Shown here one piece after another: positions 1 to 64,000 of a stretch of 64,000 nucleotides of DNA. Location: positions 3,596,001-3,660,000 of the forward strand of contig NZ_CP042431.1 in the NCBI RefSeq assembly GCF_007970185.1, written 5' to 3'. Every line of letters starts with the position of its first letter. Position 1 is the first letter of the stretch. This DNA is from Pseudobacter ginsenosidimutans (GTDB lineage: Bacteria; Bacteroidota; Bacteroidia; Chitinophagales; Chitinophagaceae). A program made the position numbers and the translations under genes. The notes below the pieces were generated by a model. It was given only the letters and a program-made list of their open reading frames with translations. It was not told the DNA's origin and did not search any database.

Positions 1-1701
1 TTCCACTCCCATTTCTTTCAGTAATGGTTGCAACGGAGAATCTTTGACTGGCTCTGCGGCAATAAGCAGGTTGCCGCCTCTGTCAAGATATTGTTTCAGG
101 TGTGTAAGTGTTGCTTCAGTAAAATCCTGTTTGGGATCGGCGATCACCAGGATCGCCACATCGGTGGGTACTTCCTGTGTTTCCAGCGTCAGCGTGTCCA
201 CATCAAATCCCTGGTTGAGCAATGAATTGCGGAAGGGCTTGGAACTGGCCATTTTCATGTACTCCCTGTCGGATTTTCTGAGGATGCTTCTTTCCATATT
301 ACCGGTGAGGAAGGCCACTTTGGGCAGCTTCGCCATTTGCAGGCGTTTGAAGGCGGCGGCCACTTCAGTTTCGCCGGGCCAAACAAATTGATCGTCGTAG
401 ATGCGGAGGAATGTGGTCCTGTCCTTGTATTTCAGCTGCATCACAAATCGGTTGAGCTCAGGTCTGAGATCGATGATCTTCCGGATCTCTTCCGGTGTTT
501 TGATATTCTTCATTTTCAGTCCCTGCACTTTTGCCTGTTGCTCGGCGATCTCTTTGATACTCTTCCCTTCGTAACCTGACATCATGTATTGATTATCCAG
601 CGTGCTGTCGTAATAAGTGATGGTCTTGTTTATTTTTATATTATGACCTTTCTTGAATCGCTGGTAATGTTCCCAGGTGCTGAGCAAAACATTGTGAAAG
701 CTTTCCTGTCCCATCTGTGCAGCTGATCCCAATAGGTTGTTGTACACTGTCACTTCCAGTGGATCTTCCCCGAGGTCTTCAATGATCTTCTGAACGTTTG
801 GACGAACGGTATTGACCTTGATGCTGGTGGCATCATAGTATCCGATCAGGGAAGGGAGTGAGCTGATATAGCCCACAAAGAGCCCGATGGCCACTACACC
901 AATATATCTGCCAGCTTTCACCAGCGCTGGTTTGGATTCCATGCCAGACCTGATCTTCAGGATGCTCAGTCCAATAAAGATGTAGATGATCACGATGAAG
1001 TAGATCACATCTTTGGTGGTCAGCAATCCGCGCAGCATTTTTTCAGTACGCCCGGAAATGGAAAGGAAATAGGTGATATCACGAACGAATTCGATATTCT
1101 GCCATACCGATCCGATATAACCGAGTACGCCGATCATCACGAAGGTGCAAACAGCCGCTACGATCTGGTAAGTGGTGAGGCAACTCATGAACAATCCGAT
1201 GGCGGAATATGCGCAGAGCAGAAGATAGAAACCTACCAGGCTGGTCAGGAGCATGCCTTTGTCTACATCCTGCACATGGAACATGCCGAGGATCACAAAG
1301 ATCGCTACAATGGCCACCATCAGCAGGCTGTAGAGCATCATGGCAAAATATTTTCCGAGAATGATATCCCTCACTTTGATGGGAGAGGAATACAATAAGC
1401 GGATGGTACCGCTGGAAGTTTCGCGACTGATCAATCCCATGGTGAGGAGGGGAATGAACAAATACAGGTTTTGCATGATGCTGTTGAAGATGCCGCCTCT
1501 TCCAACAAATACACGGTTCATGAGGTTGCTGATGAACCTCATCCTGATACCACCCATTTCCTGCTGGGTGGCTATCTGTTCGATGCTGTTGAAATAGACG
1601 ATGCCGCACTGCACCAGGAATACAACCAGGACGAACCAGGCAATAGGGGAGTAGAACAGAGTTCTTAACTCCGTTCCTGCCACTCTTTTTATCGTTTTCA
1701 T
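1..1701 (-). CDS. ABC transporter permease fused to GldG-type auxiliary domain (3' end outside window)
   Basis: This gene starts at the ATG at 1699-1701 and stays open to the left edge (567 codons), so its C-terminus is missing. The first ~280 residues look like an ABC-2/GldF permease: about seven hydrophobic segments (roughly residues 16-36, 72-92, 115-138, 146-168, 174-194, 220-240 and 255-275). After them comes a soluble, mixed alpha/beta stretch resembling the GldG/ABC_transp_aux domain, with 'VRPNVQKIIEDL' near its start. Separate GldF and GldG proteins are known from gliding Bacteroidota, and fused forms are common. The ATPase gene at 1712-2647 ends 10 bp upstream, so the two form one exporter operon. 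The substrate is unknown. A role in gliding is not shown, because no other gld gene is in view. Confidence 0.8.
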   Translation of the reverse strand, partial: MKTIKRVAGTELRTLFYSPIAWFVLVVFLVQCGIVYFNSIEQIATQQEMGGIRMRFISNLMNRVFVGRGGIFNSIMQNLYLFIPLLTMGLISRETSSGTIRLLYSSPIKVRDIILGKYFAMMLYSLLMVAIVAIFVILGMFHVQDVDKGMLLTSLVGFYLLLCAYSAIGLFMSCLTTYQIVAAVCTFVMIGVLGYIGSVWQNIEFVRDITYFLSISGRTEKMLRGLLTTKDVIYFIVIIYIFIGLSILKIRSGMESKPALVKAGRYIGVVAIGLFVGYISSLPSLIGYYDATSIKVNTVRPNVQKIIEDLGEDPLEVTVYNNLLGSAAQMGQESFHNVLLSTWEHYQRFKKGHNIKINKTITYYDSTLDNQYMMSGYEGKSIKEIAEQQAKVQGLKMKNIKTPEEIRKIIDLRPELNRFVMQLKYKDRTTFLRIYDDQFVWPGETEVAAAFKRLQMAKLPKVAFLTGNMERSILRKSDREYMKMASSKPFRNSLLNQGFDVDTLTLETQEVPTDVAILVIADPKQDFTEATLTHLKQYLDRGGNLLIAAEPVKDSPLQPLLKEMGVE

Positions 1702-1711
1702 CAGTTAATTT

Positions 1712-2647
1712 TTAGTTATTCAGAGAAGTTTGATTGGATAATTGTTTGAAGATCTCATCGAGGGCGCTTTTATCGAGACTGATCTCCTGCAGCCTCCAGC
1801 CTTTCTGTACGCTGGCTGCAACGAGTGTTTCAGTGATCTCGCGTTCGCCGGTGAAATGCACGCGTACCTGTCTTTCTGTTACGAATTCCACTTTTGTTAC
1901 GCCGGCTACCTGGGCGAGCTCTGATTCTGAAGGAGGATTTTCGAGATGCATCAGCAGGCTGTGTGGTTCCACATAATTGTTGAAGGCATCCATGCTGTCT
2001 GAGAAAACGATCCTGCCGCTTTCGATCATCTTGATCTCTTTGCAAAGGATCTGCACTTCAGTGAGAATATGTGAAGAGAAGATCACCGCGCGGTCTGTGG
2101 CGATCTCTTTGATCAGTGCGCGAACTTCCGTGATCTGGTTGGGGTCGAGACCATTGGTAGGTTCATCGAGTACAACCAGCGCTGGTTTGTGTACGATAGC
2201 CTGTGCAATGCCCACGCGTTGACGGTAACCTCCGGAGAGGTTCCGGATGAGACGGTTGCTGAAGTGGTCAACACCACAGCGTTCTTTGGCTTCCCTGATG
2301 GCGGGTCTCATTTTGTCTTTCGGCATCAGTCGCAATCCTGCACAATAGGTGAGGTATTCATCCACGGTGAGGTCCATGTACAGTGGCGGGTTCTGCGGCA
2401 GGAATCCGATCTGTTTTTTTGCCAGCTCGGGTTGTTCTCGCAGGTTGATGCCATTGATGTATACATTTCCTTCTGTTTGATTGAGTGAACCGCAGAGGAT
2501 GTTCATGGTGGTAGACTTGCCGGCGCCATTGGAGCCAAGCAGGCCTACGATGCCTTTGGAGCCAATCTCCATGTTGATATCGCGGATAGCCCAGGAACTG
2601 GTATACCGGTGCGACAGTTTTTCAATTTTTACGATCGGGTTGTCCAT
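1712..2647 (-). CDS. ABC transporter ATP-binding protein (GldA-like)
   Basis: This 311-residue protein is a single nucleotide-binding domain. Visible motifs are Walker A (GSNGAGKST, near residue 37), the signature LSGGYRQR, Walker B LVVLDEPTNGLDP and the switch-histidine motif SSH. A C-terminal tail of ~90 residues follows, as in the CcmA/DrrA/GldA branch that pairs with ABC-2 permeases. It would power the permease encoded 10 bp downstream (1-1701). Its ATG at 2645-2647 lies 42 bp past the stop of the PKD-like lipoprotein gene, so it is probably read with the SusC/SusD cluster upstream. The ABC assignment is very safe. The GldA resemblance comes from the partner and the family, not from a demonstrated motility role. 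Confidence 0.9.
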   Translation of the reverse strand: MDNPIVKIEKLSHRYTSSWAIRDINMEIGSKGIVGLLGSNGAGKSTTMNILCGSLNQTEGNVYINGINLREQPELAKKQIGFLPQNPPLYMDLTVDEYLTYCAGLRLMPKDKMRPAIREAKERCGVDHFSNRLIRNLSGGYRQRVGIAQAIVHKPALVVLDEPTNGLDPNQITEVRALIKEIATDRAVIFSSHILTEVQILCKEIKMIESGRIVFSDSMDAFNNYVEPHSLLMHLENPPSESELAQVAGVTKVEFVTERQVRVHFTGEREITETLVAASVQKGWRLQEISLDKSALDEIFKQLSNQTSLNN

Positions 2648-2689
2648 TTTTTCTGAATGATGTTGTAAAGAATTTGGTTGACTATACTT

Positions 2690-4189
2690 TTATCTTTCGC
2701 GGTAGCTGACGCTTACGATATTTCCGAAGCCTGTCCATTTTTTTTGAAGTACCAGCGCTTCGTTGGCGTCTGGCACTGAGTATTGTTCAATTGTGCCATT
2801 ACTGCCCTCCGGGGCGCCGGGATCAGAGTATCCCAGTGTGAGCCAGCGCTGCCACTGGCCATAGGTGCCGGGGCTCCTGTTGGGGGAGAACTGCTGGAAA
2901 GCAAGATGTGTTATTGGTGATGCCCCTTTGTCCAGCATCAGTTTGCTGGTTTCTGTGTAGAGATCATACTCATACACTTTACCGCCAACGCTATAGAAGA
3001 GATATTCAGGAATTGAACCAATAGCAAATTTTGTGGCCTGCCCGATAGCTGTTCCGTTTATCCGTTTTGAATAAACAGGCAGTGCGCCGGGGATGAATTT
3101 GGTGAGGTAGAAATTCGGGCCTGCTACATCTCTGGTTATCGCATAGGCATAACCGGAAGGTGTTTTTTCCATCCAGACCAGGTCTCTTCCTGAGGGGTAA
3201 TCCAGTTGTCCGGCTTCAGTAGCAACAGGGGCGGGTACAGCGGTGAAACCACTGAGGTTACTGAGCATATTGAATTTGCGTGCATCGATATCGTACATCA
3301 TGAGGTATTGTGATCCGGTAGACACCACCCAGGGGGCTGCCCTGAATGGCGCTTGCCCTTCGAGTTTGTTCACCGGCAGGCTGTACATTTCAACGCCAGC
3401 CCCTCTCAAATAAATATTATGATTGGAGTACAGGTAAAGATTCACATAATATAAGGACGGATCTGCGATCAGGTTGTCTGCCTTGAAATCCTGTGGAATA
3501 TCACCCACACATTCATAACGGATATTATAGGTGGGGCGATAATCGAATGATTCCGGGTGGACCCTGTTGGTGCCATCTTCGGTGAGAAGGTAGATGCCGT
3601 ATGTGGAGTCTGACCAGTTGAATGCATTGGTAACGCGGCTTGCCAAAACCTTGATGGGTTTGCCCTGCGGAGGAAGGTTGGAGTTCCTGTGCTCAAGTAC
3701 ATCTGTGATCTGCGTGAAGCTGCCGTTGGTAGCGTCGTAGGAGATCATGTCGAGCCTCGACTTCCCATTTACATCATTCAATACCAGGTAGCCTTCATAT
3801 ACGGTGGTCTTCACCAATACGTTCGTTCTTACATGAAAGAGCCTGCCATTTGAATTGTCGGTAACCCTGAACTGGAGTGAATAAGGGCCTGGAATTTCAT
3901 CGATCTTTATTTTGAGATCCTTTTCTTTTGAAAGGATCCTGTCTCCTTTCATCCGGTCGAAGAAGCTCCATTCATAAGTATAGTCCTGCGGTTCACCAGG
4001 CATACTGCTGATCAGTTGGGGGGAGATCTTCAAGCTGTCTCCGAGGAAAACCGAATATCCTGTAGCTGTATCTATTTGCGCGAATGTGACTTCATTGATT
4101 TCCCGGTAACTGTAATTGCCTTTGTCTTTGTAGCAGGAACTGGATCCTGCCAATGTTCCGGCTATTATGCAGATCAATAATTTCTTCAT
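2690..4189 (-). CDS. PKD-like family lipoprotein of a SusCD cluster
   Basis: A 499-residue predicted lipoprotein with signal peptide and lipobox AGSSSC (Cys19), so outer-membrane anchored. The N-terminal ~130 residues resemble the PKD_2 (PKD-like) domain found next to SusC/SusD in Bacteroidota: a 'GNYSY.EIN' opening followed by an Ig-like beta-rich segment. The remaining ~350 residues are beta-rich with repeated aromatic blocks, suggesting a propeller-like fold. Such proteins are usually taken to be surface binding or accessory proteins of the neighbouring transporter, but their function is not established. It lies 39 bp downstream of the DUF4843 lipoprotein gene in the same direction. Naming the family is fairly safe; the ligand is unknown. 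Confidence 0.8.
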   Translation of the reverse strand: MKKLLICIIAGTLAGSSSCYKDKGNYSYREINEVTFAQIDTATGYSVFLGDSLKISPQLISSMPGEPQDYTYEWSFFDRMKGDRILSKEKDLKIKIDEIPGPYSLQFRVTDNSNGRLFHVRTNVLVKTTVYEGYLVLNDVNGKSRLDMISYDATNGSFTQITDVLEHRNSNLPPQGKPIKVLASRVTNAFNWSDSTYGIYLLTEDGTNRVHPESFDYRPTYNIRYECVGDIPQDFKADNLIADPSLYYVNLYLYSNHNIYLRGAGVEMYSLPVNKLEGQAPFRAAPWVVSTGSQYLMMYDIDARKFNMLSNLSGFTAVPAPVATEAGQLDYPSGRDLVWMEKTPSGYAYAITRDVAGPNFYLTKFIPGALPVYSKRINGTAIGQATKFAIGSIPEYLFYSVGGKVYEYDLYTETSKLMLDKGASPITHLAFQQFSPNRSPGTYGQWQRWLTLGYSDPGAPEGSNGTIEQYSVPDANEALVLQKKWTGFGNIVSVSYRER

Positions 4190-4228
4190 GTTAATAATCT
4201 TTAATCATGTGAATCAAGGAAGGTTGGG

Positions 4229-5044
4229 TCAGTAATATCTGTCTGCCATTTTCATCGGCGTAATGCCGTCTTCGTCCAGAATTGTATTTCCTGCGGCAGC
4301 CTGGTCTTTGAGATACCTGGCCATAAAGCCGGCGTAATAAGTGATCTCGGATCTTTCCTGTGGTGTTTCTGCCTGTTTTGACCAGAGGGAAAGCGGCATA
4401 CCGGTCACCTGGTTCATCAGTCTCACTTTCTTTTCACTGAAGGTGCCGAAGTGCCAGATATAGTATGTATCCCAATACGGACCTGCAGCCAGCATATCCG
4501 CCATTCTCAGTTTGAAAGTGGTGGTCCATATGGTATCCTGGTCTCGGATATTGGTTTGGCTGTTCCCTTGTCTGGGCCTGAATTTGAATTGGGTCTTGAA
4601 CTGATCGTTCTCGCGTAGTGTGAGCATCAGCGTGAGCATGCTGGTTTTCAATTCCGGCGTTCTGTTCACTTTGATGCGGATAGTGTCCTCAATTTTGCCG
4701 GCCCTGATCAGAAAGCTTTCCGGCAGTTCATAGTTCAGGCCGGACTTTGCTGTGGAGGAGGGATCGATGGTCAGGTTGAAGCTGCGGTCATGGTCACTGG
4801 CCACACCAGTTACACCGATCGGTATGTTCAGGATGGAATCCTGTACAGAAGCATCACTGAAAGAGAAAGTGAGATCGATGCTATCGATATAGTATCCGAG
4901 GTTATTGTTGGCAGGATCAACACCCACCAGGTAATTGAAGTAGATATTATCAGCTGATTTATATTTCATCAGGGCTTCCTTCTTGCAGGAGCTTGCTATC
5001 AACAGCGGGATGCCAGCGAGGAATGCATAGATTACTTGTTTCAT
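4229..5044 (-). CDS. DUF4843 domain-containing lipoprotein
   Basis: A 271-residue lipoprotein (lipobox ASSC, Cys20) matching the DUF4843 pattern: the early 'YKSADNIYFNY' block, then beta strands with the 'SFSDASVQDSILNIPIGVTG' motif, and a C-terminal part with 'GPYWDTYYIWHFGTFS'. DUF4843 proteins occur almost only in Bacteroidota SusC/SusD clusters, typically with a PKD-like partner as here. They are thought to sit at the cell surface as accessory components; the biochemical role is unknown. The gene lies 26 bp downstream of the susD gene and 39 bp upstream of the PKD-like gene, consistent with one operon. Confidence 0.85.
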   Translation of the reverse strand: MKQVIYAFLAGIPLLIASSCKKEALMKYKSADNIYFNYLVGVDPANNNLGYYIDSIDLTFSFSDASVQDSILNIPIGVTGVASDHDRSFNLTIDPSSTAKSGLNYELPESFLIRAGKIEDTIRIKVNRTPELKTSMLTLMLTLRENDQFKTQFKFRPRQGNSQTNIRDQDTIWTTTFKLRMADMLAAGPYWDTYYIWHFGTFSEKKVRLMNQVTGMPLSLWSKQAETPQERSEITYYAGFMARYLKDQAAAGNTILDEDGITPMKMADRYY

Positions 5045-5070
5045 TTTTTCACTTTTTACGTTAGCGATGG

Positions 5071-6504
5071 TTACCGCGTTGTTGTTTCTGAAAGTGGTAA
5101 CGGTACTGTATATACGGGATCAACGGTGGCCCAGGGATAAGGCGAGGCACCACTGGGAACTCCGGTGGCATTGATCCTTTTGTAATAGAAGAAGAGCTGT
5201 CCTTCTCCCCAGAACTCTTTCTGGTATTCCTTCCTGAGCTCAATATCCATGCTGCTGATCGTTTCCAGATTGGCCAGGCCCCTGTTGCGTCTTTCTGTGT
5301 TCAGGTAGGCCAGGGCTTTTACGGGATCGGATTCAGTTTCAGCCAGGATCAGGTACAGTTCCGATTTGCGGATCAGCGGTTGTACAAATTCCCGGTGCTG
5401 GCGTTGTGGCAGTGGTGCGTATTTGTAAAAAGTATGGTATGCTTTTCCATTTCCCGTGCGCCAGGTTTGTACAAAACGATAATCCTGTAACAATCCTTCG
5501 AACACTTCCGTTAACCGGGTGGGGTCCGGCGCCATGATGGTATTATCGGATAGTGCAGGATTGAAATACCTGTCGTAGTTGATGTAAAGGAATGGATTGT
5601 GAGCGCCGAAAATGATCTCGGGAGAAAATATCCTGTCGGGGTTAGTGGCATTGAACACGGCATCGGTGCTGGTCCAGGGGAACCATTTTTCTCCATCGGT
5701 TATTACAGACAATGCTGTGGTATGAGCCTCTGTTGTTTTTCCCTGCCAGAGATATGCGCGTGCCATCAATGATCTGACGGCATAATAGTTCAATCGCTGG
5801 TTCCGGGCTGCCGAATAGAAGTCGTTACTATAATTCACTCCCTGGGTCACCACAGGATCATTAGCCAGCAGACCTGCCGCTTCTGTAAGGTCCGCCATCA
5901 CTTTGTCCATCACCTGGCTACCGGGTAGCAGCGGTTGCATTTTCCCATCTGCTACTGAGTAATATGGAATGGTGCTGTTGCCACTGCCACTTGAATAAAC
6001 AGGGCCAAACAATCTCAGCATATCAAAGTGAAGCAGTGCGCGGATGGCGAGGGCTTCTCCTTTGAGGAGTTTTCCGTTGGGTTCTGAAATCACCCTGCCG
6101 GCAATTGAGTTGTCGATCTTTGAAAGGAAAACATTGGTGGCAAGTATTGTGGCATATGCTTTCCGCCAGATGGTATCGAACAGGTGCTGGACAGGCTCTG
6201 AATTATAATCGTAATAAACCAAACCTGAGAGGTTTCTCATACCCTGCATATCGTAGGTTGGTTTGTAGCGCTGGGCCAGCATTTCAATCATGGTGGAGCT
6301 CAGATAAGACCCATAGAGCTGTGTGGAACCAAGGTCGAGGTACAGGCCGTTGAATGCCTGCTGAAGGGCTGCTTCGTTGTTGTATACCTGGGTTTCCGTG
6401 TAGGAAGTTTCGGGTTGTACATCGAGATATTTGTTACAACTGCCCAGTAGTAGCAAACCGCTCAATAATATGATGATGGGACATCTGTTATTCATAAACT
6501 TCAT
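5071..6504 (-). CDS. RagB/SusD family nutrient-binding outer membrane lipoprotein
   Basis: A SusD-like lipoprotein of 477 residues from the chosen ATG at 6502-6504. The open frame extends to 6552, but that codon is TTG and would overlap susC. The chosen start gives a normal signal peptide (MKFMNNRCPIIILLSGLLL) with lipobox GSC and the standard 'NKYLDVQPE' opening of SusD proteins. Further family features are 'ALQQAFNGLYLDLG', the helical TPR-like repeats and the C-terminal 'RKSELYLILAETE...ALAYLNTERRNRGL' block. SusD proteins form the lid on SusC and capture glycan or peptide ligands. The start lies 7 bp past the susC stop. The ligand cannot be told from sequence. Confidence 0.93.
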   Translation of the reverse strand: MKFMNNRCPIIILLSGLLLLGSCNKYLDVQPETSYTETQVYNNEAALQQAFNGLYLDLGSTQLYGSYLSSTMIEMLAQRYKPTYDMQGMRNLSGLVYYDYNSEPVQHLFDTIWRKAYATILATNVFLSKIDNSIAGRVISEPNGKLLKGEALAIRALLHFDMLRLFGPVYSSGSGNSTIPYYSVADGKMQPLLPGSQVMDKVMADLTEAAGLLANDPVVTQGVNYSNDFYSAARNQRLNYYAVRSLMARAYLWQGKTTEAHTTALSVITDGEKWFPWTSTDAVFNATNPDRIFSPEIIFGAHNPFLYINYDRYFNPALSDNTIMAPDPTRLTEVFEGLLQDYRFVQTWRTGNGKAYHTFYKYAPLPQRQHREFVQPLIRKSELYLILAETESDPVKALAYLNTERRNRGLANLETISSMDIELRKEYQKEFWGEGQLFFYYKRINATGVPSGASPYPWATVDPVYTVPLPLSETTTR

Positions 6505-6511
6505 GTTTGAA

Positions 6512-9500
6512 TTAGAATGAAAGGTTGATTGAAAGGGAAGCTGTCCTCGCAAAAGGATACTCCAGTCCTCTCTCCGTGAGAACGCTTTCTATGCGGAAGA
6601 TGTCGTTCAGGATAAAATTGGCGCCAATGGTTTGCAGGTGCAGTCTTCTCACCCAGGGAGCGCTTGTTCTCCATCCGAGATTGATGGATTCTCCGATGAG
6701 GTGATTGTCTTTCTGCACATAACGTGAGCTCATCGGACTGGCGTTGAATGCATGCACGGTAGTGAATTCGGCTACATCGCCGGGCTTTTGCCACCTGTTG
6801 TAGAGCGCGCGCTTGTCGAGATTGGGACGAACGATCACCAGCGCAAAGCTGCTGATATCGCCGCCTGTATTTTCCACTTTATTATAGAGTGCACTGTTGA
6901 ATACATATCCGCCGATCCGGTAACGGGCGCTGATACCGAGCGTAAAATCCCTGTACGCAAAAGTATTGGTGATCACTCCTTCCAGTTTCGGGCGCAGATT
7001 GCCAATACGAACGATATCCGCTGGATCATAAACATAGGTAATGGTCCCATCCTGTTTCCGGAAGAGCTCCCTTCCTGTGGCAGGATCGATACCCAGTGAT
7101 TCAACAGCCCAGAGATCATCCGGACTATAACCATCATAATACCTGCTCAGGCCATTGCTTTCCTGTTCTTCCTTGTTGAGTGCAGACAGTCTGTTGGAAA
7201 AACCATTGTACTCGCTCTTGTTTTGTGTGGCAGTGATAGCGATGGTCCAGATGATACGTTTCTCCAGTTGATAGATAGGAGAGTAGCGCAGGTTCAGGTT
7301 CCATCCGGATGTGTTGAGATTGCCTACGTTGATCACATAACTATTGTTCACAGCCACCGATGATGGCACAGTTCCTTCAGCAGGAACAGATAAAGGATCG
7401 GTGAGCTTGGTGAAATATTCGATAGAGCCTCCCAGGCGGTTGTTGAGTAAGGAGAATTCCAGTCCATAACTTCCATTCAGGGTTTTTGACCATTCCAGGT
7501 CAGGGCTGCCGAGCGATAATAACGCCAGTCCCTGACCGAAGTAATTGCTGCTGGTGGATTGGTATGCGTAGGTGGATACAGAGGTGAAATTACCCAGGTT
7601 CTGGTTGCCAGAGTAGCCAATATTGCCTCTCAGCCGGAGGCTGTTGATCCAGGAAATATTCCGGAAGAAATCTTCACGATTGATATTCCAGGATGCGCCG
7701 GCTGAGTAGAAAGGCTTGTACCTTTTGTTGCTGCCGAATGCACTGGCGCCGCTGAGCGTATAAACGAGATCGATACCGTAACGGTTGTTGTACATATAAT
7801 TGATGCTGGAGGCAACGCCTGCACCGCGGCTGGTGACCCTGCTTGACGTGGGCCTGGATGCAGGCGCATATCCATAAGCGTAAGAGGGATTGCCGTTGGT
7901 GCCATATGGGAACCCAACTGCTGTGAAGCCCAGCATTTCATTGGTAGTGCTTTCGATATTACCACGGATATTGGCGCTGAGCCTGCCTTTCCCGATCATT
8001 TGTCCATATGAGATCGCAGCGTAGGCGTTCACTGTTTTTGTTTCCGTTTTAGCGCTGGTATAGCTTCCTTTCTTGTTGGCTTCAACGCCATCGAACATCG
8101 TATTGTCTGGTGGTATGAATACTACTGCATCTGAATTGTTCTTACCTGCGGCCAGTCCTGCTTCAAGTTGCAGGGAATTGGTGAGCGTGAAAATCCCCCT
8201 TAAGTTATTGGTGAACCCAAACCCTTTGTTCTGATTGATACTATACAGGGACGCATTGTAGAGTGGATTGATCTCCGTGGTATCATAAATGGGATCCAGC
8301 AGTCTGTTGACGAATCCGTTCTCATCAGTTTTGCGATAGTAAGGATTAGCGGCAGCAAAGGTTGCGAAGTTCCCATATGGTGATTCAATCCCTTTGGAAC
8401 CTTGCAGCATCAGGTTCTCCGTAATGTTCAGTCTGCCTTTGCGATAGGAGATCACGAGGTTGCCACCCCAGTTCTCTCTGGAAGAACCTTTCATGGCTCC
8501 TTCTTTTTTGGTATAGGTGGCGCCTGCATTGAATACGAGATCGCTGTTGCCTCCATTGAATTGAATGGAATGCCGCTGGCCAAATCCGGTTTGAACCGGT
8601 TCATGCAGCCAATAGGTATTCACGCCACGTGCAACATCCGCGGTACGTGCGGCATAGCGCTCTTCGATCCGCCATGCATCGGTACTGGTGCTCAAGGTGG
8701 AGTTGGTGAGTTTTTCCCAGCGTAGTTTCTCTTCGGCAGTCATGAGATTGTAGCTGCTCAAATCCGGAAGTTCAGCGCTGAAATCGGCTGAATAGGAAAC
8801 CTGCATTTTTCCGGGCACGGGACGTTTGGTTTCCACTACCACAACGCCGTTGGCTGCTTTGGAGCCGTAGAGTGCAGTGGAAGCCGCATCTTTAAGGATG
8901 GTGATCTTTGCGATGCGGTTCATGTCCAGATCATAGATGGTTTGAAGGGTGGTTTCAAAACCATCGAGAATGAAAAGGGGCTGATTGGGGTCTGCGCTGA
9001 ACTGGTCGTTCAGATTGGTATTGGTGAGTGTTGTTCTTCCGCGGATCTCGATCGTTGGCATCCTGTTGGGGTTGGAACCTGCCAGGTTGTTCTCCACGAT
9101 GATGAAAGAAGGATCGAGTGTTTTCAAACTCTGCAGCGCATTCTTTGTGCCAACGGCTCTCAGCTCGGCCCCGGTGAATACGGTGGCTGCGCCGGAGAAA
9201 CTTTCTTTGTTCCTGGTGAACATCCCGTTGTTGATCACAACTTCCGCCAGTACGGCGCGTACCGGGTGAAGAGCGATGATGAAGATGCCGTTGGGTATTT
9301 TCCGGATGGTGCCTGCTCTAAGCGTCAGCGTATTGTTCGGCTCAATATTCATCAGCGTCTTTGCAGATATTTCAATCGTTTGAAAACCGACCGATGAAAT
9401 CTGCAGGGTGGCATCCTGCTTCACGTCACCCAAATTGAAATTGCCATACTGATCGGCTACCACTGCAAAAGCAGCTCCTTTCACACCGATGGTGGCAGAG

Positions 9501-10051
9501 ACAAGTTTTTCCTGCGTTTCTGCATTGATCACCATACCGGCAAAGGGAAAATAATTGCGTGGCGTCTGGTAGAGTACAATGGGCGGGTTGAAGCTGATAC
9601 TGGCCGGCTTCTCGGAAAGGATGATGGTGTTGCCTGCGATCTTGTAAGTGAATGGCTGATCTTCCACCACTTTATCCAGCAAAGTGATCACTGTTACATC
9701 GCGTACATTGATGGTCACTGGTTTGGAACTGTCCAGGAAAGCAGATTTTCCCCAGACGAGATAGCCTGTTTGTTTTTCGATAGCGGAGAAGATGGCTCTA
9801 ACGGTCAGGTTCTTTCCACTGAGTGTTACGGTTTGGGATCTTGATGCAGCAGTAACATGCATCAGCGAGATCAGCATCAGAAAGGAGATCATTCTCATAA
9901 TTCGCAGCATTTGGCCCGGTAACCGGAAAGCTGCAGACCATAATGTCCGGAGAGCGTATTCAGTCCTTAAGTTGCGTGAGATCAACTGAACATGCACAGG
10001 GGAGCCGGCTGCAGCCAGATCACTCCGGCTACAATAAGCAGTTTTTTGCAT
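6512..10051 (-). CDS. SusC/RagA-type TonB-linked outer membrane protein with STN domain
   Basis: A 1179-residue SusC-type transporter. I chose the ATG at 10049-10051 (MQKTAYC..); the frame opens three codons earlier at a TTG. A long N-terminal leader precedes a hydrophobic signal segment (MRIMRMISFLMLISLMHV). An STN (secretin/TonB N-terminal) domain follows at about residues 74-147, then a carboxypeptidase-regulatory-like domain (~170-245), the plug with 'KDAASTALYGSKAANGVVVV', and a long barrel ending in '..ASLSINLSF' (terminal Phe). The STN domain is the part that contacts FecR in trans-envelope signalling, matching the fecR/ECF genes directly upstream. It would import a ligand together with the SusD protein downstream. 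Confidence 0.95.
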   Translation of the reverse strand: MQKTAYCSRSDLAAAGSPVHVQLISRNLRTEYALRTLWSAAFRLPGQMLRIMRMISFLMLISLMHVTAASRSQTVTLSGKNLTVRAIFSAIEKQTGYLVWGKSAFLDSSKPVTINVRDVTVITLLDKVVEDQPFTYKIAGNTIILSEKPASISFNPPIVLYQTPRNYFPFAGMVINAETQEKLVSATIGVKGAAFAVVADQYGNFNLGDVKQDATLQISSVGFQTIEISAKTLMNIEPNNTLTLRAGTIRKIPNGIFIIALHPVRAVLAEVVINNGMFTRNKESFSGAATVFTGAELRAVGTKNALQSLKTLDPSFIIVENNLAGSNPNRMPTIEIRGRTTLTNTNLNDQFSADPNQPLFILDGFETTLQTIYDLDMNRIAKITILKDAASTALYGSKAANGVVVVETKRPVPGKMQVSYSADFSAELPDLSSYNLMTAEEKLRWEKLTNSTLSTSTDAWRIEERYAARTADVARGVNTYWLHEPVQTGFGQRHSIQFNGGNSDLVFNAGATYTKKEGAMKGSSRENWGGNLVISYRKGRLNITENLMLQGSKGIESPYGNFATFAAANPYYRKTDENGFVNRLLDPIYDTTEINPLYNASLYSINQNKGFGFTNNLRGIFTLTNSLQLEAGLAAGKNNSDAVVFIPPDNTMFDGVEANKKGSYTSAKTETKTVNAYAAISYGQMIGKGRLSANIRGNIESTTNEMLGFTAVGFPYGTNGNPSYAYGYAPASRPTSSRVTSRGAGVASSINYMYNNRYGIDLVYTLSGASAFGSNKRYKPFYSAGASWNINREDFFRNISWINSLRLRGNIGYSGNQNLGNFTSVSTYAYQSTSSNYFGQGLALLSLGSPDLEWSKTLNGSYGLEFSLLNNRLGGSIEYFTKLTDPLSVPAEGTVPSSVAVNNSYVINVGNLNTSGWNLNLRYSPIYQLEKRIIWTIAITATQNKSEYNGFSNRLSALNKEEQESNGLSRYYDGYSPDDLWAVESLGIDPATGRELFRKQDGTITYVYDPADIVRIGNLRPKLEGVITNTFAYRDFTLGISARYRIGGYVFNSALYNKVENTGGDISSFALVIVRPNLDKRALYNRWQKPGDVAEFTTVHAFNASPMSSRYVQKDNHLIGESINLGWRTSAPWVRRLHLQTIGANFILNDIFRIESVLTERGLEYPFARTASLSINLSF

Positions 10052-10199
10052 AAATTGCAATGTTTGGTTTAGAAAATGGTATCAGTCTATTCGATCAACC
10101 AGACAAATTCTGCCGGGAGTGTTCCAACCACTTCCGGTTTTTTGTTGGATGACCGTGTCATTTCATTTTCACGGCTATAACTTCGTTGATATATTACTG

Positions 10200-11396
10200 T
10201 TAGGGCATGATCACCAGCTTCCTGTTTTCCATCCGGAAGTGGAGACCAAAACCTTTCAGGGCAGCAAGTACTGTTGAGAGATCGAGCTTTCTGCTCATTT
10301 TGCCGAAGAAGTGAACATCGGGCACATTGCCTTCATATACTACTTCTATATCGTACCATCTTACCAGTTGACGCATCATTTCTTTCAGGTCTGTTCCTTC
10401 GAAATTGAAGAGCCCGTTCTTCCAGGCCATCACTTTACTGAGGTCAGGATTTTTGACCAGTTCGAACTGATCATCCTTCAACTGCGCCTGTTGCCCGGGT
10501 TGCAACAACAGCTTGTCTGATGTTGTTACTGAATTCGCACCTGAAACGCGAATGCGTCCGTTCAGCAGGGTGGTACTGATCTGTGGTTCGTCTGCATAGG
10601 CATTCACATTGAAACTGGTGCCCAGCACTTCCACTTCGGCCTTGTTGTTTATATTGATGAGGAAAGGTTTGCTTTTGTTGACGGCCACTTCAAAATAAGC
10701 TTCACCCTGTATTTCAACCCGGCGTTCTTTCTCCGCGAATGCAACAGGATAACGGATGGAACTGGCTGCATTGAGCCATACCCTGGTGCCATCAGGTAAT
10801 TGCAGCCTGAACTGACGACCCTTGGGGGTACTCATGGAATTGTAAGAAGGATTGTTGGAGGATTGCCCTTTTCCATAATTCAATTCACCATTTTGTAATA
10901 CTACTTCCACGCCGCTTTGGTTAGACACAAAACCATTCACGATACTGTCCAGCAAAATGGTGGTTCCATCTGCCAGCGTAAGGATGGCTCCTTCCTGCCC
11001 GGGGCCGATAGGAGTTGTGGCCACGATTGGTGCAGATGCCGTTGTTTCCCTGGAATTGATGCTCCATAACCAGGCGCCGGCGCCCAATAGCACAGCAACA
11101 GAAGCGGCTACCAGCCAGCGTTTTCGGATACTTCGCACAGGAACTGACTCCGGTATTGCTGCCAATGTTGGTCTGCCTGCCAGTACTTTTTCATAGAGGA
11201 TCTCCCAATTGGGATCCTGAGCTTTCGACTGCTGGGATGTCTGCTGTTCCAGCAGCTGCGTTACCAATGCATCGAAAGGAGCTGCATTGCTGGTATTGGC
11301 CATCCATTCGGTCAGTTCGGCCAGCTCTGCTTCCGTAGCGGTGCGTTGGGAATAGCGGGTCAACAATTGTACTATGCGGTCCTGCGGTGTTTCCAT
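10200..11396 (-). CDS. FecR family anti-sigma regulator
   Basis: A 398-residue FecR-type protein. The N-terminal ~85 residues are cytoplasmic, with the typical 'RYSQRTATEAELAELTEWM' helix. One membrane span (RWLVAASVAVLLGAGAWLW) is followed by the periplasmic FecR domain ('TPKGRQFRLQLPDGTRVWLNAASSI', 'GEAYFEVAVNKSKPFLI', 'VLGTSFNVNAY') and a C-terminal DUF4974 domain ('FEGTDLKEMMRQLVRWYDIEVVYEG'). FecR receives the signal from the STN domain of the loaded SusC and releases or activates the cognate ECF sigma factor. It lies 71 bp after the sigma gene and ~150 bp before susC, the usual sigma-FecR-SusC-SusD order. Confidence 0.95.
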   Translation of the reverse strand: METPQDRIVQLLTRYSQRTATEAELAELTEWMANTSNAAPFDALVTQLLEQQTSQQSKAQDPNWEILYEKVLAGRPTLAAIPESVPVRSIRKRWLVAASVAVLLGAGAWLWSINSRETTASAPIVATTPIGPGQEGAILTLADGTTILLDSIVNGFVSNQSGVEVVLQNGELNYGKGQSSNNPSYNSMSTPKGRQFRLQLPDGTRVWLNAASSIRYPVAFAEKERRVEIQGEAYFEVAVNKSKPFLININNKAEVEVLGTSFNVNAYADEPQISTTLLNGRIRVSGANSVTTSDKLLLQPGQQAQLKDDQFELVKNPDLSKVMAWKNGLFNFEGTDLKEMMRQLVRWYDIEVVYEGNVPDVHFFGKMSRKLDLSTVLAALKGFGLHFRMENRKLVIMP

Positions 11397-11467
11397 AATC
11401 TGTCTATAGGTAAATGCAAAAGGAGAAAAGATGTACTATGAAAAAAGGAAAATATTTTCCTGGGACC

Positions 11468-12061
11468 TTATTTCAAGAAAAGGAAGGAAAACAATACCAC
11501 AGGATGGATACCTGGGTGATGCTCCCTGAGTACGCGCATCCCTTCCGCCAGCAGGTTCCTGACGGTATTGGGAGAAATGCCCAATTGTTCTGCAGCTTCC
11601 TTCCTGCTCAGACCTTCCTGGCGGACCAGTTTGAATACTTTCAACTGTGCTGGCGTGAGGTGTTTGAGTGACTCTTCGATCAGGGCCAGCTGCGCTTCCT
11701 GCCTGAGCTTGTTGTTCAGACCTTCATCAGAGCCCTGCTGCTCATAATATTGTATGATCGATCCCTGAACCCTGCGCTGGTTGGCCACATATCTGTAATA
11801 ACCGAACAATACGTTCTGGAATATTTTGTAGAGATAACCTTTCGGAAATTGAAGATCGCGGAGGTATTCCCGCTTTTCCCAGATGCGGATGAAAGTTTCC
11901 TGCACTACTTCTTCCGATACATCCCGGGAGCCTGTCAACTGGAGGCAGGTATGGAAAAATGGACCGCGGTATTGCTCAAAGAGTTGACCGAACGCCTGTT
12001 CGTCTCCTTCCGCAACCCGCAATAGCAGCTCAGCTTCCTCGTATGGTAGTTGTGTGGACAA
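11468..12061 (-). CDS. ECF-type RNA polymerase sigma-70 factor
   Basis: A 197-residue ECF sigma factor. Region 2 contains 'DVSEEVVQETFIRIWEKREYL'; region 4 is a helix-turn-helix 'EGLSRKEAAEQLGISPNTVRNLL'. The first codon appears to be TTG at 12059-12061: an in-frame TAA lies two codons upstream, and no ATG occurs before region 2 is under way. The protein would direct RNA polymerase to the susC promoter when FecR signals. No long intergenic partner is shared, since the divergent PepSY gene starts ~450 bp away. Family is certain; the target promoter is inferred from adjacency. Confidence 0.94.
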   Translation of the reverse strand: MSTQLPYEEAELLLRVAEGDEQAFGQLFEQYRGPFFHTCLQLTGSRDVSEEVVQETFIRIWEKREYLRDLQFPKGYLYKIFQNVLFGYYRYVANQRRVQGSIIQYYEQQGSDEGLNNKLRQEAQLALIEESLKHLTPAQLKVFKLVRQEGLSRKEAAEQLGISPNTVRNLLAEGMRVLREHHPGIHPVVLFSFLFLK

Positions 12062-12515
12062 TGCTTACTAATAAAAGCCTGAACGTAAAAATATCGAAAA
12101 ATGATACGTCACCGGCAGCCGGAGTGAAATTGTACAATCGAAAAAGGAACAGCCAGTCACCGGAAAAGATTTTCGCTGCACCGTTAAAGACAGACCTTAA
12201 TGGATCAGAAGAATGAAATACGGGAAACTGGTCCAATGAGAGAAATATATAACAGGAATCAGCAGCCGAAAAGTCAGCAACCATGTTTATTGTTTTTTGT
12301 CACAAAACCGTCAGGAATAATTGTTGGAACAATATACCAGTCAGGCACATGTGTAATGCTCACATTTCTTCTTCTTATTTCTGATCTCGCAATGCATTGT
12401 TTCCGATCTCGCAACGCTGCGGTGACGCGAAGGACTAATTTCGCAGCATCAAAAACAGACCATGCAGGTTACACAACGCCAATTGTGGTTTTTGATATTA
12501 CAATCTGTTCGAATT
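12062..12515. other. 454-bp divergent intergenic region with a direct repeat
   Basis: This gap separates the minus-strand sigma gene from the plus-strand PepSY gene and should carry both promoters. No convincing gene is seen; the frames that open here have no recognisable protein character. The one clear structure is the direct repeat GATCTCGCAA at 12383-12392 and 12405-12414, spaced 22 bp start to start (about two helical turns). A TAATTTCG at 12435-12442 is near the -7 consensus TAnnTTTG, but no convincing -33 element pairs with it. Confidence 0.5.
12383..12414. repeat. Direct repeat GATCTCGCAA, 22-bp spacing
   Basis: Two identical 10-mers on the same strand ~105-130 bp upstream of the PepSY gene start. 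The spacing of two helical turns would suit a dimeric or tandem-bound regulator of the iron-type locus. No cognate regulator is identifiable nearby, so an operator role is only a suggestion. Confidence 0.4.
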
Positions 12516-13766
12516 ATGATCAAAGCCAAAACTCCGCTTAAGGCTAAAAAAAGCAACAGGAGTATTTTCTATCGTGTATCTGCCTGGTTGCACCTATGGC
12601 TGGGCCTTATCACCGGACTGATAATGCTGGTGGTTTGTCTCACTGCCTGCATCTGGGTTTTCAATGATGAGATCACTGCCCTGATGGAGCCCGAAACAAA
12701 GGTGGCCAAACAATCAGCTCCCGTGATCCCTCCCTCCGAACTGATCCGCATCGCAGACTCGATAGTTCCCGGCAAGAAACCGAATTACGCCACTTATCAA
12801 CAGGGGCGAGCCATTTATCTCGCACTCGGTGAAGGGCGCAGAGGCAATACCGTATTACGCGTGAACCCTTATTCCGGGCAAGTGATCAGTGTAAAAGAAA
12901 AGAAAGCAGGCGAAACGGATTTCTTCCGCTTTATTTTGAACGGACATCGGTTTCTCTGGCTGCCCTATGAAATAGGAAGGCCCATCGTCAATTATGGCAC
13001 GCTCCTCTTCGTTATATTACTTATTACAGGAATGGTACTGTGGTGGCCGAGAAAATGGACCAAAGCCACGCGCGACCAAAGCTTCAAAGTAAAGTGGAAA
13101 GCCAGTTTCAAAAGAGTGAACTACGACCTGCATAATGTTTTCGGATTCTACTCCCTGCTCTTCCTGCTCGCCATTGCGCTTACCGGGATGGTGTATGGCA
13201 TCAAATGGTACAGCAATGGATTGTACTGGGTTACTTCAGGAGCACAATCGCTCCCTGAATTCAAAAGGGTGAAATCGGATTCACTGCAGGCCGGTAAATT
13301 CTTTACCCCGCAGGAAGTGATGAATAATTGCTGGAACCAGGTGAGCAACCAGCATCCAGAAGCGGAAGGATTCTATTATGCATTTGCCGATACTTCAAAG
13401 GCAACATCCGCCATCAATATCACCATCTATCCAACGGCGGGTAAATATTACAATAACAGGAGTTTTGTGTTCGACCAGCACACGGGAAAACAACTGAAAG
13501 GAAACCCCGTGTATGAAACACCGTATGAAGAGGCGGCTTTCGGCGCCAAACTGCGCAGGATGAATTATGATATCCATGTTGGTTCAATCCTGGGATTTCC
13601 GGGAAAGATCATGGCCTTCTTTGCTGCATTGATCGGCGCCAGCCTGCCGGTGACGGGCTTCCTCGTATGGTGGGGAAAAAGGAAAAAGAAGAATTCGAAA
13701 AACGCGAAAACGAATAAAGTAAACAAAACACTGATCCAGCCGCAGGTAGTGACGGCTGACATATAA
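12516..13766 (+). CDS. PepSY-associated membrane protein (iron/siderophore-type reductase family)
   Basis: A 416-residue inner membrane protein from the ATG at 12516. The frame opens 18 codons earlier, but the chosen Met begins the normal basic N-terminus MIKAKTPLKAKK. Four hydrophobic segments are visible: 'LHLWLGLITGLIMLVVCL', 'YGTLLFVILLITGMVLWW', 'LHNVFGFYSLLFLLAIALTGM' and 'IMAFFAALIGASLPVTGFLVWW', with a periplasmic PepSY-type loop after the first. Histidines at the membrane edges (HLW, LHN, DIHVG) are the kind that bind heme in PepSY_TM/PiuB/FsrB-like reductases. Its neighbours, a TonB receptor and a DUF4374 protein, fit ferric-siderophore uptake and reduction. Substrate and reductase activity are inferred. 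Confidence 0.88.
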   Translation: MIKAKTPLKAKKSNRSIFYRVSAWLHLWLGLITGLIMLVVCLTACIWVFNDEITALMEPETKVAKQSAPVIPPSELIRIADSIVPGKKPNYATYQQGRAIYLALGEGRRGNTVLRVNPYSGQVISVKEKKAGETDFFRFILNGHRFLWLPYEIGRPIVNYGTLLFVILLITGMVLWWPRKWTKATRDQSFKVKWKASFKRVNYDLHNVFGFYSLLFLLAIALTGMVYGIKWYSNGLYWVTSGAQSLPEFKRVKSDSLQAGKFFTPQEVMNNCWNQVSNQHPEAEGFYYAFADTSKATSAINITIYPTAGKYYNNRSFVFDQHTGKQLKGNPVYETPYEEAAFGAKLRRMNYDIHVGSILGFPGKIMAFFAALIGASLPVTGFLVWWGKRKKKNSKNAKTNKVNKTLIQPQVVTADI

Positions 13767-13768
13767 AA

Positions 13769-13827
13769 AAAAAGCGAGCCGCACAGCGCCAACTGTACGG
13801 CTCATCCACCTTGCGGTGGAGCTTTTT
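13769..13827 (+). terminator. Three-way-junction hairpin element / likely terminator between PepSY and TonB receptor genes
   Basis: Starting 3 bp after the PepSY stop, the RNA can fold into three helices. P1 is AAAAAGC (13769-13775) with GCTTTTT (13821-13827). P2 is GAGCCG (13776-13781) plus ACAG (13783-13786), pairing with CTGT (13793-13796) and CGGCTC (13798-13803). P3 is TCCACC (13805-13810) with GGTGGA (13815-13820) around loop TTGC. Only one base (A13804) is unpaired at the junction. The A-run before and T-run after allow termination on either strand. The 3' end is 23 bp before the receptor ATG, so it could also attenuate that gene. Confidence 0.65.
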
Positions 13828-13850
13828 AAATCTGTTCAATTTATCAAGCA

Positions 13851-16009
13851 ATGCAATTTAGAAAAATTTTGCTTCAGTCATCTTTTTGCCTGACCGCAAT
13901 CCCTGCATTTTCACAGGACCAGGATTCCACCAAAGCAAAAGCGCTCGAAAAGGTAACGGTGGTGGGCCGTTCAGCCACTCAGTTGGTGAACCGCCAGGCT
14001 TACAACGTTACAGCCATCGATGCAAAAAAACTGTACAATTCCACGCTCGATCTGGCGCATGCATTGGATCGTGTGTCTGGTGTAAGGGTCAGGGAAACCG
14101 GTGGTGTAGGCTCTTCCATCAATTTTGCCATCAACGGATTTTCGGGTAACCAGGTCCGTTTCTTCCTGGATGGTATTCCCATGGACAATTTCGGTTCCTC
14201 TTTTCAGCTCAATAATATTCCCATCAATTTTGCGGAAAGGGTGGAAGTATACAAAGGCGTTGTACCTATCTGGCTGGGATCGGATGCACTCGGCGGCGCC
14301 GTGAACATCGTTACAGGCAGCAAACACAGGAACTATGTGGATGTTTCCTATTCCTATGGCTCCTTCAATACACATCGCAGCGCCATCAATGCCGCCTTCA
14401 CTTCCCAAAAAGGATTCACAGTTCAGGTGAATGCCTTCCAGAATTATTCCGACAATAATTATAAGGTAACCCTGGATGTTTCGGATATCCATACGGGTAA
14501 GTACTCACCCAATACCACAGTACGGAGATTCCATGATACATATCATAATGAAACCCTGATCACCAATATCGGTTTCGTTGATAAGCCCTGGGCAGATAAA
14601 CTTCTGCTGGGCATCAGTCTGGGTAAGAATTACAGGGAAATGCAAACCGGAGCCCGCATGGTATCTGTGTTCGGTGCCTGGCATAGAAGAGGGAATATGG
14701 TGATGCCCACTTTGAAATACCAGAAGAAAAACCTCTTTGTAAAAGGACTGGACCTTACATTCAATGCAAACTATAATCTGGGCAAGGAACAGAATATCGA
14801 TACGGCTTTCAGAAGATACGACTGGTACGGCAATTATAAACAATACGAAGGCCAGGGAAGTGAAAGGAGCCGCACCATGTACAAATATGGGAACAATACA
14901 GGCCTGGCTACAGCCACTTTCAATTACCGGATCAACGATCATCAATCGGTGTCGCTCAACAATGTGTTCACCACTTTCAGCCGGGAAGGCAGCGATGAAT
15001 TGTATCCGGATGAGAAAAGATATGAGATCCCACAAAAGTCCATCAAGAATATCCTGGGGCTCGGCTACAAATATGAGGTCACCGATAAATGGAGCGCTAC
15101 CGTGTTCGGTAAATATTTGATGCAGGAAGCCAAAACGGATATCTCTTACAATCCCACCGGAAACTGGGGGATGTGGCTTACAGGAAACTCAGGAATACTG
15201 TCAACAATTTCGGATACGGCGTTGCAGGCAGTTACTTTATTCACCCGGAACTGCAACTCAAATTCTCCTATGAGAAGAGCAACCGTTTACCGGAGAACGA
15301 AGAAATGTTCGGGGACGAAGTGAACCAGCAAAGCAATTTCAGTCTCAGGCCAGAGATCAGCGATAACCTGAATCTTGGCGCCAGCTACGGATTCAATATC
15401 AAAAAAGATCACCGCTTCCTGGTGTCAGGTTCTGCCATCTACCGTTTTGCGCGGGATTTTATCTATTTCCTCTACAATGCCAACCAGGCCAAACTTACAA
15501 CAGACAACCTGGATGGCGTGTCAAATATTGGTGGTGAAGCAGAGCTTCGCTATTCCTATAAATCATTCATTACAGGTGGTGTCAACCTGACCTACCAGCA
15601 TATCGTGAACCTGCAAAAGCTCGATCCAAAAACTGGCGCACCCAGTGTTGTATACAAAGACGTGATGCCTAATCTTCCATACTTATATGGTAACGCAGAT
15701 GCCAGCATCTTTTTCAGGAATCTTGTGGGTAAGGATGATCAGCTCAGTTTCGGTTACAACCTGCTCTATGTAAATACCTTCTGGCTCTACTGGCCAAGCC
15801 AGGGCGGAAGAACGGCTACCGATGAAAAAAGACAGGTTCCCCGGCAGATCTCCCACGATGTGAATATTGTGTATGCCATGAAGAGCGGGCGCTACAATAT
15901 TGCCCTGGAATGCAGGAATATCAACGATGCGCAACTATACGACAATTTCAGCCTCCAAAAGCCCAGCCGGAGCTTCAATATCAAATTCAGATACTTCTAC
16001 GCCAAATAA
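13851..16009 (+). pseudogene. TonB-dependent receptor, frameshifted at a G5 run (siderophore/iron type)
   Basis: Two overlapping frames together make one ~718-residue receptor. Frame one (13851-15323) carries the signal peptide, plug ('LDRVSGVRVRETGG', 'QVRFFLDGIPMDNFG', 'VYKGVVPIWLGSDALGGAVNIVTG') and the first half of the barrel. The barrel then continues without loss in a second frame ('GDVAYRKLRNTVNNFGYG...') to the terminal 'FNIKFRYFYAK' at 16009. The switch falls at the GGGGG tract at 15166-15170: a sixth G would restore NWGDVAYRK. As given, the first frame reads ~50 out-of-frame residues and stops. This may be a true null allele, a phase-variable tract or a homopolymer sequencing error. 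Neighbours point to iron uptake. Confidence 0.85.
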
Positions 16010-16038
16010 ATATTCACCAATCAATAATTCATTGAATA

Positions 16039-17280
16039 ATGAGAAAGTACAACCAGTATTTTTCTGCGCTTTCCCTTGCAGCTATTTTGTTTGCTTCCTG
16101 TGATAAGGATGATAACAACAATCCTGAACCCGTTGATCCGACAGTTGAAAGCAAGTATATCGTAGCCGTTACGCCGGCTGCCCTTACTAACGTAGCCGAT
16201 TACCTGCTTACTGCAGATAACCTCGATGCCGGAACCATCTCCACTACCGGAAATGGCGTGGAGCAGGACGGAACTTATCGTTACTACGTAACACACAATG
16301 GAAAATTCTTCAGCATGCTCTACGGACAGGGCAATCCCGGCGCTGTAACAGCTTATGATCTCGCAACAGGAAAACTGAACAAGCTCACCAATTTCCAGAC
16401 GGAAACTGTACAGGCTTTTGCGCCTGCTGACAAAGATATCCTGATGTTCAAAATACCACGCAGCCAGACAGGCGGTAACAATGCTCTCTGGTATCGTGTG
16501 AGCACAGAGAAACTGGAAATCGTTGGGGAAGGTCAGACAGATATCGTGTCCATGGCCAGCAATGGCGAACGCGCCCATTTCACCTGGCTGAAACAGGTAG
16601 GTAACAAAGTGTATGCTCCTTACATGAGCATCAAAGGATGCTGCAGTGATAACTTTGGTACAGCCTATCCTGACAGTGCCTGGATCGCCGTATTCTCTTA
16701 TCCTTCCATGACACTGGAGAAAGTGATCAAAGACAACAGGACCAGCTTTATCGGCCGTTACTTCACAGACGGACTGGAAGTGGTGGAGAACGGTGATGTA
16801 TATGCGTTCAGCTCGGGTGTTGCCACCAATGTTGGTGTATATACGTCTACCAAACATTCTGCCATCACCCGCCTGAAATCAGGCATTACAGAATTCGATC
16901 AGACCTATCTGTTCGATATCGAGACTGCATCCGGCGGATGGTACCTCACCAATAAACTGTATGTAGGCAATAATACTTTCATCCTCAGCATGGCTAAGGA
17001 CAAGGGCGCTTATGCCATTGGTAATCGTTTCGCCATTGTGAACGTGGTGGATAAAACCTTCAAATGGGTGGAAGGAACGCCTGATCCTAAAGACATCGCA
17101 GATGTTACCACAACCAATTTTGCGCCGATGGATAACAAAACAGGTTATATAGGTATCTCCCTCAACGATGGCAAGAGTGCTGTGTACAAGTTCGACGCCA
17201 GCACCGCCACTGCGGTAAAAGGGTTGAACGTAGAAGGTGGAGGCATCACGGCTATACAGAAATTGTCAAAGAGTAAATAA
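16039..17280 (+). CDS. DUF4374 domain-containing lipoprotein
   Basis: A 413-residue lipoprotein (lipobox FASC, Cys21, followed by an acidic linker DKDDNNNPEPVDP). The rest is beta-rich with propeller-like repeats ('SKYIVAVTPA', 'GTYRYYVTHNGKFFSMLYGQGNPGA', 'YDLATGKLNKL'), matching the DUF4374 family. These proteins are routinely encoded beside TonB receptors and PepSY proteins in Bacteroidota iron loci and probably bind ligand at the outer membrane; no activity is established. It starts 29 bp after the frameshifted receptor. A strong terminator at 17314-17346 ends the unit. Confidence 0.88.
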   Translation: MRKYNQYFSALSLAAILFASCDKDDNNNPEPVDPTVESKYIVAVTPAALTNVADYLLTADNLDAGTISTTGNGVEQDGTYRYYVTHNGKFFSMLYGQGNPGAVTAYDLATGKLNKLTNFQTETVQAFAPADKDILMFKIPRSQTGGNNALWYRVSTEKLEIVGEGQTDIVSMASNGERAHFTWLKQVGNKVYAPYMSIKGCCSDNFGTAYPDSAWIAVFSYPSMTLEKVIKDNRTSFIGRYFTDGLEVVENGDVYAFSSGVATNVGVYTSTKHSAITRLKSGITEFDQTYLFDIETASGGWYLTNKLYVGNNTFILSMAKDKGAYAIGNRFAIVNVVDKTFKWVEGTPDPKDIADVTTTNFAPMDNKTGYIGISLNDGKSAVYKFDASTATAVKGLNVEGGGITAIQKLSKSK

Positions 17281-17313
17281 GAATTGAACTTTGCAGTATC
17301 ACCTATACATGAG

Positions 17314-17346
17314 GCCGCCCTGGAAACGGGGCGGCATTTTGTTTTT
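17314..17346 (+). terminator. Rho-independent terminator after the DUF4374 gene
   Basis: GCCGCCC (17314-17320) pairs with GGGCGGC (17329-17335), followed by ATTTTGTTTTTT. It lies 34 bp after the DUF4374 stop and separates the iron-type locus from the peptidase gene. Confidence 0.8.
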
Positions 17347-17484
17347 TGCGGATATCCGTTGCGGTCATTTTGCTGTCTGCATTACGTAAAAGGCGTTATA
17401 AGTGGATAGCCGGTGGGAGGTTCTTTGTTTTTCAACGTCTCAATGAACGAACTTCACACACTTTAAAAAATCGCCCCAATAAGC

Positions 17485-20007
17485 ATGAGAGTTATTTACA
17501 CCATGATGCTGATGCTGGCTGTTGTTGCAGCATCTGCACAAATGACCCCGGTAACGAAAGCCAATTACCAGCAGGCCGCCAGGTTTGCGCCCCGCAAGCT
17601 CAGCAAGCTTATTTTCAGCACTACAGTGGATCCGCACTGGCTGAAAAAAAGCGACAGGTTCTGGTATGTATATGAAACCACCGACGGAAAGAAATGGTAC
17701 ATCGTTGATCCTGCAAAAGGAGAAAAGAGAACGATGTTCGATAATGCCATCATGGCTGCAAAGCTGACCCGCATTGTGAAAGACCCTTTCGATGCACAGC
17801 ACCTGAATATCGACAGCCTTCGTTTTGTTCGTGATGAGAACTGGATACAGTTTGAAGTTAAAAGCACGGAAGAAATAGTGAAAAAAGATACATCCGCTGC
17901 TACCAAAGGAAAAGGGAATGCTGCTGGCACACCACCGGCCCGCGAACGAAAAATATTTTATTTTGAGTACAATCTGAATTCGGGTGAGCTCATTGAGCTG
18001 CCCGATTTCAAAAAGCCCAAACGCAAACCTTCCTGGGCCAATATTTCTCCCGATGGCAATATCATCCTCTTCGGCAGGGACTATAACCTGTACTGGATGG
18101 ACAAAGCCAATTATGAAAAAGCGCTGCTGAAAGAAGACGACAGTACAATAGTTGAACATGCCATTACAACAGATGGCGTTGAATACTACAGCTATCATGG
18201 CAGCGGCAGTTTCGGGAATAATGAAACCAATGTGGAGAAGGAAACCAATAAGAAAAAAAGGAAAAGTGTTGGTGCGAGATGGTCGCCGGACAGTAAGCAC
18301 TTCACATTGTTGCGAACAGACAGCCGCAAAGTGAAAGACCTGTGGGTGATCAATGCAGTTGCTGAACCACGCCCCACGCTGGAAACCTACAAGTACATGA
18401 TGGCTGGTGAAAAAGATGCGCCGGTTGATCATCTTTATTTATTCGATGCCGTGGCAAAAACAGGAAAGGAAATGCAGGTATCGCTTTTCAAAGACCAGAA
18501 CCTGAATGTATGGACTGCGGAAGAATTGGCGAAAGAGCGCGATGACGACTGGCGTCCTTCCAAATGGCTGGGCAATGATCAGCAATTCTATTTCACCCGC
18601 ACCGGCCGCGATCTGAAAAAAGTGGATGTATGTAAAGTGGACATCAATACAGGAACTGTAAAAGTATTGATCGAAGAACGATTCAATACCTATATTGAAA
18701 TACGCAGGCTGGGACTGGTAAATGCCGGCAAAGAGCTTATTCACTGGAGTGAGCGCGATGGCTGGGCGCATTTCTATCTCTATGATGAAAATGGAAATCT
18801 GAAGAACCAGATCACATCAGGCACCTGGCATGCAGAGAATATTCTTGGAATAGATGAAGCCAAACGCGTGCTCTATTTCTCAGCCAATGGCAGGGAGCCC
18901 AATGAGGATCCATATTATCTTCATGCCTATCGCGTGAACTTCGATGGCTCTGGTTTGAAACTGCTGAACCCCGGTGAGTTTGAGCATGCCATGAGTATCA
19001 ACGATAACAATACATTCTTTGTTGACAACTATTCACGCGTGAACACAGTTCCCAGGTCTGCGCTTTATGCAGCAGATGGACGTAAAGTGATGGAACTGGA
19101 AACGGCCGATCTTTCCTCACTGATGGCTACCGGTTTCAAATTCCCGCAGCCTTTCAAAGTAAAAGCCGATGATGGCATCACAGATATTTATGGTGTGATG
19201 TACAAACCGATGGATTTCGATTCCACCAAAAAATATCCTGTGATCCAGTACGTGTATCCCGGTCCGCAAACAGAAGCGGTGAACAAAGCTTTCGGGCGTT
19301 CCATGGATCGCACAGACAGGTTAGCGAATCTCGGTTTTATCGTGATCACGATGGGCAACCGCGGTGGACACCCGGCACGCAGCAAATGGTATCATAACTA
19401 TGGTTACGGCAATCTCCGTGATTATGGTCTTGCCGATAAAAAAGCAGCCGCCGAACAGCTCGCTGACCGTTATCCCTGGTTCGATGTGAACCGCGTGGGC
19501 ATTCATGGCCACTCCGGTGGTGGCTTCATGAGCACTGCTGCCATGCTGGTATATCCCGACTTCTTCAAAGTGGCCGTGTCTTCCGCCGGCAACCACGATA
19601 ATACCATTTACAATCGCTGGTGGAGTGAGCAACATCATGGCGTGAAAGAAGTGATCGGAGAGAAGGACACTACTTTCGTGTACAATATCGAAAAGAACCA
19701 GGACCTGGTGAAGAACCTCAAAGGCCATCTCATGCTGTCTCATGGTGATATCGACAACAACGTACACCCTGCCAATACCATGCGTGTGGTCAACGCACTG
19801 ATCAAGGCCAATAAAAGATTTGACCTGGTGATATTGCCCGGTCAGCGTCATGGGTTCGGTGATATGACTGAATATTTCTTCTGGAAAATGGCGGATTATT
19901 TTACGCTGCATCTCATGGGCGATACAACGGAAAGACCAGTGGATATTGAAGAGATCAACAGGGAGACAGAACAGGCAGGACAGAAAGGCGGCAGAAGAAT
20001 GCAATAA
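17485..20007 (+). CDS. S9 family prolyl oligopeptidase (DPP4-like)
   Basis: An 840-residue exported peptidase: signal peptide MRVIYTMMLMLAVVAASAQ, an N-terminal beta-propeller (about residues 40-500, with WSPDSKHF and similar blade motifs), and a C-terminal alpha/beta-hydrolase domain. The catalytic serine is Ser677 in GHSGGG. The probable acid is Asp757 in the DIDNNVHP motif and the base His789 in GQRHGFGD. This spacing is typical of dipeptidyl peptidase IV-type S9B enzymes, which remove N-terminal dipeptides, often after proline. It stands alone between two terminators, so it is probably a periplasmic housekeeping or nutrient peptidase unrelated to the PUL that follows. Confidence 0.92.
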   Translation: MRVIYTMMLMLAVVAASAQMTPVTKANYQQAARFAPRKLSKLIFSTTVDPHWLKKSDRFWYVYETTDGKKWYIVDPAKGEKRTMFDNAIMAAKLTRIVKDPFDAQHLNIDSLRFVRDENWIQFEVKSTEEIVKKDTSAATKGKGNAAGTPPARERKIFYFEYNLNSGELIELPDFKKPKRKPSWANISPDGNIILFGRDYNLYWMDKANYEKALLKEDDSTIVEHAITTDGVEYYSYHGSGSFGNNETNVEKETNKKKRKSVGARWSPDSKHFTLLRTDSRKVKDLWVINAVAEPRPTLETYKYMMAGEKDAPVDHLYLFDAVAKTGKEMQVSLFKDQNLNVWTAEELAKERDDDWRPSKWLGNDQQFYFTRTGRDLKKVDVCKVDINTGTVKVLIEERFNTYIEIRRLGLVNAGKELIHWSERDGWAHFYLYDENGNLKNQITSGTWHAENILGIDEAKRVLYFSANGREPNEDPYYLHAYRVNFDGSGLKLLNPGEFEHAMSINDNNTFFVDNYSRVNTVPRSALYAADGRKVMELETADLSSLMATGFKFPQPFKVKADDGITDIYGVMYKPMDFDSTKKYPVIQYVYPGPQTEAVNKAFGRSMDRTDRLANLGFIVITMGNRGGHPARSKWYHNYGYGNLRDYGLADKKAAAEQLADRYPWFDVNRVGIHGHSGGGFMSTAAMLVYPDFFKVAVSSAGNHDNTIYNRWWSEQHHGVKEVIGEKDTTFVYNIEKNQDLVKNLKGHLMLSHGDIDNNVHPANTMRVVNALIKANKRFDLVILPGQRHGFGDMTEYFFWKMADYFTLHLMGDTTERPVDIEEINRETEQAGQKGGRRMQ

Positions 20008-20031
20008 CAAAAATAGAATTCCATAAAAGTG

Positions 20032-20062
20032 AACAGCCTGCTGAGTAAGACAGCAGGCTGTT
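20032..20062 (+). terminator. Rho-independent terminator after the S9 peptidase gene
   Basis: AACAGCCTGCTG (20032-20043) and CAGCAGGCTGTT (20051-20062) form a perfect 12-bp stem around a 7-nt loop, continuing into TTTTT. It insulates the PUL regulator promoter downstream. Confidence 0.9.
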
Positions 20063-20102
20063 TTTGATATAGCCGTGTTGTATCCTTTTTTTCTAAAATG
20101 TT

Positions 20103-20133
20103 TTTGGAATCATCAAAAGGTTGAATACATTTA
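20103..20133 (+). promoter_or_regulatory. Bacteroidota-type promoter of the GntR regulator gene
   Basis: TTTG at 20103-20106, a 19-bp spacer, then TACATTTA at 20126-20133 (7 of 8 to TAnnTTTG). The predicted start site falls inside the ATAG-repeat operator that begins 5 bp after the -7 box. The same geometry recurs upstream of susC at 24909-24939. Confidence 0.65.
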
Positions 20134-20137
20134 CACA

Positions 20138-20156
20138 GTAGGATAGAATAGTACAG
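20138..20156 (+). promoter_or_regulatory. Candidate operator of the PUL regulator (autoregulation)
   Basis: Four repeat units end in AG at a strict 5-bp period: TAG (20139-20141), ATAG (20143-20146), ATAG (20148-20151) and ACAG (20153-20156). It shares TAGGATAG-N-ATAG with the site at 24944-24962 and has the same offset from its -7 box. Position over the start site suggests repression of the regulator-symporter-glycosidase unit by its own first product. Confidence 0.6.
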
Positions 20157-20173
20157 TTAAAAGATTGTTTGCT

Positions 20174-21190
20174 ATGCAGAATATTTATGAGCAGGTCCGG
20201 GAGCTGGAAAACATCCAGGGCCTGTCAAAGCACGAACAACTGGTACAGGGTATCATCAACGCCATCAACGATAAACTGATCCAACGCGGAGACATGCTGC
20301 CTTCCGTGAACAATTTCATAAAAGAGCTGGGATTCGCCCGCGAAACCATTGCCAAGGGTTACAAGGAACTGGTGAGCAGGGGCATCGTTGAAAGTAAGAA
20401 CCGTATTGGTTTTTACGTGGCCCGCGAGAATACGGAGAATAACCTTCGAATTGCACTCATCATCTTCGCATTCGACAGTTTCCAGGAAGTGTTCTACAAA
20501 ACATTTCGCGACAACCTGGGCGAACCTGCCCATATCGATATCTTTTTCCATCACAACAATATCGATGTGCTGGAAAGTATAGTAGCAAGTGTAAAAGGGA
20601 AATATGGCATGTACGTGGTGGCGCCCATTCCGCACAAGCGCACCGCCGGTATTCTCAGCACACTTCCGATGAACAAATTCCTGATGATCGACCGTTACCA
20701 GAAGCTGGAAGAAGAGTTCAGCTATGTGGTGCAGGAATTCGAAAAATCTTCCTATGCCGCTTTTGCCGAGCTGGCTCCCGCCATCAGGCGTTTCAAAGGC
20801 ATGATCCATTACCATCGCCCTGCATCGGATACGCCGATCGAGATACTGGACGCGTACAAGAAATTTGTGAAGAATTTCAAGATCAACAGCGTGATCCGAA
20901 CAGAATATATTCCCGGCTCCATCGAGAAAGGATATGTGTATTTCACTATCAACAATGCAGAGCTCTGGCAGATGCTGAAAGACGCCAAGGCAAAGGGTTT
21001 CAGGCTGGGAAAGGATGTAGGCATCCTCAGTCATAACGATGAGGTGGTGAAAGAGATCATCTTTGATGGTATCACCACCTACTCAACAGATTTTTCCATT
21101 ATGGCGGAAAAGGCTGCTTCGTTTGTGCTGCACCGTGAAAAAGTGCAGGAAGTGATTCCGACCGTTCTCCTGAGAAGGGGATCCTTATGA
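20174..21190 (+). CDS. GntR-family regulator with LacI-type sugar-sensing domain
   Basis: A 338-residue regulator from the ATG at 20174; the frame opens three codons earlier at TTG. Residues ~15-80 are a GntR winged helix-turn-helix ('QRGDMLPSVNNFIKELGFARETIAKGYKELVSRGIVESKNRIGFYV'-type block, seen at the start of the protein). The rest resembles the periplasmic-binding-protein sensor of LacI-type regulators ('RIALIIFAFDSFQEVFYKTF', 'MYVVAPIPHK', 'GKDVGILSHNDEVVKEIIFDGITTY'). It leads an operon with a symporter 10 bp downstream and a glycosidase after that, so a sugar released by the PUL is the likely effector. The repeated ATAG operators at this promoter and at susC are its probable sites. 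Confidence 0.88.
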   Translation: MQNIYEQVRELENIQGLSKHEQLVQGIINAINDKLIQRGDMLPSVNNFIKELGFARETIAKGYKELVSRGIVESKNRIGFYVARENTENNLRIALIIFAFDSFQEVFYKTFRDNLGEPAHIDIFFHHNNIDVLESIVASVKGKYGMYVVAPIPHKRTAGILSTLPMNKFLMIDRYQKLEEEFSYVVQEFEKSSYAAFAELAPAIRRFKGMIHYHRPASDTPIEILDAYKKFVKNFKINSVIRTEYIPGSIEKGYVYFTINNAELWQMLKDAKAKGFRLGKDVGILSHNDEVVKEIIFDGITTYSTDFSIMAEKAASFVLHREKVQEVIPTVLLRRGSL

Positions 21191-21200
21191 TTGCTTTATT

Positions 21201-22802
21201 ATGAATCTGACCATACTACTCAGCTTCCTTTTTGTAACGGTTGCGGCTGCCCTTGTTTCCATTTACGTTACGCGCCGTAAAAAGCAGCAGCAAACGCCTG
21301 TTGGCTTTTACCTGGGCAATCGCAGCCTGGGCTTCTGGATGATCGGCAGTTCCATGTTCCTCACCAATATGAGCGCCAACCAGTTCATAGGGGAGAATGA
21401 GTTCGTATATACCACCAACATGTCTGTGATGGCCTGGGGCATGAGTTCCGTACTGGCCATGCTGCTTGTTGCGGAATTCCTCATGCCGATGTATCTGCGC
21501 ATCGGGGCGGTGACCACACCAGATTTCCTGGCAAAAAGATTTGATGTGCAAACGCAGCGCATCGTCAGTATCATCTTCCTCCTTGGATATTTCGTGAATC
21601 TCATCCCAACCGTGTTGTATGGATGCGCGGTGGCTATCAATGGCATCTTTCATGTGGACAGCTGGCTGGGCATCAGTTATTTTTCTGCCATACAACTGAT
21701 TGTGCTGGTAGTTGGCGTGGTGGGCGCTTTGTACAATGTGCTCGGTGGCCTGCGGGCCATAACCATCACGGATGTGGTGCAGGGTATAGGTATGCTGATA
21801 GGTGGCAGTATGATCGTGTATTATGGTTTCAGGTTTTTGGGCGATGGCGATGTTTGGGAAGGCGTACGCACACTCTCAGTTGCGCATAAGGATCACCTTA
21901 ATGCCATCGGCGGACCGAAAGATGTATTGCCCTTCAGCACCATCTTCACGGGGATGCTGCTGGTGAACATCTATTACTGGGGCATGGAACAGTACATTGT
22001 ACAGGAAGCCCTGGCATCGAAGAACCTGGCGGAAAGCCAGAAGGGTATCTCACTGGCGGTGGTGGGAAAGTTATTTGCACCACTGTTGCTGAATGTTCCG
22101 GGGTTGATTGCCGTGCATCTTTATCCCAACCTTGAAAATACTGCCACCGCTTTTCCGCGGCTGGTGAGTGATATCCTTCCTCCTGTATTCATCGGCCTCG
22201 TGGCGGCAGTAGTGTTTGGTGGCGCCCTCAGCACTTTCAATGCAGGGCTCAACAGTACAGGCACATTGTTTACGATGAACCTTTACAAGCCCTGGCTGGA
22301 ACGGAACGGCGCAAAGGCCGATGAGCGAAAACTGTTACGCAACGGCAAGATACTGCAGGTATGTGTAACGATACTGGCCATCATCTTTTCTCCTTATATC
22401 ATGTATTTCGAAGGAGGTTTTTACAATTACCTGCAAAAAGTGTCGAGCTTTTTCAGTGTGCCTGTTTTCACCATCATGGTGATCGGGCTGCTCACCAAAA
22501 GAGTGCCGCCACTGGCAGCGAAAGTGGGCATCCTGTTCTTTGTTACGGTGTATACAGCCACGCAATTCCTTTTCGATTTACAATTGCATTACCTGCATGT
22601 ACTGGCCATCCTGTTCCTGGTCACTTCCGGGATCATGCTGCTGATAGGCAGGTTGAGACCGATGGAAAGCCCTTTCCAGCTACCCCGGCAGGCAGCAGTG
22701 GATATTGTTCCCTGGAAGAGAAGGCACCTGTACTATGCGATCCTGCTGGCTTTGATGGTGGGAATGTTCATACTTTTTTCACCGCCGGGCATTGCAGGCT
22801 GA
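21201..22802 (+). CDS. Sodium:solute symporter family (SSS) sugar transporter
   Basis: A 533-residue integral membrane protein with about 13-14 hydrophobic helices across its length and no signal peptide. Early motifs 'GFYLGNRSLGFWMIGSSMFLTNMSANQFIGENEF' and 'VLGGLRAITITDVVQG' are characteristic of SGLT-like SSS transporters, and 'FGGALSTFNAGLNSTGTLFTMNLYKPW' matches the conserved later helix. It would carry a monosaccharide or small glycoside across the inner membrane with Na+. Being 10 bp after the GntR gene and 35 bp before a clan GH-D glycosidase ties it to the PUL; galactose or fucose are reasonable candidate substrates but not demonstrated. Confidence 0.9.
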   Translation: MNLTILLSFLFVTVAAALVSIYVTRRKKQQQTPVGFYLGNRSLGFWMIGSSMFLTNMSANQFIGENEFVYTTNMSVMAWGMSSVLAMLLVAEFLMPMYLRIGAVTTPDFLAKRFDVQTQRIVSIIFLLGYFVNLIPTVLYGCAVAINGIFHVDSWLGISYFSAIQLIVLVVGVVGALYNVLGGLRAITITDVVQGIGMLIGGSMIVYYGFRFLGDGDVWEGVRTLSVAHKDHLNAIGGPKDVLPFSTIFTGMLLVNIYYWGMEQYIVQEALASKNLAESQKGISLAVVGKLFAPLLLNVPGLIAVHLYPNLENTATAFPRLVSDILPPVFIGLVAAVVFGGALSTFNAGLNSTGTLFTMNLYKPWLERNGAKADERKLLRNGKILQVCVTILAIIFSPYIMYFEGGFYNYLQKVSSFFSVPVFTIMVIGLLTKRVPPLAAKVGILFFVTVYTATQFLFDLQLHYLHVLAILFLVTSGIMLLIGRLRPMESPFQLPRQAAVDIVPWKRRHLYYAILLALMVGMFILFSPPGIAG

Positions 22803-22837
22803 CAAAATATTTCATCTAAACACCTGAACTGAATTTT

Positions 22838-24844
22838 ATGGCAAACAAAAGATCGATCACCTGGACATTTTGTTGTTTGTTTTTTTCCGTTGTATCAGAG
22901 GCGCAACAACTGCTGGAAATTCCCATCGGGGATAACTGTAAGATCGTTTACAAACTCGACAAGGGCCAGTACGATATTTTCTGGAATGGAAAGATCATTG
23001 TGCAGGATGCCTATGCCTCATACCAGGCAGACAAAGCCGGCGATACCCGCAAGGGAGGAAAGATCAGTTACCATATCGGAGACATGAAGACCAACCTGGG
23101 AAAAACGAAACTCTACAATCTGCAATTCGAAAATGATCCATCGATGACGCAGTTGTTCTATGTGCTGCAAGGAAAGGGACAGTTCATAACGCAGATGGTC
23201 ATTCGCAATGCAGGGCCGGTAAGCTCGGTATCACCACTGGTGACGGACAATCTTAACTGGGTGCAGGAAGGAGATAACCGCGCGCTCTTTGTTCCTTTCG
23301 ATAACGATATGTGGGCAAGATACAATGCAATGCCCCTGGCAACTGCAGCATTCAATGGCAGCGAGCTGGGAGCAGTGTACAATGCAGATGATAATAAAGG
23401 ACTGGTGATCGGGTCTCTGGAGCAGGACGACTGGAAAACAGGCTTCCTGCTGAGATCCGGCGGCGATAATAAAGCTGTACTTGAACTACGGTCTGGCTTC
23501 ACCGATAGTACCATCACGCATGATGTGATCCCGCATGGGAAAGTATTGCCTGTTGATGGCAGGGTGTATTCTCCCAAAATCCTCATCAGTCTGAGTGAGG
23601 ACTGGCGTGATGGCATGGAGATTTTTGCGCAGCAGAACAGAAAACTGCATGCACGTTCCATTGCTAACTGGAAACGTGCTACGCCAATGGGATGGAACAG
23701 CTGGGGCGTACTGAAAGAAAAGATCCGTTTCGATCAGGCCATCCGCGTGGTGGATTTCTTTGCCGACAGTCTCAGGGGATTCAGGAATGCAGACCAGACA
23801 TTGTTCATCGATCTGGATGCTTTCTGGGACAATTTCACTACCCGGGGTATTAACGGAGATGTGAGCAGGCTGCAGGAATTTGTAGCCCATTGCAAAAAGA
23901 AAGGACTGAAGCCTGGCATTTACTGGACGCCATTCGCCGACTGGAGTAAGTCCGATGGAAAAGTGGAAGGATCCGATTATTCTTATGTGGAAACCTGGAC
24001 AAAACAGAATGGCCGTATGCTCGATATCGATGGCGGCCGTGCGATGGATCCCACGCATCCTGCCACGCAGAAGCGCATCCAACATACCATCAATAAGATG
24101 AAAGCGCTTGGTTTCGAAATGATCAAGATCGATTTCCTGGGTCATGGTTGCCAGGAAGCCGATCGTTTCTATGATCCATCCGTTACCACCGGAATGCAGG
24201 CTTTCAAAAAAGGAATGCAATTCCTGGATAGTGTTTTGGACGATAAGATGCTGGTGTATGCGGCCATCTCGCCCAATATTGCTACTGCACGCTATGTGCA
24301 CATGCGCCGCATTGCATGTGATGCCTGGAGCAGTCTCGACAATACCGAATATACTTTGAACAGCACCGGTTATGGCTGGTGGCAATCGCATCTTTATGAT
24401 TTTGTGGATGCGGACCATGTGGTGTTTGCATCTGAGCAGGATGGTGTGAACAGGGCCAGGCTTGCATCTGCGCTGGTGACAGGTTCCCTGATCACAGGCG
24501 ATGATTATTCCTCTCACGGAAAATGGACAAACACTGCCAGAAAATTATTACAGAACAAAGCGCTGTTACAAATTGCAGCGAACGGAAAGAGCTTCCGTCC
24601 GCTTCGCGGCAATACAGGAAACAGGGGAGTGGAGCAGTTCTATCGTATCGATGGAAAAAAACTGTACATCGCTCTGTTCAATTATGGCAACGCTGATCAG
24701 CAGATCAGTATTCCTGCAGCTATACTGAATAAAGTCAGCAACAAATATTGTAAAGAACTTTTCTCGGGAGAATCAGGTCCGCTCAACCCGGGAGCAACCC
24801 TTCATGTGCCCGCATCTGATGCACGGATCTATGAAATCAAATAG
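22838..24844 (+). CDS. Clan GH-D glycosidase (alpha-galactosidase-like, GH27/GH36-related)
   Basis: A 668-residue exported enzyme (signal peptide to about residue 22). An N-terminal beta-sandwich of ~270 residues precedes a TIM barrel opening with 'TPMGWNSWG' (residues ~282-290). The likely nucleophile is Asp432 in 'MIKIDFLGHG' and the acid/base Asp495 in 'RRIACDAW', matching by position the KYD and RxxxD motifs of GH27. A small C-terminal beta domain follows. Motifs differ from canonical GH27 (no cysteine after the nucleophile), so specificity may be alpha-galactoside or a related alpha-linkage. It is the third gene of the regulator-symporter operon, and a REP-like hairpin lies 13 bp after its stop. 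Confidence 0.82.
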   Translation: MANKRSITWTFCCLFFSVVSEAQQLLEIPIGDNCKIVYKLDKGQYDIFWNGKIIVQDAYASYQADKAGDTRKGGKISYHIGDMKTNLGKTKLYNLQFENDPSMTQLFYVLQGKGQFITQMVIRNAGPVSSVSPLVTDNLNWVQEGDNRALFVPFDNDMWARYNAMPLATAAFNGSELGAVYNADDNKGLVIGSLEQDDWKTGFLLRSGGDNKAVLELRSGFTDSTITHDVIPHGKVLPVDGRVYSPKILISLSEDWRDGMEIFAQQNRKLHARSIANWKRATPMGWNSWGVLKEKIRFDQAIRVVDFFADSLRGFRNADQTLFIDLDAFWDNFTTRGINGDVSRLQEFVAHCKKKGLKPGIYWTPFADWSKSDGKVEGSDYSYVETWTKQNGRMLDIDGGRAMDPTHPATQKRIQHTINKMKALGFEMIKIDFLGHGCQEADRFYDPSVTTGMQAFKKGMQFLDSVLDDKMLVYAAISPNIATARYVHMRRIACDAWSSLDNTEYTLNSTGYGWWQSHLYDFVDADHVVFASEQDGVNRARLASALVTGSLITGDDYSSHGKWTNTARKLLQNKALLQIAANGKSFRPLRGNTGNRGVEQFYRIDGKKLYIALFNYGNADQQISIPAAILNKVSNKYCKELFSGESGPLNPGATLHVPASDARIYEIK

Positions 24845-24857
24845 CAGCGTGTACCCA

Positions 24858-24881
24858 GTCGCTCGCCGGGAGGCGAGCGAC
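24858..24881. repeat. REP-like palindrome, copy 1
   Basis: GTCGCTCGCC (24858-24867) and GGCGAGCGAC (24872-24881) make a perfect 10-bp stem with loop GGGA. The core CAGTC-R-CTCGCCGGGAGGCG is shared with the palindrome at 61578-61621. It lies 13 bp after a stop codon, as REP elements do. It lacks an immediate T-run, so it is not a simple terminator. Confidence 0.6.
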
Positions 24882-24908
24882 AGCCACAGTTCGCGTTCTT
24901 CACATTTT

Positions 24909-24939
24909 TTTGGCAGATCGGATAATTCTCATATCTTAG
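24909..24939 (+). promoter_or_regulatory. Bacteroidota-type promoter of the susC unit
   Basis: TTTG at 24909-24912, a 19-bp spacer, then TATCTTAG at 24932-24939 (7 of 8 to TAnnTTTG). The leader is ~95 nt to the susC ATG. The spacer length and operator offset are identical to those of the regulator's own promoter. Confidence 0.65.
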
Positions 24940-24943
24940 TGGT

Positions 24944-24962
24944 ATAGTATAGGATAGTATAG
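24944..24962 (+). promoter_or_regulatory. Candidate operator of the PUL: four ATAG units at 5-bp period
   Basis: ATAG occurs at 24944-24947, 24949-24952, 24954-24957 and 24959-24962, starting 5 bp after the -7 box and so covering the expected start site. A further related element on the other strand, ATACTATCATACT at 24981-24993, could be an inverted half-site. Matching architecture at 20138-20156 makes the GntR protein the likely ligand-responsive repressor. Confidence 0.65.
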
Positions 24963-24994
24963 ATGGAGCGACCACCGGAAATACTATCATACTG

Positions 24995-25015
24995 CGGCAG
25001 GGCCAACCCCTGCCG
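24995..25015 (+). other. Leader hairpin upstream of susC
   Basis: CGGCAGGG (24995-25002) pairs with CCCTGCCG (25008-25015) around a 5-nt loop, 23 bp before the susC ATG. There is no T-run. It may stabilise the leader or affect translation; no role is shown. Confidence 0.4.
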
Positions 25016-25038
25016 AACAAACCAACAATTGCTTAAAT

Positions 25039-28000
25039 ATGAAAATCAGATTTGCTTGCTTGCGCTTCCGGAAGCGTTTGCCCTACCCCTTTCTGGCATT
25101 TCTTCTTTTATCCCTTTCTCTTTTTTCATTTTCATTACAGGCAGATGCGCAATCCAACGGTGGGTTGAGCGGCTATGTTATGGACAGTACAACCCGGCTG
25201 CCCATCAACGGCGTGTCAGTAGTGATCAAGGGAACAAGACAGGGAACCACTACAGACAAATCCGGTGTTTTTCACCTGGACATCTCCGGTAGTCAGGCAT
25301 TGCTTGAATTCTCCTTTGTTGGATACAAGTCCAAAGAGCTGGTGGTGGCGAAAGGGAAAGCGGCTACCGTTTATCTTTCTACTATCATAGACACTTTCGG
25401 CGCGGTGGTGGTTACTGCCTTCGGCCGTAAGGAAAGAAAGGAGGCAGTGGTTGGATCGGTTACGTCTATACAACCGGGTGAGCTCAAGATCCCCGCCAGT
25501 AACCTCACCAATGCGCTGGCCGGTAAGATTGCCGGTGTGATCGGCTTCCAGCGCGGAGGCCAGCCGGGTATGGACAATTCCCAGTTCTTCATCCGCGGCG
25601 TTACCACACTTGGTTATAGTAATAGTCCACTCATCCTCGTAGACAACGTTGAGCTTACCGCCAATGACCTGGCCAGGTTACAGGTGGATGATATCGCCAG
25701 TTTCTCCATCCTCAAAGATGCGAGTGCTGCCGCATTATACGGTGCACGCGGCGCCAACGGCGTGATACTCGTCACAACAAAAGAAGGTAAGGCCGGCAAA
25801 GCAAAAGTGGAGCTGCGTGCCGAAACTGCTATTTCCGCACCTACTAAAAGCATCAAGCTGGCGGACCCGGTAACGTATATGCGCATGTACAATGAAGCCG
25901 TCACTACCAGAACACCTGGCGTTGGAAAATACTATCAGCCCAATGAGATCATCGGTACACAGAAGAACCTGGAAGGCGCTGGTGGTATCTATCCCATCTT
26001 ATATCCTGCCGTGGACTGGATGGACGCTATCTTCAAAGACCAGACACAAACCTATCGCGCCAATTTCAGTGTGAGTGGTGGCAACAACCTCGCAAAATAT
26101 TATATCGCTGGTTCCTATTCGAGAGACAATGGTATCCTGGAAATGAACCCTGTGAACAATTTCAATTCAGGAATGAAATTCGAGAATTACCAGCTTCGCG
26201 CCAATACCAGTATCAAAGCCACTTCCACAACGGAAGTAGGCGTTCGGCTCTGGGGTAATTTCAACGAATACATGGGGCCGATCAGCAACCAGGGCGGCGG
26301 ATTTGCAACAGACCTGTACTCACAGGTACTGCACTCGATCCCCGTTGGCTTCCCTGCTTACTGGCAGCCAGACAGCGCCAACAGGAACACAAAACATATT
26401 CTCTTTGGTAACAGGATTGATGCCAATAGTCAGCTTCAGTCCAATCCCTATGCATCACTGATGCGTGGTTACAAAACTTTCTCCGAGTCCAGGATCTCCG
26501 CACAGTTCGAAGTGAACCAGAACCTGAAGTTTATCACACCCGGACTGACATTCTTCGGCATGTTCAGCACCAACCGTTATTCTTATTTCGATGTGAGCAG
26601 GTCTTACAGCCCATTTTATTATGATGTACAACGGGCTACAGTAGACGAAAAAACCGGAGCGTACAGGCTGAACTGGCTCAATAACCAGCCAGGGCAGGCA
26701 CAGGAATACCTTTCATACCAGGAAGGACCTAAATGGCTGAATACTTATGTGTACATGCTTGGGCGGCTGGATTACAGCCAGACCTTCGGAGATCATTCAG
26801 TAGGCGGATCGCTTGTGGGTAACCGTCAGCAGACGCTGACCGCTAACGGGAGTGATCTGCAATCATCACTTCCCAACCGGAACCTCGGCGTTTCAGGAAG
26901 AGCCAGTTATTCATACGACAATCGTTATTTTGCCGAGTTCAATTTCGGTTACAACGGATCAGAAAAATTTGCTCCTGCACATCGCTTTGGTTTCTTCCCC
27001 ACTATCGGTGCAGGATGGGTGGTGAGCAACGAAAAATTCTGGAAGGGCAGGGTGAGCGAGATCCTGACCCGCCTCAAATTCCGCGGAAGCTATGGCCTGG
27101 TAGGTAATGATGCCATCGGCGATCCCAAAACACAACGTTTCTTCTACCTGAGTACGGTAGAGCCCAATAATGGTCCGCGTTCCTATTTCGGTACCAACAA
27201 TTCAGTGAGTATGGCCGGAACAGTGATCAAGGCCTATCCAAATCCGGACGTGACCTGGGAAACCTCCCGCAAGAGCAACCTTGCCGTTGAAGCTACTTTC
27301 TTCGATAAACTCAATATCATTGCTGAAGTATACCGTGAGAGAAGATACAATATCCTTGTTTCGCGTGGCTACATCCCCATTACGGTGGGCATAGAATCAG
27401 CTGCGCTGAATAATCTCCGCGCCAACCTGGGTAAGGCCAACTCTGAAGGTTTCGACTTCAGCATCAATTACAGGGAAGATTTCAAGAACGGGCTCTGGGC
27501 TTCTGTGCTCGGCAACTTCACAGCAACGCGCAATAAGGCTGTCCACCTGGAAGAGCCTGAGTATCCCAATGCCTGGAGCTACCGCACCGGAAGGATGATC
27601 AATCAGCCTTTTGGATTCATTGCGGAAAGATTGTTTGTGGATGATAAGGAAGCTGCCAATTCCCCCGTACAGAATTTCGGAGATTTCCTGCCCAGGGGGG
27701 GTGATATCAAATACCGCGATATCAACCAGGATGGTGTGATCAACCAGGAAGACATGGTGCCTATCGGTCTTCCTTCCACGCCGCAGATCATTTATGGATT
27801 CGGCTTCTCCGTTGGTTATAAGAATTTCGACATGAGTGCCTTCTTCCAGGGATCGGCCAGGTCTTCTTTCTTCATCGATCCAACTGCCCGTACTGATTTC
27901 GATTACGGCATTTTCGGGACAGCTCCTTTTGCCAACAACGCGCAGATCCTGCAGGCTTATGCAGACAATCACTGGTCTGAAGAAAACCAGAACCTCTATG

Positions 28001-28287
28001 CGCTCTGGCCCCGCCTCTCCACCTACGAGATCCAGAACAACCAGCAGACCAGCACCTGGTGGTTGCGCAATGGCAGTTTCATTCGTTTGAAATCAGTGGA
28101 AGCAGGTTTTACATTTCCGAAAAGATGGAGCAATGCGATCTATCTCAGCAATATGAGAATCTACTTCAGCGGTCTGAACCTGCTTACTTTCAGCAGCTTC
28201 AAACTCTGGGATCCCGAGCTGGCCGGCAATGGCTTTGCCTACCCGGTACAGAAAGTATTCAATGTCGGTTTGAAACTTGATCTGTAA
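25039..28287 (+). CDS. SusC-type TonB-linked outer membrane transporter
   Basis: A 1082-residue SusC protein: signal peptide to about residue 38 (..SLQADAQ), a carboxypeptidase-regulatory-like domain (~43-115, 'GYVMDSTTRLPINGVSVVIKG'), a plug with 'FIRGVTTLGYSNSPLILVDNVEL' and the SusC hallmark 'KDASAAALYGARGANGVI', then a ~830-residue beta-barrel. It lacks an STN domain, unlike the other SusC in this window, in agreement with control by a cytoplasmic GntR regulator rather than sigma/FecR. It would import oligosaccharides with the SusD protein encoded 47 bp downstream and is the first gene of the large PUL transcription unit. Confidence 0.96.
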   Translation: MKIRFACLRFRKRLPYPFLAFLLLSLSLFSFSLQADAQSNGGLSGYVMDSTTRLPINGVSVVIKGTRQGTTTDKSGVFHLDISGSQALLEFSFVGYKSKELVVAKGKAATVYLSTIIDTFGAVVVTAFGRKERKEAVVGSVTSIQPGELKIPASNLTNALAGKIAGVIGFQRGGQPGMDNSQFFIRGVTTLGYSNSPLILVDNVELTANDLARLQVDDIASFSILKDASAAALYGARGANGVILVTTKEGKAGKAKVELRAETAISAPTKSIKLADPVTYMRMYNEAVTTRTPGVGKYYQPNEIIGTQKNLEGAGGIYPILYPAVDWMDAIFKDQTQTYRANFSVSGGNNLAKYYIAGSYSRDNGILEMNPVNNFNSGMKFENYQLRANTSIKATSTTEVGVRLWGNFNEYMGPISNQGGGFATDLYSQVLHSIPVGFPAYWQPDSANRNTKHILFGNRIDANSQLQSNPYASLMRGYKTFSESRISAQFEVNQNLKFITPGLTFFGMFSTNRYSYFDVSRSYSPFYYDVQRATVDEKTGAYRLNWLNNQPGQAQEYLSYQEGPKWLNTYVYMLGRLDYSQTFGDHSVGGSLVGNRQQTLTANGSDLQSSLPNRNLGVSGRASYSYDNRYFAEFNFGYNGSEKFAPAHRFGFFPTIGAGWVVSNEKFWKGRVSEILTRLKFRGSYGLVGNDAIGDPKTQRFFYLSTVEPNNGPRSYFGTNNSVSMAGTVIKAYPNPDVTWETSRKSNLAVEATFFDKLNIIAEVYRERRYNILVSRGYIPITVGIESAALNNLRANLGKANSEGFDFSINYREDFKNGLWASVLGNFTATRNKAVHLEEPEYPNAWSYRTGRMINQPFGFIAERLFVDDKEAANSPVQNFGDFLPRGGDIKYRDINQDGVINQEDMVPIGLPSTPQIIYGFGFSVGYKNFDMSAFFQGSARSSFFIDPTARTDFDYGIFGTAPFANNAQILQAYADNHWSEENQNLYALWPRLSTYEIQNNQQTSTWWLRNGSFIRLKSVEAGFTFPKRWSNAIYLSNMRIYFSGLNLLTFSSFKLWDPELAGNGFAYPVQKVFNVGLKLDL

Positions 28288-28334
28288 CACTGATCAATAA
28301 CCGAAATTACCCGAACGATTCAAAAAATGCGGAT

Positions 28335-30245
28335 ATGAAAATCATCATCAAAATATTTCTCGCCGGCTGCACCCTGGTCCTTTTTCAACGATGCAGCAAA
28401 TACCTCGATGTAACGCCGGACAATGTGGCTACACTCAACAGTTCCTTCACCAATGCCAATGAAACGCAGGCCTACCTGTTCGGTTGCTACGCCAACCTGC
28501 AGGCCCTTGCGGATGTTCGCAGGAATGCAGGTTTCACCGCTTCAGGGGAAATGTTCTTCCCTACCGATCTGGCGGATAAGACAACGCTCGGCGGCATTGG
28601 AGGCGATGGCGGCTTCAACCTCATGCGCGGATTACAAAATAGTCTGAACCCCATCCACAATTTCTGGGATGGTTACAATATGGGCGTGAAATTGTATGAG
28701 AGCATTCGCATGTGCAATACATTTCTCGACAATATCCATGTACCGCTGGATGTAGAACCTTACAACAGGAAGCGCTGGGCGGCGGAAGCTAAATTCCTGA
28801 AAGCCTATTATCATTACTGGTTATTGCGCATGTATGGACCTATCCCCATTGCAGACAAGGCCATTCCTGTCAACGCCAGTTCAGAAGAAGTTCGCCAGAA
28901 GCAGCAGTCGTTAGATTCCTGTTTCAATTATGTAGTTAAAACGATCGATGAGGCTATAGTTGATCTGCCACCTGCTATTCAGAATGCAGCTACCGAAGCG
29001 GGAAGGATCTCCGGAGCCATCGCGCTGGCCGTGAAAGCAGAAGTGCTGACCACGCAGGCCAGTCCGCTCTTCAATGGCAACCCTGATTATGCGGGCTTCA
29101 AGGGGAAAAATGGAGAAAGTCTTTTTCCTGCAACCTTTGATCCTGTTAAATGGGAACGTGCTGCAGCGGCCTGCAAGGCTGCAATCGATGCAGCAGTGGC
29201 AGCTGGAGCACAACCTTATGAATTGCGCGTTCAGGGAAGCATCATCCATATGTCTGATGAAACAAAACAATTACTCACGCTGCAGGGGGCTTTTGTTGAT
29301 GGGTGGAATCCAGAGCAGGTTTGGACGCTTAACCCGCATTACGGCTGGCAGTACATGACAATGCCACGCGTAACTGCGGAAGCTGCCAGGAATGTATTTG
29401 CAGTTTATTCCAATTTTTCTGTTCCCATTGCACAAAGTGAAATCTTCTATTCAAAGAATGGTGTGCCCATCAATGAAGATCTCAACTTCGATTATGCCAA
29501 CCGTTATCAGTTGCAGGTGGGCGATGAAGCCAATAAATTCTATATCAAAAAAGATTACACCACGGTAGCCGGCAATTTCAATCGTGAGCCGCGTTACTAT
29601 TCCAGTGTTGCCTTCGATGGTGGGGTTTGGTTCGGTTCCGGAAAGACTGATGACCTCAATCCGAATTATGTGAATGCTGTGAATGGTTTTGCTTCTCCTC
29701 CCGATAAGATCCGTTTCAACAATACCGGTTACTGGGCCAAGAAGCTGGTGCATTACCAGTCTACTCCCGGCGACAATTCGGTGTGGGTAGGATATCCCTG
29801 GACATTCATCCGTCTCTCCGGACTCTGGTTGCTTTATGCTGAATGTTTGAACGAGACCGGTGCGCAGGGTGATGCTGTAGTTTGGCTGGACAAAGTAAGG
29901 ACCAAAGCCGGACTTCAGGGAGTACTTACCAGTTGGGCACAGCATTCCCGCAATCCTTCCAAACCCACTACCAAAGATGGTTTGAGGCAGATCATCCACC
30001 AGGAGAGAAGGATCGAGCTGGCATTTGAAGGACAGGCAGGATGGGACCTCCGCCGCTGGAAAGAATTGCAATCTGTGCTCAGCAGACCATTTCAGGGCTG
30101 GTCGGTTTTCAACCAGACTGTAGCGGGATACTACCAGCTTAATACCGTATATCAACCTGTGTTCGGATTGAGGGATTACCTGTTCCCCATACAGGAATAT
30201 GATCTCATCACCAATCCCAACCTGGTCCAAACGCCCTACTGGTAA
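28335..30245 (+). CDS. RagB/SusD family glycan-binding lipoprotein
   Basis: A 636-residue SusD-like lipoprotein (lipobox FQRC, Cys20, then 'SKYLDVTPDNVATL'). Family features include 'NETQAYLFGCYANLQ', 'AEAKFLKAYYHYWLLRMYGPIPI' in the TPR helices, and the C-terminal 'IIHQERRIELAFEGQAGWDLRRWKE' and 'LFPIQEYDLITNPNLVQTPYW'. At 636 residues it is longer than the 477-residue SusD at 5071-6504. It forms the lid of the SusC at 25039-28287 and binds the PUL's glycan at the cell surface. It is followed after 24 bp by two further surface lipoproteins. Confidence 0.95.
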   Translation: MKIIIKIFLAGCTLVLFQRCSKYLDVTPDNVATLNSSFTNANETQAYLFGCYANLQALADVRRNAGFTASGEMFFPTDLADKTTLGGIGGDGGFNLMRGLQNSLNPIHNFWDGYNMGVKLYESIRMCNTFLDNIHVPLDVEPYNRKRWAAEAKFLKAYYHYWLLRMYGPIPIADKAIPVNASSEEVRQKQQSLDSCFNYVVKTIDEAIVDLPPAIQNAATEAGRISGAIALAVKAEVLTTQASPLFNGNPDYAGFKGKNGESLFPATFDPVKWERAAAACKAAIDAAVAAGAQPYELRVQGSIIHMSDETKQLLTLQGAFVDGWNPEQVWTLNPHYGWQYMTMPRVTAEAARNVFAVYSNFSVPIAQSEIFYSKNGVPINEDLNFDYANRYQLQVGDEANKFYIKKDYTTVAGNFNREPRYYSSVAFDGGVWFGSGKTDDLNPNYVNAVNGFASPPDKIRFNNTGYWAKKLVHYQSTPGDNSVWVGYPWTFIRLSGLWLLYAECLNETGAQGDAVVWLDKVRTKAGLQGVLTSWAQHSRNPSKPTTKDGLRQIIHQERRIELAFEGQAGWDLRRWKELQSVLSRPFQGWSVFNQTVAGYYQLNTVYQPVFGLRDYLFPIQEYDLITNPNLVQTPYW

Positions 30246-30269
30246 ACCTCTACACACATTGCTTAAAAT

Positions 30270-31535
30270 ATGAGTATGACAACCCGATATAAAAAATACT
30301 TAGCGCTGTTGGTGCCGGCAACCATTGCTTTTGTGATGTTCGCCTGTTCCAAAGTAGATGAATACAAAGACATCGTTTCCGGTGATAAAACAAAACCCGG
30401 GACTGTGTCCAATATCAAAGTGGAAAATGGTCCGGGCAGGGCCATCATCACCTATGACCTGCCCAACTCCGAGAACATCCTCTATGTGCAGGCCACCTAC
30501 AAGATCAACGATAAGGTCAGCCGTCAGACCAAATCCTCTTATTATTCCGATACCATCCACGTGAGCGGCTTCGCCAAAAAGCAGGAGTACACTGTTACAC
30601 TGCAAACGGTGAGCAGGGCCAATGTGGTGTCTGATCCGGTAGAAGTGAAAGTGAATCCGGACACGCCGCCTTACCTGATGGCTTTCCCTACAATCAGTAC
30701 CCAGCCTGATTTTGGCGGTATCAATATCAATATAGAGAATCCTGCAAAAGCTGATATCGGAGTGGTGACCATCATGAAGGATCGCATCACCAATCAATTC
30801 GAGATCGTGAACCAGCGATTTACGAAGCTGGAGGATATTGCGTATAGTCTTCGGGGTTATGATACGGTGAACCTGGAATTCGGTATTTACATAACTGATG
30901 ACTGGGACAATGTTTCCGATACCCTGTTCACTACCGTGAAGCCGATATTCGAAAGACAAATGGACAAATCGAAATTCGGTCGCTATGTGCTGCCCACTGA
31001 TGCCAAAACAGGTTTCGGCTGGGAGATCGAAAATATGTGGAATGGCAATACCGGTTCTCCCGGTTACCACACAGAGCAGCCCATCCAGCCACTGGTATGG
31101 CCTGCTGTAGTCACTTTCGATATGGGACAAGCAGCTAAGCTTAGCCGTTATACCATCTGGAACCGTGGCATCGATGGCAGCGGAAACTGGCTCTGGCAGG
31201 CAGGTGCGCCCGTTACCTGGACGCTCTGGGGCAGGGAGACGAATCCAGTTGATGAAACTTTGCCCAATGGTCCCGGCGCTCCCGGCGTTGGCCAGACTTC
31301 TCCCAATGGCTGGATCAATCTCGGTACTTTCAAACTGCCGGCAAAGCCATCAGGCCTGCCCAACCCCGCATACAGCAATTCCGATCTCGAATTCTGGAAT
31401 GCAGGCTTCAGTTACAATTTCAACCTGGAACTGCCCAAAATAAGGTATATCCGGTTCCAGTGCCAGGAGATCGCATCCGGTACCAATAACTTTTTCAATA
31501 TTGCCGAACTGACATTCTGGGGTGATCCCAGGTAA
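30270..31535 (+). CDS. DUF4959/DUF5126/DUF5000-type surface glycan-binding lipoprotein
   Basis: A 421-residue lipoprotein (lipobox MFAC followed by SKVDEYKDI). The N-terminal ~120 residues form a fibronectin-like domain ('PGTVSNIKVENGPGRAIITYDLP', DUF4959 type). A middle beta domain ('TISTQPDFGGININIENPAKADIGV', DUF5126 type) follows, and then a C-terminal discoidin-like (F5/8, DUF5000) domain with 'FDMGQAAKLSRYTIWNR' and 'KIRYIRFQCQEI'. The last is a known carbohydrate-binding fold. The protein is probably a surface glycan-binding partner of SusC/SusD. It lies 24 bp after susD and 17 bp before a second protein of similar plan. Confidence 0.85.
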   Translation: MSMTTRYKKYLALLVPATIAFVMFACSKVDEYKDIVSGDKTKPGTVSNIKVENGPGRAIITYDLPNSENILYVQATYKINDKVSRQTKSSYYSDTIHVSGFAKKQEYTVTLQTVSRANVVSDPVEVKVNPDTPPYLMAFPTISTQPDFGGININIENPAKADIGVVTIMKDRITNQFEIVNQRFTKLEDIAYSLRGYDTVNLEFGIYITDDWDNVSDTLFTTVKPIFERQMDKSKFGRYVLPTDAKTGFGWEIENMWNGNTGSPGYHTEQPIQPLVWPAVVTFDMGQAAKLSRYTIWNRGIDGSGNWLWQAGAPVTWTLWGRETNPVDETLPNGPGAPGVGQTSPNGWINLGTFKLPAKPSGLPNPAYSNSDLEFWNAGFSYNFNLELPKIRYIRFQCQEIASGTNNFFNIAELTFWGDPR

Positions 31536-31552
31536 ACCATAAACGCTGCTAT

Positions 31553-32782
31553 ATGCCTAGAAAATATTCATCACTACTCTGGATAACAGGTCTGGTTTGC
31601 CTGCTTGCCTGTACACAAAAAATGGATGAGTTCAGGGATTACCTCAACAATGAGGAGATCAAATACCCCGGCTCCATTTCAAAAGTTTTCACCAGGCCCG
31701 GCAATGGCCGGCTCGGTATCGGCTGGTCGCCCAGTCCGGACCCTTCCGTTACCAAATACAGGATCTTCTGGAATAATTTCCGTGATTCCGTTGAAGTGAG
31801 CTCCACTTCACACAGTCCCGGAGATACCGTGTACACCATCATCAATAACCTGCAGGAGTACACTTATTCATTTTTCGTGTATTCCTTCGATGCAAAAGGA
31901 AACAAATCCATTCCCGTGGAAGTGCAGAATGCCCGGGTCTATGGCAATTCCTACCAGAACAGCCTGATGAACCGCTATATCAACAGCGGTGATCCGTACG
32001 AGTTCCTTGATGATGAAGGAAAAGAAGTTAAGCTGAATTTTCTCATACCGGATTCCACCAATGCGCTTACTTATCTGCGTTATACCAATACGAATGATGA
32101 GTTGAAAGAAGTGACCCTTCTGCCGGGAGAGAATTCAATAACGCTTCTCGATTTCAAATACGGTACCAAAGTGGCTTACCAGAGTGAATACACCCCTTCG
32201 GAAACAGCGCTGGATTCATTTTCTGTGAACCTGGTGGATACGTTTCCCAATATCGCTTTCACCATCGCCAGGGCAGATAAGAGCCTCTTCAGCGTTGTGA
32301 GTTCATTGCCCAATGATGTGCAGCCATGGGACGGGGGAACCAGTGTGGCTAAATTATGGGATGGGTCTGTAGGGCCACAGGGATGGCCGAATATCTGGCA
32401 CTCTAACGGTGATAAACAGCTGCCGCACCATTTCACTTTCGATATGGGCAGGGGATATCGCCGTCTGCAGAATATCGAGATCACAGGCCGCGACTGCTGC
32501 CACAATCCAACCGAGTTTGAGATATGGGGCATTGCAGACATAACGAATGCCGCCACCAACCTGCCGGGTAATGATCCGGGCTGGAAGGATGAAGCCATCG
32601 CCAAAGGCTGGATCTTGCTGAAAGATGTTACACTCGATAATAATGGCGTTGGCCCTTACAAGGTCGATTTCGCTGCCGGTGTTCCGCAGATCCGTTATAT
32701 CCGCATCCGCGTGAAAAAAGTGGCCAGCGGTGAGAATGCTTACAGCAACCTGAGTGAGGTTACCGTTGAATACAGGAGATAG
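31553..32782 (+). CDS. DUF4998-type surface glycan-binding lipoprotein with discoidin-like domain
   Basis: A 409-residue lipoprotein (lipobox LLAC) opening 'TQKMDEFRDYLNNEEIKYPGSI', the DUF4998 signature, followed by a fibronectin III-like segment ('GRLGIGWSPSPDPSVTKYRIFWNN'). Its C-terminal ~150 residues resemble a discoidin/F5-8 fold ('HHFTFDMGRGYRRLQNIEITGR', 'PQIRYIRIRVKKVASGENAYSNLSEV'), like that of the preceding protein. Tandem surface glycan-binding proteins of this kind commonly follow susD in PULs. Ligand specificity cannot be read from sequence. A ~97-bp gap follows before the enzyme genes. Confidence 0.82.
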   Translation: MPRKYSSLLWITGLVCLLACTQKMDEFRDYLNNEEIKYPGSISKVFTRPGNGRLGIGWSPSPDPSVTKYRIFWNNFRDSVEVSSTSHSPGDTVYTIINNLQEYTYSFFVYSFDAKGNKSIPVEVQNARVYGNSYQNSLMNRYINSGDPYEFLDDEGKEVKLNFLIPDSTNALTYLRYTNTNDELKEVTLLPGENSITLLDFKYGTKVAYQSEYTPSETALDSFSVNLVDTFPNIAFTIARADKSLFSVVSSLPNDVQPWDGGTSVAKLWDGSVGPQGWPNIWHSNGDKQLPHHFTFDMGRGYRRLQNIEITGRDCCHNPTEFEIWGIADITNAATNLPGNDPGWKDEAIAKGWILLKDVTLDNNGVGPYKVDFAAGVPQIRYIRIRVKKVASGENAYSNLSEVTVEYRR

Positions 32783-32879
32783 GATCGGTGGAATCTCCAT
32801 TAATACAACAATAAAATCCATTTACCCGAATGCGTATACAGGTGAACTTTGTTGACCTTGTTGCCTCAATTAACGAATT

Positions 32880-35195
32880 ATGAAACGAACGATTGGTCTT
32901 GTTGCGATCCTGTTTTCCCTGACTGCATCCGCGCAGCAGCGTCCCCTTCAGTTATGGTTCGATAAACCTGCCGCACAGTGGGAAGAAACGCTTCCCCTGG
33001 GTAATGGCCGCCTGGGTATGACGCCCGATGGCGGAGTGGAAAAAGAGAAAATTGTACTGAACGATATCACCATGTGGTCCGGCAGTCCGCAGGATGCCAA
33101 TAATTATGAAGCCTACAAGCAGCTGCCTGCCATCAGGCAATTGCTCGCGCAAGGGAAAAATGATGAAGCGCAAAAACTGATCGATAAAAGTTTTATCTGT
33201 CTCGGGCCCGGATCCGGCGGCCCTCAGTGGGGCTGCTTCCAGATGCTGGCCGATCTCAATATCAGGTACAGCTATGGTGGCAATACTGCAACGCCTGTTG
33301 AATACCGCCGCTGGTTATCGCTGGACAGCGCCATTGCCGTAACAAGTTTCACTTTGAATGGCGTTCAATACAAAAGAGAATATTTCACCAGTTTCGGAGA
33401 TGATGTGGACCTTATCCGAATCACCGCCAGCAAAAAAGGAGCTGTGAGTTTTGAGGTGGGGATCAGTCGCCCGGAAAGAGGGGAGAGCTCAATAAGCGGT
33501 CAGTCATTGCTGTTAGCTGGTCAGCTCAACAATGGAACCGACGGAAAAGGTATGCAATACCTCACTCAGGTGAAAGTACTGAACACAGGCGGTAAGCAAA
33601 ATTTGAAAGGAAAAGAACTGGTGGTGGAAGGCGCCGATGAAGCGCTGATCTTCGTTTCCACAGCTACGGATTTTCGGAATCCGCAATATAAAATGCAAGT
33701 GGAAAAGAATATGCGGACTGCGTTGCTGAAATCCTACGCCGTACAAAAGCAGACCCATGTTCGCAATTTCAGGAAACTGTTCGGTCGTGTAGCGGTTGAC
33801 CTGGGCGCCGGCACTGCTGAAACACTTACTACAGACAAACGCCTGGCGGCTTATTACAAACAACCTGAACAGGACAAATCATTACCCGTACTCTTTTTGC
33901 AATTCGGAAGATATCTCAGCATCAGCAGCACACGCGTTGGATTGCTGCCCCCGAACCTGCAGGGCCTCTGGGCCAACCAGGTGAATACGCCCTGGAATGG
34001 TGATTATCACCTGGACGTGAACGTGCAGATGAACCACTGGCCTGTTGAAATGAGCAATCTCTCAGAACTGAACCTCCCGCTCACCGAACTGGTGCGTGGA
34101 TTGGTGAAACCCGGAGAACGCACTGCCAAAGCATATTACAATGCCGATGGCTGGGTAGCTCATGTGATCACGAATGTATGGGGCTGGACCGAGCCCGGAG
34201 AAAGCGCCAGCTGGGGCGTTACCAAATCCGGATCGGGATGGCTCTGCAATAATCTCTGGGAACATTATGTTTACACAGATGATCTGGCCTACCTGAAAAG
34301 CATCTATCCTATCCTGAAAGGATCAGCGCTTTTCTATAAGAGCATTTTAGTGAAAGACGAGAACTCAGGATGGCTGGTGACTTCACCTTCTTCCAGTCCG
34401 GAGAATTCTTTCCTCCTGCCCAATGGCAATCACGCCAGCATTTGCGTGGGGGCTGCCATCGATAACCAGATCATCCGCGAGTTGTTCAACAATATCATTA
34501 CAGCTACTGAAAAATTGAAGATCGATAAGAATCTTGCTGATACTTTACGCGCGCAATTGAAACAATTACCACCAGCAGGTATCATCTCACCCGATGGCCG
34601 CATACAGGAGTGGCTGGAAGATTACAAGGAAACAGATCCGCAGCATCGTCATATTTCGCATCTCTATGCATTGTATCCCGCTAATCTCATCACTGCCAAT
34701 GGCACGCCCGAACTGGCGGCAGCGGCAAAGAAAAGCCTGGAAGTGAGAGGAGATGATGGTCCCAGCTGGGCCATCGCCTACAAGCAATTGTTCTGGGCAA
34801 GATTGCTGGATGGTAATCGTGCTTTCAAACTGTTGCGCGAATTACTGAAGCCAACGCTTCGTACAGATATCAACTACGGCGCCGGTGGCGGCGTGTATCC
34901 AAATCTTTTCTCCGCCGGCCCGCCCTTCCAGATCGATGGCAATTTCGGCGCAGCAGCAGCCATAATGGAAATGCTGATGCAATGTCATGCCGGCTATGTG
35001 GAATTACTGCCCGCCATTCCTGATCTCTGGAAAGCGGAGGGAACGGTGAAAGGATTGAAAGCGAGAGGAAACCTTACCGTCGATTTCGAATGGAAAAATG
35101 GACAGGTAACAAAATATAAGATCAGTTCACCCACCACCAAAAAGGTGACGCTGAAAGTGAACGGACAGCTTAAAACCATCAGTACCGGGAAATGA
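32880..35195 (+). CDS. Glycoside hydrolase family 95 (alpha-L-fucosidase or alpha-L-galactosidase)
   Basis: A 771-residue exported GH95 enzyme (signal peptide to residue ~18). The opening 'WFDKPAAQWEETLPLGNGRLGM' and 'LNDITMWSGSPQDANN' are diagnostic. By analogy with the characterised fucosidase AfcA, the acid is Glu508 (PSSSPEN), and the water-activating residues map to the 'DYHLDVNVQMNHW' block (His377, Asp379, Asn381) and Asp686 (QIDGNFG). The first of the usual Asn pair appears to be Asp here. The family removes terminal alpha-1,2-L-fucose or the C6-hydroxylated L-galactose; the retained His377 favours fucose, from memory of family work. Its stop overlaps the next ATG by 4 bp. Confidence 0.92.
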   Translation: MKRTIGLVAILFSLTASAQQRPLQLWFDKPAAQWEETLPLGNGRLGMTPDGGVEKEKIVLNDITMWSGSPQDANNYEAYKQLPAIRQLLAQGKNDEAQKLIDKSFICLGPGSGGPQWGCFQMLADLNIRYSYGGNTATPVEYRRWLSLDSAIAVTSFTLNGVQYKREYFTSFGDDVDLIRITASKKGAVSFEVGISRPERGESSISGQSLLLAGQLNNGTDGKGMQYLTQVKVLNTGGKQNLKGKELVVEGADEALIFVSTATDFRNPQYKMQVEKNMRTALLKSYAVQKQTHVRNFRKLFGRVAVDLGAGTAETLTTDKRLAAYYKQPEQDKSLPVLFLQFGRYLSISSTRVGLLPPNLQGLWANQVNTPWNGDYHLDVNVQMNHWPVEMSNLSELNLPLTELVRGLVKPGERTAKAYYNADGWVAHVITNVWGWTEPGESASWGVTKSGSGWLCNNLWEHYVYTDDLAYLKSIYPILKGSALFYKSILVKDENSGWLVTSPSSSPENSFLLPNGNHASICVGAAIDNQIIRELFNNIITATEKLKIDKNLADTLRAQLKQLPPAGIISPDGRIQEWLEDYKETDPQHRHISHLYALYPANLITANGTPELAAAAKKSLEVRGDDGPSWAIAYKQLFWARLLDGNRAFKLLRELLKPTLRTDINYGAGGGVYPNLFSAGPPFQIDGNFGAAAAIMEMLMQCHAGYVELLPAIPDLWKAEGTVKGLKARGNLTVDFEWKNGQVTKYKISSPTTKKVTLKVNGQLKTISTGK

Positions 35196-36406
35196 AATTG
35201 CACTGCCTGATATTATCCGTATGCCTGGTGATGTTTACACAGGCCCAGGAAGCAAATCGTAGTAAACTGGCGCCATTGCCTCCAATGGGATGGATGACCT
35301 GGAACCTGTATGGAGAACGGATCGATGAAAAGCTGATCCGCAGCATCGCCGATGCCATGGATTCTACTGGCATGATAGCAGCGGGCTATAAATACCTGAT
35401 CATCGATGATGGCTGGCAGGGAGGAAGGGACAAGAAGAACAATATCATCGCTGATCCCGTAAAATTCCCTTCCGGCATTAAAGCGCTCGCCGATTATGTT
35501 CATGCAAAAGGATTGAAGCTGGGCATTTACTCCGATGCAGCTTCGCTTACCTGTGCAGGTTATACAGCAAGCCTGCATTTTGAGGAACAGGATGCCAGAA
35601 CATTTGCTTCCTGGGGCATTGATTACCTGAAATACGATTACTGCAATGCGCCGGAAGATTCAGGTACGGCAAAGGCCCGCTATACAAAAATGGCGCAGGC
35701 ATTGTCGGCCTCCGGACGCGATATCGTCTTCGGCATCTGCGAATGGGGTGGACGTAAGCCCTGGTTCTGGGCGGCCAATGCAGGCGGAAGCGTTTGGCGC
35801 ACCACAGGTGATGTGCGGGACAAATGGAAAAAGGAACAGGGAAAAGACGGGGAAGGGATCATGGATATTTACAAGGTGAACGTATCGCTTCATGCGTACG
35901 CAGGTACCGGCCACTGGAACGATCCCGATATGCTGGTGGTAGGATTATACGGCGCCAAAGGGCCTTCTTCGGATCTTGGCGGCATTGGTTGTTCAGATAT
36001 CGAATATCAAAGCCAGATGAGCCTCTGGAGTATGATGGCAGCTCCCCTTATCGCCACCAATGATATCATGGCCATGAATGAGGCCACCAAAAAAATACTG
36101 CTCAACCCTGAAGTGATTGCCATCAACCAGGATCCGGCCGGCAACCAGGGACAGCTGATCAAAAGCGATACCAGCTTCGATCTGATTCTGAAGCCCCTTC
36201 AGAACGGGGATATGGCGTTGGCGATTTTGAATAAATCCGGGATTTTACAATCTTACAGTTTCGCGGGCGGAACAATGGGCCTCCCTTCCGGCTTCACGGT
36301 GCGCGACTGCTGGAAGCAGCGCATTGTTGGAAAAAAGGACAAATGGACCGGCTCCATCCAACCGCATGAAACAAAATTATTCCGGCTGATAAAAAAACAA
36401 CAATGA
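35192..36406 (+). CDS. GH27 alpha-galactosidase
   Basis: A 404-residue secreted enzyme of GH27 (signal peptide to residue ~19). The barrel opens with 'LPPMGWMTWNLYGERI', with 'YLIIDDGWQGGRD' on strand two, the nucleophile Asp149 in 'YLKYDYCN' and the acid/base Asp207 in 'WRTTGDVRDKW'. Length and motif order match classical GH27 retaining alpha-galactosidases, with a short C-terminal beta-sandwich. It is translationally coupled at both ends: its ATG overlaps the GH95 stop by 4 bp and its stop overlaps the next ATG by 4 bp. It would release terminal alpha-galactose in the periplasm. Confidence 0.94.
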   Translation: MKLHCLILSVCLVMFTQAQEANRSKLAPLPPMGWMTWNLYGERIDEKLIRSIADAMDSTGMIAAGYKYLIIDDGWQGGRDKKNNIIADPVKFPSGIKALADYVHAKGLKLGIYSDAASLTCAGYTASLHFEEQDARTFASWGIDYLKYDYCNAPEDSGTAKARYTKMAQALSASGRDIVFGICEWGGRKPWFWAANAGGSVWRTTGDVRDKWKKEQGKDGEGIMDIYKVNVSLHAYAGTGHWNDPDMLVVGLYGAKGPSSDLGGIGCSDIEYQSQMSLWSMMAAPLIATNDIMAMNEATKKILLNPEVIAINQDPAGNQGQLIKSDTSFDLILKPLQNGDMALAILNKSGILQSYSFAGGTMGLPSGFTVRDCWKQRIVGKKDKWTGSIQPHETKLFRLIKKQQ

Positions 36407-38385
36407 AAAGTATCCGATCAATAATCGCTTTTTCCGCCCTGTTGCTGGCTGTTGCTTACGCAGAAGCACAACCGAGATTGCCGAATTTCTTTGGCGACAG
36501 CATGGTGTTACAAAGAGATCAGCCCCTTCGTATCTGGGGGATCAGCGGTCAGACAGGAACGGTAACCGTTACCCTGAATGGACAAACGAAAACGGCAGCC
36601 ATCAATCCCAAGGGCGGCTTCCATGTGGAGCTGGCTCCTGAAAAAGCAGGCGGACCTTATGATCTTATCGTTTCCGATAAAAAGGGAAAGACTGTTTTAC
36701 ATGGCGTTCTCCTGGGAGATGTCTGGTTCTGTTCCGGACAATCCAATATGGAAATGCCTTTGAAAGGATGGGGAACTGTGAATGATGCAGATGAAGAGAT
36801 CAGGAATGCATCATATCCTCAGATCAGGTTGCTCACCGTTACCAAACGCGTATCCACCTGGCCACTGAGAGAGCTGGAAGGGGACAGCTGGCAGCGCTGC
36901 TCTCCCAACAATATTGCACCTTTCTCTGCCGTAGCTTATTTTTTCGGACGTCGTCTTCAACAGGATCTGAATGTGCCAATAGGACTTATCAATTCCACCT
37001 GGGGCGGAACGCAGATAGAAGCCTGGATCAGCCATGCAGCGCTTTCAAATGATCCTTACTACAAAGAAGTGATGAAGGCGGTGCAGAAGCCGGTAAGTTT
37101 TGAGGACCTGCTGAAAGCACGGAACAAAAAAGAGAAAGCCATGCAGCAGGAACTGCTGAAAGATTTGCCCTCAGCGGGTGACAGCGCCCTGTACAGGAAT
37201 GCTGATTATGATCATCGCAAATGGTCTACCATGCCGATTCCGGGAGCCTGGGAATCACAATCGCATTTGTCTGGGCTCGATGGTATCGTTTGGTTCAGAA
37301 AAGAGATCGATGTCAAACCGGAAGATGCAGGCAAACCTGCCAGTTTCCATCTTGGAAAAATTGACGATAATGAACAGAGCTTCCTGAATGGAGCAGCACT
37401 CGGCGCTACACAGGGCTGGAATATAGACAGGGTTTACAACGGCGTACTCAAGGCCGGTAAGAATGTGATCGCTATTCGCGTGGAAGATACCGGCGGTGGC
37501 GGCGGAATATGGGGAGATAGCAGCGAACTCTATGTATCGGTTGGTGATAACCGTTATTCACTGGTTGGAACCTGGAATTATCGAATCCAGGAAGTGCGTA
37601 CAAGTAGAAATGCTATCGGTCCCAACGATTATCCTTCATTGCTTTTCAATGGTATGGTAAGCCAGTTCAGGGGCATGAATATCAAGGGGGCTATCTGGTA
37701 CCAGGGCGAAGCCAATGCCGGGCGTGGATACGAATATCGGCACGCAATGCCTTTGCTGATCAGCAATTGGCGTGAGCATTTCAAAAACCCTGCGATGCCA
37801 TTCTATTTTGTACAGCTCACCAGCTATAACGATAATAATGGAAACAGCACTGCGGGAAGCGCCTGGGCTGAGATCCGGGAATCGCAAACACTTACTGCCA
37901 AAACAGTTCCCCATAGCGGCATGGCGGTGATCACGGATATTGGAGATGCCAATGATATCCATCCCCGTAATAAGAAGGATGTAGGAGAAAGGCTGGCTGC
38001 GATCGCCTTACATGATACCTATAATAAAGCAGTGGTTGCATCCGGACCTGAATTCAAGTCGTTCAGCATTGCAGGGAACAAAGTGACCATCAGTTTTGCT
38101 GCTGCCGGCCAGGGCCTTATAGCCCGCGATGGAAAATCATTGGGCGGATTTGAACTGGCAGGCGCAGATAAGAAATTCTATCCTGCAGAAGCTACCATTT
38201 CTGGTGATCAGGTGGTGCTTCAATCCGGTAGTGTACCAGCGCCTGTGGCTGCACGCTATGCCTGGGCGGATGTAACCGATAATGCTAATCTCAGTAACAA
38301 AGACGGATGGCCTGCCGGGCCCTTCAGAACTGATAACTGGCCGGGTATCACCGTCAAAAACAAATACGATCCGAAGTTGAAATAA
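36403..38385 (+). CDS. Sialate O-acetylesterase-like SGNH esterase with inserted jelly-roll domain
   Basis: A 660-residue exported esterase (signal peptide to ~22). The SGNH hydrolase core shows the nucleophile Ser114 in 'FCSGQSNMEMPL', the 'GLINSTWGGTQIEAW' and 'IWYQGEANAG' blocks, and the Asp518/His520 pair in 'DANDIHPRNK'. Residues ~270-400 form an inserted galactose-binding-like jelly roll ('WFRKEIDVKPEDAGKPASFHLGKIDDNEQSFLNG'). This is the layout of esterases now grouped as CE20, some of which deacetylate plant xyloglucan fragments, so the sialate name does not imply sialic acid. Here it probably removes acetyl groups that block the neighbouring glycosidases. It overlaps GH27 by 4 bp. 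Confidence 0.88.
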   Translation: MKSIRSIIAFSALLLAVAYAEAQPRLPNFFGDSMVLQRDQPLRIWGISGQTGTVTVTLNGQTKTAAINPKGGFHVELAPEKAGGPYDLIVSDKKGKTVLHGVLLGDVWFCSGQSNMEMPLKGWGTVNDADEEIRNASYPQIRLLTVTKRVSTWPLRELEGDSWQRCSPNNIAPFSAVAYFFGRRLQQDLNVPIGLINSTWGGTQIEAWISHAALSNDPYYKEVMKAVQKPVSFEDLLKARNKKEKAMQQELLKDLPSAGDSALYRNADYDHRKWSTMPIPGAWESQSHLSGLDGIVWFRKEIDVKPEDAGKPASFHLGKIDDNEQSFLNGAALGATQGWNIDRVYNGVLKAGKNVIAIRVEDTGGGGGIWGDSSELYVSVGDNRYSLVGTWNYRIQEVRTSRNAIGPNDYPSLLFNGMVSQFRGMNIKGAIWYQGEANAGRGYEYRHAMPLLISNWREHFKNPAMPFYFVQLTSYNDNNGNSTAGSAWAEIRESQTLTAKTVPHSGMAVITDIGDANDIHPRNKKDVGERLAAIALHDTYNKAVVASGPEFKSFSIAGNKVTISFAAAGQGLIARDGKSLGGFELAGADKKFYPAEATISGDQVVLQSGSVPAPVAARYAWADVTDNANLSNKDGWPAGPFRTDNWPGITVKNKYDPKLK

Positions 38386-38430
38386 CACAGAGGGCCGGAA
38401 AGATCCAACACATATCTATCACTGAATATT

Positions 38431-40656
38431 ATGACTATGAATCGAAGAAGGAAAGGGATGATCGCTGTCAGGCAACTGGTTTACTGTAGTATCGCATTGA
38501 TGGCCGGATGGATGTCCGGCAGCCTGAAAGCACAGACCATCATTCCTGTTGTGACTTCAAATAATGCACTGGTGCTGGAAGCCGGCAAGAACAAAGACCT
38601 CTCTGTAATTTATTTTGGAAAGAAACTGGCAAACGAAAAAGAATACCAACTCGTTTCTTCTGTATACAAACAAACAGGAGATTACACAGATGTATTGAAT
38701 GCAGCTTATACCAGTTCTGGTTCCCGGAACCTGGTGGAACCTGCTATCTCTGTGGTGCATGCCGATGGCAACCGTTCGCTGGACCTTCGTTATGTAAAAC
38801 ACGAACAAAAGCAACTGGCCGATGGCATTACCCAATACAGCATCCTGCTGAAAGATCCTGTATACGATTTTGAAGTGACGCTGCATTATAAGGTGTATCC
38901 TCACCAAGATGTGATTGAACAATGGTCAGTGATCAAACACAGGGAGAAAGGGAATGTAGTGCTGGAGAAATTCGCTTCCGCCAATCTTCATCTCAAAGCG
39001 AAAGGATTCTGGCTGAACCAATATCATGGCGACTGGGCAAAGGAAATGCAACCAGAAGAATCGAAGATCACGCATGGTATCAAAACCATCGATTCCAAAC
39101 TCGGTACGCGTACCAATATCTTCCAGCCTTCCGTATTCATGGTATCGCTGAACAAACCTGCAACGGAAGATGAAGGAACGGTGTTGTATGGCTCCCTGGC
39201 ATACAGCGGTAATTTCAGAACGGATCTCGAACTGGATTACCAGGATAATCTCAGGATCATTTCCGGTATCAACAATTATGCATCTGCATACAATTTGAAA
39301 CCCGGTGAAGAATTTGTAACACCCTCATTCATTCACCTGCTTTCCAGCAAAGGCAAAGGTTTTGCGAGCCGTCAGCTGCACGACTGGGCCAGAAATTACA
39401 GGCTGCTGGATGGAAAAGGGGACAGGCTCACACTGCTCAATAACTGGGAAGCCACCTATTTCGATTTCAATGAAAGCAAGCTGAAGGAACTGCTGCGCGA
39501 TACCAAAAAACTCGGCGTGGATCTCTTCCTGTTAGATGATGGCTGGTTCGCCAATAAGTATCCGCGTAATGATGATAAAGCAGGATTGGGCGACTGGGCC
39601 GAGAACAAATCCAAACTACCCAATGGTGTGGCAAGCCTGGTGAAGGAAGCTACTGCCAATGGCGTGAAATTCGGTATCTGGGTGGAGCCTGAAATGGTGA
39701 ACCCGAAAAGTGAATTGTACGAGAAACATCCTGACTGGGTGGTGCGTCAACCTGCGCGCCAGGAACACTATTTCCGCAACCAGCTGGTGCTGGACCTCAG
39801 CAATCCTGTTGTGCAGGATTTTGTTTTCGGTGTGGTGGATAACCTGTTTACGAAGAACCCTGATCTTGCCTATATCAAATGGGACTGCAATGCCGTGATC
39901 TATAATGCGCATTCCGCTTATCTCGGAAAACAACAATCCCATTTCTATATCGAATACATGCGCGGTCTGTACAATGTATTGCAGCGCCTACGTGCAAAGT
40001 ATCCGAAGGTTCCGATGATGCTTTGCTCGGGTGGTGGTGGTCGTGTGGATTATGAAGCATTGAAGTACTTCACAGAATACTGGCCGAGCGACAATACTGA
40101 TCCGCTGGAAAGGATCTTTATTCAATGGGAGTATTCCTATTTCTATCCTGCTATCGCCAGCGCCAATCACGTTACCGACTGGGGCAAACAACCCATCAAA
40201 TTCAGAACAGATGTTGCGATGATGGGGAAGCTCGGTTTCGATATTGTAGTGAGCCATCTGAATGAAAAGGATCTTGCGTTTTGTCAGAACGCCATCAAAG
40301 AATACAATGCATTCAGGCACCTGGTGTATCAGGGGGACCAGTATCGTTTATCTGATCCGCGAAAAGGCTCTGTGGCATCTATGGCTTTTTTGAGTAAAGA
40401 CCAGTCAGAAGGCGTACTGTTCAATTACCTCGTGAACAACCGGTATGGCGAGGGCAGTGTGTATCCGGTTCAGTTGAAAGGACTGGATCCGTCAGCAATG
40501 TATACACTCAAAGAGTTGAGCCTGTATCCCGGTGTTAAGTCTTCAATCGATACCAGCAAACAATATTCAGGTGAGTTCCTGATGACTGTTGGTTTCAATC
40601 CTGAGGTATCAGGCAGCAGAACAAGTGTTGTACTGAAACTTGAAAAAGTGAAATAA
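38431..40656 (+). CDS. GH36 alpha-galactosidase
   Basis: A 741-residue exported GH36 enzyme. The start at 38431 (MTMNRRRKG) is used, but a second ATG two codons on is equally possible. An N-terminal beta-supersandwich (~50-330) precedes the barrel, with 'LLNNWEATYFDFNE', 'FLLDDGWFANKYPRNDDKAGLGDW', the nucleophile Asp485 in 'YIKWDCN', 'LCSGGGGRVD' and the acid/base Asp554 in 'WPSDNTDPLERI'. All are canonical for bacterial GH36 alpha-galactosidases. Unlike many, it carries a signal peptide, fitting a periplasmic role. It is the last PUL gene, and a terminator lies ~60 bp downstream. It would act on raffinose-like or branched alpha-galactosides. Confidence 0.95.
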   Translation: MTMNRRRKGMIAVRQLVYCSIALMAGWMSGSLKAQTIIPVVTSNNALVLEAGKNKDLSVIYFGKKLANEKEYQLVSSVYKQTGDYTDVLNAAYTSSGSRNLVEPAISVVHADGNRSLDLRYVKHEQKQLADGITQYSILLKDPVYDFEVTLHYKVYPHQDVIEQWSVIKHREKGNVVLEKFASANLHLKAKGFWLNQYHGDWAKEMQPEESKITHGIKTIDSKLGTRTNIFQPSVFMVSLNKPATEDEGTVLYGSLAYSGNFRTDLELDYQDNLRIISGINNYASAYNLKPGEEFVTPSFIHLLSSKGKGFASRQLHDWARNYRLLDGKGDRLTLLNNWEATYFDFNESKLKELLRDTKKLGVDLFLLDDGWFANKYPRNDDKAGLGDWAENKSKLPNGVASLVKEATANGVKFGIWVEPEMVNPKSELYEKHPDWVVRQPARQEHYFRNQLVLDLSNPVVQDFVFGVVDNLFTKNPDLAYIKWDCNAVIYNAHSAYLGKQQSHFYIEYMRGLYNVLQRLRAKYPKVPMMLCSGGGGRVDYEALKYFTEYWPSDNTDPLERIFIQWEYSYFYPAIASANHVTDWGKQPIKFRTDVAMMGKLGFDIVVSHLNEKDLAFCQNAIKEYNAFRHLVYQGDQYRLSDPRKGSVASMAFLSKDQSEGVLFNYLVNNRYGEGSVYPVQLKGLDPSAMYTLKELSLYPGVKSSIDTSKQYSGEFLMTVGFNPEVSGSRTSVVLKLEKVK

Positions 40657-40715
40657 TAGAAAAATAGACTGTCATATTCAGACATAAACTTTGGCAAGTG
40701 GTAATCTCTGCAGAG

Positions 40716-40737
40716 GCGTCCCGAATGGGGCGCTTTT
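40716..40737 (+). terminator. Terminator at the 3' end of the PUL
   Basis: GCGTCCC (40716-40722) pairs with GGGGCGC (40727-40733, one G-U) around GAAT, followed by TTTTG. It lies between the convergent GH36 and LytTR genes. Confidence 0.7.
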
Positions 40738-40776
40738 GCTTTTCGAAGGGCTGGCAGTTGTTCGCTTCCCCGTTTA

Positions 40777-41511
40777 TCAATCGATCCAGTCCCTGATAAA
40801 AGCGCCAAAGCTTTCCCTGTAATTCTCTCCAACAGGGATCACCAATTCATTGATCTGGACAGATGTTTTTGTTACGGCAGTGATCCGCGGAATGGACACG
40901 ATGGTTGATCTGTTCAGTCGCATGAACTGAGTGGAGGGGAGTTTTGCTTCCAGGTTCTTGAGCGAGTTCAGTGTAATGATGGGCTTGCCATTGATGAGGT
41001 GCACTTTTACATAATCCTTTACGCCTTCGATATAGAGGATCTCTGCGAACATCACTTTGATCCACCGGTATTCCACTTTGAAGAAAATGGCATCGTGGTC
41101 CGCAGTAGGCGCCGGAACTGTATTGGCTGCCTTTTCCGAATGACTTTTTGCTTTCAGCGCCACGCGCAGGAAATCATCGTAGTTGAAGGGTTTGAGGAGA
41201 TAATCGAGCGCTTCGAGTTTATACCCTTCGATGGCATACTGGTTGTACGCGGTGGTGAACACCAGTTTGGGGGCATGCTCTCCCTGGATGGCCTTGATCA
41301 TTTTGGCCAGTTCGATGCCATCGAGATCAGGCATATGGATGTCCATGAATACCAGGTCTACCTGCTCCAGCGTTTTCAGATCCTGCAATGCAGTAATGGC
41401 ATTCTTGTATTTGCCCGAGAGCGAAAGGAAAGGCGTTTGCTCAATGAATTTGCAAACAAGATTCAATGCCAATGGCTCATCATCTACGGCTATGCATTGC
41501 AGTGGTTTCAT
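40777..41511 (-). CDS. LytTR-family response regulator
   Basis: A 244-residue regulator. The receiver domain (residues 1-120) has the acidic pair 'VDDEP', the phospho-acceptor Asp57 in 'LVFMDIHMPDLDG' and the conserved Lys in 'YLLKPF'. The C-terminal ~100 residues are a LytTR DNA-binding domain ('IKVMFAEILYIEGVKDYVKVH', 'FMRLNRSTIVSIPRI'). Its ATG overlaps the stop of the histidine kinase gene by 4 bp, so the two are co-translated. Such pairs often control surface, polysaccharide or transport genes. It converges on the PUL end but shares no promoter with it, so a link to the PUL is not shown. Confidence 0.94.
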   Translation of the reverse strand: MKPLQCIAVDDEPLALNLVCKFIEQTPFLSLSGKYKNAITALQDLKTLEQVDLVFMDIHMPDLDGIELAKMIKAIQGEHAPKLVFTTAYNQYAIEGYKLEALDYLLKPFNYDDFLRVALKAKSHSEKAANTVPAPTADHDAIFFKVEYRWIKVMFAEILYIEGVKDYVKVHLINGKPIITLNSLKNLEAKLPSTQFMRLNRSTIVSIPRITAVTKTSVQINELVIPVGENYRESFGAFIRDWID

Positions 41512-42566
41512 AACATGAGTTCTAATTGAACGATATAGCTGCCATTCTCTGTTTTTCCATATTGGAGGCGGTGCTGGTCCGGATAGGTCATTTGCAGTCT
41601 GCGCTCGGTATTGTTCAGTCCGATCCCCCCGTCTTCAATTTTTACACTGTGTTCCTTGAAGATCTGGTTTTCCACATAGAGTTTCAATATGTTTTCATCC
41701 TGGCTGATCCGGATGATGATGGAACCATTTCGGAGCGAACTTACACCATGTTTGAAAGCGTTCTCGATAAAGGGCAGGAGGATCATCGGAGCAATGGATC
41801 TTTCCGATACGGTTTCCGGCACTTCAAAACGAATGTTCATCGAGTCCGACATACGCAGGCTCATCAGTTCGATATAGTCCTTCACGAAACCGATCTCCTT
41901 GCTCAGTCTGGTGAGGTTATTGGGCGTTTCGTAAAGGAGATAACGCATCATACGGCTCAGCTTGTACAGGGAAGTCCTGGAGCTTTCAGCATTGTCATAC
42001 GAAAGGGCGTAGATATTGTTCAGTGTATTGAAGAAAAAATGTGGATGGATCTGCGCCTTGAGCAATGCGAGCTCTGCGTCCAGCTGTTTTTTACGGATCT
42101 CTTCACTGGCGCGGAGATTGAATTGCCAGTGCTGGATGAGGGCGATACAGGTGCTGATACCGGCTACTACAATGGATGTGAGCAGGAGGGTGGCATCCAG
42201 GTTGCCCCAGTACTTCGGGTTGAGCTCAACGTGTGTAACCTTGAAGATGGCTTTGATGATCTCATGGCGCAGGTTGAAGATGATATCGAGGATCCTGCCG
42301 GTCACCTGCAGGGAGGCGATGATGCCAAGGTGCAGTGTAAAAAAGCCCGCCAGTTTCTGTTTGTACAGCAGGCGGCGCACAATGATACACTCGTTGATAT
42401 AGAAATAAATGATGAGCAATGAAAGCATGATGGCCTGTTTGGCATAGAAGCCTGCAGGCAGGCTCACACCCAGCACCATTCTCAATTGCAGGATCATGAT
42501 GAATCCCACCAACATCCATCCGAACAAATGGACCATCAATCTTATATACCTGCCAGTGAAAGTCAT
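41508..42566 (-). CDS. LytS/YehU-type sensor histidine kinase
   Basis: A 352-residue membrane kinase. Four hydrophobic helices span residues ~10-150. A His_kinase domain follows with the phospho-acceptor His in 'QIHPHFFFNTLNNIYALS', and an HATPase domain with 'PMILLPFIENAFKHG' (N box) and 'GGIGLNNTERRL' (G box). No extracellular sensor domain is visible, so sensing is probably within or near the membrane. Its stop overlaps the ATG of its response regulator by 4 bp. The stimulus is unknown. Confidence 0.93.
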   Translation of the reverse strand: MTFTGRYIRLMVHLFGWMLVGFIMILQLRMVLGVSLPAGFYAKQAIMLSLLIIYFYINECIIVRRLLYKQKLAGFFTLHLGIIASLQVTGRILDIIFNLRHEIIKAIFKVTHVELNPKYWGNLDATLLLTSIVVAGISTCIALIQHWQFNLRASEEIRKKQLDAELALLKAQIHPHFFFNTLNNIYALSYDNAESSRTSLYKLSRMMRYLLYETPNNLTRLSKEIGFVKDYIELMSLRMSDSMNIRFEVPETVSERSIAPMILLPFIENAFKHGVSSLRNGSIIIRISQDENILKLYVENQIFKEHSVKIEDGGIGLNNTERRLQMTYPDQHRLQYGKTENGSYIVQLELML

Positions 42567-42766
42567 GCCGCTTTTATTGATGCGGTAAAATTAGGCTTTC
42601 AGTTGCAAAAGCCCCACCAGCCGGGATGTTTGTGAAAGTGGGAACTATAGTTGGAAACGCCTTTATCTATTCTCAGTGCGGGTAGGTCGGTCAGCAAAGC
42701 TGGTAGATCGAATAATTTTTTTTACCGGAGTCTTTCATTTTTCATTTGTAGCCGTAAGCCGAGCGT

Positions 42767-43207
42767 ATGAAACATTATTCCCCTGTCAATAACCTGATGG
42801 TTTGTGATGCCGGAGAAACGGAGTATGGCATGCTGAAAGAGATCCGCACCGGAAGCGAGCTGGGACTGCGTTACCTGAACCAGCTCTTTCATCTGGAGCT
42901 GTGGTATTTCGCTTATGGTTTCATGGACCAGAAGGAAGCATTCGACCTGGCATTGCGCGTGATCAGGATGCATTGGGAAGACAGGTTTGCTTACGATGAC
43001 CTGGAGTCCATGAACAGTGTGATGTACATGATCATGATATTTTATTGTCTTCCCTATGTTGATGAAACATCCGGCAGGCTGGTGCGGATAAAAGACCAAT
43101 ACATCCCTGAACCTGCATTGCAGGATTTTATGGAAAACAGGAAATCGGAAGCGGCGGCCTTCGCCAGGAAAGCCCAGCAGCAATGTTTCCCCCCTTCACA
43201 GAACTAG
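42767..43207 (+). CDS. Hypothetical protein, 146 residues
   Basis: I do not recognise this protein. It is 146 residues, without signal peptide or clear membrane span, and rich in Met, Tyr, Phe and charged residues, suggesting an all-alpha cytoplasmic fold. The motif 'HLELWYFAYGFMDQKEAFDLALRVIRMHWEDRF' looks like a pair of amphipathic helices. Codon use and the lack of an equally good opposing frame favour a real gene. It is flanked by a divergent kinase gene (200 bp upstream) and an outer-membrane-type gene (109 bp downstream) in the same direction. No function is proposed. Confidence 0.6.
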   Translation: MKHYSPVNNLMVCDAGETEYGMLKEIRTGSELGLRYLNQLFHLELWYFAYGFMDQKEAFDLALRVIRMHWEDRFAYDDLESMNSVMYMIMIFYCLPYVDETSGRLVRIKDQYIPEPALQDFMENRKSEAAAFARKAQQQCFPPSQN

Positions 43208-43316
43208 CTTTATCTATTGCCTTTCCCTGTTCATCGACCGGCATCCTTTGCAGGTCTAATATTATTGACGGGCAATCCGCTACATGGTTTCTTTGTAGCC
43301 TTCAACCCTTCAATCT

Positions 43317-44339
43317 ATGCAAAAATGGATCGTCCTGGCCCTGCCACTGGCTTCATTATCGGTAAAAGCTCAAACAAATGAAGCGCAATACAAACAAAAG
43401 ATAATAGATAGTATCATACTGGCAAGAGTAAGCGAAATTGCCAAAGCCTACCCCATGCTCCGGCAAATCTCCGTTAGCAATGATCTGGTATTGAAAAGAA
43501 GATCCAGCACGGATTTCAACAAGGAAAAGGTATTCAGTAGCAAGCTGCTCACCAACAGGACCAGGGCCAATATCAACCTTCCTGTATTTGCGAAGAACAG
43601 GAATGTGTTCAATGTTTCACTGAACTACAGTTATCAGTTCCAGCAATATGGAAATGTGGAGCCGGTGAATACACAGGGAACGGCTGCAGAAGGCGATAAA
43701 GAACTTTCCACCAATACCTATGGGTTTGGATTGAGCTATGTGAGGAACGATTCACTTTTCCATTTGCCGGTAGTGTATTCATTGACGGTAGCGGGTGTAA
43801 CAGCCACATCCGGTGCAATCCAGAAAATGAGCTATATGGCCAATGTGATGTTCAATCTTAAACGTACGCCGGTTACTTCCTTATCGCTGGGAGCCATCAT
43901 TATCATCGATCCTTCCCTCACAATGCCCTTCATTCCGGTGCTGAGCTATTATCGCAGGTTGCAGTCCAGTCAGCTGGAATTGCTGATCGATATGCCCCAG
44001 CGGGCCATCCTGAGAAAACAATTCAATAAGAAGAGCTGGATTACGCTGGGAACAGAGGTCGCCAATTCCGTTTCCTTCCTGGACCTGGGCCGGTACAGCC
44101 TTCCAACTACAACTAATTATTCCACTTTTGAACTGAAGAACGGATTGAATTTTGAATATGAGATCGCTCCGAAAGTAGTGGCGGGTATTGGCGGCGGCAT
44201 CTTCACTACCGTTTCTTCGAGGATGTTCAAAGCCACCGGGCGATCCAATGAATATTTTATCCGCGACAGAACAAAACCTGCACCTTATTTGAATATCAGT
44301 ATTTCATTTTTGCCCTTCATGCGTTCGCTGATTCGATAA
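43317..44339 (+). CDS. Predicted outer-membrane beta-barrel-type protein, uncharacterised
   Basis: A 340-residue exported protein: signal peptide MQKWIVLALPLASLSVKAQ, a short helical/charged N-terminal region (to ~75), then alternating hydrophobic-polar segments typical of transmembrane beta strands ('NVFNVSLNYSYQFQQYG', 'TYGFGLSYVRNDSLFHLPVVYSLTVAGV'), and an end rich in beta ('APYLNISISFLPFMRSLIR'). The pattern fits a small outer-membrane barrel of ~12-14 strands, but no family is recognised. A long hairpin terminator follows at 44397-44422. A role in transport or adhesion cannot be decided. Confidence 0.7.
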   Translation: MQKWIVLALPLASLSVKAQTNEAQYKQKIIDSIILARVSEIAKAYPMLRQISVSNDLVLKRRSSTDFNKEKVFSSKLLTNRTRANINLPVFAKNRNVFNVSLNYSYQFQQYGNVEPVNTQGTAAEGDKELSTNTYGFGLSYVRNDSLFHLPVVYSLTVAGVTATSGAIQKMSYMANVMFNLKRTPVTSLSLGAIIIIDPSLTMPFIPVLSYYRRLQSSQLELLIDMPQRAILRKQFNKKSWITLGTEVANSVSFLDLGRYSLPTTTNYSTFELKNGLNFEYEIAPKVVAGIGGGIFTTVSSRMFKATGRSNEYFIRDRTKPAPYLNISISFLPFMRSLIR

Positions 44340-44396
44340 AATGTAATGATGTCTTTTCATTTTCAACGTTTGGGGTTAAGGGTTATATCCGAACGT

Positions 44397-44432
44397 AGTA
44401 CACCCTGTTCTCAGGGTGTACTTCTTTTGTTC
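44397..44432 (+). terminator. Strong hairpin terminator overlapping the end of the convergent ATPase gene
   Basis: AGTACACCCTG (44397-44407) and CAGGGTGTACT (44412-44422) form a perfect 11-bp stem with a 4-nt loop, followed by TCTTTTGTT on the plus strand. It lies 57 bp past the outer-membrane gene stop, and its 3' arm covers the last codons and stop (44411-44413) of the minus-strand P-type ATPase gene. Confidence 0.8.
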
Positions 44433-47065
44433 ATCCGTTTGAATAGTTTCAGTATCTCGCTCAGGACAACGGGAATGATGCCCAGTCCGAGTGCATAGAT
44501 CCAGCCCTGGAGGTCCAGCATCTGCAGCCTGAATGCTTTTTGAAGTACCGGTAATCCCATTACCAGCAATTGAAGGACCAGTGCAAGGGCTACTGCGCCT
44601 ACCAGGTATTTGTTGGAGAATATCCCTGTCTGGAAAACGGATTTTACGGAATGCCTGAAAGTAAAAGAATAGAAGAGCTGGCTGCAGATAATGGTCATGA
44701 AGGCCATGGTTCTCGCATATTCATGTATGTTATCCGGGACTTGTTTGTCATATGGGCTGTAACCGTGCTCGTAATATCCGAACCAGAAAGCGCCGATGGT
44801 GAGCAGGCCAATGGCGATACCTCCAATAATGATCCTTTGAGCCGCTCCATGTGCGAAGAAGCTTTCATTGGGGCTGCGCGGTGATTGTTTCATCACATCG
44901 GGATCACCAGGATCCATGCCCAGTGCAATGGCAGGTAATGTATCTGTGAGCAGGTTGATCCATAAAAGTTGTGTAGCCATCAATGGCGCGGGCATGCCGA
45001 TCAGGATGGCTACTACCATCGCGATCACTTCGCCCACATTGCTGGCCAGCAGGAAGATCACAGACTTCTTTATGTTGTTGTAAATATTCCGTCCCTGTTC
45101 AATGGCGGCGATGATGGTGGCGAAATTATCATCCGCCAGGATCATATGCGCCGCATTCCTCGCCACATCCGTTCCTGTAACGCCCATGGCTACCCCAATA
45201 TCTGCGGTATTGAGGCTGGGTGCATCATTCACGCCATCACCCGTCATCGAAACAATCTGTCCTTCCGATTTGAAGGCGCGTACGATCTTTACTTTGTGCT
45301 CTGGTGAAACCCTGGCAAAAACGCGGTAGGAGGTCAGTTGCCGGTCACCGTCAGGATTTCGTTTCAATTCTGAACCGGTGATTGCCTGCTTTTTGTTATC
45401 GGCAATGCCGAGGTCTTTGGCGATGGCGAAGGCTGTATCCTTGTGATCTCCTGTGATCATCACCGTTGTGATACCCGCCTGTTTTGCCTGCCTGATACTG
45501 TCCTTTACTTCCGGCCTGGGCGGGTCCATCATGCCTACCATGCCGATCAGCACCAGGTCTTTTTCCATTTCTTCATGATCGATGAGCCCGTCCAGTGATT
45601 TATAGGCCGCTGCCAGTGTGCGGAGCGCATTGGCAGACATGTTTTTGGTGGCTTTTTTGAATTGTTCGATATGTCCGGTGGTGATGGGAATGGCTTCTCC
45701 GTTATGCTGCACCATCGTACAACGATCGAGGAGATTGTCGATTGCGCCCTTGGTGTACACTGTCAGTTTTCCATTTTCTTCCTGGATGGTGGACATCAGT
45801 TTCCTGTCGGAGTCGAATGGTAATTCATCTTTTCTCTTCGTTTCTGTTGCTAATTTATTCCTGTCGATACCCAGTTGGTCGCCCAGTCTGAGCAGGGCTA
45901 TTTCTGTTGGATCGCCGGTGCCTTCACCATTCTCGAAAGTGGCGTCGGAACAAAGGATCATGGCTTTTGAAAGAAGAAGTGCTGCATCCGATGGAGCATT
46001 TTCTTTTTCTTTCAGTTCCACTTCCTGATCGGTGAGATCGAAGAAGCGCACCACCGTCATTTTATTTTGTGTGAGTGTTCCTGTTTTATCGGAGCAAACA
46101 ACTGTAACGGAGCCGAGTGTTTCAACAGCCGGTAATTTTTTGATGATGGCTTTCTTGCGGGCCATCCTGGTAACACCGATAGACAGCACCACTGCAACGA
46201 TGGCGGCCAGTCCTTCAGGAATACTGGCCACTGCCAGTGATACGGCTGTAAGGAAATTCTCTGCAAGGTCCCTTCCCTGGAACCAGGCCAGTCCGAACAT
46301 GACAACACAAACACCGATCGCAATCTTTCCCAAAGTTTTGCCCAGCTCATCCAGTCTTTTTTCGAGTGGCGTTTTTTCTTCTTTTTCCTGGTTGATGATA
46401 TCGGCGATCTTGCCCACTTCTGTTTTCATACCGGTTTCCACTACTACACCAAGGCCCCTTCCGTAAGTGACTACGGTAGACATGAAGGCCATATTCACCT
46501 GGTCGCCCAAAGGAATATTGCCATCCTGCAGATCTGCGTTGGCGTCTTTTTCAGAAGGAACGGATTCTCCGGTGAGCGCTGATTCTTCAATTTGCAGATT
46601 GGCCGATTCCAGCAAACGCACATCGGCTGCCACAAAACGGCCTGCTTCCAGCACCAGGATATCCCCCGGCACGATCATTTCCGATGCGATCTCCGAAACT
46701 GTTCCGTTCCTCTTTACCAGAGCTTTTGGTGCGGAGAGGTCCTTGAGTGCATCGATCGCATTCCCTGCTTTCACTTCCTGTATCACACCCAGAACAGCAT
46801 TGATAATGATCACCAGCAGGATGATGGTGCCATCTATATATTCTCCCATGGCCATTGTGATTACAACGGCGCCAAAAAGTACATAGATCAGCGTGTCTTT
46901 CAGTTGTGCAATAAATAAAGAGAAAACAGAACGCCGTTTCCGGGCGGTGAGCTTATTATGACCATACTGCTGCAAGCGGGCAGCAGCCTCATTGTCGTTC
47001 AACCCTTTTCCTGTATCCGCATGAAGTTCTTCCAGCGTTTGCTGTATCGATTTTGAAAACCACAT
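44411..47065 (-). CDS. Cation-transporting P-type ATPase, Ca2+ (P2A) type
   Basis: An 884-residue ATPase with all core motifs: actuator 'TGES' (165-168), phosphorylation site Asp326 in 'CSDKTGTLTQNKM', nucleotide-binding 'KGA' and hinge 'TGDGVNDAPSL'. Transmembrane ion-site residues include Glu284 in 'ASIPEGLAAIVAVVL' on M4 and 'NVGEV' plus 'NLLTDTLPAIALG' on M5/M6, as in bacterial SERCA-like pumps. About ten membrane helices are present. It would export Ca2+ (possibly Mn2+) using ATP. There is no N-terminal metal-binding CxxC, which argues against a Cu/Cd pump. It lies 86 bp after a hydrolase gene; operon status is unclear. Confidence 0.94.
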   Translation of the reverse strand: MWFSKSIQQTLEELHADTGKGLNDNEAAARLQQYGHNKLTARKRRSVFSLFIAQLKDTLIYVLFGAVVITMAMGEYIDGTIILLVIIINAVLGVIQEVKAGNAIDALKDLSAPKALVKRNGTVSEIASEMIVPGDILVLEAGRFVAADVRLLESANLQIEESALTGESVPSEKDANADLQDGNIPLGDQVNMAFMSTVVTYGRGLGVVVETGMKTEVGKIADIINQEKEEKTPLEKRLDELGKTLGKIAIGVCVVMFGLAWFQGRDLAENFLTAVSLAVASIPEGLAAIVAVVLSIGVTRMARKKAIIKKLPAVETLGSVTVVCSDKTGTLTQNKMTVVRFFDLTDQEVELKEKENAPSDAALLLSKAMILCSDATFENGEGTGDPTEIALLRLGDQLGIDRNKLATETKRKDELPFDSDRKLMSTIQEENGKLTVYTKGAIDNLLDRCTMVQHNGEAIPITTGHIEQFKKATKNMSANALRTLAAAYKSLDGLIDHEEMEKDLVLIGMVGMMDPPRPEVKDSIRQAKQAGITTVMITGDHKDTAFAIAKDLGIADNKKQAITGSELKRNPDGDRQLTSYRVFARVSPEHKVKIVRAFKSEGQIVSMTGDGVNDAPSLNTADIGVAMGVTGTDVARNAAHMILADDNFATIIAAIEQGRNIYNNIKKSVIFLLASNVGEVIAMVVAILIGMPAPLMATQLLWINLLTDTLPAIALGMDPGDPDVMKQSPRSPNESFFAHGAAQRIIIGGIAIGLLTIGAFWFGYYEHGYSPYDKQVPDNIHEYARTMAFMTIICSQLFYSFTFRHSVKSVFQTGIFSNKYLVGAVALALVLQLLVMGLPVLQKAFRLQMLDLQGWIYALGLGIIPVVLSEILKLFKRMNKRSTP

Positions 47066-47151
47066 AGGCCATTTGTTATTTTGTCCAATGGGGCAAGAGG
47101 ACTGACAAAAGCAGGCCCTATAAAATTAATGGAAAGCAATCAAATAGCAGC

Positions 47152-48066
47152 TTAGAATCCATTCTCTTTTAACCAGCTCAGCAATGCCTTGAACCAATTG
47201 TTCTGACTGTTGAGGTCCGTGAGTGCAAATCCATGTCCACCCGATTGAAGGATATGCATTTCCGTTTTTACATTTTTTTCCAGCAGGGCATTGAAAAAAG
47301 CTAAAGTGTTTTTTACGGGGATCACATCATCATCGATGGCGTGTACCAGGAATGAGGGTGGTGTTTGGCTGGTCACCTGTTTGTCTGTACTGTACAGGTC
47401 CAATGTTTCGGGGCTGGGATTTTTGCCGATCAGGTTTTCCCGCGTTCTTGGAATCGCAGGATCATAGATGATCACGGGATAGAGCAGGGCGATGAAATCC
47501 GGACTGAGATTGTTGTTGCCGGGATTGTCGATCACTATTTTACTTACTTGTGTGGCTGCAGATGATACCAGGTGACCTCCGGCGGAAAGGCCCATGGCGC
47601 CTATCTTTTGAGAGTGGATGCCCCATAAGGCTGCGTTTTTGCGTACCAGTTGGATGGCTGCCTGTGCGTCCTGCAACGGTCCGATGGATTTGTTGATCAT
47701 GATGCTATCGTGCGGCAAGCGGTATTTTGCAATGAAGGCAGTGATCCCTTCTTTACACAATGCATTGGCGATCTCTATGCAGGCATCCAGCGATAACAAA
47801 AAGTACCCGCCACCCGGAAAAATGATCACGGCAGTTCCACTGACATTCCCCTTAGCAGGGAAAAAAGGGATCAGTCCCGGACGGGTAACCATTCTTACCC
47901 TGTTGAGGCTGTCTGTGCTTTCCTGGTAATTGGCAGGCGCTTTTATGGAATTCGGGACCTCACCGGAGTAAAGTGGAATGAAACTGTTCTGTGCAAAGAT
48001 GGACTGCGCAGTCAATACGATGAAGAAGAAAGCGATCATTCGCTTCGGACTTTTGAAAACAGGCAT
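47152..48066 (-). CDS. Alpha/beta hydrolase, acetyl-esterase/BD-FAE-like
   Basis: A 304-residue exported hydrolase (signal peptide to ~25, ..AQSIFAQ). The oxyanion loop 'IIFPGGGYFLLS' stands where HGGG lies in related esterases, the nucleophile elbow is 'GLSAGGHLVSS', and the catalytic acid/base pair is suggested by 'HAIDDDVIPVKNT' and 'GGHGFALTD'. The arrangement matches the endo-xylanase-associated esterase (BD-FAE/Aes-like) group, often acting on acetylated or feruloylated plant glycans. It lies 69 bp after an AraC regulator in the same direction and may be its target. Exact substrate unknown. Confidence 0.85.
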   Translation of the reverse strand: MPVFKSPKRMIAFFFIVLTAQSIFAQNSFIPLYSGEVPNSIKAPANYQESTDSLNRVRMVTRPGLIPFFPAKGNVSGTAVIIFPGGGYFLLSLDACIEIANALCKEGITAFIAKYRLPHDSIMINKSIGPLQDAQAAIQLVRKNAALWGIHSQKIGAMGLSAGGHLVSSAATQVSKIVIDNPGNNNLSPDFIALLYPVIIYDPAIPRTRENLIGKNPSPETLDLYSTDKQVTSQTPPSFLVHAIDDDVIPVKNTLAFFNALLEKNVKTEMHILQSGGHGFALTDLNSQNNWFKALLSWLKENGF

Positions 48067-48135
48067 GATGTAAGGATTTTAGCAAATCCAAAAGTATCCT
48101 GGCGGATGCCGGAGCGATATGCAAAAATGCTCAAA

Positions 48136-49050
48136 TCAGGATGAAGTAATCCTGTAAAGAAGTGGCTGCAGGCCATAGGCCGATTTGAATGCGCGGCAGA
48201 AAGCGCTTACAGATTCAAACCCTGTATCCATGGAAATATCCTGAACGGGCAGGCTGCTTTGTTTCAGCAATGAAGCGGCATGTTCCAGCCTGATACGGAT
48301 AAGGTATTGATGCGGCGTACATCCGAATGCAGCCCTGAACTGCTTCACCAGTTGCGGAACGGAAAGGTGTGAACAGGCCCCGATCTTGTGCAGGTCCAGT
48401 TGTTCATAATAAGAAGAATGGAGCAGGTCTCTCGCCATGCAAACGCGTTTGTAAAGCTCATGCCTGGTGCTTGCTTTGATCGCGTTGATACTGGCTTTCT
48501 TTTTCAGATCGGTTCTGTGCGCAGTGATCAGATGCCCCAGTAAAAAGATGAGCAGCTCATCTGTGGGGAATTCGTTGTTGTTTTGTTTTTCGAGTGTGGC
48601 AACCAGTTGGTGCAAATGCGATTGCAATGATGAAGTAAGCGGATTGAGCGTTTGAAAGAATTCAGGAAGAATACCATTGTTTGTATGAGGCTGATCGAGC
48701 TGTTGTTCTGTACTGTATAGCAAATCATGGAAAACTGCAGCAGCGAAATCCTTTTGGAAAAAAACAGAAAGGCATTTTACTTTTTCACCTTCATGTATCC
48801 TGCAGGAATAATGCTGATCATCGTTCAGGACCAGGTATTGTCCGGGCCTCACTGCCAGCCTGCGATGATCGATGCCATACCATTCTTCGCCCTGTAAAAT
48901 GGTTTTGATGCTCAGGCAGCCTGCATGATCATCGCAATAGCTGTTGCTGCTTTCTGCATTGAAAACAATATTGTGTTTTTTGAATTGACTGAAATGAGCT
49001 GTTTCGTCAAATCCCGGAGCTGTATGATCTGGTAAGCTGGTGAAATACAT
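48136..49050 (-). CDS. AraC-family transcriptional regulator
   Basis: A 304-residue regulator from the ATG at 49048-49050; the frame opens six codons earlier at a TTG. The N-terminal ~180 residues are a cupin-like sensor ('AVRPGQYLVLNDDQHYSCRIHEG'), and the C-terminal ~100 an AraC double helix-turn-helix ('LHKIGACSHLSVPQLVKQFRAAFGCTPHQYLIRIRLEHAASLLKQ', 'DISMDTGFESVSAFCRAFKSAYG'). It is divergent from the TonB receptor at 49214 and upstream of an esterase gene, either of which it could control. The ligand is unknown. Confidence 0.92.
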   Translation of the reverse strand: MYFTSLPDHTAPGFDETAHFSQFKKHNIVFNAESSNSYCDDHAGCLSIKTILQGEEWYGIDHRRLAVRPGQYLVLNDDQHYSCRIHEGEKVKCLSVFFQKDFAAAVFHDLLYSTEQQLDQPHTNNGILPEFFQTLNPLTSSLQSHLHQLVATLEKQNNNEFPTDELLIFLLGHLITAHRTDLKKKASINAIKASTRHELYKRVCMARDLLHSSYYEQLDLHKIGACSHLSVPQLVKQFRAAFGCTPHQYLIRIRLEHAASLLKQSSLPVQDISMDTGFESVSAFCRAFKSAYGLQPLLYRITSS

Positions 49051-49103
49051 GCGCTGCTGCTTCAACAATATAATATTATGAAAAACCCCTAAGCTGTGGA
49101 AAT

Positions 49104-49111
49104 TAGTTTTG
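49104..49111 (+). promoter_or_regulatory. Candidate -7 element upstream of the TonB receptor
   Basis: TAGTTTTG is a perfect match to TAnnTTTG, 102 bp before the receptor ATG in the divergent AraC/receptor gap. No good -33 TTTG is found at the standard spacing, so it is tentative. Confidence 0.35.
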
Positions 49112-49213
49112 TGGTGAATACTGAAAAAATGGACGTTTTGTGCTGGTGTTGTCCCTAAAGTTGAAGATATTCGTTAAAGCATTCTTGCCCTGGTTTTGTA
49201 ATAATGTACACAC

Positions 49214-51601
49214 ATGATCCTGGCGCCACGATCTGTAATAAAGCATTCCGTGTTGATGGCATTGTTCCTGATGTTGGGGCCTCTGTTTGCATACGCGCAG
49301 GAACACAGGTTAACGCTGATCGTTCATGATAGTCTCGATCTTCCCGTCAGCAATGCTTCCGTGCGGGTAAATGGCAGGACCACACCTGCGGACTCCCTGG
49401 GAAGGATCTCGCTTCGCCTGCCATCCGGCAAATTCAAAATTTCGGTTACAGCAATAGGTTATATCGATACAGTATTTTCCCTCTCCCTGATGGAAGATCT
49501 GGAGTTCAGGCTGGCGCTGCGCTTCACGCAGCAAGCACTGCAGGCGGTGGTGGTTTCGGGAAGTCGCAGCCTGCAACGGAACCAGATGAGCGTGCATACG
49601 CTGGACATGGCGCAGATCCAGAAGCTGCCCGTGATACTGGGCGAGGTGGACCCCATGAAGACCATCACACTACTCCCTGGTGTGAAGAGTGGTGGCGATG
49701 CCAGTTCCGGTATTTATGTGCGCGGCGGAGGGCCTGATCAAAATCTGGTTCTGCTGGATGGTATTCCCGTGTACAATCCCAATCACCTTCTTGGTTTCTT
49801 CAGTGTATTCAATGGCGACGCCGTCAAAAATATCGAAGTGATCAAAGGCGGAATGCCTGCTGAGTACGGCGGACGACTGAGCAGTGTGATTGCCGTGAAT
49901 TCGAAAGATGGCAACCGTGATACACTCAAAGCTTCCGGTGGGATCGGGCTGATCTCTTCCCGCTTATCGCTTGAAGGACCCGTGATCAAAAAAAGATCCG
50001 CTTTCAATATCAGTTTCCGCAGGACTTATATAGACCAGGTAGCAAAACTCATTGCGCCGGACTCGATCGGCAGGAATGGTTATTTCTTTTACGATGTAAA
50101 TGCCAGGGCCGATTTCCAGCTTAACAGGAATAATGGACTCTATCTTACTTTCTATACGGGAAAAGACAAGTTCAATTTCGTTGATGACGATGACGATGGC
50201 CCTGCCCGCGAATTCAATGCCAACTGGGGCAATACCATTGCAGGGCTCACCTGGAAGCAACAATTGAACAACCAGTGGAAACAGGAGCTGGCTGTTGTTC
50301 GCAATGATTTCAATTTGTCCAGCCGTATTGCTTTCGGTTCCAACAGTATCATTCTTTCTTCAGGACTTACAGACTACCAGCTGAAGAACGACTGGAGCTA
50401 TACTCCTCAGCCCTGGATGCGCTGGAAAGCCGGATGGCAATATGTCTGGCATAGCTTCCGTCCGGGTGCAGGGGAATCCAATCAGGGTGTTCAGGAGTTC
50501 AGGTCGCACATCAGTGATCAGCAGGCGAGGGAAGCGGCCGCTTATCTCAGTGCTGACATCGATGTGAGTACCGACTTCAATATCATTGCCGGGCTTCGTT
50601 ACAGTTATTTCAACCAGGTAGGCCCAACCGAACGTGTACTCTATGATCCGGAAGGTGCACCTACAGGAGAGACAGAATCGTACAAAAAAGGAGAAAGCAT
50701 TGTGCGCTATCATTATCCTGAGCCAAGGATCAGCCTTCTGTACAAACTCAATACCAGCGCCAATTTCAAACTATCGTATACGCGCACTTATCAATACCTG
50801 CACCTGGCTACCACCAGCGCTGCCACATTTCCCAGTGATCTGTGGATCCCTTCCAGTCGCCTGATCAAACCTGGTATTGCCGACCAGGTGGCTGCCGGCT
50901 TCTTTAAAGGATTTGCGGAAGGAAAATATGAAATGAGTGTGGAAGCCTATTACAAAACACTGAAGAACCAGATCGAATTCAAGCCCGGAGCGCGTCTGTT
51001 ACTCAATCAGAATATAGAGGGTGAAATGATCTTCGGCGAAGGCAAGGCTTATGGTATCGAAGTCTTTTTCCAGAAAAAAACAGGACGCCTCAATGGCTGG
51101 ATCGGTTATACACTGAGCCGCTCGGAGAGAACTTTCCCGGACATGAACGAGGGCAAAGCATTTCCGTATCGTTATGATCGCACACATGATATCAGTGTGG
51201 TAGCTAATTATCAGCTCAGCAAAAAATGGCATGCATCGGCTGTGTTCGTGTACGGCACCGGCAATGCGCTTACGATGCCAACCGGAAGGTTCGTGTACAG
51301 CATCGGTTATGACGGACGCGAAAATCAGCCGGTGTTCACCAATATCAACCAGTACGATAAGATCAACGATTACAGGATGCCTGCCTATCACCGGATGGAC
51401 CTTGCATTTACCTATACCAGAAAACCGGATACCCAACGCCGTTATAAAAGCAGCTGGGTATTCGGGCTGTATAATTTGTACAACCGCGAAAACCCTTATT
51501 TCATCTACATCGATGCAGATGAGGAAGACCGGACCATCAAGGGAAAGAAAGTATTCCTGTTCCCGGTGATACCCGGCATTACCTGGAATTTTAAATTTTA
51601 A
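49214..51601 (+). CDS. TonB-dependent receptor with carboxypeptidase-regulatory-like domain
   Basis: A 795-residue receptor: signal peptide to ~28 (..LFAYAQE), a carboxypeptidase-regulatory-like domain (~32-110, 'VHDSLDLPVSNASVRVNG'), and a plug with 'MKTITLLPGVKSGGDASSGIYVRGGGPDQNLVLLDGIPVYNPNHLLGFFSVFN' and 'GGMPAEYGGRLSSVIAV'. The barrel ends in '..VIPGITWNFKF' with terminal Phe. It lacks the SusC hallmark and has a DUF4249 partner 3 bp downstream, a pairing common in Bacteroidota. The transported compound is unknown; iron complexes, peptides or small glycans are possible. Confidence 0.93.
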   Translation: MILAPRSVIKHSVLMALFLMLGPLFAYAQEHRLTLIVHDSLDLPVSNASVRVNGRTTPADSLGRISLRLPSGKFKISVTAIGYIDTVFSLSLMEDLEFRLALRFTQQALQAVVVSGSRSLQRNQMSVHTLDMAQIQKLPVILGEVDPMKTITLLPGVKSGGDASSGIYVRGGGPDQNLVLLDGIPVYNPNHLLGFFSVFNGDAVKNIEVIKGGMPAEYGGRLSSVIAVNSKDGNRDTLKASGGIGLISSRLSLEGPVIKKRSAFNISFRRTYIDQVAKLIAPDSIGRNGYFFYDVNARADFQLNRNNGLYLTFYTGKDKFNFVDDDDDGPAREFNANWGNTIAGLTWKQQLNNQWKQELAVVRNDFNLSSRIAFGSNSIILSSGLTDYQLKNDWSYTPQPWMRWKAGWQYVWHSFRPGAGESNQGVQEFRSHISDQQAREAAAYLSADIDVSTDFNIIAGLRYSYFNQVGPTERVLYDPEGAPTGETESYKKGESIVRYHYPEPRISLLYKLNTSANFKLSYTRTYQYLHLATTSAATFPSDLWIPSSRLIKPGIADQVAAGFFKGFAEGKYEMSVEAYYKTLKNQIEFKPGARLLLNQNIEGEMIFGEGKAYGIEVFFQKKTGRLNGWIGYTLSRSERTFPDMNEGKAFPYRYDRTHDISVVANYQLSKKWHASAVFVYGTGNALTMPTGRFVYSIGYDGRENQPVFTNINQYDKINDYRMPAYHRMDLAFTYTRKPDTQRRYKSSWVFGLYNLYNRENPYFIYIDADEEDRTIKGKKVFLFPVIPGITWNFKF

Positions 51602-51604
51602 GCG

Positions 51605-52531
51605 ATGTGTAGAATGACTGTTTTGCAGAACCTGGTGCTGACAACCATTGTTTCTTTTTTCACTTCCTGTGAAAAGGATTTCGATATCAATCTAAAACCC
51701 AATAAGCCATTGCTGATTGTGGAAGGGTATATCAACAATGAACTGCCATCATACAATTATGTGATATTGGGAAGAAGCCAGGATTACTTCAATACTGATT
51801 TTGAAAATATCGCAGTAACCGGCGCGAAAGTGAGTGTTACCGAAGGCCGGCTCCTGCCAAACAATACCTATGAATGGAATGCGGCTTCAAAAAAGGAACT
51901 AACGGAAGCGCGTATCCCATTACTGGATTATGCTCTGGTGCCCGGCTTATATTTTGATCCCGCACTCATCACTGATCCTGCTGATGCGCTGATGGGAAGG
52001 CCGGGTTATCATTACCTGCTGGAGATCGAAGCGGATGGAAAAAAATATTCAGCTACAACGGCCATGCTGCCTCCTGTACGGGTAGATAGTTTGACTATCG
52101 GCAATTATTACAATGATGACCTGGATGATGGCAGCATTGTTCTGAAAGGCAGGATCACCGTACATTACAAAGATCCTGATACTATCGGTAATACACAGTT
52201 GTATTACTGGCAGGCGCAGAGCGAAGGCCCTCACTTCGGATGGGGTGGCATGGGAGCAGGCAGGTATTCACCCGGCACTGATGATCTCGTGAATGGGCAA
52301 TACATAAGACTTACACATGGCGGTGGATTTGTGATGGGTGATTCAGTGATCTACCATATGGCCAGTGTGGAAAGGAAAGTATATAATTTCTGGGACAGTT
52401 TCAATAAGGCCCGCGCCAACGGTGGCCCATTCTCCACACCTGCAACAATTTCCAGCACCATCAGCGGAGAAGATGTACTCGGATGTTTCAGTGGATTCAG
52501 CCTGAGCTCAAAAGCTGTGCGGATCAAATAA
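51605..52531 (+). CDS. DUF4249 domain-containing lipoprotein
   Basis: A 308-residue lipoprotein (lipobox FTSC, Cys22, then 'EKDFDINLKPNKPLLIVEGYINNE', the DUF4249 signature). A beta-rich body follows with 'GYHYLLEIEADGKKYSATTAMLPPVRVDSL'. DUF4249 proteins are encoded directly after TonB receptors of the type found here (the gap is 3 bp) and are thought to be their surface partners, analogous to SusD. No enzymatic motif is visible. Convergent with the MORN-repeat gene 6 bp away. Confidence 0.9.
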   Translation: MCRMTVLQNLVLTTIVSFFTSCEKDFDINLKPNKPLLIVEGYINNELPSYNYVILGRSQDYFNTDFENIAVTGAKVSVTEGRLLPNNTYEWNAASKKELTEARIPLLDYALVPGLYFDPALITDPADALMGRPGYHYLLEIEADGKKYSATTAMLPPVRVDSLTIGNYYNDDLDDGSIVLKGRITVHYKDPDTIGNTQLYYWQAQSEGPHFGWGGMGAGRYSPGTDDLVNGQYIRLTHGGGFVMGDSVIYHMASVERKVYNFWDSFNKARANGGPFSTPATISSTISGEDVLGCFSGFSLSSKAVRIK

Positions 52532-52537
52532 AAAGTA

Positions 52538-53398
52538 TCAGGACTTCATCTTCACCACATCTTTCAATTTCCCGTTGTCTGAGTATAATTGGATATACAG
52601 AAGTTTACCCTGTTTATTGTAGAATTTCCAGTCGCCGTTTGGTCTTCCCTGTTTGTAACTGCCCACAGCCAGCACTGTAGCATCATTATTCCATTCGTTC
52701 CATAGCCCGTCTCTCACGCCATTCTTGTAATAGCCCGAGTCCCGGGTCTTTCCGTCAGGAAAGAAATTCATATATAAGCCATGATGCAGGCATTGATTGA
52801 AAGGCGCGTGATAACTGTTCTGGCTTGCATTCCTCTCAACCCTTTTCGATAATGAATTGAGTTGTTCTCCAGAATGATCATTGTCAAGCGCATGATAAGA
52901 GTAGCTGGCCGTCATGAGATGTTTGGCGGCATTCATATTTTGTCTGGCAATTCCGGTGAGTGCATAAAATGTACTGCGTCCATCTTTCCGCAGGATCTCA
53001 TTTTTCACATAAGCCAGCTTTTCTGCATTGTAAGTGCGGATGGTGCGGAGCGTGCCATCGGGATAATATGTTTTCCATTCTCCATCGGGAACGGATTTCT
53101 GCATACGGCCGGAATCCAGCACCTGGCCTGGTTTGTAGAAGCTCATCCAGTTGCCCTGCAATTGATTGCGTTTCACGCTGCTTACAAAAATGGTATCGCC
53201 ACCGGAACTCAGTCCGGTCAGTTGATCACCCACACGGGAAAGATGATCATCGATAAGCAATTTATGGGAAGCGGTTGCCGAGATGGCCGGAATGGGCGCC
53301 GGCAACGTTCTGGGGATAGCATAGGTGACCTTATTCTGCGAAAAAACATTTGACAGGAATAAAATCCCTAACCCCGATATGAGCAGGTGTTTATTCAT
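52538..53398 (-). CDS. Exported MORN-repeat (YwqK-like) protein
   Basis: A 286-residue exported protein from the ATG at 53396-53398; the frame opens six codons earlier without a better signal. A signal peptide (MNKHLLISGLGILFLSNVFSQ) is followed by several MORN-like units: 'GNWMSFYKPGQVLDSG', 'DGEWKTYYPDGTLRTIRTYN', 'HGLYMNFFPDGKTRDSGYYKNGVRDGLWNEW' and 'NGDWKFYNKQGKLLYIQLY'. Databases often call such proteins YwqK-family antitoxins, but no toxin gene is adjacent and an exported protein is unlikely to be an antitoxin. Function unknown. Confidence 0.82.
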   Translation of the reverse strand: MNKHLLISGLGILFLSNVFSQNKVTYAIPRTLPAPIPAISATASHKLLIDDHLSRVGDQLTGLSSGGDTIFVSSVKRNQLQGNWMSFYKPGQVLDSGRMQKSVPDGEWKTYYPDGTLRTIRTYNAEKLAYVKNEILRKDGRSTFYALTGIARQNMNAAKHLMTASYSYHALDNDHSGEQLNSLSKRVERNASQNSYHAPFNQCLHHGLYMNFFPDGKTRDSGYYKNGVRDGLWNEWNNDATVLAVGSYKQGRPNGDWKFYNKQGKLLYIQLYSDNGKLKDVVKMKS

Positions 53399-54007
53399 GG
53401 TAGTGACATTAAACAAGCATCACAAATTTACTGCAATCGATATGAAAGGGGGATTAAAATCGGAGGCTGGGTGCGGGGCGCAAAGAGCTGTTGTAAATAG
53501 GGCGTGGGTCGCAAAGGGATATGAACGGCGGCTGGAAAACAAACCAGCGCAGGAGGATGATTGATCGGCTTTTGATTGGGGAGATGGGCGGTGGTGCTGA
53601 GCCGGGCTTTTTCGCTTATGTTTTCAAGGCCACCTTTTCATATCACCTTTGCTCCCATGTCCCCGGACGTGTAACAACAATGGATCCACCGCTCACCAGC
53701 CCTCGATAGAAGGGGTGGGATGGGGGGAAATGTGCATCACTCTGAGTAAAGGTTGCAGTGGGTGTCTGAGTAGAATGAGGGTTTGTAATTGTGCACAGTT
53801 CAATAACTTTTCCAGATCAGCAATGTCGCCTGTGAGGAAGGGGCCGGGAGCGCGGGGATGGGGAAAGGGCCTTTGAAACAAAAGCGAATAAGCACAATAA
53901 CATTACCACAGTACAATCCATTCAACCCACAGCTCAGTAACGAACAAAATGCGTTGGTTTGTTTCATCAGCCCGACTTCACCCTCCCCCGCTCCCGGCAA
54001 CAAAAAC
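53399..54007. other. ~610-bp intergenic region without recognisable gene
   Basis: Between the MORN-repeat gene and the saccharopine-dehydrogenase-like gene. Short frames exist on both strands, but none has a recognisable fold, signal peptide or good neighbour spacing. The stretch contains unusually G-rich patches (around 53575-53600, 53710-53725 and 53830-53870) unlike the flanking genes. Besides the -7 element at 53423-53430, no hairpin or repeat stands out. It may be decayed coding sequence. Confidence 0.5.
53423..53430 (-). promoter_or_regulatory. Candidate -7 element of the MORN-repeat gene
   Basis: On the minus strand this reads TAAATTTG, a perfect TAnnTTTG, 25 bp before the ATG at 53398. 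A -33 element at the right spacing is not convincing. Confidence 0.4.
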
Positions 54008-55063
54008 TTACTCTGCATACATGCGCCCCCAGCGGGTAGCATAGAAATCATCCAGGCCAATATCCTCCTGCTTCACAAATCCTTTTGCCGGCAGTTTGCC
54101 GTTAGCTACCATTTCCACAACGGCTGCAACGGAAGCAGCTGTGGTCCATGAAATGGCCCTCCAGTTCTGTCCATTGATATCGCGGGGATGATAAGCCCGG
54201 TAGAATTCTTCGCGTTTCAGCTCATTGCCGGTCCATCCTTCTACTACCGCATATGTATATACGACATCTTCCTTCACCGGAGGTTTGGCTTCAGTGAGTA
54301 TCTGTTCCGTGAGTTCTCTTTTTTCTTTGAGGATCAGTTCGTACAAGAGGAATCGCATCAGCCTGGCATGGCCGGGGTAGCGGATGGTCTTGTAATTGAG
54401 CGTGTCCACTTTTCCTTCCAGTGTTTCGCAGAGCGTGCCGAGTCCTCCGGAAGTGGAGAAAGCTTCAAATTCCTGTCCTTCGATATTGATGGTTTCCAGT
54501 CCTTCGAGAGAAGGCACCATTTTGCGAACGCCATTATGGATCACCTCCGCATCGTTGATGTATTCATTGATCACGCCGGCCGGGCTCCACGTGAATGAGT
54601 AGCCGAGTAAACCGTTTGGATAACGGGGAAGTGCGCCCACCCTCAGTTCAATGTCCCTGAGTTTGGTGAAGGTTTTGGTGAGATGGGATCCAACGATTCC
54701 GATGAAACCCGGTGCCAGTCCGCATTGCGGGATCATCACGCCTTTGGAGGTTTCTGCCATTTTGCGGATGGCGGCAGTGGTGGCCACATCTTCTGTAAGG
54801 TCGAAGTAGTGGATGCCGAGTTCGTACGCGGCTTTTGCCACAGCGAGATTAAGATGGTAGGGGAGACAGGATACTACAGCATCCTGGCCATTGAGCAGTT
54901 TTTTCAGTTCTGCGGGATCGGCAACATTGCCCTGAGAGACGGGGAATTTCACCGGGGATGCAGGCGCCTGCCTGTCGATGCCGGTTACAGAAAACATATC
55001 GGCCAGCAAGGTGCCCACTAACGAGCCTACCTTACCCATGCCGGTAACAGCAATTCGTTTCAC
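54008..55063 (-). CDS. Saccharopine dehydrogenase family oxidoreductase
   Basis: A 351-residue NAD(P)-dependent enzyme. The start is GTG at 55061-55063, which begins 'MKRIAVTGMGKVGSLVG' directly at the Rossmann GxGxxG loop; no upstream ATG is in frame. The 'VVSCLPYHLNLAVAKAAYELGIHYFDLTED' and 'MIPQCGLAPGFIGIVGSHL' blocks are typical of the saccharopine dehydrogenase/reductase family. It may serve lysine catabolism or a related imine-forming step, but no lysine pathway gene is beside it. It stands alone. Confidence 0.87.
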   Translation of the reverse strand: MKRIAVTGMGKVGSLVGTLLADMFSVTGIDRQAPASPVKFPVSQGNVADPAELKKLLNGQDAVVSCLPYHLNLAVAKAAYELGIHYFDLTEDVATTAAIRKMAETSKGVMIPQCGLAPGFIGIVGSHLTKTFTKLRDIELRVGALPRYPNGLLGYSFTWSPAGVINEYINDAEVIHNGVRKMVPSLEGLETINIEGQEFEAFSTSGGLGTLCETLEGKVDTLNYKTIRYPGHARLMRFLLYELILKEKRELTEQILTEAKPPVKEDVVYTYAVVEGWTGNELKREEFYRAYHPRDINGQNWRAISWTTAASVAAVVEMVANGKLPAKGFVKQEDIGLDDFYATRWGRMYAE

Positions 55064-55278
55064 AATAAAAAATTTAAAATGAATAGAAGGGTTGAATGCT
55101 CAACCAGTTACAGTTAACAATATGCGGGAAAAGGGGAGACAGGGAACTATGGCACGTTCGCACAGGCGCTCCGCAGGAATGCCATGTACGAATCGAATAT
55201 TTTGAAGTAGTGATTCATTGGGAGCTGCAATAATAACGAATTTCCGGAAACCGTGCCAGAGGAAATTTATGCCCGGCA

Positions 55279-56040
55279 TTACCGTTCAGACAGCCAGTGG
55301 AGGAATGCAGTGGATTTTTCCTTCCCCACAGTGAGATCGTCCGGTGCCGGCACATGCAGGTGTACCAGTAGTTTCCGGCCGTAGTAATGCTCCACTTCCT
55401 TCACTGCATCGAAATTGATGATGTACTGCCGGTTGAGCCGGTAGAACTGCGAAGCAGACAACTGGCCCTGCAACTGGTCAAGCGAATTGGGAATGGTATA
55501 GGTTTCCTTCCGGAAACTCACCAGCTGTGTTGTTTCATTCCGGGTGTGGAAAAATGCAATATCACCTGAGGCAATGGTGATGTATTTATTGTTCTGGAAA
55601 ACGAGAAAACTTTTTTTCCCTTCTTCTCTGCCAAGTTTATTAAAAAGCGCTGTGAGATCGGCGTTATGATCGCGCTGGAAGAAATTGCTCAGTGCGTCCA
55701 CCCTTGCGAGCGCTTTTTCCAGCTCTTCTTTGGAGAAAGGTTTGAGTATATAATCGATGCCATTGGCCTTGATGGCTTCCATGGCATACTCTCCGAATGC
55801 TGTACAAAAAATGATAGGACAGGCGATGCTGACAGTTTTGAAGATGTCGAAGGAAATGCCGTCTGACAACTGGATGTCCATGAAGAGCAGGTCTACCTGC
55901 GGTTGTCTGCCGAAGAAATCCAATGCGGCTTCCACGCTCTGTAGCTGTGCAATGATCTGCGATTCAGGCCGGAGCTGTGTGATCAGCGCCGCCAGTGACT
56001 TAGCTGCTTTTATTTCGTCTTCGATGATGACGATCTTCAT
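55279..56040 (-). CDS. LytTR-family response regulator (second pair)
   Basis: A 253-residue regulator with receiver domain (acidic 'IIEDE', phospho-acceptor Asp55 in 'LLFMDIQLSDG', 'YILKPFSKEEL') and C-terminal LytTR domain ('GDIAFFHTRNETTQLVSF', 'SQFYRLNRQYIINFDAVKEV'). Its ATG overlaps the stop of the kinase gene by 4 bp. A ~20-residue linker richer in charged residues separates the domains. It is not close in sequence to the pair at 40777-42566, so the two systems probably respond to different cues. Confidence 0.93.
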   Translation of the reverse strand: MKIVIIEDEIKAAKSLAALITQLRPESQIIAQLQSVEAALDFFGRQPQVDLLFMDIQLSDGISFDIFKTVSIACPIIFCTAFGEYAMEAIKANGIDYILKPFSKEELEKALARVDALSNFFQRDHNADLTALFNKLGREEGKKSFLVFQNNKYITIASGDIAFFHTRNETTQLVSFRKETYTIPNSLDQLQGQLSASQFYRLNRQYIINFDAVKEVEHYYGRKLLVHLHVPAPDDLTVGKEKSTAFLHWLSER

Positions 56041-57038
56041 ATTCTGGGAAGTTTGACAGTAAAATATTGGTTGTCCGGATGGATCTCTATTGCTTTTCCG
56101 GACAAATGCAGGTAGCGTTGCCGGATATTGTCGAGCCCCAGCCCTGTTGAAGTTTCGGTTGTCCTTTTCAGTTGTAATGAGTTCTCCACGATGAGGAAAT
56201 CCCCTTCGGTGAAAATACGCATGCGCAGCGGCTTATCGAGCGAAACGATATTGTGTTTGATGGCGTTTTCAACCAGCAGTTGCAATGTGAAAGGTGGTAT
56301 CTGCGTGTTGGCCCGGCTTTCCGGAACATCGATGCTGATCTCCATTCCTTCTTCAAATCTTGCTTTCAGCAGGAAGATATAAGATTCCAGTATTTTCAAT
56401 TCTTCTGAAAGCTGTATCAGGTCTGATTTTCGGCTTTCGAGTGAGAAGCGGTAGAAGTCGGACAGTTTCAAAATGAAATCGATACTGTGCTTGTCTCCGC
56501 TCTCCACCATGTATTTGAGGGTATTGAGACTGTTGAAAAGGAAATGCGGGTTCACCTGTTGCCTGAGTAATTCGTATTGCGCCGCGAGATTGTCCATCTT
56601 CGAGCGTTCAAGTGCGATGCTCACCTGCTGGTTATGATAATTCTGGTAGAGCAGATGGATGAACATGTAAAAGGTTAAACTGATAAGGATGCCGCGCACT
56701 TCTATCATCAGCATCACCGGTCCGAAATCGAGATGGGTGAGCAGCAACTGCTGTGCATAAGCCAGGATGAACATCAGGGCAACGCCCAGTCCGATGGTCT
56801 TAAGCAAACGGGTAACCGAAAATCCTTTCGCTACATCTTTGGCAGAATATGCGGGAAGGGTATACATGCTGTAATACCATACAAAAATGGAAAACACGAA
56901 AGTGATCACCGAGTTGGCGATGGTTTCATGCAGGTTGAAATGCTTGTCTGCGATCTTTGGCACTGCCATAAGCAGGCCGAGCAGTAGTGAGCTGCCCCAG
57001 ATAACAGAATGCGAAACGCGGAATGCGGGTGTTTTCAT
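56037..57038 (-). CDS. LytS/YehU-type sensor histidine kinase (second pair)
   Basis: A 333-residue membrane kinase with four hydrophobic helices (residues ~10-135), the His_kinase motif 'QVNPHFLFNSLNTLKYMVESG', the N box 'PPFTLQLLVENAIKHN' and the G-box region 'TGLGLDNIRQRYLHL'. No large periplasmic sensor is present. Its stop overlaps the regulator ATG by 4 bp. A terminator for the upstream ohr operon lies 28 bp before its ATG, so it should have its own promoter. Confidence 0.92.
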   Translation of the reverse strand: MKTPAFRVSHSVIWGSSLLLGLLMAVPKIADKHFNLHETIANSVITFVFSIFVWYYSMYTLPAYSAKDVAKGFSVTRLLKTIGLGVALMFILAYAQQLLLTHLDFGPVMLMIEVRGILISLTFYMFIHLLYQNYHNQQVSIALERSKMDNLAAQYELLRQQVNPHFLFNSLNTLKYMVESGDKHSIDFILKLSDFYRFSLESRKSDLIQLSEELKILESYIFLLKARFEEGMEISIDVPESRANTQIPPFTLQLLVENAIKHNIVSLDKPLRMRIFTEGDFLIVENSLQLKRTTETSTGLGLDNIRQRYLHLSGKAIEIHPDNQYFTVKLPRI

Positions 57039-57065
57039 TTGTAATAACCGAAGGTAAATGAAATA

Positions 57066-57104
57066 GTAAAAAAAGGAACAGCCCGTTGTTGTGCAGGCTG
57101 TTCC
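57066..57104 (-). terminator. Terminator of the DUF1223/ohr operon (minus strand)
   Basis: GGAACAGCC (57075-57083) pairs with GGCTGTTCC (57096-57104); read on the minus strand the hairpin runs into a T-rich tail (57066-57074). It lies 12 bp after the ohr stop. Confidence 0.85.
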
Positions 57105-57115
57105 GGTATCCTTGC

Positions 57116-57541
57116 TTATACCAGGTTCAATTCAACATTGATATTGCCACTGGTGGCTTTTGAGTACGGACAGGTCTTATGAGCTGTTTCCACAATGGTG
57201 CGTGCCATCCCGGGGTCCAGTCCGGGCAGGTGAATATTCAGTCTGGCCTGCAGGAACCAGGCATTGCCGGTTGTGCCAAGGTCTACTTCCGCATCAACGG
57301 CTGTTTCCTGTGGCAGCCTGATCTTAAGTGCATGAGCGGCCAGGTTCATGGCGCCGATGAAACAGGCAGACCATCCCGCTGCAAATAACTGTTCAGGATT
57401 AGTACCGGCGCCTGTGCCGGGTGATGATAGTTTTAGATCGAGGCGGCCATCTGAGCTTTGAGATTGTCCATCCCTTCCGCCGGTTGTATGTGTTTTGGCG
57501 GTATACAATACTTTGTCGATTGGGTGTGCTTTGAATTCCAT
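57116..57541 (-). CDS. Ohr family organic hydroperoxide reductase
   Basis: A 141-residue OsmC/Ohr protein with the two reactive cysteines Cys60 ('GWSACF') and Cys124 ('TCPYSKATSGN'), the arginine-containing early loop 'GGRDG' and the usual ending 'NINVELNLV'. It reduces organic peroxides using dithiols such as lipoate, and is cytoplasmic. Last gene of a four-gene minus-strand operon (12 bp after the DUF1223 gene) that ends in a good terminator. No OhrR regulator is adjacent. Confidence 0.95.
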   Translation of the reverse strand: MEFKAHPIDKVLYTAKTHTTGGRDGQSQSSDGRLDLKLSSPGTGAGTNPEQLFAAGWSACFIGAMNLAAHALKIRLPQETAVDAEVDLGTTGNAWFLQARLNIHLPGLDPGMARTIVETAHKTCPYSKATSGNINVELNLV

Positions 57542-57553
57542 CGTTATATTTTT

Positions 57554-58327
57554 TTATTGATCGAGATCTGATTTGGCGGCGGCAATGATCTTTCCTGTTT
57601 TCTTGTTTTGTACAAAGGCGATCAGCTCATATCCTTCAGGTTTATAGCCGTCAGGCGTTTTGATCTGCAGGCTATGCTGGCTCCTGGTATCTTCTGCCTG
57701 TAATGCCCTCACGATCTGAACATGGGGAAGACGACGGCCCGTGTTCTCACCGGCAGTGACATTGCTTTCTGCCTTTTTCTGCACCAGGGCCAGCAGGATG
57801 CTATTGCCTTTGGGATCTCCATTGAACTGGTAACTCACTTCCAGTACATCATTCTTTTTTGAAGTGCTGAGCGATATGTTTCCCTGTGAATGGTGGCTGA
57901 GCGCATTGTTGATGGCCTGTACAGTGGCACCTTCATCTGAACCTGTATTTTCCGATTGCCCGTTCACTACAATTTGTGGCGTGTACAGCGAGGTAAGGTT
58001 CAGCCAGTTCACATACTGTTGTTGCCTGCTGGAATAAGCGCGGTTGCTGAACCTGTCTTTCCATCCCTGGTGATCCCAGTAGTCCACATGATAGGCGAGA
58101 ATGTACAGCGGGGCATTGGGATTCTCTTCCTGTAACTGTTCAATCAGTTTATCGGCAGGCGGACAACTGGAGCAACCTTCGGAAGTGAAGAGCTCCACTA
58201 CGGCGAAAGCCTTTCCCGGAGCGGAATCGGAAGGATTACTGTTTTGCGCCTGTGTGCAGGAGGCAATGCCGAGCACGAATGATAGGGCAACTGTTTTTGC
58301 GATTCTATTTTGTTTTGTGAATTCCAT
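57554..58327 (-). CDS. DUF1223 domain-containing exported thioredoxin-like protein
   Basis: A 257-residue exported protein (signal peptide/possible lipobox 'IASC') with the DUF1223 hallmark 'VVELFTSEGCSSCPPADKLIEQL', a CxxC redox site at the start of a thioredoxin-like fold, and 'YHVDYWDHQGWKDRFSNRAYSSRQQQY', also diagnostic. A C-terminal beta domain follows. DUF1223 proteins are presumed periplasmic thiol-redox proteins; no substrate is known. It sits 15 bp after a small lipoprotein gene and 12 bp before ohr, suggesting a shared role in oxidative stress. Confidence 0.88.
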   Translation of the reverse strand: MEFTKQNRIAKTVALSFVLGIASCTQAQNSNPSDSAPGKAFAVVELFTSEGCSSCPPADKLIEQLQEENPNAPLYILAYHVDYWDHQGWKDRFSNRAYSSRQQQYVNWLNLTSLYTPQIVVNGQSENTGSDEGATVQAINNALSHHSQGNISLSTSKKNDVLEVSYQFNGDPKGNSILLALVQKKAESNVTAGENTGRRLPHVQIVRALQAEDTRSQHSLQIKTPDGYKPEGYELIAFVQNKKTGKIIAAAKSDLDQ

Positions 58328-58342
58328 GATGATGGGTTTTAT

Positions 58343-58723
58343 TTATTGAGGGAATGCAGCGGGTTGCTGATCGAGTATGAATCTTATGCGCGCCGGAGTG
58401 TCAACCACTTTGCCGGGTTCAGAATGATAGTATCCTTTCCTGTCGGCAGTTTCAACCTTTAGCAGGTCTCCATTGATCTTGCTGCCATACCAGAATTTGT
58501 TTTCCTGTTGCCTGTAGGTGACCAGCTTCAGTTGCTGATGCGGAGTATCGCTATACAATACGGTCATGGTACCTGCTTTATCGTTGATCTGGTATGTGAT
58601 CACGGAGAGGCCGCTGTCGTTGAATGAAAACCCGCGCAGGGTGATCTTGCCATAGGGCGATGTGGACTGACAGCCGGCAAGTATGATTGCAGCAATTGCA
58701 GGTAAGAATATTGTTGGTTTCAT
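58343..58723 (-). CDS. Small predicted lipoprotein, 126 residues, unknown function
   Basis: No family is recognised. Signal peptide with lipobox LAGC is followed by a ~105-residue soluble domain rich in beta ('YGKITLRGFSFNDSGLSVITYQI', 'HQQLKLVTYRQQENKFWYGSKINGDLLKVET'). It lies 6 bp after the cytochrome P460 gene and 15 bp before the DUF1223 gene, so it belongs to the oxidative-stress-type operon. The spacing and a clear lipobox support it as a real gene. Confidence 0.7.
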   Translation of the reverse strand: MKPTIFLPAIAAIILAGCQSTSPYGKITLRGFSFNDSGLSVITYQINDKAGTMTVLYSDTPHQQLKLVTYRQQENKFWYGSKINGDLLKVETADRKGYYHSEPGKVVDTPARIRFILDQQPAAFPQ

Positions 58724-58729
58724 GTTTGC

Positions 58730-59647
58730 TTATTTGGTGGTTACGTCAAATACAAATCCGGTTTCTTCCACGAGTTTGTGGCAGGAGATGCAGGTCTTGT
58801 CTGTATTGATATTGCCATAAGGTTTCAGTTCCGGTGTATCGAACCTGGCGAAGCCCCATCCTTCGGTGGCCGCATATTTCTTACTATCCCTGATCATATA
58901 TTGGATATTGATGAATTTGCCGGGGCGGATATTGCCACTGCTGTCCCGGAGTTTACGGAATACCAGTTTGGCGATGACTGAGCCTTCTGGCCAGGGACGG
59001 ATCTGCCCGGATTTTACTGCTTCAATGGCAATGGGATTGGCATACATCACGCGCATGGTGCCATTGTCGTAGCGGGAGGTGGTACTCAGTACCTGCCAGT
59101 TCCGGTATACAGGATCATAAGAGATACCGTTAGGGGCAACCGGAAAATTACGTATGTTGGTATGCGTTATACCGGATATTTTTTGGGCCGTATCTTTTTC
59201 GGCAGGTGTTGTAACCGTATTGAGAAATTCCCGGAGTACAGACAGGTCGTTGTCTGTGATCTTCGCCTCTGGATGCAACAACTGGTAATCCGGCAGGGGC
59301 ATCTGTTTTGCGGCCAGTTTGTTGTAGATCAGCCAGTAGTTGGATTGCTGTTCGGCAGGAGATAAGCTGTTCCAGGCGGAGAAGTTCAATCTTGCACGTC
59401 CTTTGTTTACATGCTCTGCCACTACAGAGGAAGCGAAGGGGAGTTTGTCGAACCAATTGAGTTTTGTTTCATTGGAGTGACAATTGTAACAGGCTCGCTC
59501 CAGGATGGCCTGTACTTCAGCAGGAAGCATGATCTCGCCGGTAACAGGCGGATTGTTTACGGGGGCCTTCGCCGTGAAAGCCAGCGCCAATCCGCCTGTT
59601 GCGAGAATCAGTAAAACTATCAGGGTTTTCTTTCTTAGAAATTGCAT
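58730..59647 (-). CDS. Di-heme protein: Haem_bd domain plus cytochrome P460-like domain
   Basis: A 305-residue exported protein with two c-type heme sites. After a signal segment (to ~25) comes a heme-binding Haem_bd domain with 'CYNCH' (Cys53, Cys56, His57) and 'FDKLPFASSVVAEHVNKGR'. The second half resembles cytochrome P460 ('GISYDPVYRNWQVLSTTSRYDNGTMRVMYANPIAI', 'GSVIAKLVFRKL') and ends with 'CISCH' (Cys286, Cys289, His290). P460-type proteins can oxidise hydroxylamine or detoxify nitrogen or oxygen species. It leads the operon, so a periplasmic redox/detoxification role is plausible. Confidence 0.87.
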   Translation of the reverse strand: MQFLRKKTLIVLLILATGGLALAFTAKAPVNNPPVTGEIMLPAEVQAILERACYNCHSNETKLNWFDKLPFASSVVAEHVNKGRARLNFSAWNSLSPAEQQSNYWLIYNKLAAKQMPLPDYQLLHPEAKITDNDLSVLREFLNTVTTPAEKDTAQKISGITHTNIRNFPVAPNGISYDPVYRNWQVLSTTSRYDNGTMRVMYANPIAIEAVKSGQIRPWPEGSVIAKLVFRKLRDSSGNIRPGKFINIQYMIRDSKKYAATEGWGFARFDTPELKPYGNINTDKTCISCHKLVEETGFVFDVTTK

Positions 59648-59756
59648 GGTAGAATTGATTGTTGATGCAATTTGATATTCTTCTACCGTGCGTCATGGAA
59701 TATACCCTTGTAGTGGACGAACCCGGGGGTGAACCGGACAAATGTCGGGGGTATTT

Positions 59757-60569
59757 TCAGCCGGCTACCTGGGATGGCGGTACGCCGTACTGTTTTTTGA
59801 AAGCGAAGGAGAAATGGGAGAGGTCTTCAAATCCCGTTTCCAGGTACACTTCACCCGGCGCTTTCCCTTTTTCCCGGATGAGGTAATGGGCTTCCTGCAA
59901 CCTTCTTTGCAATAACCATTTGCTGGGAGATATGTGAAAGATATGCTCAAAGTCACGCTTGAAAGTGGCAAGGCTGCGGCCTGTGAGATAGGCGAATCTT
60001 TTCAGTTGCACATTGAAATGGAAATTCCTGTTCATGAATTCTTCCAGGTCTATCTTGCCCGGCTCCTGGAAATCGAAGAGCAGTCGGGCAAGCGATGGCT
60101 GGGATTGCAACAGGATGAGCAGGGCTTCACGCAGCTTCAATGTTTGCAGTTGCTGATTGATCAGCTGATTGCCCTGCAGATAGGGCAGTAAGGAATCCAC
60201 GAAGCTCTTGTACAATGCTTCTTTTTTCAGTTCTGTCACGGTATCCACTTTTCCATTTCCTCCAGAATCCGTATTGTAGCCGTATTCCAGGCTGAATTGC
60301 TTTAGCAGCTCCTGGTCAAAATAAATGGACACGGCTTCGAACACACCGTCCGGGGCGGGCTGCTTGTTGAATTTGATGAGCTGATTCCTTTTGATGAACC
60401 TGAAATCCCCTTCCCTGAAAACATATTCCTTCACACCGGTGTTCACGGTGAGGATGCCAGACAGTTGGTAACTGAACACATGCTCGGGCACAAACTGCTC
60501 GCCTTCGCGGCTGCGCGCTACATAGCAGGAATAAGAGAAGGGAGACTTTTGTTTATCTGGTCCTACCAT
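59757..60569 (-). CDS. AraC-family transcriptional regulator
   Basis: A 270-residue AraC regulator. The N-terminal part is a cupin-like sensor ('SYQLSGILTVNTGVKEYVFREGDFRFIKRNQLIKFNKQP'); the C-terminal part an AraC DNA-binding domain ('LKRFAYLTGRSLATFKRDFEHIFHISPSKWLLQRRLQEAHYLI', 'EVYLETGFEDLSHFSFAFKKQYGVPPSQ'). It lies 17 bp after the SDR gene in the same direction, so the two are probably co-transcribed. It may regulate that dehydrogenase. Signal unknown. Confidence 0.92.
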   Translation of the reverse strand: MVGPDKQKSPFSYSCYVARSREGEQFVPEHVFSYQLSGILTVNTGVKEYVFREGDFRFIKRNQLIKFNKQPAPDGVFEAVSIYFDQELLKQFSLEYGYNTDSGGNGKVDTVTELKKEALYKSFVDSLLPYLQGNQLINQQLQTLKLREALLILLQSQPSLARLLFDFQEPGKIDLEEFMNRNFHFNVQLKRFAYLTGRSLATFKRDFEHIFHISPSKWLLQRRLQEAHYLIREKGKAPGEVYLETGFEDLSHFSFAFKKQYGVPPSQVAG

Positions 60570-60586
60570 ATTGCAAAGCTATTGTT

Positions 60587-61477
60587 TTACTGTTTTCTTT
60601 GAACGTTCTGCGTGTAGAACTGTCCGGCAGTGGTAGACAGGAAATCTTCCGCCTCGTCATGATCGGTGCTTACAGTCACATCTTTCCATTTTTCCATTTC
60701 TGCATCTCTTGTGGCGTTTGCTGATTTAAGGATGCCGAGTGCTTCGCTTCCCAGGATGAGGTGAACGGGAGGTTCAGGATGAATGGCCAGCTCCACCAGC
60801 ACATTGGCTGCTTTGACGGGATCGCCTACGGGAATGAATTTGCCGCTTTTGAAAAGATCCGACCTTTGTTTCACCATATCGTATCCTTCGATCTCTTTGG
60901 CATAGGTCATGGAAGCGCCGCTCCAGTCTGTTCGAAAGCCGCCGGGCTCCACGCTGGTCACATAAATGCCAAGCGGTCCCACTTCTTTGGCCAGCGCTTC
61001 TGTAAATCCCCCCAGTCCGAATTTCGCCGCCTGGTAGATGGTAAGCCCCGCATTGCCTACCCGTCCGCCAATGGAACTGATCTGCAGGATGCGGCCACTG
61101 CCTTGTTTGCGCATATAAGGAAGAACTGCGCGTGTGAGCTCGATCGGTGCATAGAGATTTGTTTCCAGCTGGCTGCGCACCTGCTCATCCGTGAATGCCT
61201 CGGCAGCGCCCACGATGCCAAATCCCGCATTGTTGACCAGCACATCGATGCGGCCGAAATGTTTGACAGCTCTATCTACCGCTTTGTACACATCTTCATA
61301 ACGGGTAACATCAAGTGAAACCGGAAGGACCTGTGTTCCATACTCCTGTACGAGATCAGACAATTGATCGGTATTGCGGGCAGTGGCTGCTACCGCATCC
61401 CCGCTTTTTAAAACCGCTTCGGTAATGTTGCGTCCCAGTCCACGGGAGCTGCCTGTGATAAACCATACTTTTTTCAT
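60587..61477 (-). CDS. Short-chain dehydrogenase/reductase (SDR)
   Basis: A 296-residue classical SDR: Rossmann motif 'TGSSRGLG' (residues 8-15), 'NNAGFG', the catalytic Ser in 'ISSIGG', and the Tyr-Lys pair in 'YQAAK'. Length and 'SVEPGGFRTDWSG' match the YueD/retinol-like cytoplasmic oxidoreductases often linked to AraC regulators. It would reduce or oxidise a small ketone, aldehyde or alcohol with NAD(P)(H). The downstream AraC gene is 17 bp away. Substrate unknown. Confidence 0.93.
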   Translation of the reverse strand: MKKVWFITGSSRGLGRNITEAVLKSGDAVAATARNTDQLSDLVQEYGTQVLPVSLDVTRYEDVYKAVDRAVKHFGRIDVLVNNAGFGIVGAAEAFTDEQVRSQLETNLYAPIELTRAVLPYMRKQGSGRILQISSIGGRVGNAGLTIYQAAKFGLGGFTEALAKEVGPLGIYVTSVEPGGFRTDWSGASMTYAKEIEGYDMVKQRSDLFKSGKFIPVGDPVKAANVLVELAIHPEPPVHLILGSEALGILKSANATRDAEMEKWKDVTVSTDHDEAEDFLSTTAGQFYTQNVQRKQ

Positions 61478-61577
61478 TGTTGTATTTTTTACAGTACAAA
61501 ATTAGGATGGTCCGCTTCCGCCTGCTTTGTTGAAAAGCTCAAAGCTGGTTTGTTGAGAAGCTCAGGTATTTACCCGA

Positions 61578-61621
61578 AGTGCCGCCAGTCACTCGCCGGG
61601 AGGCGGGTAACTGGCGGCACT
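61578..61621. repeat. REP-like palindrome, copy 2
   Basis: AGTGCCGCCAGT (61578-61589) pairs perfectly with ACTGGCGGCACT (61610-61621); inside lies ACTCGCC (61591-61597) pairing with GGCGGGT (61602-61608) around loop GGGA. The core matches copy 1 at 24858-24881. It lies in a 173-bp intergenic gap, 30 bp past the epoxide-hydrolase-like gene stop. Confidence 0.65.
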
Positions 61622-61650
61622 CTGATCGTTGACAGTGTTATTCCATTTTT

Positions 61651-62679
61651 CTATTTCACAAATCCTGCCACTTCAATGATTGCGTCAGCAAATGCCTGCG
61701 GCGCTTCCTGCGGAAGATTATGACCTATTCCCCCTGTTAGTGCGTGATGTGCATATTTGCCGGTGAACTTCGATGCGTAAGCTGTTGGCGATGGATGCGG
61801 CGCTCCATTGGCATCGCCCTCCAGTGTTACGGTTGGAACGGAAATGGATGGGAATGCAGCCAGTTTCTTTTCGAGTGCATCGTATTTCTTTTCTCCTTTC
61901 GCCAGGCCCAGCCTCCATCGATAGTTGTGGATCACGATAGCTACATGATCAGGGTTTTCAAATGAGGCTGCGGTCTGATCAAAGCTGGGATCAGTGAACT
62001 GCCATTGCGGAGAAGCTGTTTGCCAGATCAGTTTGGAGAATGCTTTTCGATTGGCTTCATAGCCCAACTTTCCGCGTTCAGTAGCAAAATAATATTGATA
62101 CCACCATTGTTGTTCAGCCTGTGGCGATAAAGGTTTCTTATTCGCTTCCTGGCTGCCGATCAGGTAGCCACTCACAGAAACCAATGCAGTTGTACGTTCC
62201 GGCCAGAGGGCGGCAACAATATTAGCGGTCCTTGCACCCCAGTCGAATCCTCCGATGATGGCCTTGTTGATCTTCAGGGCATCCATAAAATCAATTACAT
62301 CCATTGCGAGTGCGGCCTGTTGGCCATTGCGCGGCGTTTTCGCATCGAGAAAACGGGTACTGCCATAACCCCGGAGATAAGGGATCAGTACCCTGTATCC
62401 TTTACCCGCCAGCAGCGCTGACACTTCAGTGTAACTGTGTATATCATAAGGCCAGCCATGGAGCAGGATCACAGCCTGTCCGTCAGCAGGACCGGCTTCC
62501 GCATAACCGATATCGAGAATGGCTGTTTTGATCTGTTTGATGGGGAGAGCACTGGTTGCAATTCGTTCACTCATGACTGTTGTGTTTTGTGCATTTGTAC
62601 CTAAGATACCCAGGATTACTGCGGAGAAACTGAAAGCGGTGGCCAGCCAATAGCGGCGGCTAACATTGAGCTGTTGCAT
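61651..62679 (-). CDS. Exported alpha/beta hydrolase, epoxide hydrolase/haloalkane dehalogenase-like
   Basis: A 342-residue exported hydrolase (hydrophobic signal to ~30). Motifs are the oxyanion 'HGWPYD' (~75), 'LIPYLRGYGST', and a nucleophile elbow 'GGFDWGAR' with Asp146 in place of serine, typical of epoxide hydrolases and dehalogenases. The final 'GGIGHNLPQEAP' supplies the His. An Asp nucleophile favours hydrolysis of an epoxide or C-X bond, but activity is not certain, since some such proteins have other roles. It is co-directional with the DoxX gene, 7 bp downstream of it. Confidence 0.86.
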   Translation of the reverse strand: MQQLNVSRRYWLATAFSFSAVILGILGTNAQNTTVMSERIATSALPIKQIKTAILDIGYAEAGPADGQAVILLHGWPYDIHSYTEVSALLAGKGYRVLIPYLRGYGSTRFLDAKTPRNGQQAALAMDVIDFMDALKINKAIIGGFDWGARTANIVAALWPERTTALVSVSGYLIGSQEANKKPLSPQAEQQWWYQYYFATERGKLGYEANRKAFSKLIWQTASPQWQFTDPSFDQTAASFENPDHVAIVIHNYRWRLGLAKGEKKYDALEKKLAAFPSISVPTVTLEGDANGAPHPSPTAYASKFTGKYAHHALTGGIGHNLPQEAPQAFADAIIEVAGFVK

Positions 62680-62686
62680 GTTTTAA

Positions 62687-63133
62687 TTATTTTCTGATTG
62701 AATCCAATCCGAATGATTGGGAAAAAAGAATGTCTCTTTTGCCTGTGGTAGTAATGCGGTAATCTGCGGGGTATAGTTTCCTGAACTGGATGTAAGTTAC
62801 GGATACCATCGCAAATGCGATCATCGCATCGATAGTTGAGGCAAAACCAAGCACGGCGAGTTTGGAGAAGAAGGCAAAGATGATGTCGAAGAAGATGCCG
62901 GCGAAAACCCACTCCTTCAGTCTCAGTAACCTGTTTGGCGTCAGCAATACGGCCACGCCCGACAGTTTTGCCACACCCAGAATATAAATGAAATGGACCG
63001 GATAACCGAGTTGCTGCGTAATATCCCAAACCAGCTTGTTTTGTGTGAGCTCACAGATGCCGCTGGTGCCGAACCACAGGGAAGTGAGGATAGCGCCTGT
63101 CCGGTAAATGATCTTTGATGTTTTTGTGTTCAT
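62687..63133 (-). CDS. DoxX family membrane protein
   Basis: A 148-residue inner membrane protein from the ATG at 63131-63133 (MNTKTSKIIYRTG); the frame opens 11 codons earlier. Four hydrophobic segments are visible ('IIYRTGAILTSLWFGTSGI', 'FIYILGVAKLSGVAVLL', 'EWVFAGIFFDIIFAFFSKLAVLG', 'DAMIAFAMVSVTYIQF'), the layout of small DoxX/DoxD-like quinone-linked proteins. It starts an operon with the hydrolase gene 7 bp downstream. Function of this subgroup is unknown. Confidence 0.84.
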   Translation of the reverse strand: MNTKTSKIIYRTGAILTSLWFGTSGICELTQNKLVWDITQQLGYPVHFIYILGVAKLSGVAVLLTPNRLLRLKEWVFAGIFFDIIFAFFSKLAVLGFASTIDAMIAFAMVSVTYIQFRKLYPADYRITTTGKRDILFSQSFGLDSIRK

Positions 63134-63303
63134 GTTATATTGCTTTAGCGTTGTTTGATAACACAAAGATGTTCATCACACGGGTGCTGAATAAGCAGTT
63201 TCCTGTGAAGTGGACAGATGAACCAGTGAACCAGGCATTGGGAAAGGGGGAGGATTTGTGTACTATTCCTAAATTGGTTTTCTTTACAGCAAATCGTCAA
63301 CAA

Positions 63304-64000
63304 TGATCTGTACGCTGTATGCACATTACACAGGATTTGACAGAATCAAAAAAAGGATAGAGGAGTTTTTCCCGGAAGGCAAACTGTTTGTGGGTAAAGA
63401 CGGGGAATCCGATGTACTGGAATGTGAGGCCAAAGGAGGATTTCTCAGGCCTTCCGGAAAATTGAAGATCAGCTATCGCGAAAAAGAGAATCCATCCTAT
63501 AAAATTGCAGAGAATGATCATTCTCCGCTTACCAATAACCTTCGGGGATTGCATGGGTATGCGAGGTCTTTACCTTTCTCCAATGAAAGCCTGCAGGAAA
63601 AATTCCTGCAAAAGATCTTTACACTGAACTGTGAGTTTTCCATCGCTGTAACGAAAGGAGAAATAAAAGAATTGAAAAATGTAATTCAGGAATTGGCTCA
63701 GGAGTTCGATGCCATCCTGTTTGTGCAACCCAAAACGGTGATCAGTAAATCGAAGGGACAACATTTTTTAGACAGTCATCTCGATCTTATCATCGACCAG
63801 GAAGGCAATAGCGGGATCGATTTCCTGGATGTGAAAATTGATGCCGCATATTTCGATCAGCAGGTACCTGCCAGGGAAGACCAGCTGGCAAGAAAATCCA
63901 GATCGGAGCAACTGATCGGATCCTGGCAGATCAGTGTGAACAAGCATCTGCCTGTTATCGATTCAGAAGAAACGGTTACCATCAGACGAGCTGAAGAGAT
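63304..64000 (+). CDS. DUF4272-like protein (3' end outside window)
   Basis: The frame opens with ATG at 63304 (MICTLYAHYTGFDRIKKRI) and stays open to the right edge (232 codons), so the C-terminus is missing. The end of the visible part, 'QISVNKHLPVIDSEETVTIRRAEEI', resembles the opening of the DUF4272 domain, whose family usually begins with 'hLP' and 'R..eEI'. The preceding ~200 residues ('CEAKGGFLRPSGKLKISYREKENPSYKIAENDHSPLTNNLRGLHGYARSLP') look like the N-terminal extension seen in some DUF4272 proteins. No catalytic motif is evident. Confidence 0.65.

Follow-up and report, generated by a model that had tools for sequence, protein, structure and literature searches.

Organization of the locus

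The window analyzed here, a 64,000-nucleotide stretch of the Pseudobacter ginsenosidimutans genome, contains a sugar-degradation locus of two successive predicted operons, followed by genes of a two-component system (Table 1). The first begins with the gene of a proposed repressor and probably continues through a symporter gene to that of a 668-aa protein, whose GWNSW motif we take to be alpha-galactosidase-like. The second begins with susC and susD homologs.

Table 1. Coordinates of genes and predicted elements in the window
Feature	Position	Strand	Basis
Predicted Bacteroidota-type promoter of the regulator operon, TTTG-N19-TACATTTA	20103..20133	+	Sequence; similar box 5' of array in orthologues
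Candidate operator array 1, TAGGATAGAATAGTACAG, four YAG units, 5-bp period	20139..20156	+	Sequence, genome search, orthologue arrays, co-occurrence
Regulator, GntR winged helix with LacI/periplasmic-binding-like sensor; proposed repressor	20174..21190	+	Pfam, PDB profile, AlphaFold2, Foldseek
Sodium:solute symporter, probably same operon as regulator	21201..22802	+	PF00474 4.2e-45, NF007790 2.4e-183
668-aa protein, no Pfam family above cut-off; probable end of operon 1	22838..24844	+	
Predicted promoter of the susC operon, TTTG-N19-TATCTTAG	24909..24939	+	Sequence, box search
Candidate operator array 2, TAGTATAGGATAGTATAG, four TAG units, 5-bp period	24945..24962	+	Sequence, genome search, orthologue arrays
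Foldable susC leader; array pairs with 24981-24993, second hairpin after	24945..25015	+	z -5.18
SusC-like TonB-dependent transporter, first gene of operon 2	25039..28287	+	Plug, CarboxypepD_reg
SusD-like lipoprotein	28335..30245	+	SusD_RagB 1e-45
Remaining locus: DUF4959/5126/5000 and DUF4998/5000 proteins, GH95, GH27-like (Melibiase_2), SASA esterase, GH36	30270..40656	+	
LytTR two-component system	40777-42566		

The regulator belongs to the GntR family by its N-terminal winged helix, which matched PF00392 with 38.8 bits (cut-off 27; E 7.5e-10). The match begins at residue 21 and is preceded by a single short helix of residues 2-10. The AlphaFold2 model (pLDDT 89.5) has a C-terminal alpha/beta LacI-like fold, and a Foldseek search with this model returned as top matches RbsR, CelR, LacI, and PurR, with E values from 1e-12 to 1e-10. 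Profile comparison of the sensor domain with the PDB gave weak matches to 2qu7, 3k4h, and 3tb6.

Two promoters with the same repeat array

A preliminary description of this DNA had claimed that the regulator and susC promoters share one geometry and carry the same array of units at a 5-bp period, and direct reading of the coordinates confirmed both statements. Each site has the layout TTTG-N19-TAnnTTNN followed by four YAG units with a period of 5 bp. Upstream of the regulator gene, TTTG (20103-20106) and TACATTTA (20126-20133) precede YAG triplets starting at 20139, 20144, 20149, and 20154. Upstream of susC, TTTG (24909-24912) and TATCTTAG (24932-24939) precede TAG triplets starting at 24945, 24950, 24955, and 24960, with a degenerate fifth unit, TGG, at 24940. 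The end of the box and the end of the first unit are 8 bp apart at both sites.

The ATAG array is statistically significant in the window, where TATAG-N-ATAG-N-ATAG-N-ATAG with up to three mismatches gave four overlapping matches, all at the two sites, versus 0.03 expected. The four-unit pattern AGNATAGNATAGNAYAG occurs only twice in the whole 7.8-Mb genome, at these same promoters, and its reversed control not at all. With two mismatches allowed, the genome yielded 16 matches versus 40 for the reversed control, a background level at which no additional array sites could be distinguished. The boxes alone (TTTG-N19-TAnnTTWG, up to one mismatch) matched 11 times in the window versus 9.2 expected, and promoter box geometry was consequently rejected as a signal in its own right. 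Likewise, four copies of AG-N3 alone were not significant in number (3 matches versus 1.3 expected).

Recurrence of the array in other Bacteroidota

The array was found 5' of orthologous regulator genes and of susC, GH, or symporter genes in Chitinophagaceae, Sphingobacteriaceae, Flavobacteriaceae, and Saprospiraceae. We catalogued 105 distinct arrays, 90 of which stand 5' of a gene matching a protein of the window (SusC 49, regulator 33, GHx 7, SSF 1). The unit consensus is ATAGN, the last unit often being ACAG, and each array has from 3 to 6 units. A four-unit array was present somewhere in the fetched stretch in 24/24 Chitinophagaceae-type, 14/15 Sphingobacteriaceae, and 2/2 Saprospiraceae loci; among the Flavobacteriaceae loci, 9/24 had four units and 23/24 had three. 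The reversed control matched 0/80 loci at four units and 11/80 at three. Seven array sites, on other contigs or at distances from 20 kb to more than 1 Mb, stand 5' of further susC genes (26-79% identical).

The preliminary description had proposed a search for the repeats at orthologous regulator and susC loci, and the closer orthologues do have them. Among regulators at least 60% identical to that of the window, 33 of 38 upstream regions contain at least three YAG units at period 5, and 28 contain at least four. The same 38 regions gave no matches at periods 4, 6-9, and 11, and six at period 10, these being in part a harmonic of 5. All 90 gene-assigned arrays run in the sense direction, an assignment that itself required the same strand, and antisense arrays were found upstream of 0/38 closer regulators. 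Such constancy of direction is not demanded by a plain DNA-operator model.

Array presence tracks the closer regulators

Across 394 family genomes, a regulator at least 60% identical and the array occurred together in 33, the regulator alone in 2, the array alone in 9, and neither in 350 (Fisher p 1.9e-37). Counted by genus the corresponding figures were 16, 1, 7, and 77 (p 2.4e-12), and with any regulator at E<=1e-60 they were 34, 13, 8, and 339 (p 9.0e-31). Array presence thus follows the closer regulators. Genomes G207 and G236 have a regulator at least 60% identical without the four-unit pattern. At the class level, 390 genomes lacked the regulator; a sister pattern is present in 4 of them, none of which shows this geometry by eye, and it is absent from three genomes with regulators of 36-44% identity.

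Below about 55% identity the regulators mostly lack the array. In 12 genomes the best regulator reaches 49-55% identity; eleven of these were without the array, and the match in the other, G353, is not at a promoter. Six of the 49-55% genomes were read with wider flanks, and in five of these the regulator lies close behind another gene; L184 has a free region upstream of the regulator, yet the array is absent. Aquimarina relatives (44-49%) gave 0/15 at four units. Regulator promoters in the 55-60% band had three units in 9/30 cases and four in 1/30.

Residue 57 (E or K) of the recognition helix was considered as a determinant of the array and rejected, as two Saprospiraceae loci combine K57 with arrays. 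Wing residue 77 fits array presence better: Arg77 is accompanied by an array of at least three units in 74/82 loci and any other residue in 1/15, a tally for which two short loci were set aside and in which the contrast comes mostly from one clade.

Since the array recurs at matching promoters in families that share this regulator, it is most likely the regulator's binding site. The arrays might instead bind another factor inherited with the locus, such as the LytTR two-component system or a distant activator, and co-occurrence cannot separate the regulator from linked genes. G117, for example, has an array 5' of a susC 64% identical to that of the window, and its regulators are only 29-30% identical. 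We nonetheless consider another factor unlikely, as 33 of the 38 closer orthologues have the array just 5' of the regulator gene and it is also found at the distant susC genes of regulator-bearing genomes.

The susC leader

The sequence at 24981-24993, which the preliminary description took for an inverted half-site of the operator, is present and complementary to the array, with which it pairs in a strongly folding leader (z -5.18). Values of z<-2 were obtained for 7/42 susC leaders and 2/31 regulator leaders. The array complement is enriched downstream in susC leaders (9/42 with p<0.05, mean z -0.68), without excess in regulator leaders (1/31, mean z -0.01) and without enrichment upstream in the susC and regulator sets (mean z 0.01 and -0.20); among the GH and symporter leaders, few in number, it was 1/3. 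Because the hairpin occurs in a minority of susC leaders and regulator leaders have no excess, we rejected the half-site as a general operator part and treat the hairpin as an accessory element.

The strong fold and the constant sense direction would also suit an RNA element, with UAG-NN repeats at the mRNA 5' end bound by a TRAP-like protein or shaping the leader fold, and UAG every 5 nt resembles TRAP spacing. We regard this as quite improbable: the hairpin is confined to a minority of leaders, the factor found together with the array is of the winged-helix type, and TRAP-like control was rejected since the TRAP family, PF02081, had no matches in the organism's own genome, the B. subtilis positive control having matched. 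That the arrays are simple-sequence repeats of no regulatory meaning, from slippage or as phase-variation tracts, is very hard to credit, since perfect pentamer tracts do occur in regulator-less genomes (G178, G183, G300, G386, G266, G066) but sit away from susC or regulator promoters, whereas the promoter arrays are mostly imperfect, with a varying N in each unit, and keep their spacing to the -7 box across families.

Proposed mechanism and comparison with known systems

We think it probable, on the sequence evidence, that arrays 1 and 2 are operators of the regulator and that it acts as a cooperative, sugar-released repressor. Several winged helices would read the 5-bp unit, repeated every half turn. 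Because the helix rotates by about 170 degrees over 5 bp, the units alternate between faces of the DNA, and the one-face binding proposed in the preliminary description is wrong; its higher-order protein array stays plausible, and NanR is a precedent for half-turn spacing in the GntR family. Protomers or dimers would cooperate from alternate faces, and the bound protein may cover roughly +1 to +20, over the predicted transcription start, blocking both the regulator-symporter and susC operons. We infer that binding of a substrate-derived sugar by the LacI-like domain would detach the protein from the operators, inducing the locus.

The closest known mechanism appears to be that of E. coli NanR. 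NanR is a GntR-family repressor with a (GGTATA)3 operator downstream of the polymerase-binding site, its repeats being about half a turn apart and its assembly cooperative, with a sugar effector (PMC8012715). The arrays here likewise follow the promoter boxes and repeat in tandem at half-turn intervals. The two systems differ in unit, period, and copy number (three repeats of GGTATA versus 3-6 of the 5-bp ATAGN), in C-terminal domain (FadR-type and all-helical versus alpha/beta LacI-like), and in the 32-residue N-terminal extension that serves NanR cooperativity, in place of which the regulator has only the short helix.

Members of the AraR subfamily, such as Bacillus AraR, combine a GntR winged helix with a GalR/LacI-type C-terminal domain (PMC4494728). 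The regulator here is built in the same way, and its profile weakly matched the AraR winged helix and sensor (4egy, 3tb6). AraR operators are palindromic, whereas the conserved element here is a direct repeat. The GntR proteins FucR (BT1272) and ManR (BT2103) of Bacteroides regulate sugar genes for monosaccharide utilisation (PMC3878776). The present regulator resembles them as a GntR protein at sugar genes in Bacteroidota. We know of no such array for either. Direct-repeat sites for winged-helix proteins are also described for the MocR subfamily (GabR, TauR, PdxR), with boxes several helix turns apart, unlike the 5-bp array, and for Streptomyces BldC, a MerR-like protein with 9-bp repeats one turn apart in contrast to the half-turn GntR units here. 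Among the matches listed from the open-licence PMC literature, none concerned such an array, a GntR operator of period 5, or a comparable site in Chitinophaga or Flavobacterium.

More tentatively, the Bacteroidota GntR/LacI chimeras may possibly form a class in which one winged helix per 5-bp unit (3-6) builds a helical, alternate-face filament over the start, array length setting promoter strength or induction threshold, and Arg77 being tied to array recognition. The 5-bp unit would, to our knowledge, be the shortest of any polymeric direct-repeat operator in the GntR family.

Implications

Studies of polysaccharide loci have dealt mostly with hybrid two-component, SusR, and ECF regulators. 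The array offers an easily recognised candidate operator for the group of sugar regulators found here in four Bacteroidota families, by which the regulons of these sugar loci would become readable from sequence. Alongside NanR, it may also represent another, independent example of GntR proteins that bind direct repeats at half-turn spacing, here with a different sensor domain, and the arrays, which range naturally from 3 to 6 units, are material for testing how copy number sets cooperativity.

The array at two promoters of the locus

Direct reading of the sequence bore out both sites of the preliminary description, in which two promoters of like geometry are each followed by four AG-ending units at a 5-bp period. 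Pattern counts in the window indicated that the promoter boxes alone are weak evidence, as is AG every 5 bp alone; the ATAG-N array matched inside the window at these two places only. Exactly two matches to AGNATAGNATAGNAYAG were present in the 7.8-Mb genome of the organism, both of them here, and the reversed pattern had none. Allowing two mismatches in this genome added only background (16 matches versus 40 for the reversed control). Judged from the boxes, the array would span the expected +1 to about +20.

Gaps of only 10 bp between the regulator and symporter genes, and of 35 bp between the latter and the gene for a 668-aa protein, suggest that promoter 1 probably serves all three. Promoter 2 precedes susC, susD, and genes encoding DUF4959/5126/5000 and DUF4998/5000 proteins, GH95, a GH27-like enzyme, an esterase, and GH36, and thus one array stands at the head of each apparent operon. 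The enzyme set points to galactose- or fucose-like side chains in the substrate. The 668-aa protein, which matched no NCBIfam model and no Pfam family over the cut-off, contains a GWNSW stretch typical of alpha-galactosidase-like enzymes, and possibly represents a divergent glycoside hydrolase group.

Features of the locus and its surroundings
Feature	Position	Strand	Remark
Promoter 1	20103-20133		regulator operon
Array 1	20139-20156
Regulator	20174-21190	+	GntR domain
Symporter	21201-22802		directly after regulator
668-aa protein	22838-24844
Promoter 2	24909-24939		susC operon
Array 2	24945-24962
susC leader	24945-25015
Array complement	24981-24993
LytTR response regulator and histidine kinase	40777-42566	opposite	directly past the locus

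Conservation of the array

The preliminary description had named the search for the repeat upstream of orthologous regulators as a check, and it is found there in the closer orthologues. Where the regulator is at least 60% identical, 33 of the 38 upstream regions carry at least three units at period 5, compared with 6 at period 10 and none at periods 4, 6-9, and 11 or in antisense. TAG was foremost among triplets occurring thrice at this period in these regions (29/38), followed by ATA (13), with all others at 1 or fewer. For regulators of 55-60% identity, at least three units were found in 9/30 regions in sense (four units in 1/30) and 8/30 in antisense, the latter being the number of Pedobacter arrays that face a divergent susC gene. 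The sense and antisense counts were 1/11 and 1/11 at 49-55% identity, and 1/16 and 0/16 at 40-49%.

The regulator scan retained 80 loci from named records, the best 80 of 101 relatives, and further loci came from other genomes. Loci were grouped by record title, two MAGs of looser title being put with Chitinophagaceae, and were counted if an array lay anywhere in the fetched stretch. Four-unit arrays were present in 24/24 loci of Chitinophagaceae, 14/15 of Sphingobacteriaceae, 2/2 of Saprospiraceae, 9/24 of Flavobacteriaceae (23/24 at three TAG units), and 0/15 of Aquimarina (1/15 at three units). The reversed control matched 0/80 loci at four units and 11/80 at three, and periods 4, 6, 7, 8, and 10 gave 4 locus matches altogether at four units. 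Four Aquimarina loci (L102, L106, L110, and L112; regulators 44-46% identical) have neither the TAG array nor the wing residue Arg77. A different stretch, common to all four and containing the palindrome TTTAAGCTTAAA, lies upstream of their regulators; the operator type may have switched in these relatives.

From 1.85 Mb of fetched loci, a redundant set chosen by regulator or pattern, 105 distinct arrays of at least four units were catalogued. Ninety lie ahead of a gene on the same strand whose product resembles one encoded in the window (SusC 49, regulator 33, 668-aa protein 7, symporter 1), and of the remaining 15, six precede another open frame and nine precede none. A TAnnTT box lies within 60 bp upstream in 81/90. 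The box ends 3, 4, 5, or 8 bp before the first unit in 54 of these 81, and 9 bp before it in six of the seven arrays preceding a 668-aa-type gene. The arrays have 4 to 6 units in the catalogue, and 3 at many Flavobacterium sites. The search rule fixed AG with T or C before it, so that free observation is limited to the spacers, the A preceding each unit, and ACAG at the array end.

An inverted half-site had also been proposed at 24981-24993. A complement is present there and pairs with the array (fold z-score -5.18), but it is not a shared element: among non-redundant leaders, folds with z<-2 occurred in 7/42 for susC and 2/31 for regulators, and array-complement pairing was enriched in 9/42 versus 1/31. 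The leader hairpin is a local addition. The window susC leader can form two strong consecutive hairpins, the first of which sequesters the TAG array.

Co-occurrence of array and regulator

Within 394 family genomes, the regulator (E<=1e-60) was found in 47 and TAGNATAGNATAGNAYAG in 42. With the line drawn at 60% regulator identity, a value set after the table was seen, the pattern was present in 33 and absent in 2 genomes at or above the line, and present in 9 and absent in 350 of the other 359 (Fisher p 1.9e-37). Counting any regulator at E<=1e-60 gave 34/13/8/339 (both/regulator only/pattern only/neither; p 9.0e-31), and counting by genus gave 16/1/7/77 (p 2.4e-12); the genomes are related, and these p-values overstate independence. 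The contrast also holds in the organism's own genus, where the array occurs in three genomes with a close regulator and is absent from three others, whose regulators are 54% identical in one case and only 28-29% in two.

The contexts of all nine pattern-only genomes were read. Six (G183, G300, G386, G266, G066, and G178, in which an open frame of 492 aa begins 10 bp after the match) hold perfect pentamer tracts off susC or regulator promoters, and no promoter is linked to the matches in G353 and G355. G117 has a true promoter-type array (L158) before a susC 64% identical to that of the window, with regulators only 29-30% identical; this may be an orphan site or the site of a different factor. 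Across 395 class genomes, the regulator occurred in 5 and a sister pattern in 6, with both in two; three genomes with a 36-44% identical regulator lack the sister pattern, and the four other pattern matches show no promoter geometry by eye.

Regulator-bearing genomes have extra arrays before other susC genes, 26-79% identical to the window susC. Those at L149-L154 and L156 are on other contigs or 20 kb (L156) to over 1 Mb away, and such distant sites argue for a trans-acting factor. The arrays of L147 and L148 have no clear gene. At L155, on the minus strand near 5036, a promoter-type array is followed after 9 bp by an open frame of 407 aa that matches no window protein, a possible further regulon member.

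The regulator and its proposed mode of binding

A single-sequence Phmmer search of the PDB with the regulator returned no relative at E<=0.001. With a 45-row profile, matches were obtained to GntR winged helices, that of B. subtilis AraR among them, and weakly to LacI-type sensors, and the AlphaFold2 model (pLDDT 89.5, pTM 0.74) matched the LacI-family repressors RbsR, LacI, and PurR. Two of the 99 distinct regulator proteins lie in short loci and were set aside; among the rest, an array of at least three units was in the locus of 74/82 with Arg77 in the wing versus 1/15 with another residue, an association that offers a lead, confounded by clade.

Binding along one face, as first suggested, does not fit the array, since neighbouring units, 5 bp or roughly half a helical turn apart, face opposite sides. 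E. coli NanR shows that proteins of the GntR family are capable of such binding: three of its dimers, spaced by about half a turn and posed asymmetrically, occupy (GGTATA)3 cooperatively on the downstream side of the polymerase-binding site, and Neu5Ac weakens the binding (PMC8012715). The arrays described here likewise consist of half-turn direct repeats downstream of the promoter boxes. This precedent and the array position lead us to propose that the regulator may act at the arrays as a cooperative repressor of the NanR kind whose sensor differs, each unit being read by one dimer or one protomer.

Direct repeats are known for the GntR members NanR, FarR, and NagQ and for the MocR group (PMC4494728 and PMC5320631). 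Among the papers listed by searches of an open-licence library, none was seen to describe the array reported here.
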